A DNA stretch of 32,020 nt, taken from assembly GCF_002149035.1 (NCBI RefSeq), contig NZ_NGFP01000092.1, forward strand, positions 1 to 32,020, written 5' to 3'. The translations under genes and the position numbers were made by a program. The notes beneath the pieces were generated by a model. That model made no database searches, was not told where the DNA came from, and was given only the letters and a program-made list of their open reading frames with translations. The stretch comes from Streptosporangium minutum (GTDB lineage: Bacteria; Actinomycetota; Actinomycetes; Streptosporangiales; Streptosporangiaceae). Shown piece by piece: positions 1 through 32,020 of the stretch. Numbering within the stretch: the first letter of the stretch is position 1; each line of letters begins with the position of its first letter.

Positions 1-409
1 GTGGGGGCGGGTGGCCGGCCGGTATGGTCGACCGGGTGGTCAGCGGGCCCGCGTGACCTCGTCGGGAAGCTCCTTCGGCACCTCTTCGGTGGCGGCCAGG
101 AAGACCCACTTCTTGTAGGACCAGAAGCGGAACAGCGTGCCCAGGCCGATGCCGATCAGGTTGGCCACGTTGATGCTCAGCGGGTCGGTCAGCTCCAGGG
201 TGTAGTGGGGGCGGGTGGCCGGCCGGTATGGTCGACCGGGTGGTCAGCGGGCCCGCGTGACCTCGTCGGGAAGCTCCTTCGGCACCTCTTCGGTGGCGGC
301 CAGGAAGACCCACTTCTTGTAGGACCAGAAGCGGAACAGCGTGCCCAGGCCGATGCCGATCAGGTTGGCCACGTTGATGCTCAGCGGGTCGGTCAGCTCC
401 AGGGTGTAG
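1..409. repeat. 204-bp perfect tandem direct repeat at the window edge
   Basis: Bases 1-204 are repeated at 205-408 with no difference that I can find, and base 205 also equals base 409. The unit is a multiple of three. It covers the last third of the gtrA coding region and its downstream flank. At the junction, GGTGTAG is followed by TGGGGG instead of the coding continuation CGGGTG seen after 409. Because copy 1 starts at the first base of the window, further copies to the left cannot be excluded. It could be a recent duplication or an assembly-end artefact. Confidence 0.93.
40..204 (-). pseudogene. Duplicated C-terminal fragment of the GtrA gene
   Basis: This stretch repeats the last 54 codons and the stop codon of the neighbouring gtrA gene without its N-terminal part. 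It lies directly downstream of the intact gene and has no start or ribosome binding site of its own in the window. It arises from the 204-bp tandem duplication and is not expected to give a product. Confidence 0.8.
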
Positions 410-723
410 CGGGTGAAGCCGATGCAGAGCAGCCCGATCAGCAGGGCGACCCCGTTGAGCAGGAAGAACAGGAAATACTCCCGTGCGAGCCCGCTCTGCT
501 CCCGGTGCCGGTAGGTCCAGAAGCGGTTGCCGAAGTAGGCGAAGGTGGTCGCGACCACGGTGGCGATGACCTTGGAGGTCAGGGTGCCCCAGTGCAGGCC
601 GTACTGCAGGAGGTTGAAGCCGCCGATGTCGATGACGAAGGCGATCGCCCCGATGGTCCCGAACTTCGCCAGCTCGCGGATCAGACCGGAGAGCCGCTCG
701 TAGGCACCTCGCAGAAACTGCAC
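244..723 (-). CDS. GtrA family membrane protein
   Basis: Small multi-pass membrane protein of the GtrA family (159 aa from this start). The family is linked to moving or flipping lipid-linked sugars during cell-surface polysaccharide synthesis. Four hydrophobic segments are visible, with the family-typical pattern of a first helix after RELAKFGTIGA, the FGNRFWTYRH stretch, and the C-terminal FRFWSYKKWVF end. I chose the GTG at 723 because the protein then begins at QFLRGAYERL, as family members usually do, and AGGAG lies just upstream, although the spacing is short. The frame stays open to a TTG at 855, but that 44-residue extension is proline- and arginine-rich and looks non-coding. It is divergent from the lipoprotein gene. 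Its 3' third is duplicated downstream. Confidence 0.85.
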   Translation of the reverse strand: MQFLRGAYERLSGLIRELAKFGTIGAIAFVIDIGGFNLLQYGLHWGTLTSKVIATVVATTFAYFGNRFWTYRHREQSGLAREYFLFFLLNGVALLIGLLCIGFTRYTLELTDPLSINVANLIGIGLGTLFRFWSYKKWVFLAATEEVPKELPDEVTRAR

Positions 724-886
724 GTCTCCTGCACGGTCCTTTCCAAGTTGGCTGGGATCCGCCACTCGGGAGGACCTCGGACATTCTTCTGCCAGGCTAC
801 CGGGGACGCCCGGGACCCGCCTGCCGGTTGACCAGGTGTTGTGCATACCAGTCAACTAAGAATATTTCAACAAATGTCACGCCTTG

Positions 887-900
887 CCGGATAAATCCGG
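887..900. promoter_or_regulatory. 14-bp palindrome in divergent intergenic region
   Basis: CCGGATAAATCCGG is a perfect inverted repeat with 6-bp arms and a 2-bp centre. It lies in the relatively AT-rich space between gtrA (leftward) and the lipoprotein gene (rightward). It could be an operator for either promoter. No regulator is identified. Confidence 0.4.
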
Positions 901-926
901 GTATCTGACGTTACCCTGATCCGGTA

Positions 927-966
927 GATCGCAGGGAGGCTTCGGGGGAGTCCGTCCCCTGCGATC
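927..966. promoter_or_regulatory. 10-bp hairpin upstream of the lipoprotein gene
   Basis: GATCGCAGGG at 927-936 pairs perfectly with CCCTGCGATC at 957-966 around a 20-nt loop. It ends about 48 nt before the TTG start of the lipoprotein gene. It could be a leader hairpin or an operator; no U-run follows, so a classic terminator is less likely. Confidence 0.4.
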
Positions 967-1014
967 GGTCAGACGGATCGCCGCACGCGACGGCCACGAC
1001 CACGGGACCACTCC

Positions 1015-1959
1015 TTGCCCCGCCGACTCCTCGCCCTGCTCCTCGGCCTGTCCGTGACGGCCGGCTGCGGCGCGCGGGCCGCCGGGCAGGACATACCCCG
1101 TGAGCCCGTGTCCCCGCCGAGGACGTCCGTCCGCGCGGTCGAGCCCGCCGAGGCGGCCCAGGCGTTCACGCTGCTGGACCGGCTCGACGACGCCTGGCGG
1201 AAGCGGGACTGCCGGACCGTCGGGAAGCTCACCACCTGGGCGGAGAATACGCTGGGCGGCCGTGCCTGCGAGGCAACCCGGAACGGCCGCCCAGCCCCCG
1301 CCCGGAAGGGATACTCCGACGCGGAGTTCTTCCTGCCGGCCACGGCCGGCGCGGACCGCTGGTTCGTCGCCCTGGCCCGCAGACCCCGCCCGGCCTACTT
1401 CCTGTTCGTCCACGAGGGCGACGGCTGGAGGCTCGCCGCCGGACCCGTCCCGGTCAAGGGCGAGCCGCGCGAGCCGGCGGGAGGCGCGGTGCCCGCCGAG
1501 GACCCCGGCGCCGGGGTGGGGGCGCGCCTGGCCCCGCAGCGCTACCTGACCTACCTGACCGACCCCGCCGGGGTGAGCGGGGTGACCTTCCCCAAGGGGG
1601 ACGCCGCCAGGGAGCTGTTCGACGAGCTGGTCCGGCGGCCCCGGAAGGTGCGGCCCGACCGCCTCACCTCCGACGTCCGGCTGCTCGTCGGACCGCAGCG
1701 GGCGCTGCCGCTGCCCGGCGGGGGCGCGCTGGTCATCCATGCCCTGGAGATCGAACACCGGCAGAGGGCCGGGCCGGGCCGCTCCTCGCTGAGCCACCCG
1801 ATCTACGGCAGGGACGAGCTGCGCGGGTTCACCGGGAAGGGCCGGGCCGCCAGGCTGACCGGCACCGAGATCGTGCTCGTCGTCACCGAGGTGACCGGCG
1901 GCGCCAAGGTCTCCACGGTCGCCGCGCGCCGCTCCCTGGCCGCCCTCACCACCGGCTGA
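1015..1959 (+). CDS. Putative secreted lipoprotein, function unknown
   Basis: 314 aa starting at TTG. The N-terminus has twin arginines, a short hydrophobic core (LLALLLGLS) and a cysteine after VTAG, which resembles a lipoprotein signal peptide, with Cys at about residue 18. The mature part is soluble and rich in Arg, Pro and Ala. It contains a region after residue 45 (LLDRLDDAWRKRDC) like the helical starts of some actinomycete hypothetical lipoproteins. I recognise no catalytic motif. The frame can be extended upstream, but the extra residues are arginine/proline-rich and would bury the signal peptide. It precedes purK on the same strand by 36 bp, though purK seems to have its own promoter. 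It probably resides on the outer face of the membrane. Confidence 0.7.
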   Translation: MPRRLLALLLGLSVTAGCGARAAGQDIPREPVSPPRTSVRAVEPAEAAQAFTLLDRLDDAWRKRDCRTVGKLTTWAENTLGGRACEATRNGRPAPARKGYSDAEFFLPATAGADRWFVALARRPRPAYFLFVHEGDGWRLAAGPVPVKGEPREPAGGAVPAEDPGAGVGARLAPQRYLTYLTDPAGVSGVTFPKGDAARELFDELVRRPRKVRPDRLTSDVRLLVGPQRALPLPGGGALVIHALEIEHRQRAGPGRSSLSHPIYGRDELRGFTGKGRAARLTGTEIVLVVTEVTGGAKVSTVAARRSLAALTTG

Positions 1960-1981
1960 CCTCCCACAGGCCGGGGCCCGG

Positions 1982-1987
1982 TAAACT
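1982..1987 (+). promoter_or_regulatory. -10 box of a probable leaderless purK promoter
   Basis: TAAACT fits the actinomycete TANNNT -10 consensus and ends 8 nt before the purK GTG, so transcription would begin at or next to the start codon. There is no Shine-Dalgarno sequence before the GTG. A CTGACC about 19 nt upstream could serve as a weak -35. Confidence 0.5.
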
Positions 1988-1995
1988 CGACCGCC

Positions 1996-3153
1996 GTGAG
2001 CAGCCCTTCTTTGGCAAGTCCCATCGGACCCGTCGTCGGCGTGATCGGAGCGGGCCAGCTGGCCCGGATGATCCAGCAGGCGGCCATCGCCCTCGGCGTG
2101 GAGTTGCGGGTGCTGGCCAACGCGCCGGACGAGAGCGCCGCCCGGGTGATCGTCGACGTCCACCTGGGCGACTACCGCAACCTGGCGGACCTGCGTGACT
2201 TCGCCAAGGGGTGCGACGCGCTCACCTTCGACCACGAGCACGTGCCCACCGAGCACATCCGCGCGCTGGCCGGGGACGGCTCCGCCGTGCACCCCGGTGC
2301 CGACGCCCTCGTGCACGCCCAGGACAAGGCCGTGATGCGCGAGCGGCTGACCGCGATCGGCGTCCCGTGCCCGCCCTGGCGGCGGATCGCCACGGCCGCC
2401 GACGTCGAGGAGTTCGCGGCGGAGAACGGCTGGCCGGTCGTGCTCAAGGCGGTGCGCGGCGGCTACGACGGGCGCGGCGTCTGGATCTGCCGATCCGCCG
2501 AGGACGCGGCGGAGGTCCTAGCGAGCGGGGTGCCGCTGATGGCCGAGGCGTTCGTGCCCTTCGAGCGCGAGCTGGCCGTCCTGGTCGCCCGCTCGCCGCA
2601 CGGGCAGGGCGTCAGCTACCCGGTCGTGGAGACCGTCCAGCGCGACGGCATCTGCGTCGAGGTGATCGCCCCCGCCCCGGGGCTCGACCCCGAGCAGGCC
2701 GCGGCGGCCCAGCGGATCGCCCTGACGATCGCCCACGAGCTGGGGGTGAGCGGGCTGCTGGCGGTGGAGATGTTCGCCACCGCCTCCGGGCTGGTGGTGA
2801 ACGAGCTGGCCATGCGCCCGCACAACAGCGGACACTGGACCATCGACGGCGCACGCACCTCCCAGTTCGAGCAGCACCTGCGCGCCGTGCTCGACCTCCC
2901 GCTCGGCTCGCCCTCGCTGACCGCTCCGGTCGTGGTGATGGCCAACCTCCTGGGCGGCGACGACCCCGACGTCTTCTCCCGCTACGAGCACGTGATGGCG
3001 CACGACCCGGGGATCAAGGTCCACTTCTACGGCAAGGAAGTACGGCCCGGCCGCAAGATCGGCCACGTCACCGCCCTCGGCACCGACCTGGACGAGGTCC
3101 GGGCCCGTGCCCGGCACGCCGCCGTCTACCTCACCGAGGGCGTCTACACATGA
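1996..3153 (+). CDS. purK: 5-(carboxyamino)imidazole ribonucleotide synthase
   Basis: PurK (385 aa) uses ATP and bicarbonate to convert AIR to N5-CAIR in purine synthesis; the next gene, purE, takes the product on. It is a cytosolic ATP-grasp enzyme. Visible hallmarks are the N-terminal [13 protein letters not shown] nucleotide-binding turn, DHEHVP, the ATP-grasp segment around residues 150-165 ([15 protein letters not shown]), and the C-terminal [17 protein letters not shown] signature. The length matches the family. The GTG start at 1996 follows a -10-like hexamer by 8 nt and lacks a ribosome binding site, which suggests a leaderless message. purE follows 67 bp downstream with a good ribosome binding site, so the two are probably one operon. 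Confidence 0.97.
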
Positions 3154-3220
3154 GCCGCCCGACCGGCGGGCACGGCAGCACTGCGAACACGGTCCACGGG
3201 CCGCGATACGAGGAGAACGC

Positions 3221-3724
3221 ATGACCACCGTCGGCATCGTCATGGGCAGCGACTCCGACTGGCCGGTGATGAGACTCGCCGCCGAGGCGCTGGCCGAGTT
3301 CGGCGTCGCGTTCGAGGCGGACGTGGTCTCGGCGCACCGCATGCCCGAGGAGATGATCGCCTACGGCGCGCAGGCGGCCGGACGGGGCCTCAAGGTGATC
3401 ATCGCGGGGGCCGGGGGAGCCGCCCACCTGCCCGGCATGCTCGCCTCGGTGACCCCCCTGCCGGTGATCGGCGTCCCGGTCCCGCTGAAGTATCTCGACG
3501 GCATGGACTCCCTGCTCTCGATCGTCCAGATGCCCGCCGGGGTCCCGGTCGCGACCGTCGCCGTCGGCGGCGCCCGCAACGCGGGCCTGCTGGCCGTGCG
3601 CATCCTCGCCGCCGCCGACGAGGACCTGCGGGCCCGGATGGTGGAGTTCCAGGCGTCCCTCAAGGAGCAGGCCCACGCCAAGGGCGCCAAGCTCCGCGCC
3701 GAGGCCGCTCAGCTCGGCGGCTGA
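3221..3724 (+). CDS. purE: N5-carboxyaminoimidazole ribonucleotide mutase
   Basis: PurE class I (167 aa) isomerises N5-CAIR to CAIR. The [13 protein letters not shown] start, the SAHRMPEEM segment and the [14 protein letters not shown] loop that form the active site are all present and uninterrupted. The ATG at 3221 has GAGGAGA about 5 nt upstream and yields the usual family length; an in-frame upstream extension to 3107 lies inside the end of purK and is rejected. A hairpin terminator follows. Confidence 0.97.
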
Positions 3725-3730
3725 GCCGTA

Positions 3731-3777
3731 CGCCTCCGGACGGCGGGACCTCCCGGACCCGCCGGGCGGTGGAGGCG
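3731..3777 (+). terminator. Two-step hairpin after purE
   Basis: Outer arms CGCCTCC (3731-3737) and GGAGGCG (3771-3777) enclose inner arms CGGCGGG (3741-3747) and CCCGCCG (3758-3764). It starts 7 nt after the purE stop and lacks a strong U-tract, as is common in high-GC actinomycetes. It probably ends the purKE transcript. Confidence 0.6.
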
Positions 3778-3781
3778 CCCG

Positions 3782-3964
3782 ATGAGCCGGACGATGATCG
3801 ACCTGGATGACGACCTGCTGGCCGAGGCGTTGGGGACCGGCACGAAGAAGGAGACGGTCCCCGACGCTTCTGTGCGAAGTGCTGGAGAATCGGCGCTGGC
3901 GCTGGCCCGGCTGCGCGCCGCGGCCTCCACTGACGCGAATCCACGTGGCGTAGCAGCCGCGAAA
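3782..3964 (+). pseudogene. VapB-type antitoxin remnant, no toxin partner
   Basis: The first 27 or so residues (MSRTMIDLDDDLLAEALG followed by TKKETV) match the ribbon-helix-helix start of VapB antitoxins. After KETVPDA the reading frame shifts. The +1 frame would continue as LCEVLENRR, the expected helix, and then the original frame resumes at ALALARLRAAAS. So two compensating indels have replaced about eight residues. Beyond this point the sequence no longer resembles an antitoxin C-terminus, the frame runs through a terminator hairpin, and no PIN-domain vapC follows. I infer a decayed toxin-antitoxin locus. The end coordinate is approximate. Confidence 0.6.
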
Positions 3965-3989
3965 CCGGCAGGCCAGGTGGCCTGCCGGT
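3964..3989. terminator. 11-bp perfect hairpin, bidirectional terminator
   Basis: ACCGGCAGGCC and GGCCTGCCGGT pair perfectly around the loop AGGT. It sits 13 bp from the stop of the leftward membrane-protein gene and downstream of the rightward VapB remnant. It is a strong candidate terminator for the leftward gene and possibly for both directions. Confidence 0.7.
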
Positions 3990-4001
3990 CAGTGCGCTTC
4001 C

Positions 4002-4610
4002 TCATACCAGGGTCGGGATGGGCTCGGTGGCCGAGAGAACCGGACGGGAGGCGGTCGAGGTGGGTCGGTGGGAGATGGAGGCGAAGGAGACGAGCATGAG
4101 GATGGCGCCGAGCGGGATGAGGTCCTTGTCGATGTTCGGCATGATGAGGTCGCACAGGACCAGGAAGGGCGTCCACACCTTGATCCGGCGCATGACGGCG
4201 AGCTGGACGACGAGAGCGAACTGGCCGGCGTAGAAGAGGTACGGGCCGATGTCGTAGGCCGCGAGGGTGACCCCCGGGGCGTCGCGGATCTCACGGGTGA
4301 GAAGGCTCATGCTCAGGTTGTCGACGGACAGCAGTCCAGCCACGACGTCGATGATGAACTGCGTGGTCAGAGCGAGGGCGCCGGCGGTGGCGATCACTGC
4401 GATCACAGTGGACAGGGCGTTGCCTCCTGCCATCCGGCGCATCTGCCAGAAGATGTACACGAACAGCCCCATCGCCGCGATGAAGGCCAGATGGCCGGTG
4501 GTCCAGGCGAGACCGGGGCCACGACTGCCGTCGAGCCCGTCGAGAATCCGGATCACGCCGTAGGCGAGGGTGAGCAGCGGGGCGGCAATGAAGGCGATGC
4601 GCGGGTTCAT
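4002..4610 (-). CDS. Hypothetical multi-pass membrane protein
   Basis: 202 aa with about five hydrophobic segments (roughly residues 5-24, 37-56, 66-92, 120-143 and 147-178) and a short hydrophilic tail. I recognise no family with confidence; the pattern resembles small actinomycete integral membrane proteins of unknown role. The ATG at 4610 has AAGGAG 6 nt upstream, which fixes the start. It lies downstream of a response regulator gene on the same strand, separated by 208 bp that contain a structured element, so it may be controlled by that system or have its own promoter. Confidence 0.8.
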   Translation of the reverse strand: MNPRIAFIAAPLLTLAYGVIRILDGLDGSRGPGLAWTTGHLAFIAAMGLFVYIFWQMRRMAGGNALSTVIAVIATAGALALTTQFIIDVVAGLLSVDNLSMSLLTREIRDAPGVTLAAYDIGPYLFYAGQFALVVQLAVMRRIKVWTPFLVLCDLIMPNIDKDLIPLGAILMLVSFASISHRPTSTASRPVLSATEPIPTLV

Positions 4611-4673
4611 CCGGGGCTCCTTGGCAGGGGGTGCTTACGCCCTTAATCCTGGATTTTCACCCGCCGGATGTAA

Positions 4674-4737
4674 TCGCCGACGGGAGCGATCTCTGCCATC
4701 CCTCTCACGAGGGAACAGGCATCCCTCCTGTCGGCGA
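4674..4737 (-). other. Nested stem-loop between response regulator and membrane-protein gene
   Basis: Read leftward, TCGCCGAC (4737-4730) pairs with GTCGGCGA (4681-4674). Inside are TGCC/GGCA and then CCCTC/GAGGG (4713-4709 with 4704-4700) around a 4-nt loop. It lies about 80 nt after the response regulator stop and about 65 nt before the start of the membrane-protein gene. It could be a terminator, a leader regulatory RNA or an mRNA processing site. I cannot match it to a known riboswitch class. Confidence 0.45.
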
Positions 4738-4818
4738 GGTCTCCGGGGCCGAGGAACGCGGTGCCCGGCGGCGGCATCACCGTAAGCGCCGTGCTGCCCG
4801 CAGGCGGGTACGACATCA

Positions 4819-5463
4819 TCAGCGTTTGAGGTAGGCCAGGACGGCCAGGACGCGGCGGTTGTCGTCCGTCGAAGGGGCGATCTGCAGCTTGCCGAAGATG
4901 CTCGCGGTGTGTTTGGCGACCGCGCTCTCGCTGAAGTGCAGGGCCGCGGCGATGGCGACGTTGGACCTGCCCTCGGCCATCATCTCGAGCACGTCGAGCT
5001 CACGCGGAGTCAAACTGTCGATCATGCCGCGTGCCCGGCTGCGGGACAGCAGTTTGGTGATGACCTGCGGGTCCATCACCGTGCCGCCCGCCGCGACCCG
5101 GCGTACCGCGTCGATGAACTGCTCGGTGTTGGTGACCCGGTCCTTCAGCAGGTAACCGACGGCGCCGTCACCGCCTGCCAGCAGCTCGTTGGCATACAGC
5201 TGGTCGACGTACTGGGAGAGCACCAGGATGGGCAGTCCAGGACGCCGGCGGCGGGCCTCGAGTGCGGCCTGCAGGCCCTCGTCGGTGAAGGTGGGCGGCA
5301 GCCGGATGTCGACCACTGCGACGTCCGGCTTGTCCTCCAGCAGCGCGCGCAGCAGGGACGGGCCGTTGTCGACCGACGCCACCACCTCGCAGCCGTGTTC
5401 GCGCAGGGTCCTGGTCAGCCCGTCCCTCAGCAGGAAGAGGTCTTCGGCGAGGACAACACGCAC
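4819..5463 (-). CDS. LuxR/NarL-family response regulator
   Basis: 214 aa. The receiver domain is N-terminal with acidic residues E7 and D8, phospho-acceptor D52 (VAVVDIRLPP) and the conserved lysine in LLKD. The C-terminal LuxR helix-turn-helix begins at about residue 148 (DSLTPRELDVLEMMAEG, then NVAIAAALHFSESAVAKH). It is a DNA-binding transcription factor activated by the adjacent kinase. The GTG start at 5463 lies inside the kinase gene, a 37-bp overlap that indicates translational coupling. Length is normal for NarL-type regulators. Confidence 0.95.
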   Translation of the reverse strand: MRVVLAEDLFLLRDGLTRTLREHGCEVVASVDNGPSLLRALLEDKPDVAVVDIRLPPTFTDEGLQAALEARRRRPGLPILVLSQYVDQLYANELLAGGDGAVGYLLKDRVTNTEQFIDAVRRVAAGGTVMDPQVITKLLSRSRARGMIDSLTPRELDVLEMMAEGRSNVAIAAALHFSESAVAKHTASIFGKLQIAPSTDDNRRVLAVLAYLKR

Positions 5464-6683
5464 GGAATCTCCATGGTCGCAGTGGTCGGCCCGCCGGGCG
5501 GGCTGTCCAGGGTGAGAACGCCGTCGAAGGACTCCAGCCGGCGCTGCAGTCCGCGCAGCCCGCTCCCCTTCGCGGGGTCGGCGCCGCCGCGGCCGTCGTC
5601 GGTGACGCTGACGCGCAGCCGCAGTCCGTCATGGTCGAGAACGATGCCCACCTCTCGCGCGCCGGCGTGCTTGGCGGCGTTGGCGAGGGTCTCACCGACC
5701 ACGAAGTAGGCGGCCGACTCGACCGGTGCGGGCAGGCGGCCGGCCAGCCGTACATCGACGTGGACGTCGAGGAAGCTGTCGAGCGCCAGCGACCTGACGG
5801 CGTCGCCGAGACCCCGGTCGGCGAGGACCGGCGGATGGATGCCGTGCACCAGGTTGCGCAGGTCCTCCAGCGCCCGCGCCGAGGCCTCCCCCACCTCCAG
5901 CAGCAGCCCGCGGGCGGCCGCCGGGTCGCTGTCCAGGAGCCGGGTGGCGCTGTCCAGGGTCATGCCGAGAGCGACGAGCCGGGCCTGGGCGCCGTCGTGC
6001 AGATCACGTTCGATGCGCCTCAGTTCGGCCGCCTGCACGTCGAGCACCCGCGCCCGGGTGTCGGTCAGCTGGGTGATCCGCCGGGTGAGCTCCGTACGGC
6101 GCGGCGCCGACAGTAGCAGCCGGGTCCAGCGGCCGTGCAAGCGCAGGATCCCCGGGGCCATCGAGACCCCGGCGACCATGAAGCCCACACCCAGCGCGAG
6201 GGCCGCCAGCATGGTCGGCGTGCTGGACACCGGGACGAACGCGTACCAGTTGCCGGGGCCGAGGTGCCGCCAGACGAAGGGTTGCACCAGTGTGCCGAAC
6301 GCGCCGTACCAGAGGAGCATGAGCGGAACCGCGACGAGGAACCCCCCGGCCCACGGCTCCAGCCAGGCCCAGACCAGATCCCGCCAGAACCCTTCGTCGG
6401 CGAGAATCCCACCCGCTCTTTTGCTCCTGCTCCCGGAGGATTCGGCGCCGAGCGGCTCAGGGGGGCTGATCCGCGTCCCCGTCCATCGGGCGGCGCGGGC
6501 GCGCGAGCGGTCCGACAGCGCCCGCAGCGCCGTCGCGGCGGGCACGAGCAGCCGTAGACCGGCACCGATCGGCAGGAGCAGGAGAGCCAGGACGACGAGC
6601 GAGCCGACCGCGGACACCGCCACCGCGAGCAGCCCCGCCAGCTGGCAGCGCCCCACGGCCACCAGCGCCCTCTTCAATCTCAT
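5427..6683 (-). CDS. Membrane sensor histidine kinase (HisKA_3 type)
   Basis: 418 aa. Two N-terminal hydrophobic stretches (about residues 15-50) and two more at about 112-133 and 155-180 make a membrane sensor part with little extracytoplasmic sequence. The dimerisation and phosphorylation site follows, with H229 in ELRRIERDLHDGAQ, then a HATPase region with the N box (ETLANAAKHA) and G boxes (DDGRGG, GSGLRGLQRR). It phosphorylates the LuxR-type regulator encoded next. It starts within the last codons of the CPBP protease gene (4-bp ATGA overlap), so protease, kinase and regulator form one operon. Confidence 0.94.
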   Translation of the reverse strand: MRLKRALVAVGRCQLAGLLAVAVSAVGSLVVLALLLLPIGAGLRLLVPAATALRALSDRSRARAARWTGTRISPPEPLGAESSGSRSKRAGGILADEGFWRDLVWAWLEPWAGGFLVAVPLMLLWYGAFGTLVQPFVWRHLGPGNWYAFVPVSSTPTMLAALALGVGFMVAGVSMAPGILRLHGRWTRLLLSAPRRTELTRRITQLTDTRARVLDVQAAELRRIERDLHDGAQARLVALGMTLDSATRLLDSDPAAARGLLLEVGEASARALEDLRNLVHGIHPPVLADRGLGDAVRSLALDSFLDVHVDVRLAGRLPAPVESAAYFVVGETLANAAKHAGAREVGIVLDHDGLRLRVSVTDDGRGGADPAKGSGLRGLQRRLESFDGVLTLDSPPGGPTTATMEIPCVLSSPKTSSC

Positions 6684-7456
6684 CGGAGGTGGATTCTAAC
6701 CGGTGCCTTCCACGCCCACAGCAGCGCCGCCAGCAGGCACGACGCGCCGAACAGCGCCATCGGCGCGACCGCCCCGCTCTCCTCGTCCATGAACAGCAAC
6801 AGGCCGAGGTTGATCAGCGCATGGAAGCCGCCGGTCAGCAGCAGCCGGTGGCTGCGCACCCGCTCCAGCGCCAGGCCCATCACGACCGATATCGACACCG
6901 TCGCCACCAGGAACGCGGCCGCGTATGCGGGCGGCCGACCGAACACCGGCACGTGCCACAGCCCCCACAGCAGTCCCACCACGATCGGCACCGTCAGCGG
7001 GCCGAACCGGCGGCGCAGCAGCGGCTGCAGCAGGCAGCGCCAGCCGATCTCCTCGGCGCACGCGCCGATCAGCTGCGCGGCCACGATCAGCGCGAACGGA
7101 CTGCGCAGCGTCTCCGGCCCAGTGAACCGGGCATCGCCGGTGAGCAGGCCGTAGCCGCCGGCGCAGAGCGCGACGATCAGCGGAGCCGTGGCGAGCAGCA
7201 GCAACCCGTAACCGTCCAACGTCCCGGCCCGGCCCCCGGCACCGGCGAGGGCCGACCGGGCGAGCCTCGGCCACCACAGGGCGACCGCCCCCACCGCCAG
7301 GGCCGGCCCGAACTGGGTCAGCTGGATGACCTCGCCAGGGATCGGCGTGACGGCCTGTGCCGCGCCCAACACGCCGGAGGCCACAAGGGCGACGGCGACG
7401 AACACCCCCGCAGGCGCCAGGACGTCGAAGGGCTTTTCCGTTTCTGTCTTCAACAT
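6680..7456 (-). CDS. CPBP family intramembrane metalloprotease
   Basis: 258 aa with about seven or eight hydrophobic segments. The CPBP (Abi/CAAX-protease-like) signature motifs are visible: EEIGWR at 135-140, the second-motif histidine in GLWHVPVFG (H168), and the third in GGFHALINLG. These residues should form the membrane-embedded metal site. It is the first gene of an operon with a histidine kinase (4-bp overlap) and a response regulator. The coupling suggests that the protease either feeds a signal to the kinase or is the output the system controls; the substrate is unknown. Confidence 0.92.
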   Translation of the reverse strand: MLKTETEKPFDVLAPAGVFVAVALVASGVLGAAQAVTPIPGEVIQLTQFGPALAVGAVALWWPRLARSALAGAGGRAGTLDGYGLLLLATAPLIVALCAGGYGLLTGDARFTGPETLRSPFALIVAAQLIGACAEEIGWRCLLQPLLRRRFGPLTVPIVVGLLWGLWHVPVFGRPPAYAAAFLVATVSISVVMGLALERVRSHRLLLTGGFHALINLGLLLFMDEESGAVAPMALFGASCLLAALLWAWKAPVRIHLR

Positions 7457-7661
7457 GTCATCGAGGATTCCGCCTGATCAGATCCCGATCACTGCACCTG
7501 TCAACCGGGCAGGGGTGGATCCAGGTACACCCCCGCACCTCGAACCTTGGGCTTGACCAGCGGATTCATGTCGGCGACCAGGTCATTGCCGACGCCTGCG
7601 CTGCCCGGACCCTCGGCCGTCCCATTGTGATCTTGTTCGAAATCGATCGTTTCAGGAGCGG

Positions 7662-8312
7662 TTAGGCCGGGATGGGACCCGAGAACGTCAGGTAAGGATG
7701 TTCTCCATCGAGCCACCTCCGGTCGAGCCGCACGCCTGTGGCCAGCTCGACGGCCGTCAGGAAGCCCGCCTGCCAGTTCCAGCCGTCATCTCTCCCGAGG
7801 CACTCCTCATCCACGACGTCGACGAAGAAGTCCCCCAACGCCGCCAGCTCGGGCCACTGCGTCAGGTTGGGGTGGTCCTCAGCGCGTCCCGGGAACAGCC
7901 CGTCGATCTTCAGGAGGACCTCGCCGTCGATGGCGAGGGAGAGGTAGTTCACGGAGTTGACGTTCCACCAGGCGTTGTAGACGCGGGCGTTCGAGCTCAT
8001 CCGCCGGAGCACGCCGGGAAGGGACAGCTCACCGATCCCGTACACGACGGTTGCCGTGCCGATCCGGTCCACGACCGCGCACGGGCCGGGAAGAGGGAGG
8101 GGAAGGTTGACGATATGGGGACGGGCCGTCCGGTGAAGCTCGTAGCTGGTTCCTCCACTCAGCCGTGTGCTCACCTCCCGCAGGGTGAGCGGGTCCGCGC
8201 CGTCGGCGGGAAGCATGACGGTCCAGCTCAACGCCACATTCAACTCGGGCTCACCGATAAGCCGCCGGTAGTGCTCGTACACCTCATCGGCCGAAGGCCG
8301 TCCGGAATCCAC
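7662..8312 (-). CDS. DUF6461-like hypothetical protein
   Basis: 216 aa soluble protein. The C-terminal part (TAVELATGVRLDRRWLDGEHP) and the region with a short WNVNSVN segment resemble actinomycete proteins usually labelled DUF6461, but I give this family name from memory and with reservation. No catalytic motif is evident. The GTG start at 8312 has GGAGGAGG about 8 nt upstream. It follows the racemase-family gene on the same strand at 48 bp and could be co-transcribed with it. The 205 bp beyond its 3' end, up to the CPBP gene, show no gene that I can support. Confidence 0.7.
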   Translation of the reverse strand: MDSGRPSADEVYEHYRRLIGEPELNVALSWTVMLPADGADPLTLREVSTRLSGGTSYELHRTARPHIVNLPLPLPGPCAVVDRIGTATVVYGIGELSLPGVLRRMSSNARVYNAWWNVNSVNYLSLAIDGEVLLKIDGLFPGRAEDHPNLTQWPELAALGDFFVDVVDEECLGRDDGWNWQAGFLTAVELATGVRLDRRWLDGEHPYLTFSGPIPA

Positions 8313-8360
8313 GTGATGCCCTCCTCCGCCTTTTCCTTGGCCCGGCGCAGGCCGCGCCGT

Positions 8361-9053
8361 TCACCGCGACGCCAGGTCGACGGCGTGTTCGACGTGGATG
8401 CGGGTGGAGTCGAACACGGGAATGGCGCTGTCCTGGGGGCCGATGAGAAGGGTGATCTCGGTACAGCCCAGGATGACCCCCTGGGCGCCGCGCTCGGCCA
8501 GATCGGTGATGATCCGCCGGTAGGCCTCACGGGAGGAGTCCTCGACGCGGCCCTGGGTGAGTTCCCGGTAGATGACGTCGTGCACGAGCGTGCGGCCGGG
8601 CTCGTCGGGCACCAGGATCTCCAGCCCGTGCCTGAGCATCCGGGATCGGTAGAAGTCCATTTCCATGGTGAAGCGGGTGCCCAGCAGCCCTACGGTCGTG
8701 AGGCCGGCGCGGGTGATCCGTTCCGCCGTCGCGTCGACGATGTGGACGAAGGGAACACCGATCGCCGCCTCAACGACCTCGGCGACCCGGTGCATGGTGT
8801 TGGTGCACAGCAGGACCATCTCCGCCCCGGCCTGCTCAAGGGTCTTGGCCGCCTGGGCGAGCCGCCGCCCGGCGGCCTCCCAGTCTCCCGCGCGCTGCAT
8901 GGCCTCGATCTCTGCGAAGTCCAGGGTCAGCAGGAGGCTCCGGGCGCAGTGATGGCCGCCCAGCCGCCTGCGGGTCTCCTCGTTGAGCAACCGGTAATAC
9001 TCGGCGGAGGATTCCCAGCTCATGCCGCCGATCAGGCCAATGGTCCGTGTCAT
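8361..9053 (-). CDS. Aspartate/glutamate racemase family protein
   Basis: 230 aa. It starts with TIGLIGGMSWESSAEYY, the typical beginning of this family. Both catalytic cysteines are present, in LLCTNTMH and ILGCTEITLLI, so a cofactor-independent amino-acid racemase is likely. Aspartate is the most probable substrate given the small-type pattern, but this cannot be fixed from sequence. I chose the ATG at 9053; an in-frame ATG at 9071 adds six residues. It is divergent from a LysR regulator with a LysR-type site in the 77-bp gap, and is probably its target. Confidence 0.92.
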   Translation of the reverse strand: MTRTIGLIGGMSWESSAEYYRLLNEETRRRLGGHHCARSLLLTLDFAEIEAMQRAGDWEAAGRRLAQAAKTLEQAGAEMVLLCTNTMHRVAEVVEAAIGVPFVHIVDATAERITRAGLTTVGLLGTRFTMEMDFYRSRMLRHGLEILVPDEPGRTLVHDVIYRELTQGRVEDSSREAYRRIITDLAERGAQGVILGCTEITLLIGPQDSAIPVFDSTRIHVEHAVDLASR

Positions 9054-9100
9054 GGTCTCATGGTGGCCCATGGGTGAAGCTCATAGGTAGGCCTGTGTTT

Positions 9101-9117
9101 CTTGGATAACCCCCAAG
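9101..9117. promoter_or_regulatory. LysR-type T-N11-A operator
   Basis: CTTGGATAACCCCCAAG is a perfect 5-7-5 inverted repeat that contains the T-N11-A core (T9103 and A9115) bound by LysR regulators. It lies between the divergent lysR and racemase genes, 14 bp before the LysR start codon, so it can serve autorepression and activation of the racemase gene. Confidence 0.7.
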
Positions 9118-9130
9118 CAATACTTATGGC

Positions 9131-10051
9131 ATGGATGCCCACCGCCTGCTCATCTTCCGGCAGATCGCACATTCCGGTTCGATCGCGGGGGCGGCCCGCT
9201 CTCTCGGGTGGACGCAGCCGGCGGTCAGCCAGCATCTACGCCATCTGGAGCGCCAGGTCGGGATGGCGCTCGTGCTGCGCCGCCCGCGCGGGATCCAGCT
9301 CACCGAAGCGGGCACGGTCCTGCTACGCCACGCCGACGCCATCGCCACACGGCTGCATGCCGCCGATGACGACCTCGACGCGCTGGCCCAGCTGCGGGAG
9401 GGCACCGTCCGGCTGGCCGCGTTCCCCTCGGCCAGCGCCGCGCTCGTTCCCGCCGCCATGAGCCTGCTGGCCCAGCGCCATCCCGGCATGGACGTACGGC
9501 TCCGCGAGGCGGAGCCCCCCGAAGCGCTGGACCTCCTCGCCACCGGTGAGGTGGATCTGGCCCTGACGTTCACCCACGCGGGAGAACACCCGGCCGACCA
9601 CCCCGGGCTGGTGCGGGTCGTGCTGGGGGAGGATCCGGTCCGGCTGGTTCTGCCGCGCTCCCACCCCCACGCGCACGCCGCACCGCCCGACCAGCCGGTG
9701 AACCTGCGGCTGCTGTCGGAGGAGAGGTGGATCGGGGGGTGTGAACGGTGCACCGCGAACCTGCTCCAGACCTGCCAGGACGCGGGCTTCGTCCCGGACA
9801 TCCGCCACAGCACCGACGACTACGTGGTCACCCAGGCACTGATCGCCCGCGGCCTGGGGATCGGGCTGCTCCCGCAGCTCGCCCTCGACGCCTTCCGGAA
9901 TCCCGGCGTCACCGTTCGCGTGGCCGCGAAGCTTCGTCCCCGGACCGTGCACCTGATCCATCATCGCGAGGCGGATCACATACCCGCGGTCCGCAGCGCC
10001 GTACGGGCCCTCCATGACACCGTCTCTCCCCTGCCACCAGGTTCGTCGTGA
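9131..10051 (+). CDS. LysR family transcriptional regulator
   Basis: 306 aa. The winged HTH is N-terminal (FRQIAHSGSIAGAARSLGW, then TQPAVSQHLRHLE) and the periplasmic-binding-like co-inducer domain begins at about residue 92 (VRLAAFPSASAALVPAAM). Length is normal. It is transcribed away from the racemase gene, with a LysR site between them, the classic arrangement for a regulator and its target. The ligand is unknown; an amino acid related to the racemase reaction is a reasonable guess. It has no clear ribosome binding site and a short leader. Confidence 0.94.
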   Translation: MDAHRLLIFRQIAHSGSIAGAARSLGWTQPAVSQHLRHLERQVGMALVLRRPRGIQLTEAGTVLLRHADAIATRLHAADDDLDALAQLREGTVRLAAFPSASAALVPAAMSLLAQRHPGMDVRLREAEPPEALDLLATGEVDLALTFTHAGEHPADHPGLVRVVLGEDPVRLVLPRSHPHAHAAPPDQPVNLRLLSEERWIGGCERCTANLLQTCQDAGFVPDIRHSTDDYVVTQALIARGLGIGLLPQLALDAFRNPGVTVRVAAKLRPRTVHLIHHREADHIPAVRSAVRALHDTVSPLPPGSS

Positions 10052-10110
10052 GTCACGGCTTCCGGACAGGACCCCGGTGACCAGCTGTCGCCGCGCGGGC
10101 CGGCATGCCC

Positions 10111-10515
10111 TCAAGCGGCGTCGAGGGCTTCGGTGATCTTGCGGATCATCTCGGCCAGGGTGGGGCTGGGCTCGCCCTGGTGGGTCCGGGCGGCTGCTTC
10201 GATGGCGACGACGACGGTGCTGCGGAAGTTGTCGGCCTCGGCCGGAGCCTGCTTCTTGAGCAGGGTCATGGCCGCCGTCAGGGCCGGCAGCACCTGGTCG
10301 GCCAGGTCGGCTGTGGACTTGCCCCACTTCACGCCCTTGGGCGCCTTGGTGAGCACGTGCCCGACCAGGCCGGTCGCGGAGGTCAGGGCGATGGAGCCGT
10401 GGGTGGCGACCTTGTGGGCCGAGTCGGCGACGCCGGCGGCGGACATCAGCGAGACGGCGCCCCACGCGGCGGTCCGCAGGGTGAGCTTGTCCTGGTCGGA
10501 AAGGGTGATGGACAT
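10111..10515 (-). CDS. Conserved hypothetical protein, mostly helical
   Basis: 134 aa from the ATG at 10515, which has GAGGGAG about 10 nt upstream. The sequence is alanine- and lysine-rich with amphipathic helices. There is a mildly hydrophobic middle (GAVSLMSAAGVADSAHKVA) but no convincing membrane span or signal peptide. I do not recognise the family. It stands alone on the minus strand, convergent with lysR and 253 bp from the next gene, so it is probably monocistronic. Confidence 0.75.
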   Translation of the reverse strand: MSITLSDQDKLTLRTAAWGAVSLMSAAGVADSAHKVATHGSIALTSATGLVGHVLTKAPKGVKWGKSTADLADQVLPALTAAMTLLKKQAPAEADNFRSTVVVAIEAAARTHQGEPSPTLAEMIRKITEALDAA

Positions 10516-10609
10516 GGTGGTGTGCTCCCTCAGATCTGTTACGGAATTCAATGAACGGACGGATGGTGGAATGCGGTCCTGGTGGTGCCCGGGGTATCTC
10601 GATCGCTCA

Positions 10610-10653
10610 GGCCGGGGCCGTTCGAGGGGATCTCACCCTCGGGCGGCCCGGCC
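10610..10653. terminator. Long GC-rich hairpin after the serine hydrolase gene
   Basis: GGCCGGG, CCG and CGAGGG on the left (10610-10628) pair with CCCTCG, CGG and CCCGGCC on the right (10636-10653), leaving small internal loops and a 7-nt apical loop: about 16 base pairs. It lies 116 nt after the stop of the leftward serine hydrolase gene and about 95 nt before the next leftward start. It is best explained as an intrinsic terminator without U-tract. Confidence 0.5.
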
Positions 10654-10768
10654 CAGGCAGACAGGGCCAAGCTCGGCCCCGCGCGAAAACGTCGCCGGTT
10701 CTCCCCGCCAGGGGCTGACCGTTGGGCGCCGTGGATTCCAGCGGGCGTACCGGGACGTGAGTCCGGTG

Positions 10769-12001
10769 TCAGTCGTCGATCGCCTGGTAGAGCGTGGTCC
10801 AGAAGTCGTGGATCAGCCGCGCCGGATCCGGGACGGACATCCCGACCTGGGTGAGCAGGATTCCGGTGAGCTGGTTGTGCGGGTCGGCGTAGGTCGTGGT
10901 GCCGCTTCCGCCGTCCCAGCCGAACTGGCCGACGGGGGCGTAGTCGCCGCGGTAGGTGCGCACCGCCATCCCGAAGCCCCAGCCGCCGTGCTGGCCCTGG
11001 CCGAACGACAGATGGACGTTGTTGGTGGCCAGGGCAGTTCGGGCGGCTGTCTGCTCGGCCGTGAGGCGGTTGGTGGTCATCAGCTCGACGGCGGGCCGCG
11101 ACAGGATCCGCTCGCTGCCGTGCATGCCGCCATTGAGCAGCATCCGGAAGTAGGCGTGGTAGTCGTCGACGGTGGAGACCAGCCCGCCGCCGCCGCCCTG
11201 GAATGCCGGAGGCCGGCTCCACCGTCCCCCTTCGGCCTCGTCCCACACGATGAACTCTCCGCTCTGCGGGTCGGGGGCGTAGAGGGCCGGCAGCCGGTCG
11301 ATCTTGTCGGCGGGCACGTGGAAACCGGTGTCGGTCATGCCCAGCGGATCGAAGATGCGTTCGCGCAGGAACGTCTCGAACGACTGGCCCGTGACCCTGG
11401 CCACCAGCACGCTGAGGACATCGTGGCTGATCTGGTACTGCCAGCGCTCTCCGGGCTGGTACATCAGCGGAAGCGTGCCCAGGCGGCGCATCCACTCGTC
11501 CGGCTCGGGCATCGGCTCCGGCAGATCGGGCGTGAGCCCCTGCTCGAAGATCGCGCCCATGATCGACGTGCCCAGCGCCGTCATGTCCATGCCGAGCCCG
11601 AACGTGGAGGTCAGCAGGTCCCGTACGGTGATCGGCCGCCGCGCAGGCACGGTGTCGTCCAGCGGGCCGTCGATCCGTGTCAGCACCCGCCGGTCGGCCA
11701 GCTCCGGCAGCCACCGATCAACCACATCGTCCAGCCGCAGCCGGCACTCATCCAGCAGGACCATCGCCGCCGCCATCGCGACCGGCTTGGACGTCGAGGC
11801 CATCCGGAAGATCGTGTCCCGGCGCATCGGCGCGCCACCGTCATGACGCATCGTCCCGATCGCTTCGACATGCGTCTGGCCGCCCCGGCCGACAAGGGCG
11901 ACGAGCCCGGGGATCTTCCCGGAATCGACATGTCGTGCCAGCACGTCACGCAGTCTGCGCAGCCCCGTTGCGGAGAAGCCGCTGTCGCCGGTTTCCATCA
12001 T
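10769..12001 (-). CDS. Class C beta-lactamase-like serine hydrolase
   Basis: 410 aa of the beta-lactamase/EstB-type esterase superfamily. The nucleophile motif S69-T-S-K72 is present, the Tyr motif is in WQYQISHDVLS, and the third motif region is GWDGGSGTTTYADP. The pattern FEQGL, PLMYQPGERWQY and LRERIFDPLGMTDTGF is typical of this family of esterases and D-peptidases. There is no signal peptide, so it is probably cytosolic. AGGAG lies 4 nt before the first of two adjacent ATGs. The substrate cannot be told from sequence; beta-lactam resistance should not be assumed. Confidence 0.92.
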   Translation of the reverse strand: MMETGDSGFSATGLRRLRDVLARHVDSGKIPGLVALVGRGGQTHVEAIGTMRHDGGAPMRRDTIFRMASTSKPVAMAAAMVLLDECRLRLDDVVDRWLPELADRRVLTRIDGPLDDTVPARRPITVRDLLTSTFGLGMDMTALGTSIMGAIFEQGLTPDLPEPMPEPDEWMRRLGTLPLMYQPGERWQYQISHDVLSVLVARVTGQSFETFLRERIFDPLGMTDTGFHVPADKIDRLPALYAPDPQSGEFIVWDEAEGGRWSRPPAFQGGGGGLVSTVDDYHAYFRMLLNGGMHGSERILSRPAVELMTTNRLTAEQTAARTALATNNVHLSFGQGQHGGWGFGMAVRTYRGDYAPVGQFGWDGGSGTTTYADPHNQLTGILLTQVGMSVPDPARLIHDFWTTLYQAIDD

Positions 12002-12207
12002 GAATCTCCTTGCCTACAGTGTTCGGTCTTGCGAGACCCGTCCCGGCGTGGCGCTCATGGGCTTGCATGAGCGACGCACGAGGGTCGGGGGTGAGCTCGG
12101 TGTGGCCCAGTTCGCAGCCCCGAGGCCGCGATGCTGAACCGCTCATGGCACCTACCATCGCCGACCGCTCTGATACCGGGCCGTTGCCGTCCTGACGCGG
12201 CCGCTGA

Positions 12208-12477
12208 CACGACGATGTCACTGTCACGGCCGGGCTGAGCGGGGCGTTCGCGATGGCGAGCGCCGAGGGTGCGGCGGATACTGTCTATGTGGACTGCGCC
12301 GCCGAAGGGCACGTCATCGACCATCCCCGCGACGTGGCGGAGATCTGCACCCGTTTCGAAGAGCTCCGTACGGAGGCCCTGCCCCCGAGGGCGAGCATCG
12401 ACCTCATGACGAAGGTGAGACGACATGGAAGCAGATCTGAGCACGGCCGTCTGGCGCCAGGCATCGCTCAGCGGTGA
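12208..12477 (+). pseudogene. C-terminal remnant of an XRE/DUF5753 (Scr1-like) regulator
   Basis: The frame opens after a TGA at 12205 and reads HDDVTVTAGLSGAFAMAS, then TVYVDCAAEGHVIDHPRDV, then FEELRTEALPPRASIDLMTKV. This is the end of the DUF5753 domain that follows the HTH in actinomycete XRE regulators paired with DUF397 proteins. The HTH and most of DUF5753 are missing; an internal ATG at 12253 could be used but would give only a 74-residue stub. The frame also runs 52 bp into the DUF397 gene instead of ending at its start. This is a truncated gene. Confidence 0.7.
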
Positions 12478-12661
12478 CAACGGCGGCAATTGCGTCGAGG
12501 TGGCCGTGGTGGACGCCCCCGGTGTCGGCCACAAGGCGGGCCTCGGCTCCCTGTACGTGCTGCGCGACTCCAAGAACCCCGAAGGCCCGAAGCTGTTCTT
12601 CACCCGGTCGGAGTGGGACGCCTTCGTCGGCGGCGTGAAGCTCGGCGAGTTCGACAACTGA
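12425..12661 (+). CDS. DUF397 domain-containing protein
   Basis: 78 aa, a complete DUF397 protein: WRQASLSGDNGGNCVEVA near the start, then LRDSKNPEGPKLFFTRSEWDAF and a short C-terminus. DUF397 proteins are small partners of adjacent XRE/DUF5753 regulators, and the pair behaves like a control or toxin-antitoxin-like module in Streptomyces. The ATG at 12425 has an AAGGTGAG ribosome binding site. Its usual partner is reduced to a fragment just upstream, so this copy is an orphan unless a partner is encoded elsewhere. Confidence 0.9.
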   Translation: MEADLSTAVWRQASLSGDNGGNCVEVAVVDAPGVGHKAGLGSLYVLRDSKNPEGPKLFFTRSEWDAFVGGVKLGEFDN

Positions 12662-12935
12662 TCAGTAGGTGGTAAGGCTCTCGTCCATGACGGGGGCCTT
12701 CACCACCCGCGGCCTCAGACCTCGATATCCGGAGTGCCCTGCCCGCCGGCGCCTCGTCGGCGCAGGTCAAGATCGCCCAGTACCCTCCGCTGCGCGTCCC
12801 CGTGCGGTAGGACCGCTCCCGGGCTGTCTGAATCCCCTGTCCGACGGCTCCCGGCTCCCCGGTCCGACGGTGCCGGGGATAAGCGGCGGCTCTCGGGGAA
12901 GGGAGGGACCTCCAAGGTTTCGGAGGTTGAGAATC

Positions 12936-13061
12936 ATGAGGAATGCGATACGCGCCGGCGTCGGGCTCACCGTGGCCGTACTGGCCGTCCTCGGAAGCGT
13001 GGGAGCGGGCGATGACCACCGGCCCGCCCAGACCAGCTTGAGCTCGGAGTCGTCTCGCTAG
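12936..13061 (+). CDS. Possible small secreted peptide
   Basis: 41 aa. A short basic start (MRNAIRAG) is followed by a hydrophobic core (VGLTVAVLAVLGSVGAG) and a hydrophilic serine-rich tail, resembling a signal peptide with a very short mature part. GGAGG lies 9 nt before the ATG, a good ribosome binding site in a region without other genes. No family is recognised. The 274 bp upstream, back to the DUF397 stop, hold no other gene that I can support. Confidence 0.45.
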   Translation: MRNAIRAGVGLTVAVLAVLGSVGAGDDHRPAQTSLSSESSR

Positions 13062-13092
13062 CGACGCCCATGCCGGACCGGCGCCTGGCGGA

Positions 13093-13668
13093 TCAGGGAT
13101 AGATCTTCCTGTGCTCGGCCAGCATCGTGACGTACTGCTCGATACGGCGCGCCCGGGTTTCGGCCTTCTTGGCGTCCTGCACGCGGTAGACGACCGTGTA
13201 GCGGTTGCGGCTGTCGAGCGTCGCGAAGAACTCCTCCGCGACGGGATTCCGCGCCAGGGCGAGCGCCAGGTCTTCGGGCACGGTGGCGGTCCGCGGCCCG
13301 TCATACGCCGCGTCCCAGCGGCCGTTCCCCTTCGCGCGTTCGATCTCCAGCAGGCCCGGAGGCTTCATCCGGCCCCGCTCGATCAGCGTGACGGCCTTGT
13401 CACGGTTGATCTTCGACCACCTGCTCCCCGGCCTGCGGGGACTGAACCGCTGCAGCCAGTGTCCGGCGTCGAATGTGCTCTTCTGCCCGTCGATCCAGCC
13501 GTAGCACAGGGCCACGTCGAGCGCCTGGGCGTAGTCCAGCGACTCGACGCCCGCCACCTTCTTGGCGAGCTTGAGCCAGATTCCGGACGAGGAACCGTGG
13601 TGGACGGCGAGCCACTCCTCGAAAGCCGCGGCCGACGGAAAGAAGAGGGTTTCCTCATCAGAGCGCAT
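13093..13668 (-). CDS. YdeI/OmpD-associated family protein
   Basis: 191 aa from the ATG at 13668, where the protein starts MRSDEETLFFPSAAAFEEWLA. Family features are GIWLKLAKKVAG, LDVALCYGWIDGQKS, the WLQRFSPRRPGSRWSKIN stretch, and a C-terminal helical part ending in a Tyr/Arg-rich end. Members are cytosolic and of uncertain function, sometimes annotated as bacteriocin-protection proteins. The open frame upstream to 13854 is arginine/proline-rich and not part of the family. The 235 bp upstream hold no gene that I can support. Confidence 0.9.
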   Translation of the reverse strand: MRSDEETLFFPSAAAFEEWLAVHHGSSSGIWLKLAKKVAGVESLDYAQALDVALCYGWIDGQKSTFDAGHWLQRFSPRRPGSRWSKINRDKAVTLIERGRMKPPGLLEIERAKGNGRWDAAYDGPRTATVPEDLALALARNPVAEEFFATLDSRNRYTVVYRVQDAKKAETRARRIEQYVTMLAEHRKIYP

Positions 13669-13903
13669 CGCAGCAGTGAAGCACACCGGTGCGACAGCGA
13701 CGGGCCACGCCTCCGACACCGGGCTGCGACCGGTCCGGGCGCACCCTGGAAGGTGTGTCCGGTGCCCTCGCCGGAGAGGCGTCGCGGCGGCCCGCTCCTC
13801 ACGCTGGAGGAGTGGGCCGCCGCGGAGCCCGCCCCGGTCGGCGGGTGGCGCCAAGCGGGCGCAGCCGTACGGCCGGCGAGAGCCGCGGGACCTCAGCCGC
13901 TCA

Positions 13904-15223
13904 CTACGGGCGGCCGAGGGCGCGGTAGTGCCAGCCGGAGGCGCGCCAGGTTTCGGCGTCGAGGGCGTTGCGGCCGTCGACGATCTTGCGGGTGGCCACG
14001 ACGGCGCCGAGCGTCTCGGGGTCGAGGTCGATGAACTCCTGCCATTCGGTCAGCAGCAGCACCACGTGGGCGTCGCGGGCCGCCTCCAGGGCGGATTCGC
14101 CGTAGGAGAGCTCGGGGTGGGCCCGCCGGGCGTTCTCCTGGGCGACGGGGTCGTAGACGGTGACCCGGCCGCCCTGCTCGCTGATCTTGACGGCGACGTC
14201 GAGGGCGGGGGAGTCGCGGATGTCGTCGGAGTTGGGTTTGAACGCCGCGCCGAGCACGGTGACCGTACAGCCGCGGAAGGAGCCGCCGGCCAGCTCGCGG
14301 GCCAGGTCGACCATGCGGGCCCGGCGGCGCATGTTGATCGCGTCCACCTCGCGCAGGAAGGTCAGCGCCTGGTCGGCGCCCAGCTCCCCGGCTCGGGCCA
14401 TGAACGCGCGGATGTCCTTGGGCAGGCAGCCGCCGCCGAAGCCCAGGCCGGGGTTGAGGAACTTGCCGCCGATGCGGTCGTCGAAGGAGAGCGCCAGTGA
14501 CAGCTGCTTGACGTCGGCGTGTGCGGCCTCGCAGACCTCGGCCATCGCGTTGATGAACGAGATCTTGGTTGCCAGGAAGGCGTTGGCGGCGACCTTGACC
14601 AGTTCGGCGGTCGGATAGTCGGTGATCACTATCGGGGTGCCCAACTCCAGCATGGAGGCGTACACCTCGCGCATGACCTTCTCCGCCTTGTCGGAGGCCA
14701 CGCCGAGCACGATCCGGTCGGGGTACAGGGTGTCCTTCACGGCGAAGCCCTCGCGGAGGAACTCGGGGTTCCACGCCAGCTCGGCCCCCGAGCCGATGGG
14801 GGCCAGCCGGGCCAGCTTGTCGGCCAGGCGCTGGGCGGTGCCCACGGGGACGGTCGACTTGCCCAGGACCAGGCATTCGCGCTTCAGGTGCGGGGCCAGC
14901 GACTCGATCGCGGCGTCCAGGTAGGAGACGTCGGCTCCGTACTCACCGGGTTTCTGCGGGGTGCCCAGACACAGGAAGTGCACGTCGCCGAAGGCTGCGG
15001 CCTCCTCGTAGGAGGTGGTGAAGCGCAGCCGCCCGTTGGCGAGGTTGCGCCTGAGGATCTCCTGCAGACCGGGTTCGTAGATGGGCAGATCCCCGGCCTG
15101 CAGCCGGGCGATCTTCTCCGCGTCCACGTCGACACCGAGGACTTCGAAGCCCAGCTCCGCCATGCACGCGGACGTCGTCGCACCCAGGTATCCGGTTCCC
15201 ACCATCGTCAGGCGGTAGGCCAC
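13904..15223 (-). CDS. UDP-glucose 6-dehydrogenase
   Basis: 439 aa enzyme of the UDP-glucose/GDP-mannose dehydrogenase family, which oxidises UDP-glucose to UDP-glucuronate with 2 NAD+. The N-terminal Rossmann motif is GTGYLGATTSACMAELG. The catalytic cysteine C266 is in FGGGCLPKD, and the C-terminal UDP-binding part contains LGAAFKPNSDDIRDSPALDV. The GTG at 15223 has AAAGGA about 6 nt upstream and starts the protein at AYRLTMVGTGYLG, as expected. The longer open frame to 15340 overlaps the divergent promoter region. It probably supplies uronic acid for the surface polymers suggested by the right half of the window. Confidence 0.94.
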   Translation of the reverse strand: MAYRLTMVGTGYLGATTSACMAELGFEVLGVDVDAEKIARLQAGDLPIYEPGLQEILRRNLANGRLRFTTSYEEAAAFGDVHFLCLGTPQKPGEYGADVSYLDAAIESLAPHLKRECLVLGKSTVPVGTAQRLADKLARLAPIGSGAELAWNPEFLREGFAVKDTLYPDRIVLGVASDKAEKVMREVYASMLELGTPIVITDYPTAELVKVAANAFLATKISFINAMAEVCEAAHADVKQLSLALSFDDRIGGKFLNPGLGFGGGCLPKDIRAFMARAGELGADQALTFLREVDAINMRRRARMVDLARELAGGSFRGCTVTVLGAAFKPNSDDIRDSPALDVAVKISEQGGRVTVYDPVAQENARRAHPELSYGESALEAARDAHVVLLLTEWQEFIDLDPETLGAVVATRKIVDGRNALDAETWRASGWHYRALGRP

Positions 15224-15269
15224 TGGTGTTCCTTTCGCTTCTGCCCGATTATGTGCCGTCAGAGTATCG

Positions 15270-15314
15270 GTATCCCTCCTGGCGCTCGCCACCTGCACAA
15301 ACAGGTAGGGATAC
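15270..15314. promoter_or_regulatory. Nested inverted repeat between ugd and acyl-CoA dehydrogenase
   Basis: GTATCCCT (15270-15277) pairs with AGGGATAC (15307-15314), and ACCTG (15291-15295) pairs with CAGGT (15302-15306). On the right side the two arms are contiguous; on the left they are 13 nt apart. The element lies in the 145-bp divergent intergenic region, 55 bp before the acyl-CoA dehydrogenase start, and could be an operator or leader structure. Confidence 0.4.
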
Positions 15315-15368
15315 ATATCACATGTGGTGGAGCGGTCCACACTTTGTTGGACGTCCTACTATTTGCCC

Positions 15369-16532
15369 ATGAGCTTCCCTCTCTACGCGCTGCCCGAAGA
15401 GCACGACATGCTCCGGGAGACCGTCCGCGCTCTTGCCGACGAGAAGATCGCCCCTCGTGCCGCCGAGGCCGACGAGACGGGGGAGTTCCCCTGGGACGTC
15501 TACAAGGCGCTCGTCGCCGCCGACATGCACGCCGTGCACGTCCCCGAGGAGTACGGCGGGACGGGGGCCGACGCCCTCGCGACCGTCATCGTCATCGAGG
15601 AGGTGGCGCGGGCCTGCGCGTCGTCCTCGCTGATCCCCGCCGTCAACAAGCTGGGCACCGTCCCGCTGCTGCTGTCGGCCTCCGAGGAGGTCAAGCAGCG
15701 TTACCTCGCGCCGGTCGCGCGGGGTGAGGCGATGTTCTCCTACGCCCTGTCCGAGGCCGAGGCGGGCAGCGACGCCGCGGCGATGAAGACCCGCGCCGTG
15801 GCCGACGGCGACCACTACGTGCTCAACGGCGCCAAGATGTGGATCACCAACGCCGGCGTGTCGGAGTACTACACGGTGATGGCCGTGACCGAGCCGGGCG
15901 CCGGCGCCCGGGGCATCTCCGCGTTCGTCGTGGAGAAGGGCGACGAGGGCGTCAGCTTCGGGCCCAAGGAGAGGAAGCTCGGCATCAAGGGCTCCCCGAC
16001 CCGCCAGGTCATCCTGGAGAACGTGCGCATCCCCGCCTCCCGGATGATCGGCGAGCCGGGCACCGGCTTCAAGACCGCCCTGGCCACCCTGGACCACACC
16101 CGGATCACGATCGCGGCCCAGGCGCTCGGCATCGCCCAGGGCGCCCTCGACTACGCGGTGGGCTACGTCAAGGAGCGCAAGCAGTTCGGCAAGGCCGTGG
16201 CCGAGTTCCAGGGCGTGCAGTTCATGATCGCCGACATGGCCATGAAGCTGGAGGCCGCCCGGCAGCTCACCTACGCCGCCGCCGCCAAGTCGGAGCTGGC
16301 CATGCACGGCGAGCCGCAGAAGGACCTCACGTTCTTCTCCAGCGCCGCCAAGTGCGCCGCCTCCGACGCGGCCATGGAGATCACCACCGACGCCGTCCAG
16401 CTCCTCGGCGGGTACGGCTACACCAGCGACTACCCGGTCGAGCGCATGATGCGCGACGCCAAGATCACCCAGATCTACGAGGGCACCAACCAGATCCAGC
16501 GCATGGTGATGGCCCGGCAGCTCCTCAAATAG
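15369..16532 (+). CDS. Acyl-CoA dehydrogenase
   Basis: 387 aa FAD enzyme for the first step of acyl-CoA oxidation. The N-terminal helical domain, the middle beta domain (FSYALSEAEAGSDAAAM, KMWITNAG) and the C-terminal helical domain are all complete. The catalytic glutamate is expected in QIYEGTNQIQRM. The ATG at 15369 starts at SFPLYALPEEHDMLRETV, the usual beginning. In many actinobacteria this gene (fadE25-like) sits directly after purK-purE; here it is 11.6 kb away. A hairpin terminator follows. Confidence 0.96.
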   Translation: MSFPLYALPEEHDMLRETVRALADEKIAPRAAEADETGEFPWDVYKALVAADMHAVHVPEEYGGTGADALATVIVIEEVARACASSSLIPAVNKLGTVPLLLSASEEVKQRYLAPVARGEAMFSYALSEAEAGSDAAAMKTRAVADGDHYVLNGAKMWITNAGVSEYYTVMAVTEPGAGARGISAFVVEKGDEGVSFGPKERKLGIKGSPTRQVILENVRIPASRMIGEPGTGFKTALATLDHTRITIAAQALGIAQGALDYAVGYVKERKQFGKAVAEFQGVQFMIADMAMKLEAARQLTYAAAAKSELAMHGEPQKDLTFFSSAAKCAASDAAMEITTDAVQLLGGYGYTSDYPVERMMRDAKITQIYEGTNQIQRMVMARQLLK

Positions 16533-16550
16533 GGCGCTGAGCAGTGGAGA

Positions 16551-16579
16551 CCCGGTCCGGACGAGGCTCCCGGACCGGG
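16551..16579 (+). terminator. Terminator after acyl-CoA dehydrogenase
   Basis: CCCGGTCCGG (16551-16560) pairs perfectly with CCGGACCGGG (16570-16579) around a 9-nt loop, 18 nt after the stop codon. No U-tract follows. Confidence 0.7.
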
Positions 16580-16678
16580 GTTCGCGCGTGCCGGAGGGAT
16601 CTTTGAAGAGACCCTGTCCCGTCCCTGATCCGTGAGCTACGCACGCGACAGCCGTGATCTGTACACGGATGATGGTGA

Positions 16679-17302
16679 ATGCCACGATCACGTCTCATGG
16701 ATGCAGATGCCTTCTGGGCACTGATCGAGCGGTCCGGCCGGGAGGCCGGTACCAAGGCCGGGCGCCTGGTCTGGCTGGACGGGGAGCTTTCCCGGCGCTC
16801 GGCCGAAGAGATCGTCGACTTCGATACGTGGTTGACCGCCGTCGCGAACCGGGGCTGCACCTGGGATATGTATGCGGCGTACTGGTTCGTCTTCGGCAGA
16901 GGATCGACCGACGGCTTCGAATACTTCGTGCACTGGCTCATGGGGCTGGGGCGCGAGGCGTTCGAGCGGGTGGCGGAGTGTCCGGACGAGGTGATCGAAG
17001 TGCCTCAGGTCCTCCACGCGCTCAAGCTGCGCCGTACGAGGCTCGCCGCCCGATCGGGTCGGATATGGACGGAGGAGGAGTATCCGGAGTTCGAGCTCCT
17101 CGCCTACGTGACGTTCGAGCCCTACGCGAAGGTCACGGGTCTGGACGTGGAGCACCTGGGGGACGCCGTCCGCGCCCGGGGGGTCCGGGGCAAGTTTCCC
17201 ATCGTGAAGATCGACTTCGATGGGGAGGCGTGGGATTTCGACGACGACGCGGAAGTAGTCCGCAGGCTTCCCCGTGTAGCTCACTACCGCGGTATCGGAT
17301 GA
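16679..17302 (+). CDS. DUF4240 domain-containing protein
   Basis: 207 aa. The family pattern is clear: MDADAFWALIERS at the start, TWDMYAAYWFVFGRGSTDGF, then EYFVHWLMGLGREAFERV. These cytosolic proteins of unknown function are common in actinomycetes. The C-terminal extension (LAYVTFEPYAKVTGLDVE) is acidic. The start could be 16679 or the ATG at 16697, which gives the more family-like MDADAFW; neither has a strong ribosome binding site. The 262 bp after this gene show no convincing gene; an 83-codon open frame there has untypical codon use. Confidence 0.88.
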   Translation: MPRSRLMDADAFWALIERSGREAGTKAGRLVWLDGELSRRSAEEIVDFDTWLTAVANRGCTWDMYAAYWFVFGRGSTDGFEYFVHWLMGLGREAFERVAECPDEVIEVPQVLHALKLRRTRLAARSGRIWTEEEYPEFELLAYVTFEPYAKVTGLDVEHLGDAVRARGVRGKFPIVKIDFDGEAWDFDDDAEVVRRLPRVAHYRGIG

Positions 17303-17564
17303 GCTGACTGTCCGGAATGACCTTGATCCCTCAAACACGACACAGGGCTATGTCACTGTCTGTCCAGCCGAGGGATCCGCCACTACCGGCAGTTCGTCTC
17401 CGACCGTCGAGACCGTCGTCCGAGCGAGGAATATCGTGGCCGACCGAATCCGAATGGCTGGAATTCCGAGACCATTCGCCGGCAAGAGACAACAAGCCGA
17501 TCGACTATGGCAACGGGCAGACAACGGTGATGCCGGGGACCGTGCACTCGGTTAATCAAGAGGC

Positions 17565-18014
17565 ATGACCGCCGGCCGAGGCGGCACCATGGCGTCCATG
17601 ACTCATGAGGCGCCGTCGAGGCAGGCGCTCAGTTCGCTTCCGCGCTACGCCACCGTCAGCCGCCAGGTATTCGACGGCCAGGATCTGACCTCACTGCGGA
17701 CGTTGCAACTGCGTTTCGTGCGTTGCTCCTTCGTCGGAGCCGACCTTCGCCATGCCACGCTGGATGGCTGCTTCTTCAAACTGTGCGATCTGCGGGGCGC
17801 CGATCTGCGGGGCGCATCGCTGAGGGGCATGAATCTGGCCGGATGTGACCTGCGGGATGCTGATCTGCGCGACACCGATCTCAGCGGAGGACAGCTCGGC
17901 CTGGTCAATACCGGTTCCAAGCCGCACGGTCTGACCGACGTCACCGGTGCCAAGTTCGACAACGCCATCACCCGCGACCTGAAGATCGATCAGGTCATCG
18001 GCTGGATCCAGTAA
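17565..18014 (+). CDS. Pentapeptide-repeat protein
   Basis: 149 aa. Residues 51-111 are about a dozen tandem pentapeptides of the A(D/N)LXX type (for example GADLR, GASLR, GMNLA, DADLR), which fold into a right-handed square beta-helix. Unlike the long gyrase-protecting Qnr/MfpA proteins, the helix is short and is followed by a 35-residue tail. The start is uncertain: ATG codons at 17565, 17589 and 17598 are all possible, and GAGGCGG precedes 17589. The stop codon abuts the severed vapC fragment on the other strand. No partner gene suggests a function. Confidence 0.85.
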   Translation: MTAGRGGTMASMTHEAPSRQALSSLPRYATVSRQVFDGQDLTSLRTLQLRFVRCSFVGADLRHATLDGCFFKLCDLRGADLRGASLRGMNLAGCDLRDADLRDTDLSGGQLGLVNTGSKPHGLTDVTGAKFDNAITRDLKIDQVIGWIQ

Positions 18015-18088
18015 TTGAGGCAGCGGATGTGATCCTGGTCTTCACGGTTCATCGCTGCGTACAGGGGGCTGGTGTCGTGGATCAGCAC
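18015..18088 (-). pseudogene. Severed N-terminus of a VapC-type PIN toxin
   Basis: Read leftward from a GTG at 18088, the sequence gives VLIHDTSPLYAAMNRED and then QDHIRCLNYWIQ. DTSPLYAA is the first strand and conserved Asp of PIN-domain RNases, and the following residues fit VapC proteins. After about 25 codons the match ends at the border of the pentapeptide-repeat gene, so the other acidic residues are absent. The GTG overlaps the stop codon of the antitoxin gene by one base (TAGTG), the usual coupling in vapBC. The toxin is certainly inactive. Confidence 0.65.
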
Positions 18089-18201
18089 TAGCTGGTCCGG
18101 AACCGGTCGAGGAGGATTTCCTCTGAGCGTTGGGCGCTGTCCGGCTCGTCGGCGATGATTCCGGCGAACGACAGCCGGCGGCGCCGGTCATGCGTTTCCA
18201 T
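18088..18201 (-). CDS. Orphan VapB-like antitoxin
   Basis: 37 aa from the ATG at 18201: a basic start, then RRLSFAGIIADEPDSAQRS, then EEILLDRF. This resembles the short antitoxins that precede PIN toxins in actinomycetes (core of the form LSF-G, then aERSEEIL). There is no clear ribosome binding site; in-frame starts at 18237 and 18285 would add an atypical N-terminal extension. It overlaps the severed vapC fragment by one base. With its toxin gone it is either decaying or acts against another toxin. Confidence 0.55.
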   Translation of the reverse strand: METHDRRRRLSFAGIIADEPDSAQRSEEILLDRFRTS

Positions 18202-18290
18202 GGAGGTGGTGGCTCGCTTTCGATGGGTTCCGGGCATCCGGGTGGGGCCGTCCGTGCCCGAGGGGGGCGGGGCTGGAGAAATCACAGTGC

Positions 18291-18324
18291 GAAGGGCCCG
18301 AAACCCGTGCAGTCTGGGCCCTTC
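18291..18324. terminator. 9-bp hairpin
   Basis: GAAGGGCCC (18291-18299) pairs perfectly with GGGCCCTTC (18316-18324) around 16 nt. It lies in a gene-poor stretch (18202-18481) that otherwise shows no gene I can support, upstream of the VapB-like gene and downstream of the leftward hypothetical gene. It is a probable terminator for the latter. Confidence 0.5.
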
Positions 18325-18481
18325 ATCGTTTACGTAGCGCCGCGGATCGCGCGGCGTCGTGATTGCGGATCGAAGGCTTTACGTCGATGACTCATGATCA
18401 GGACGGGTATTGGCCTATGCTCGCTGCGATCCGGTTCCCGGACGGGAGGCGCCAACCAGATCCGCCCGGGATGAATGCGGT

Positions 18482-19135
18482 TCAGCAGTTCCCGGTGCCG
18501 AGGGAACGCAGAATCGAAAAACTGATCAGAGAAGAGCTGCGCGGCGGTGTGGCGCGGGCCTTCCATGAAGTCTCGCTCCCACCGCCGGCAGCGTCGATCA
18601 CGTGCGCGACCCACCTGCTGTCCGCGTCCAGCAACGTGATCTTGTAGGTCCTGCCGCCCGCCGCCGGGTCGCCGGGGTCCAGCGGGAGGGCCACCGTCCA
18701 GGTGCCGTCGCCGCCGACCTCGATCAGCTCGAAGTGGTATCTCGCCTTCTTGTCGTACGGCTGCCGCACGGCGGCCACCAGCGACTTGCCGGCCTGGAGC
18801 CGGGCGCTGCCCCGCATCACCTGGCAGGGGTTCCACGGCGTGGCGTTGGCCGCCACCGGTTCGGTGACCGACGCCTCGGAGCCGGGTGCGGGCCTCCCGA
18901 AGAGGCTGCGAGCCCCTTTGACGGCGTCAACCCCTCCGGCGAAGGCCGTGCAGAGCGTGCCCACGAGCATCAAGATCGAAACAATGCACCCCAGGCGTTT
19001 CATTCCTTTGGAGCGGGTGTCGGGGGGCTCCTGGGAGTCGGGGAGCCCCGGCTTTTGCGGGGGATCGGGCGAGCCTTCGCGAGAGGTATCCGAGGGCTCG
19101 GCGGCCTGATGGACCATTGCGGAAATTAACCTCAT
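18482..19135 (-). CDS. Hypothetical membrane-anchored protein
   Basis: 217 aa. The first 43 residues are Pro/Ser-rich and acidic, followed by one membrane segment at about residues 46-68 (LGCIVSILMLVGTLCTAFAGG) and a 150-residue extracytoplasmic domain with beta-rich character (ARYHFELIEVGGDGTWTVAL, TYKITLLDADSRWVAHVID). No family is recognised. The start could also be the ATG at 19117, or the ATG just before the membrane segment. The last 30 residues are Ser-rich and unlike the rest; another frame there reads more protein-like, so the 3' end may be frameshifted. Confidence 0.6.
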   Translation of the reverse strand: MRLISAMVHQAAEPSDTSREGSPDPPQKPGLPDSQEPPDTRSKGMKRLGCIVSILMLVGTLCTAFAGGVDAVKGARSLFGRPAPGSEASVTEPVAANATPWNPCQVMRGSARLQAGKSLVAAVRQPYDKKARYHFELIEVGGDGTWTVALPLDPGDPAAGGRTYKITLLDADSRWVAHVIDAAGGGSETSWKARATPPRSSSLISFSILRSLGTGNC

Positions 19136-19746
19136 TCATGATCGATGGGTCAGCTTGAATCGTCACAATAGCCTCACGATCATGGGTTGGCCAACGTAAC
19201 TTCACCCGAATTTGAACGATCTTCAACATACCTGCTCTGAGCTGCGTGAATACCATTTACCCGACCGGTCAGTACGGATCAACTGGAACGGTATTCTGAC
19301 CGGCGACCCGCAGTCGCATATGGGCTAAAACTCGCAACTGTGACGAATTGTGCTATCTACGGTCGAGCGCTCTCGGGATTTCGCAAACAGGTCATTGCAG
19401 CAAAAGTGGCGGATCGTGAAACACGTCCGCCTGATATTCGGGTAGGGCTGGAAGTATCTGTTAAGAAGGTTCCCAGTTTGTCCGTAACCGCCTGGCGTCC
19501 GGTGACGAGCCGCGCCGCTGAGTCGCTCCGTCCCGCGCCATCCGGATCTCCCGGGCGTCAGCAGGGGCAGGCGTTCAGCATACGGACATCAGACGCCGCG
19601 GGGGCGGGAATCCACGGGCCTCGGCCGGGCCGCAGGCGGGTCCCAGCCAGGCCTCAGGCAGGCCGCAGGGACCGCCCGGATCAGGCCCTCAGGTGGGCCC
19701 CCGGATCAAGCCTCAGGCGGGCCGCAGGGGCCGCCCGGATCAGGCC
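19136..19746. other. 611-bp gene-free stretch, AT-richer than surroundings
   Basis: Between the hypothetical membrane protein and the STAS gene I find no supported gene. The left 370 bp are markedly AT-richer than the rest of the window and probably carry the promoter of the leftward hypothetical gene. They contain an 8-bp inverted repeat, CCGGTCAG (19265-19272) with CTGACCGG (19296-19303), a possible operator. The right 100 bp are GC-rich repeats. An open frame here on the plus strand lies antisense to the STAS gene. Confidence 0.6.
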
Positions 19747-19749
19747 TCA
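19651..19749. repeat. Degenerate tandem repeats after the STAS gene
   Basis: A 37-bp block beginning GCCTCAGGCAGGCCGCAGGG (19651-19687) recurs at 19710-19746 with two differences. A shortened third version (CTCAGGTGGGCCCCCGGATC) lies between them. A fourth start of the unit overlaps the STAS stop codon at 19747-19749. The GC-rich repeats may act as a terminator or be slipped-strand expansions. Confidence 0.75.
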
Positions 19750-20097
19750 GGCGGCTGCGTCGAGGGCCTCACGCAGGCTGCCGCACGTCTCGAAGTGCCG
19801 GTTGAGATTGGTGATGGTCAACAGGTGGGTGATCATGCCGGGCCCCACCACCAGGATGAGGCGGCCGTGGGTGTCCCTGATCCTGGTGAGCGCGCCCACC
19901 AGGATGCCCAGGCCCACCGAGTCGCAGAACGGCACCTCGGTCAGGTCCATCACCAGGCACGGGTGACCGGGGGTCTCCAGAGCGCGGTCGACTTCCGCGC
20001 GGAGCCGCGGGGCGACCGCCATATCCAGCTCGCCTGCCGCCCGTACTACCACGCAGGGACCGTTGTTCCATCTCTGAACATCGAACGCGGGGATCAC
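19747..20097 (-). CDS. STAS-domain anti-sigma factor antagonist
   Basis: 116 aa, a single STAS domain like SpoIIAA/RsbV/BldG. The strand-helix signature LVMDLTEVPFCDSVGLG contains the serine that an anti-sigma kinase would phosphorylate (S60 in this numbering). Such proteins bind anti-sigma factors and release sigma factors when unphosphorylated. The GTG at 20097 is best placed relative to the GGAGG ribosome binding site (8 nt); ATG 20103 and GTG 20106 are too close to it. It lies 57 bp after the LCP gene on the same strand and may be co-transcribed. No anti-sigma kinase is in the window. Confidence 0.9.
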   Translation of the reverse strand: MIPAFDVQRWNNGPCVVVRAAGELDMAVAPRLRAEVDRALETPGHPCLVMDLTEVPFCDSVGLGILVGALTRIRDTHGRLILVVGPGMITHLLTITNLNRHFETCGSLREALDAAA

Positions 20098-20154
20098 GAT
20101 CATCACCTCCGTGCGGGCTAACCTGCCCTGACGGGGGACGTTTATGCGCTCAGC

Positions 20155-21672
20155 TCATTTTTTGCAGATGTTCTCGGTGGCGGTCCTGGCCGTGGGGAGG
20201 GCGCTCCGGTCCGGGGCCGGAGTCGCGGTCGGCTTGACGGCGTCGTCGACGGTGACCTTCTTGGTCCCCTGGTACTTCCGGCCGGCGACCACTTCGATCC
20301 GGTCGCCGAGGTCCTCCACCAGGCGTGTGTCCGAGCCGGGCAGAGCGGCGGCCAGGGTCCGCGCCGAGTCCTCGCGGCCCTTGCCGTACCGGATGACCGT
20401 CTTGTCGTGGTCCCTCTTCTGGGTGTCGCCGGCGATCTCGGGGACCAGGAAGCCGGCCTTCAGCAGGTCCGCGCGGGTCCGCGCGCCGAGGCCGGTGATC
20501 AGGGTGCCGTTGAGCACCTTGACCGAGATCCGCGAGGGCGGCACGGTCAGCGCGGTGGCCGAGGGGGACGGCGTCGCGCTCGACGCCGGGGTCGGGGTCG
20601 CCGTGGACTTGGCGGGCTTGGTGAGCGGCTCGTCGGCGGCGATCCGACGGAACAGCTCCTTGGACGCCTCCTTGTCCCAGAGCACGGCGGACTCGTTGGT
20701 CGGCGTCTTGTAGTCGACGTCGGCGAGCGGGACGGTGGCGAAGGCCACGTCGTCGGTGGAGACGTCCTTGAGCTGGTTGGCCAGGCCGAGCAGGTCCTTG
20801 CGGAGCGCGTCGTCCACCCGGAGCGTGCCGAGGGCGGTGTCGACGAACGAGGCGAGCCTGACCGGGTTGGTGAGCGTGTCGCCGCTGAGGGCCTGGTGCA
20901 GCAGGGCGGAGATCACCTGCTGCTGGCGGTCGATGCGGTCCAGGTCGGAGCGGGCGGTGGCGCGGGTGCGGGCGTAGGCGAGGGCCTTGACGCCGTCGAG
21001 GGAGTAGGTGCCGGGCTGGAGCGTGAGCGCGGTCTTGGGGTCGTTGATCGCGACCGGGGTGCAGACCGAGACTCCGCCCAGCGCGTCGACCACCTCGATG
21101 AAGCCCAGGACGTTGACCTCGACGTAGTGGTGGATGGTCAGCCCGGTGGCGTTCTGCACCGTCCGCACGGCGAGCTTCGGGCCGCCGAGCTGGTAGGCGG
21201 CGTTGATCTTGTGTGTGCCCTTGCCGGGGACCGTCGTCCAGGTGTCGCGGGGGAGGCTGACCACGGTGGCCCTGGTGTGGTCCTCGGAAAGGTGGATCAC
21301 CATCATGGTGTCGGTCCGCTCGCCGCTCTCGCGGCCCAGCTTGAGCCGGTTCTGCTGCTGGCGGGAGAGGTTGTCGCGCCTGTCCACGCCGACCACCAGG
21401 ATGTTCATCGCGCCGGTGGACTGCGAGCCGGGCACGCCGGCGTCGACCGCCTCGATCTTCTTCTCGGCGTAGTTCGTCAGCGCCCACGTCACTCCGGAGC
21501 TCCCCAGGACCAGGCACGAGAGCGCGCCGGCGACGAACAGGCCGCGCCGCCGGGACCGGGCGCCCCTGACGGACCTGCGGTCACGTCTCGGGTTCACCGG
21601 GGTCACCCGGACCGTGCCGTAGGCGTCACCGCCCACCTGCACACCCGAGTCGTCCTCTTCCGGGTCGCGCAT
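20155..21672 (-). CDS. LytR-CpsA-Psr (LCP) family wall-polymer ligase
   Basis: 505 aa from the ATG at 21672. It has a cytosolic basic N-terminus, one membrane segment at about residues 44-66, an LCP domain (NILVVGVDRRD, VSLPRDTW, HKINAAYQLGG, YARTRATARSDLDRIDRQQQ) and a C-terminal LytR_C domain (ISVKVLNGTLITGLG onwards). LCP enzymes transfer glycopolymers such as teichoic acids or arabinogalactan from their lipid carrier to peptidoglycan outside the membrane. A Pro/Thr/Ser-rich linker separates the two domains. It is divergent from the glycosyltransferase gene by 53 bp, which fits a shared role in wall-polymer assembly. Confidence 0.94.
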   Translation of the reverse strand: MRDPEEDDSGVQVGGDAYGTVRVTPVNPRRDRRSVRGARSRRRGLFVAGALSCLVLGSSGVTWALTNYAEKKIEAVDAGVPGSQSTGAMNILVVGVDRRDNLSRQQQNRLKLGRESGERTDTMMVIHLSEDHTRATVVSLPRDTWTTVPGKGTHKINAAYQLGGPKLAVRTVQNATGLTIHHYVEVNVLGFIEVVDALGGVSVCTPVAINDPKTALTLQPGTYSLDGVKALAYARTRATARSDLDRIDRQQQVISALLHQALSGDTLTNPVRLASFVDTALGTLRVDDALRKDLLGLANQLKDVSTDDVAFATVPLADVDYKTPTNESAVLWDKEASKELFRRIAADEPLTKPAKSTATPTPASSATPSPSATALTVPPSRISVKVLNGTLITGLGARTRADLLKAGFLVPEIAGDTQKRDHDKTVIRYGKGREDSARTLAAALPGSDTRLVEDLGDRIEVVAGRKYQGTKKVTVDDAVKPTATPAPDRSALPTARTATENICKK

Positions 21673-21725
21673 GCGTGGCCCCCTAGGCTCGGCTGGGTCG
21701 ATGAGGTACCCGTCCGTACAGTAGC

Positions 21726-22769
21726 GTGAGCGACGCCATGAAGCAGTTCCCCGACTCGCCCGCGCCGGCGTCGTCTCCCGAGACACGTGTCTGGCCCCCC
21801 ATCTCCATCGTCATCCCGGTGCTGAACGAGGAGCGCCATCTGCGGGAGGCGGTGCGTCAGGTCCTCGCGCAGCGATACGCCGGACCGATCGAGGTCGTGC
21901 TCGCGATCGGCCCCTCCCAGGACCGCACCCAGGAGGTCGCGGACGCGATCGCGGCCGAGGATCCCCGGGTGACCGTGGTCCCGAACCCGACCGGACGCAC
22001 CCCCAACGCCCTCAACGCCGCCATCGGCGCCTCCCGCAGCGGGATCATCGCCCGCGTGGACGGCCACGCCATGCTCCCGGAGGACTACCTCCAGGTCGCG
22101 GTGGAGACGCTTGAGGAGACCGGCGCCGACAACGTCGGCGGCGTCATGGCCGCCGAGGGCGTCACGCCGTTCGAGAAGGCCGTGGCCCGTGCCATGACCT
22201 CCAAGATCGGTGTCGGCGGCGCCCGGTTCCACACCGGCGGCACCGCGGGCCCGGCCGACACGGTCTACCTCGGCGTGTTCCGCCGCGAGGCGCTGGAGCG
22301 GGTCGGCGGCTACGACGAGCACTTCCAGCGGGCGCAGGACTGGGAGATGAACCACCGCATCCGCGAGACGGGCGGCCTGGTCTGGTTCCAGCCCCGGATG
22401 CGCGTCTCCTACCGGCCGAGGCCCACCGTCAAGGCCCTCGCCCAGCAGTACTTCCACTACGGCCGCTGGCGCAGGGTGGTCGCCCGCACCCACGAGGGCA
22501 CCATCAACCTGCGCTACCTGGCGCCCCCGGCGGCCGTGCTGGCCATCCTCGCCGGCCTGGTCGTCTCCCCGTTCTTCTGGCCCGGCCTGCTGATCCCCGC
22601 CGGCTACCTGGCGGCGATCCTGGCCGGCTCGGCGGTGACCGGCAGCGGCCTGCCCACGGCCTCGCTCGTCCGGCTGCCGCTGGTCTACGTCACCATGCAC
22701 ATGTCATGGGGCTGGGGCTTCCTGACGAGCCCGAAGCGTCTGAGCAAGTCCGAGCGGCCACGGGGCTGA
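21726..22769 (+). CDS. Family 2 glycosyltransferase, ExoA-like
   Basis: 347 aa. The N-terminal GT-A domain has the usual ISIVIPVLNEERHL start, a metal-binding motif in RVDGHA (in place of strict DXD) and a probable catalytic QDWEMNHRI segment. Two C-terminal membrane segments (about 262-305) anchor it, as in ExoA-type enzymes of exopolysaccharide synthesis. It should add sugars to a lipid-linked intermediate on the inner face of the membrane. The start is GTG at 21726 or ATG at 21738. It is divergent from the LCP gene and convergent with the TagF-like gene. Confidence 0.93.
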   Translation: MSDAMKQFPDSPAPASSPETRVWPPISIVIPVLNEERHLREAVRQVLAQRYAGPIEVVLAIGPSQDRTQEVADAIAAEDPRVTVVPNPTGRTPNALNAAIGASRSGIIARVDGHAMLPEDYLQVAVETLEETGADNVGGVMAAEGVTPFEKAVARAMTSKIGVGGARFHTGGTAGPADTVYLGVFRREALERVGGYDEHFQRAQDWEMNHRIRETGGLVWFQPRMRVSYRPRPTVKALAQQYFHYGRWRRVVARTHEGTINLRYLAPPAAVLAILAGLVVSPFFWPGLLIPAGYLAAILAGSAVTGSGLPTASLVRLPLVYVTMHMSWGWGFLTSPKRLSKSERPRG

Positions 22770-22796
22770 CGCGCCGGGGCCTGCCCGCCGCCGGTC

Positions 22797-24662
22797 TCAG
22801 CCCTCTCCTCGTACGGCGGCGACATCGGTCCCGGCCGTGCCCGCCCCGTGTACGGCGGCGACACCGGTCCCGGCCGTGTCCGCCCCGCGTGCGGCGCGGC
22901 CGTAGGCGGCGTTCACCGCGTCGTTGAAACGGGTCATGGCGTCCGGATGGTCGGGGCCGAGCAGGTAGGACTTCAGCTTGTGCCTGGTGGCCGCCAGGAC
23001 GTCCTCCCCGTCCTGCTCCAGGGCCGCCAGGACGGCGGGCAGCTCGCCCAGGCCCCGGGTGAGCAGGTAGCCGGCCTCCGTGCTCGGATACCGCTCGCGG
23101 AAGGTCCGCTCCGGCAGCCCCGCCACGTTGGTCACCACGTACGGCTTGCCGCTGGCGATGAAGTCCGCCACCACGCTGGAGATGTCGGTGACCATCAGGT
23201 CGGCCTGGTTGAAGCAGTCGTAGAGGGGCGGTTCGGAGCCGGTGACGGCCTGGTGCCTGATCGGCTCGGCGCGGACCGCGCCGGCGGGATGGCGGGCGAT
23301 GGACCGGGACAGCTCGGCCCCCTCCAGGATCGCGAGGATCTCCTCGTGCGCGCGGCGCGCGGCCGGGTTGCGGTAGCCGGTCAGCGGGTGCGGCTTGTAG
23401 ATCACCCGGAGCGCGGGGGAGTGGGCGAGCAGGGCGCGGACGATCGGGGGCCCCATCGTGATGATCGAGGTGTGGAACAGGTCGTCGGTCCACCCCTCCC
23501 AGGTGGGGGCGTAGAGCACGGTGCGGTACGGCAGGCCGGGGCCGGTGGTGCGGACGCCGGTGAGCTGCGGGCGGCCCACCTCGTGGATGTCCTCGTCGCA
23601 CACGCCCACCCGCGCGCGGAGATACCGGTCGCGGCCGGCCTGCCCGGCCACCCACACCTCGTCGTAGACCTTGGTGAACGGGTTGAACGACGCCTCCTTG
23701 TCGCTGTCCCCGTGGCCGACGAAGACGCTGCGCATCCCCCGGATGCGGAGCATGTGGATGTTCTTGCCGACGTTGGACGGATACAGGCACACGCGGGCGG
23801 AGTCGAGCGCCCCGAAGCTCATCAGGTCGGCCGCCGACGGGATGCAGACCACCGGCAGCGAGGTCTCTCCCAGCAGCCGGAGCATGTTCCGCTCCCGCAG
23901 GACCACCACCGCCCGCCGGTCGATCCGCTCCAGCGGGCGCAGCCACATGGTGACCTGGTAGGCCGAGTCGTTCGGCCCGGAGAAGTAGAGGATCACCTCC
24001 GGCCCGTATCTGGCGAGGCGCCTGTTGACCGCCTTCAGCGTGCCGCGCCGGTTCTTGAGCGGCTGGATCCGGCGCAGGTGGGGCAGGAGACCGATCGCGC
24101 CCGCGGCGCCGAGGCCGAGTGCGGCCACGGCCCCGCCCGCCCCCGGGAGGCCGGTGCCGAGCACCGCGCCCAGGGCGGCGCCGCCGACCGGGAGCATGTC
24201 CAGGTAGAGCATCCGCATGCTCCCGTGGTCGACCAGGACGGCCGACGGAGGCGGGGGGAGCCGCAGCACGCCGTCGATGTTGCGGGTCAGCACCGGGAGC
24301 TGGTTGAGGACGCCGCTGTAGGTGATCGCGAGCCAGGCCTGCAGGGCCCGCACGCCGTGCAGGGTGAACAGCCCCAGGACCAGGAGCGTGAACCAGGGCG
24401 AGTCGGTGCCCGCCGTACGGGCGACCAGGAGGATCGCGGCCGTCTCGCGCATCATGAACCGCAACGTGACGCCCAGGCGCACCCTGCTGAGCAGGTCGAC
24501 CACCCGGCGGGCCCGCCGCCTGGCGGCGATCTCGGCCGCGTACGACAGCGCGCAGACCGCCAGGAACAGCCACGGCAGGGGCCACAGGGCGGCGACGACG
24601 AGCAGTGGATACGAGCCGACCAGGGCGGCGCACGCCATCAGGGCACGAGGGTCACGCGTCAT
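22797..24662 (-). CDS. CDP-glycerol glycerophosphotransferase family (TagF-like)
   Basis: 621 aa. The first 200 residues hold several membrane segments, and the rest is the glycosyl/glycerophosphate transferase domain. Hallmarks are VFVGHGDSDKEASFNPF, YAPTWEG, YKPHPLTG and DLMVTDISSVVADFIASGKP. Such enzymes polymerise glycerol- or ribitol-phosphate from CDP-polyols onto a lipid-linked acceptor. The last 30 residues are Gly/Ala/Thr repeats encoded by a 39-bp tandem repeat. It lies 50 bp downstream of the fused cytidylyltransferase/reductase gene on the same strand, which would supply its CDP-polyol. Confidence 0.93.
   Translation of the reverse strand: MTRDPRALMACAALVGSYPLLVVAALWPLPWLFLAVCALSYAAEIAARRRARRVVDLLSRVRLGVTLRFMMRETAAILLVARTAGTDSPWFTLLVLGLFTLHGVRALQAWLAITYSGVLNQLPVLTRNIDGVLRLPPPPSAVLVDHGSMRMLYLDMLPVGGAALGAVLGTGLPGAGGAVAALGLGAAGAIGLLPHLRRIQPLKNRRGTLKAVNRRLARYGPEVILYFSGPNDSAYQVTMWLRPLERIDRRAVVVLRERNMLRLLGETSLPVVCIPSAADLMSFGALDSARVCLYPSNVGKNIHMLRIRGMRSVFVGHGDSDKEASFNPFTKVYDEVWVAGQAGRDRYLRARVGVCDEDIHEVGRPQLTGVRTTGPGLPYRTVLYAPTWEGWTDDLFHTSIITMGPPIVRALLAHSPALRVIYKPHPLTGYRNPAARRAHEEILAILEGAELSRSIARHPAGAVRAEPIRHQAVTGSEPPLYDCFNQADLMVTDISSVVADFIASGKPYVVTNVAGLPERTFRERYPSTEAGYLLTRGLGELPAVLAALEQDGEDVLAATRHKLKSYLLGPDHPDAMTRFNDAVNAAYGRAARGADTAGTGVAAVHGAGTAGTDVAAVRGEG
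22811..22888 (-). repeat. 39-bp tandem repeat in the 3' end of the TagF-like gene
   Basis: Two units, 22811-22849 and 22850-22888, differ at 3 of 39 positions, and a partial third unit begins after them. Each encodes 13 residues of an A-V-(H/R)-G-A-G-T-A-G-T type, so the reading frame is kept. The tail is probably an unstructured, variable-length extension. Confidence 0.85.
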
Positions 24663-24712
24663 CTTCCGACGCTAACCCGTGTGCCGGTGTTTGCCCTGGT
24701 AGGCGCGCTGTG

Positions 24713-26125
24713 TCAGGTTCCGTCGAGGCGGACGTCGATCACGTGCCCGGTGAGGCGGGAGATGAGCACGTCCAGGGAGGTCTGGGCGACGGCGCGCGGT
24801 GAGAGCAGGGTATGTGCCGGTTCCTCGCCGAAAGCGCGGACCCGCATCGGGGTGCTGGTCCGCTCCGGGTTGACGCAGTTGACCCGCACGCCGTACTCGG
24901 CCCACTCGTCGGCGAGGGCCTGGGTCAGGTTCACCACGGCGGCCTTCGTCGAGGAGTAGAGGCTGTAGTCGGCCCGGCCCCGCGTGTAGGAGGAGGAGGT
25001 GTAGAGCAGCAGGTGCCCCCGGGTCTCGCGGAGATGGCCGATGGCCGCCCTGGCGATGTTGACGGGACCGAGGTAGTTCACCCCCACGGTCTCGGCGATC
25101 GTGGTGTCGTCCACCTCGCCGAGCTTGCCCATGTGCAGCACGCCGGCGGTGTTGACCACGTAGTCGATCCTGCCGGTCTCCTTGGCCGCGTGGGCGAGGG
25201 CGTCCTCGACCGCCTGGGGGTCCTCGACGCGCACCCCGTTCAGCGACCGGGAGAAGGAGAACACCTCGGCGCCGTGGCGTCCGGCGAGGTCGACCACGTC
25301 GGCGCCGATGCCGTAGCTGCCGCCGAAGACCACCATCGTCCTGCCCTCCATCGCCTCCCGGTAGGCGAAGGGGGAGTGCTCCGGGGCGGTGCCCGCGGCG
25401 AGCTGGAAGAGCTTGTCGGCGATGAACACGTCCACCGGGTGGGTGACCTTCATGTTGTGCTCGCTGCCCGGCACGATGTAGATCGGCACGTCGGGCAGGT
25501 AGCGCAGCACCACGCCGCAGTCGTCGGTGGGCGGCCGCCTGTCGAAGTCGGGGTCGGCGAAGGCCCGCTCGTAGGCCTCGCGGATCACCGAGAGCCGGAA
25601 ACACTGCGGCGTCTGGCCGCGCCGCAGCCCGGACCGTTCGGGGATGTCGCGGACGATCTCCCCGCGCGGGCCGGGAGCGGCCACCACGATCGTGTCGGAG
25701 CTCGGGATCGCCACGTCGACGGCCGAGTAGACCTTCAGGGCCTCCACGCACTCGGTGATGATCCGGGGCTCCAGCAGGGGCCTCACGGCGTCGTGCAGGA
25801 GCACGTCGCACTCCTGGGCGCCCAGCGCCTTCAGGGCCCGCCAGGTCGTCTCGGGACGGCTCGCGCCCCCCTCCAGGATCTTGCCGACCTTCCTGAAGCC
25901 GTTGAGCGCGACGATCCGCTCCACCTCGTCGGTGAAGCCCGGGGTCATCATCACGATGATCTCGTCGACCTCCGGCGCGCCCTCGAACAGCGCGAGGGTG
26001 TGTTCGAGGATCGTCTTTCCGGCGATCTTGACAAGCTGCTTGGGGGTGTTGAGGCCGACACGCTGGCCGACACCGCCGGCAAGGACGACCCCGACGGTGC
26101 GTAGGCGTGGTTCGAGAGCGGCCAA
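24713..26125 (-). CDS. Bifunctional cytidylyltransferase / SDR reductase (Bcs1-like)
   Basis: 470 aa fusion. Residues 1-240 are an IspD/TarI-type cytidylyltransferase (LAGGVGQRVG at 15-24, PKQ at 28-30, HDAVRP at 111-116). Residues 263-470 are a short-chain reductase with GGSYGIG at 268-274, NTAG, and the catalytic YSSTK (Y390, K394). The same architecture is known from Haemophilus influenzae Bcs1, which reduces ribulose 5-phosphate and makes CDP-ribitol; that activity is the likeliest one here. The TTG start at 26125 is preceded by AAGGAAG. It sits just upstream of the TagF-like gene, suggesting CDP-ribitol feeds a poly(ribitol phosphate)-like polymer. Confidence 0.92.
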   Translation of the reverse strand: MAALEPRLRTVGVVLAGGVGQRVGLNTPKQLVKIAGKTILEHTLALFEGAPEVDEIIVMMTPGFTDEVERIVALNGFRKVGKILEGGASRPETTWRALKALGAQECDVLLHDAVRPLLEPRIITECVEALKVYSAVDVAIPSSDTIVVAAPGPRGEIVRDIPERSGLRRGQTPQCFRLSVIREAYERAFADPDFDRRPPTDDCGVVLRYLPDVPIYIVPGSEHNMKVTHPVDVFIADKLFQLAAGTAPEHSPFAYREAMEGRTMVVFGGSYGIGADVVDLAGRHGAEVFSFSRSLNGVRVEDPQAVEDALAHAAKETGRIDYVVNTAGVLHMGKLGEVDDTTIAETVGVNYLGPVNIARAAIGHLRETRGHLLLYTSSSYTRGRADYSLYSSTKAAVVNLTQALADEWAEYGVRVNCVNPERTSTPMRVRAFGEEPAHTLLSPRAVAQTSLDVLISRLTGHVIDVRLDGT

Positions 26126-26280
26126 GATCTGCTTCCTTCAACGGTCCGGATAGGGCGAGCGTAATGGGTGCGTACCCGATCGCAGGTCGCGCTCCCGTGC
26201 TATCCCGTCAAGATCTCGCTACGCTGAGTACGCACTCCCCGATTCGTACGGTGATCCCGTCGGATACGAAGGAGCCCGGT

Positions 26281-27894
26281 TTGCATGACTCTCACGTCCC
26301 CGCCGCGTCCGGCGTCCGCCGGACGGCCGCCGTGGTGCTCGCCACCATGGAGGCGGCGGCCCTGCGCTGCGCCGACGGCACGCTGCTCGACCGGCTGACC
26401 GATCAACTCGTCCGGCTCCCGGTGGGCGACGTGCATGTGGTCGCCCGCTCCAGCGAGATCATCCATGCCCCCGGCGGCACCTACATGATCGGTTCGGAGG
26501 GCTCGCGGGGGCTCGCCGACGACCTGCGGAGGGTCGCCGCCGTGGCCCGGACGGCCACCGCCCCGGTGGCCGTGGTGGCGGGAGACCTGGTGGCCCACAC
26601 CGAGGCGCTTGCCCTGCTCCTGGAGCATCCGGCGCGCGACACGGGCGCGCTGGTGATCACGGGCGGTGAGGACTCCGGGCCGTCGCGCCCGCCGGTCCGG
26701 GTCGAGGGCGGCCGGGTGGTCGCCGCGGGCACGTCCTTCCACGACGTCGTCGACGCCAACGGCACCTTCAGGGGCGTGCTCCAGGTCGGCGCGGCCGATC
26801 TCGCCGTCCTCGCCGAGACCGCGGAGACGCTGGCCGAGCGGGCCGAGGCCGGCGGGTTCGGCCCGATGGACGGCGCCGAGGCCGGCGACCTCCTCCTGGT
26901 CGGGCTGGTCCGCGTCGGCGTCCCGGTGCGCGCCTGCGGGATCGGGCGGCTGCACTGCGACCGGGTGGCCGGGCAGGAGGGCGCCGACGCGGCCGTGCTG
27001 CGGCTGGGCGAGGTGGACGAGGACCGCGCCCGGCTGGAGCTCGCGGTGAAGGCCGACGACGGCTTCTTCACCACCCACTTCGTGAGCTCCTGGTCCACCC
27101 ACCTGGTCAAGCTGGCGGCCGACCTGCACCTGACGCCGAACGCGGTCACCGGGATCTCCGTCGGCCTGGCCGCCCTCGCCGCGGTCTGGTTCACCGCGGG
27201 CACCCGCGAGGCGCAGATCGCCGGGGCCGTCCTGCTCTACCTGTCGTTCGTGCTCGACTGCGTGGACGGCCAGCTCGCCCGCTACACCCGCGCGTTCTCC
27301 CCGCTCGGCGCGTGGCTGGACGCCACCTTCGACCGGGTCAAGGAGTACGCCGTCTACGTGGGCCTCGCCATCGGCTACGCGGCCGGGACGGACGACTCCC
27401 GCGGCGGCCCGCACGGCATCTGGGCGCTGGCGGTCGCGGCGATGATCCTGCAGATGCTCCGCCACATGATCGACTTCTCCTACGCGGGAGCCCGCGCCGA
27501 CGCCGGACGGCCGGAGGCGGCCGGGTCCGGGACGGCCGCCTCGCTGACCGCCCCGGCCGACGCGTCCATGGGGGCGGCGCCGCGGCGGACGCCGCAGGAG
27601 CGGTCGGCCGAGGTCGCGGACGGGATCGCCGCCGCGGAGCGCTACCTGCGGGAACGGCAGGGCTCCGGCTCGGGGAACGCGGTCGTCAGGCTGTCGCGCC
27701 GGCTGGAGCGGATCTCCTTCACCCGCTGGTTGAAGAAGATCATCGTGCTCCCCATCGGGGAGCGGATGGCCCTGATCGCGGTGACCGCCGCGGTGTTCAA
27801 CGCGCGGGTGACCTTCATCGCGCTGCTGGTCTGGGGCGGCGTCGCCGCCCTCTACACGGTCGCGGGCAGGATCGGCAGGTCCTTCAGCCGATGA
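26281..27894 (+). CDS. Degenerate nucleotidyltransferase fused to CDP-alcohol phosphotransferase
   Basis: 537 aa from the TTG at 26281, with AAGGAG 7 nt upstream. The first 250 residues resemble a sugar nucleotidyltransferase fold, but the LAAGXGXR loop is replaced by VVLATMEAAALRC, so it has probably lost CTP binding. The rest is a membrane CDP-alcohol phosphotransferase with the full motif: D326, D329-G330, A333-R334, G343, D347 and D351. It should join a CDP-activated alcohol to another alcohol, releasing CMP. The architecture resembles the archaeal and thermophile IPCT-DIPPS fusion. The next gene begins within the stop codon (ATGA). Confidence 0.85.
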   Translation: MHDSHVPAASGVRRTAAVVLATMEAAALRCADGTLLDRLTDQLVRLPVGDVHVVARSSEIIHAPGGTYMIGSEGSRGLADDLRRVAAVARTATAPVAVVAGDLVAHTEALALLLEHPARDTGALVITGGEDSGPSRPPVRVEGGRVVAAGTSFHDVVDANGTFRGVLQVGAADLAVLAETAETLAERAEAGGFGPMDGAEAGDLLLVGLVRVGVPVRACGIGRLHCDRVAGQEGADAAVLRLGEVDEDRARLELAVKADDGFFTTHFVSSWSTHLVKLAADLHLTPNAVTGISVGLAALAAVWFTAGTREAQIAGAVLLYLSFVLDCVDGQLARYTRAFSPLGAWLDATFDRVKEYAVYVGLAIGYAAGTDDSRGGPHGIWALAVAAMILQMLRHMIDFSYAGARADAGRPEAAGSGTAASLTAPADASMGAAPRRTPQERSAEVADGIAAAERYLRERQGSGSGNAVVRLSRRLERISFTRWLKKIIVLPIGERMALIAVTAAVFNARVTFIALLVWGGVAALYTVAGRIGRSFSR

Positions 27895-28604
27895 CCGGGA
27901 ACGGCGGTTCCGCGGCCGGCGGGACGGGAGGCACGGCCCGCGGGGCACTCCGCGGAACCGGTGAGGAGACGAACGCGACCATGGTTTCCGTCCACATGAC
28001 GCCGGTGCCGCGCGGCACCGTGATGGCCTACCGGGACGACGGGGTCCTGTCGCGGGCGATGGGCAACCTGGTCGCCGGGCAGCTCCCGCCGCTGCCGCCG
28101 GCGCTCGTCGGGATCTTCGTGACCGGAGTGCTGCTGATGGTCGGCGTGGCCGGCGCCGACGGGCTGGCGGTGTTCGCCCCCGCGGTGGCGCTGCTGCTGG
28201 CCGGTCCCGGCAGCTCCCACCCGCACGACGGCAGGCTCGACTGGCTGGTCCCGCCGATCCTGCGCCTGACCGAGTACGGATTCGTGGCCTCGGTCGGGTT
28301 CGCGCACGGCGTGCCGCCGTGGTTGATCTTCCTGCTGCTCGGCGCGATGGCCTTCCACCACTACGACGTCGTCTACCGGGTGCGCCAGCGCGTCTACCCG
28401 CCGCCCTGGCTGGCCACGGCCGGACTGGGCTGGGACGGCCGTATGCTGCTGATCGCGCTGGGCGGCCTCGCGGGGCAGGTCACGCTGGTCTTCGTCCTGC
28501 TCGCGCTCTACCTGTGGGGGTTCTTCGGGTGGGAGAGCGTCACCTGCTGGGTGGCCGCGCCGCGCTCGGGGGTGGACGCGGCCGATCTGGGCGCCCACGA
28601 TTGA
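27891..28604 (+). CDS. DUF5941 membrane protein
   Basis: 237 aa with four or five membrane segments after a 35-residue Gly-rich start. The AYRDDGVLSRAMGNLVAGQLPPLPP stretch (here in two halves), GPGSSHPHDGRLDWLVPPILRLTEYGF, and GLGWDGRMLLIALGG are the features I recall for DUF5941. In Streptomyces this domain is often the C-terminal part of the preceding CDP-alcohol phosphotransferase. Here a 4-bp overlap separates the two, so they are a split version of that protein. Internal ATGs (for example at 27981) could also serve as starts. The function is unknown, but it probably acts with the phosphotransferase. Confidence 0.8.
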   Translation: MTGNGGSAAGGTGGTARGALRGTGEETNATMVSVHMTPVPRGTVMAYRDDGVLSRAMGNLVAGQLPPLPPALVGIFVTGVLLMVGVAGADGLAVFAPAVALLLAGPGSSHPHDGRLDWLVPPILRLTEYGFVASVGFAHGVPPWLIFLLLGAMAFHHYDVVYRVRQRVYPPPWLATAGLGWDGRMLLIALGGLAGQVTLVFVLLALYLWGFFGWESVTCWVAAPRSGVDAADLGAHD

Positions 28605-28618
28605 GAACGCCCGGCAAA

Positions 28619-28640
28619 CCCTTGATTACACGATCAGGGG
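28619..28640 (+). terminator. 8-bp hairpin between DUF5941 and nucleotidyltransferase genes
   Basis: CCCTTGAT (28619-28626) pairs with ATCAGGGG (28633-28640) with one G-T pair and a 6-nt loop. It lies 14 nt after the DUF5941 stop in an AT-richer 85-bp gap and may be a weak terminator or attenuator within the operon. Confidence 0.35.
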
Positions 28641-28707
28641 CTAAAGCCAACTAACCTTTGGGGCCAGGAGTGCCCGCCGAGGGGCTCACTTGGATGAGGA
28701 GCGCACG

Positions 28708-29442
28708 TTGCTGGGAATGGTGCTGGCCGCCGGGGCCGGACGACGCCTGCGGCCGTACACGGACACGCTGCCCAAGGCGTTGGTGCCGGTCGACGGCGAG
28801 ACCACGATCATGGACATCTCGCTGCGGAACCTCGCGGCGGCCGACCTCCGTGACGTCGTGGTCATCGTCGGTTACCAGGCGCAGGCCGTACACGAGCGCA
28901 AGGCCGAGCTGGAGCGGCGGCACGGTGTGAAGCTCACCCTCGTGCACAACGACAAGGCCGAGGAGTGGAACAACGCCTACTCCCTGTGGTGCGCGCGCGA
29001 CTACTTCGACCAGGGTGTGCTGCTGGTCAACGGCGACACGGTGCACCCGGTCTCCGTCGAGCACACGCTGCTGTCGGCGCCCGCGACCAGTGACATCCTG
29101 CTCGCGGTCGACGCGGTGAAGAGGCTCGCCGACGAGGAGATGAAGGTCACCCTCGACGGTGACGGCCATCTCAAGCTGATCACCAAACTGATGGACCCGG
29201 CCGACGCCGCGGGTGAGTACATCGGCGCGACGCTGATCCGCCCCGGTATCGGCGAGCGCCTCGCCGACGCCCTCCAGGCCACCTTCGAGCGCGACCCGCA
29301 GCTCTACTACGAGGACGGCTACCAGGAGCTGGTCGCCCGCGGTGAGAAGATCGCGGTCGCCCCGATCGGCGATGTCCCGTGGGTCGAGGTCGACAACCAC
29401 GACGACCTCGCCAAGGCGCGGGAGATCGCGTGCCGATACTAG
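28708..29442 (+). CDS. Sugar/polyol-phosphate nucleotidyltransferase (LicC/IPCT-like)
   Basis: 244 aa. The intact nucleotide-binding loop VLAAGAGRRLRPYTD and the following LPKALVPV identify an active nucleotidyltransferase of the group often annotated as phosphocholine cytidylyltransferase; WNNAYSLWCARDYF and LLVNGDTVH are also typical. It probably makes a CDP-activated alcohol for the neighbouring phosphotransferases. The TTG at 28708 has GAGGAG 6 nt upstream; an in-frame TTG at 28690 is the alternative. The next gene starts 13 bp before its stop, so expression is coupled. Confidence 0.88.
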   Translation: MLGMVLAAGAGRRLRPYTDTLPKALVPVDGETTIMDISLRNLAAADLRDVVVIVGYQAQAVHERKAELERRHGVKLTLVHNDKAEEWNNAYSLWCARDYFDQGVLLVNGDTVHPVSVEHTLLSAPATSDILLAVDAVKRLADEEMKVTLDGDGHLKLITKLMDPADAAGEYIGATLIRPGIGERLADALQATFERDPQLYYEDGYQELVARGEKIAVAPIGDVPWVEVDNHDDLAKAREIACRY

Positions 29443-30488
29443 CCAGAATGCTGCCCGCCCCGCTGACCATGGAGGTGCGGCGGGGCGCGATCGCCCAGCT
29501 CGGCTCGTTGCTGGCCGACAGCCGGGTGGCGACCTCCGGGCGGGTGGCGGTGGCGGTGGGCGCGGGCCAGGGCGACCGGATCGCCTCGGTGATCGCCCCC
29601 TCGCTCGGCGAGGCCCAGGTCTTCCGGGTCCCCGACGGCTCGGTGGACGCGGCCGTCTCGCTCGGCGCCGACCTGCGCAAGGGCGCCTACGAGGCGGTCG
29701 TCGGGATCGGCGGCGGCAAGACCATCGACGCGACCAAGTACGCCGCGTCGCTCGCCGGCATCCCCATGGTGGCGGTGGCCACCAACCTGTCGCACGACGG
29801 GATCTGCTCGCCGGTGGCGTCGCTGACGCACGACGGCGGCAAGGGCACCTTCGGCGTGCCCATGCCGCTGGCCATCATGGTGGATCTCGATTTCGTCCAC
29901 GACGCGCCGCCGTCCCTGGTCCGTTCCGGGGTCGGAGACGTGGTGAGCAACCTGTCGGCGATCGAGGACTGGCAGCTCGGCAACGCCGAGCGGGGCGAGC
30001 CGATCGACGGCCTGGCCTGCGCGATGGCCCGCACCGCGGCGGAGGCCCTGATCGGCCGGAACGACTCGATCGAGTCCGACGCCTTCCTCACCGTGCTGGC
30101 CGAGGCGCTCATCCTCTCGGGGATGTCGATGGTGATCGCCGGGTCCTCCCGTCCCTCCAGTGGCGGAGACCATGAGATCCTTCATGCCGTGGATCAGCTT
30201 TTTCCCGGCACTTCCAACCACGGCGAGCTCGCCGGGGTCGGTGCCGCCTTCTGCTTCTTCCTCCGCGAGGACTCCCGGAGGCTCAACCAGGTCGTCGACT
30301 GCCTGCGCGGGCACGAGCTGCCGGTCACCCCCGTCGATCTGGGGCTGACCGTCGAGCAGTTCACCGAGGCGGTCATGCTGGCGCCCTCGACCCGTCCAGG
30401 GCGTTACACGATCCTGGAGCACCTGCGCCTGTCGGAGCCTGAGATTCGCGATCGGGTGGAGGATTATGTCCGGGCCGTCGGTCGCTGA
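29430..30488 (+). CDS. Glycerol-1-phosphate dehydrogenase family protein
   Basis: 352 aa member of the iron-containing alcohol dehydrogenase superfamily, closest in pattern to sn-glycerol-1-phosphate dehydrogenases (AraM/EgsA type). VVGIGGGKTIDATKYAASLAG binds NAD(P). Metal ligands are expected at D123 (NLSHDG), H248 (GGDHEILH) and H264 (NHGELAG), and all are present. The usual reaction is DHAP reduction to glycerol-1-phosphate. The GTG at 29430 has GGAG 5 nt upstream and overlaps the previous gene; the following gene overlaps its end by 23 bp. It may provide the polyol phosphate for the adjacent nucleotidyltransferase. Confidence 0.92.
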   Translation: MPILARMLPAPLTMEVRRGAIAQLGSLLADSRVATSGRVAVAVGAGQGDRIASVIAPSLGEAQVFRVPDGSVDAAVSLGADLRKGAYEAVVGIGGGKTIDATKYAASLAGIPMVAVATNLSHDGICSPVASLTHDGGKGTFGVPMPLAIMVDLDFVHDAPPSLVRSGVGDVVSNLSAIEDWQLGNAERGEPIDGLACAMARTAAEALIGRNDSIESDAFLTVLAEALILSGMSMVIAGSSRPSSGGDHEILHAVDQLFPGTSNHGELAGVGAAFCFFLREDSRRLNQVVDCLRGHELPVTPVDLGLTVEQFTEAVMLAPSTRPGRYTILEHLRLSEPEIRDRVEDYVRAVGR

Positions 30489-31233
30489 GCTCCGTGCGGT
30501 CGCCCAGCCGCACTCGACCATGGACCGCAACAGCGGCGAGCACTGGGCCGGCTCGCTGTACATGCGGAAGCTGTCGATCTACGTCACCTGGTTCCTCGCC
30601 AAGACGCCGATCACCCCCAACCAGACCACCTGGCTGATGATCCTGTCCGGGGTGCTGGCGGGCGTGGTCATCGCGCTCCCCGGCCTCTGGGCCGCGGTCG
30701 GCGCCGCGCTGCTGATCCAGCTCTACCTGCTGCTCGACTGCTCCGACGGCGAGCTGGCGCGGTGGACCAGGCGGACCTCCATCACCGGCGTCTACCTGGA
30801 CCGGGTCGGCCACTACTTCGCCGAGGCCGCCCTGCTCATCGGGCTGGGCTTCCGGGCGTCGGAGACCCTTCCCGACTGGTACACCGTGATGGGCTTCGCC
30901 GCCGCGCTCGGCGCCATCCTGATCAAGGCGGAGACCGACCTGGTCGACGTGGCCCGCGCCCGGTCCGGCCTGGTCGCGGCGGCTGAGAGCTCGGCCGAGC
31001 AGTTCCAGTCGCGCGGCCTGGGCATGGCCCGCAAGGCCGCCGCCGCCCTGAAGTTCCACCGGCTCGTCCAGGCCGTCGAGCTGTCGATCATCGTGGTCGT
31101 CGCCGCGGTGTGGGACCTGCTCGCGGGCGGCCTGGCCGCCACCCGGGTGCTCGTGGTGGCCTGTGTCGTGGTCGCCGTGCTGCAGATGGCACTGCACTTG
31201 ATCAGCATCCTGGCCTCCAGGCGGCTTTCATGA
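30466..31233 (+). CDS. CDP-alcohol phosphotransferase with altered last Asp
   Basis: 255 aa with about six membrane segments. The motif begins at D91 (DCSDGELAR: D91, D94-G95, A98-R99), continues with G108 and D112, but has H116 where the family motif calls for a fourth Asp, the proposed catalytic base. From memory, LDRVGHY is shared by similar Streptomyces proteins, so this may mark a subfamily and not a defect. The ATG at 30466 has GGAGG 3 nt upstream and overlaps the dehydrogenase gene. It should transfer a phosphoalcohol from a CDP-alcohol to an unknown acceptor in the membrane. Confidence 0.88.
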   Translation: MSGPSVAELRAVAQPHSTMDRNSGEHWAGSLYMRKLSIYVTWFLAKTPITPNQTTWLMILSGVLAGVVIALPGLWAAVGAALLIQLYLLLDCSDGELARWTRRTSITGVYLDRVGHYFAEAALLIGLGFRASETLPDWYTVMGFAAALGAILIKAETDLVDVARARSGLVAAAESSAEQFQSRGLGMARKAAAALKFHRLVQAVELSIIVVVAAVWDLLAGGLAATRVLVVACVVVAVLQMALHLISILASRRLS

Positions 31234-31399
31234 GGAACCGGAGAGCGGTGCGGTGCGTCGTAGGTGCGGACACCTCGTTGTTTGGCAGGTGTTCGCCGAC
31301 GGTTCCGATACGCTTGCTTTCCGGTAAGTCAGAAACGTTCAGCCATGCCACATGTGCCCGACCCAGCAGACTCGGTGATCATGAAAGTATGCTCCGCAC

Positions 31400-32020
31400 G
31401 TGCTCTCGACGCGTCAGGACGATGACCCGTTGAAGATCTCGTGCGTCATCCTCACCATGGGTAATCGGGTCCCCGAGCTGGATCGGGCCGTCGAGTCCGC
31501 GCTGCGCCAGACCGACGGCGACGTCGAGGTGGTCATCGTCGGCAACGGCGCGGACGTCCCCGAGCTGTCGGTCGCCGCGCCGGAGGGCTCGTCCGCCTCG
31601 ATCAAGACCGTGCGGCTCAGCCACAACACGGGCATCCCGGCGGGCCGCAACCGCGGCGTCGAGGAGTGCTCGGGCGACGTGGTGCTCTTCCTGGACGACG
31701 ACGGCTGGTACGGCGCGACGGACGTCGTCTCCCACCTGCGTGAGCGTTTCTCCACCGAGCACGACCTGGCCGTCGTCTCCTTCCGGGTGATGGACCCCGA
31801 GGGCGGCTCCGGCCAGCGGCGCCACGTCCCCCGCCTGCGGGCGGGGGACCCCGAGCGGTCCTCCCCGGTCACCACCTTCCTGGGCGGCGCCTGCGCCATC
31901 CGCCGGTCCGCCTTCCTGCAGGTCGGCGGCCTCCCCGAGCGGTTCTTCTACGCTCACGAGGAGACCGACCTGGCCTGGCGGCTGCTCGGCGAGGGCTACC
32001 GCATCGAATACGACGCCCAG
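31400..32020 (+). CDS. Family 2 glycosyltransferase, cut by window end
   Basis: At least 207 aa; the frame runs open to the last base. After KISCVILTMGNRVPEL comes the GT-A fold with the metal-binding DDD at about residues 99-101 (LFLDDDGWY), a segment with HNTGIPAGRNRGVE, and LGGACAIRRSAFLQVGGLPERFFYAHEETDLAWRLL (positions about 165 onwards), as in rhamnosyltransferase-like GT2 enzymes. The start is GTG at 31400 or TTG at 31430. A TATGCT hexamer ends 7 nt before the GTG, which would suit a leaderless transcript. A 166-bp gap separates it from the phosphotransferase gene. Confidence 0.9.
   Translation, partial: MLSTRQDDDPLKISCVILTMGNRVPELDRAVESALRQTDGDVEVVIVGNGADVPELSVAAPEGSSASIKTVRLSHNTGIPAGRNRGVEECSGDVVLFLDDDGWYGATDVVSHLRERFSTEHDLAVVSFRVMDPEGGSGQRRHVPRLRAGDPERSSPVTTFLGGACAIRRSAFLQVGGLPERFFYAHEETDLAWRLLGEGYRIEYDAQ

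Follow-up and report, generated by a model that had tools for sequence, protein, structure and literature searches.

Gene organization of the locus

The window, i.e. the whole 32,020 nt stretch of Streptosporangium minutum DNA that was analyzed, carries the genes listed below up to the end of the contig. A previous reading of the sequence alone had described them as an unusual enzyme set. Profile searches of the window frames bore this out, as every gene named there was recovered as an open frame with family support.

20155-21786, minus strand: LCP glycopolymer ligase with LytR_C domain (PF03816 160 bits, PF13399 56 bits)
21726-22769, plus strand: GT2a, glycosyltransferase (PF00535 87 bits); the start may lie further downstream
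22797-24662, minus strand: TagF-like membrane protein (PF04464 25.7 bits, residues 381-510 only)
24713-26125, minus strand: IspD-SDR fusion (PF01128 148 bits, PF00106 113 bits)
~26281-27894, plus strand: CAPfus, nucleotidyltransferase-like domain plus CDP-alcohol phosphotransferase (CDP-AP) domain (PF01066 42 bits)
27891-28604, plus strand: DUF5941 protein (PF19365 89.7 bits)
28708-29442, plus strand: NTP, LicC/IPCT/PntC-type nucleotidyltransferase (PF00483 54.7 bits)
29430-30488, plus strand: G1PDH, EgsA/AraM family (NF002022 233 bits)
30466-31233, plus strand: CAP2, CDP-alcohol-phosphotransferase-like membrane protein (PF01066 25.9 bits)
31400-32020, plus strand: GT2b, family 2 glycosyltransferase, truncated at the contig end (PF00535 73 bits)
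13904-15340, minus strand: UDP-glucose dehydrogenase, possible left extension
15324-16532, plus strand: acyl-CoA dehydrogenase, possible left extension

The start of CAPfus is uncertain, the frame being open from 26107, and a tRNA-Arg predicted inside this gene (26469-26565, minus strand) is probably false. In the distant locus L045, a UDP-glucose and acyl-CoA dehydrogenase pair also lies to the left of LCP, GT2a, NTP and G1PDH.

Conservation of the block

Of 80 named loci, the 79 longer than 9 kb were counted (L125, 4.6 kb, was left out), and a gene was scored as present if it matched with more than 60 bits anywhere in the locus, a rule by which an IspD domain alone also counts as IspD-SDR. 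NTP, G1PDH, CAP2 and GT2 occurred together in all 79, so that this grouping is not due to chance and unit-wise conservation of the block, the check proposed earlier, is borne out. In 75 of 82 loci NTP is the gene immediately upstream of G1PDH; about 79 of the 82 are distinct, since the set contains three near-duplicate pairs. It abuts or overlaps G1PDH on the same strand in 54/57 first-tier and 21/25 second-tier loci with 12 family labels. Deeper lineages of actinobacteria have kept NTP-G1PDH alone (21/25 loci). Among the 82 loci, NTP did not adjoin G1PDH in L175, L178, L181, L182, L197 and L244, while L187 was uninformative. The dehydrogenase gene is thus tightly linked to a cytidylyltransferase-type gene. 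CAP2 followed within 100 bp of G1PDH in 51 of the 57 first-tier loci, the exceptions being L045, L050, L163, L175, L178 and L241. In L163 another CDP-AP occupies the CAP2 position, and in L182 the second-tier G1PDH is followed by a CDP-AP with the canonical motif.

The IspD-SDR, TagF-like, LCP and GT2a genes are variable neighbors of this core. LCP was matched in 78/79, GT2a in 76/79 and the TagF-like protein in 44/79 named loci. For the 11 Streptomyces-like main loci, roughly 20 kb of surrounding sequence gave no match to IspD-SDR or TagF, while NTP, G1PDH and CAP2 were present. LCP and GT2a were likewise not found in about 20 kb around Streptomyces-like main loci, which places the wall-attachment step outside the core. 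The IspD-SDR fusion, presumably of Bcs1-like architecture, is equally close to solved MEP and ribitol-5-phosphate cytidylyltransferases (101 and 100 bits) and is a possible CDP-ribitol-type synthase with an accessory role. Hence, the suggestion of two CDP-polyol routes side by side holds insofar as both gene types occur here, but they are not equal partners, given that the Streptomyces-like loci retain NTP-G1PDH-CAP2 without IspD-SDR or TagF matches nearby. Wall-polymer genes, including LCP and the TagF-like gene, do surround G1PDH in the window, as had been noted. The TagF-like protein (P0003, 22797-24662) gave no sequence match in the PDB, and three PF04464 genes elsewhere in the genome score higher than it does. 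Genes for an ABC-2 exporter come after GT2b in L168 (44 bits) and, at 22.8 bits against a cut-off of 26.9, in L162; L043 has one that is flanked by IspD and DUF5941 and likewise stays below cut-off (23.4 bits). An ABC ATPase accompanies each of the three.

Genome surveys for GGGPS, TagD and TagF-type genes

GGGPS (PF01884) was not detected above cut-off in any of 69 genomes (0/41 and 0/28), and neither was TagD (TIGR01518) in any of 86 (0/41, 0/28 and 0/17), while the control genomes were positive in both surveys. Three partial GGGPS matches below cut-off were seen among the 69 genomes. TagD-like matches of 59-66 bits were obtained in 5 of 11 Streptomyces-like genomes and of up to 49 bits in the survey of 17, and G030, a genome without this G1PDH, gave 109 bits. 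Since the TagD cut-off of 165 bits is strict, these weak matches leave room for a divergent TagD.

Among relatives, PF04464 was found in 28 of 29 that carry this G1PDH and in 3 of 12 that do not, counts that ignore kinship. It gave no match in 8/9 second-tier and 4/19 first-tier genomes tested. TagF was therefore rejected as universal consumer of the product of NTP-G1PDH, because lineages with this pair exist that have no PF04464 gene. In family f55, a full TagF/TagB-type (PF04464) gene adjoins NTP-G1PDH in 7 of 10 second-tier loci. The pair and this gene occur in two arrangements there, and two of the loci (L245 and L246) are near-identical.

Sequence features of G1PDH and NTP

Glycerol-1-phosphate dehydrogenase is classically an archaeal lipid enzyme. 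The best NCBIfam match of the window protein was the G1PDH model NF002022, with 233 bits (curated cut-off 413) versus 58 bits for glycerol dehydrogenase. Against solved structures, proteins named G1PDH scored 106-199 bits (4rgq 199 bits) and those named glycerol dehydrogenase 53-71 bits, with the exception of 3ce9, which carries the latter name and was nevertheless the best match (204 bits). D123, H248 and H264, which we take to be the metal ligands, are invariant in 15 G1PDH sequences and align with Asp, His and His of 4rgq. The family features are thus kept, in agreement with the earlier assignment as a glycerol-1-phosphate type enzyme predicted from sequence, and G1PDH is proposed to convert DHAP to sn-glycerol-1-phosphate.

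The closest solved relatives of NTP are the CTP:phosphocholine cytidylyltransferase LicC (66 bits), 4jd0 (58 bits) and PntC (6pd1, 52 bits). By sequence family and N-terminal nucleotide-binding signature NTP belongs to the LicC/IPCT type, and it has an NN..YS stretch in common with LicC. NTP is proposed to be a CTP:sn-glycerol-1-phosphate cytidylyltransferase, a specificity that is not readable from sequence, as its solved relatives use CTP, UTP, ATP, GTP or dTTP.

CDP-alcohol-phosphotransferase-like proteins

The fourth Asp of the CDP-alcohol phosphotransferase motif is the catalytic base. CAP2 matched AF2299 with 58 bits and IPCT-DIPPS with 27 bits but deviates from the motif D..DG..AR.{8}G...D...D, the fourth Asp being replaced by His in the window protein. 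Across 115 loci (six duplicate pairs included) this position was His in 75, Ala in 40 and Asp in none. As the residue is absent throughout and Ala in 40 cases, CAP2 may not be an ordinary transferase. Of the two CDP-alcohol phosphotransferases named in the earlier reading, both have family support; the first is a two-domain fusion, and CAP2 lacks the fourth motif Asp.

In CAPfus the four-Asp motif is intact, and the fourth Asp was present in 106 of the 107 best CAPfus-type matches (at least 100 bits each, including the second-tier CDP-AP of L182), with Ala in L090. Its first domain matched PF12804 with 21.4 bits, below the cut-off of 27, and gave no significant match to NTP in hhalign. The structure model of CAPfus (pLDDT 85.7) had IPCT-DIPPS (4mnd) as top Foldseek match (E 5e-13, TMq 0.35), with the domains differently placed, and the first domain aligned to IPCT chains with TMt ~0.7. 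This first domain is a degenerate cytidylyltransferase-like one.

For the DUF5941 model, Foldseek ranks 1-17 were all CDP-APs (prob 0.95-1.00, TMq 0.46-0.54), with a best E of 1.6e-3 and none below 0.001. The CDP-AP motif is absent from DUF5941, profile comparison yielded no significant match to CAPfus or CAP2, and none was obtained among PDB sequences. In the Streptomyces-like locus L168, DUF5941 and CAPfus are fused in one chain. DUF5941 is modelled as a degenerate CDP-alcohol-phosphotransferase-like fold, a kinship seen in the structure model only. None of the publications searched mentions this domain.

Proposed pathway and alternative readings

Taken together, we lean towards a locus that makes CDP-1-glycerol from DHAP and passes phosphoglycerol to an envelope acceptor, which we rate as somewhat probable. 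Families, gene order, conservation and the surveys without GGGPS or TagD above cut-off underlie it, and from these we infer the reactions, stereochemistry, acceptor and polymer. G1PDH would reduce DHAP to sn-glycerol-1-phosphate, and the LicC-like NTP encoded directly upstream would convert this with CTP to CDP-1-glycerol. Transfer of the phosphoglycerol unit to an acceptor, which the GT2 enzymes extend, would then fall to CAP2 and to CAPfus together with its DUF5941 half; in some lineages a TagF/TagB-type enzyme may substitute for the phosphotransferase. An ABC-2-type exporter may carry the product outward, and in Streptosporangiales the LCP ligase may couple it to peptidoglycan.

A more specific version, to which we give a rather small chance, is that actinobacterial teichoic or lipoteichoic acid is built from cytoplasmic CDP-sn-1-glycerol, giving sn-1 units without LtaS, and that the acceptor of CAP2 is a phosphate, e.g. 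polyprenyl phosphate. Such an acceptor needs no general base, which would explain the lost fourth Asp. The sequence-only reading had regarded glycerol-1-phosphate as a configuration foreign to bacterial teichoic acids. This does not hold, since lipoteichoic acid is reported to consist of sn-glycerol-1-phosphate, obtained via phosphatidylglycerol (PMC7086022, PMC5974469). The novelty would instead lie in CDP-activated sn-glycerol-1-phosphate.

Alternatively, the product might be no polymer but a small phosphodiester, either soluble or a lipid headgroup, akin to glycerophosphoinositol or di-inositol phosphate and made from CDP-1-glycerol (or CDP-inositol) and inositol phosphate. Among PDB entries, AF2299 and IPCT-DIPPS come closest to CAP2 and CAPfus, NTP is related to IPCT, and an Archaeoglobus fulgidus activity, with its enzyme unassigned, is reported to prefer Gro1P, CDP-1-Gro serving archaeal glycerophosphoinositol (PMC8262930). 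We regard this as unlikely, however, as the neighbors are GT2 genes, in several lineages also LCP, TagF-family and ABC-2 exporter genes, and inositol-phosphate synthase was not found among the window frames scanned.

It is more doubtful still that the dehydrogenase uses another keto-phosphate or dihydroxyacetone and that NTP activates a different, CDP-2-glycerol-like or ribitol-like alcohol phosphate. A CDP-2-glycerol pathway exists in pneumococcus, substrates are diverse within the dehydrogenase family, IspD-SDR genes lie close by and the enzyme scores under the G1PDH cut-off; against this, the G1PDH model leads all other NCBIfam matches by a wide margin and, 3ce9 excepted, solved G1PDHs outscore glycerol dehydrogenases.

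That G1P supplies ether or acyl phospholipids with archaeal handedness to the membrane appears very improbable, in spite of the classical tie of the G1PDH family to archaeal lipids and reports that PlsY and PlsC take both stereo-forms (PMC13400652). The gene to which G1PDH is locked is of cytidylyltransferase type rather than a prenyl- or acyltransferase gene, and the GGGPS survey counts against ether, though not acyl, lipids. The unusual phospholipid suggested previously as a product is weakened in its ether-lipid form, which was downgraded on this ground. Finally, an ordinary wall teichoic acid locus with an sn-3 glycerol or ribitol polymer and G1PDH as incidental passenger is hardly credible: LCP, TagF-like and IspD-SDR genes are present and Streptomyces is known to have polyglycerolphosphate teichoic acids (PMC3196553), but NTP-G1PDH outlasts the remaining locus members phylum-wide and no TagD scored above cut-off in the 86 genomes.

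Comparison with known systems

The synteny of araM, CDP-AP, nucleotidyltransferase, GT2, tagG, tagH and crtB in Streptomyces has been noted before and assigned to teichoic acid and secondary metabolism (PMC13118837). In 2021 bacteria were described as likely lacking CDP-1-glycerol (PMC8262930), and how actinobacteria that have no clear LtaS orthologue synthesize lipoteichoic acid was an open question in 2011 (PMC3196553). The locus is a concrete and widespread candidate that bears on both points. Among the matches listed in our literature search, as excerpted, no description of a CDP-1-glycerol route in actinobacteria was present, and a search for SCO6753-SCO6758 gave one unrelated paper. If true, the proposed pathway would open a new way for a major building block to enter the wall. 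The locus further points to a role outside lipids for G1PDH in actinobacteria; the family figures in discussions of the lipid divide and of the last common ancestor (PMC6431249, PMC5059525).

CDP-1-glycerol synthesis as proposed here resembles the TagD-TagB-TagF route of wall teichoic acid synthesis in its CDP-polyol donor and in that several lineages have TagF-family, exporter or LCP genes close to the core. It differs in that a LicC-like enzyme, and not TagD, would activate the precursor, G1P from G1PDH, and in that CDP-alcohol-phosphotransferase-like genes belong to the core. As in LtaS-dependent lipoteichoic acid synthesis, sn-glycerol-1-phosphate units would result; LtaS, however, draws them extracellularly from phosphatidylglycerol (PMC7086022), whereas a cytoplasmic CDP donor is proposed here. 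AraM of Bacillus subtilis belongs to the same dehydrogenase family but is reported to serve heptaprenylglyceryl phosphate together with a GGGPS homologue (PMC6431249, PMC5059525), of which none was detected above cut-off here. NTP is of the same sequence family as LicC and PntC but, unlike these, has G1PDH as its partner gene. With archaeal IPCT-DIPPS/AF2299, CAPfus shares the two-domain architecture and folds and CAP2 the superfamily by sequence; in the actinobacterial block the first CAPfus domain is degenerate, CAP2 has no fourth Asp, and NTP and CAP2 are encoded by separate genes.

Gene content of the locus

Pfam and NCBIfam scans of the window, part of a 9.58 Mb genome, bore out the gene list of the sequence-only reading and refined it at two points: a nucleotidyltransferase-like domain is fused to the first of the CDP-alcohol phosphotransferases (CDP-APs), giving the protein called CAPfus, and the last GT2 gene (GT2b) is incomplete, being cut by the contig end. 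The genes for the LicC/IPCT/PntC-type nucleotidyltransferase (NTP), the EgsA/AraM-family dehydrogenase (G1PDH) and the CDP-AP-like membrane protein (CAP2) overlap end to start (NTP/G1PDH 29430-29442, G1PDH/CAP2 30466-30488), the pattern expected for a single operon. One tRNA call is probably a false positive:

26469-26565, minus strand, tRNA-Arg(ccg) called by ARAGORN, inside the CAPfus gene

Streptosporangium canum (L053) has a G1PDH that matches the window's at 100% identity. The window's genome holds a second, weaker Fe-ADH_2 match (G000:C535:28248-28703, 32.7 bits). UDP-glucose dehydrogenase and acyl-CoA dehydrogenase genes (window 13904-16532) occupy the same position left of the locus in the distant L045.

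Conservation of the block

Conservation of the block as a unit, on which the sequence-only reading depended, was supported. Among the 79 named loci exceeding 9 kb, matches to NTP, G1PDH, CAP2 and GT2b were present in all 79, CAPfus, DUF5941, LCP and an IspD-type match each in 78, the first GT2 (GT2a) in 76 and TagF in 44; the 80 named loci are the best 80 of 539 matches and therefore close relatives. The order NTP-G1PDH-CAP2-GT2b was found in 19 of 20 loci read, from five family labels, the exception being L045. In a phylum sample of 296 genomes (155 matchless; every same-class genome apparently among those listed), a G1PDH clade above 430 bits comprised 21 copies in 20 genomes, the next score being 251 bits, and the four genes stood in order in 16 of 20 loci around these places. 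The clade includes 11/11 f16 genomes among the matches listed; f16 is taken to be Streptomyces, since the squalene/phytoene synthase genes and ABC-2 exporter genes next to the block agree with the synteny in the excerpts of PMC13118837. In L168 (probable Streptomyces, 11814-15774), ABC-2 exporter genes follow the block, then squalene/phytoene synthase genes that look like part of the hopanoid cluster. A genome of the same genus (L035, 12603-18574) has, downstream of the block, genes for a PLP-dependent decarboxylase, a PfkB kinase, an acetoacetate-decarboxylase family protein, a GT1 and an acyltransferase.

The NTP-G1PDH pair

The pair was tabulated in 82 loci, including three near-duplicate pairs. 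On the same strand, NTP immediately precedes G1PDH in 54/57 first-tier loci (exceptions L175, L178, L181) and in 21/25 second-tier loci from deeper actinobacterial lineages, which are unevenly distributed and mostly from families f22 and f55 (exceptions L182, L187, whose sequence begins at G1PDH itself, L197 and L244). CAP2 follows G1PDH within 100 bp in 51/57 first-tier and 0/25 second-tier loci. The first-tier exceptions are L045, where CAP2 was not found and the contig stops 1.2 kb past G1PDH, L050 and L241 (CAP2 farther away), L163 (another CDP-AP in its place), L175 and L178. The pair is older than the whole block. Over these 82 loci the association that lasts longest is that of a dehydrogenase with an enzyme of cytidylyltransferase type, which suggests that the product of one is the substrate of the other.

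Enzymes of the block

Among solved structures, 3ce9, which bears the name glycerol dehydrogenase, is closest to G1PDH (204 bits); 4rgq, 4rfl and 5fb3 follow (169-199 bits, chains named G1PDH). D123, H248 and H264 are retained. The closest solved relatives of NTP are LicC, then 4jd0 (by its title an inositol-1-phosphate CTP transferase) and PntC; weaker-scoring matches work with other nucleotides. For CAP2 and CAPfus the nearest solved proteins are AF2299 and IPCT-DIPPS. Modelled at pLDDT 85.7, CAPfus matched IPCT-DIPPS best, with a low whole-chain TM-score because the domains are placed differently; its first domain matches IPCT structures despite a degenerate sequence signature. Structural matches to the DUF5941 model (pLDDT 76.6) were all CDP-APs at ranks 1-17, none under E 0.001, a likeness not shown by sequence profiles; in L168, CAPfus and DUF5941 form a single 619-residue protein. 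The fourth Asp of the CDP-AP family is the catalytic base. It is retained in 106/107 CAPfus-type matches, and CAP2 has His (75) or Ala (40) there across 115 loci and Asp in none, Ala in Streptomyces-like loci and all Nonomuraea loci except L111.

Link to glycerophosphotransferases

PF04464 (TagF/TagB-type) was found in 28/29 relatives with a window-type G1PDH versus 3/12 without (Fisher p 6e-6, kinship ignored). In the f55 sample of 101 genomes, such a gene adjoins the pair in 7/10 second-tier loci (L190, L242, L245, L246, L247, L249, L250), beside NTP or beside G1PDH and always on the opposite strand; it scored 313-330 bits in the six tested (all but L246, near-identical to L245). Four of these ten loci (L190, L242, L243, L247) have a glycerophosphodiesterase-like gene, named by eye, near the pair. 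L175 (probable Streptomyces) has a second G1PDH copy (9379-10506) that is without NTP and CAP2; two strong PF04464 genes lie at distances of ~6 and ~8 kb from it, and it sits between genes that by eye resemble rne and rplU-rpmA-obg. PF04464 had no match in 4/19 first-tier and 8/9 second-tier genomes tested, among them G168, and in such lineages activated glycerol must be used by something else. In G168's locus (L184 10132-14883, deep f22 lineage), two genes for type I phosphodiesterases and one for a bacterial sugar transferase come after the pair.

Proposed pathway

The ether-lipid enzyme GGGPS was absent above cut-off from 41 relatives (29 with window-type G1PDH) and 28 other genomes, with three weak partial matches below it. 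TagD gave 0/41, 0/28 and 0/17 at a strict cut-off; controls were detected in both searches. Weaker TagD-like matches reached 59-66 bits in 5/11 Streptomyces-like genomes, 49 bits in the 17-genome set and 109 bits among the relatives (G030:C10:159353-159721, in a genome without window-type G1PDH).

The best-supported path would lead from DHAP to sn-glycerol-1-phosphate, then to CDP-1-glycerol and phosphoglycerol transfer; acceptor, polymer and handedness we infer. As a whole, this explanation is given somewhat better than even chances. That the block instead yields a small soluble or lipid-headgroup phosphodiester (glycerophosphoinositol or di-inositol-phosphate type) and no polymer is considered unlikely, yet LCP, like GT2a, is missing from the ~20 kb read around Streptomyces-like main loci, which slightly lowers confidence in the CDP-1-glycerol route and raises that in the small product. 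Together with the phosphodiesterase and sugar-transferase context of L184, this indicates that products may differ between lineages.

According to the excerpts of PMC7086022 and PMC5974469, CDP-glycerol has the sn-3 form and the sn-1 units of lipoteichoic acid come from phosphatidylglycerol; those of PMC8262930 describe CDP-1-Gro as likely absent from bacteria, and those of PMC3196553 describe actinobacteria as lacking a clear LtaS. The locus could fill this published gap.
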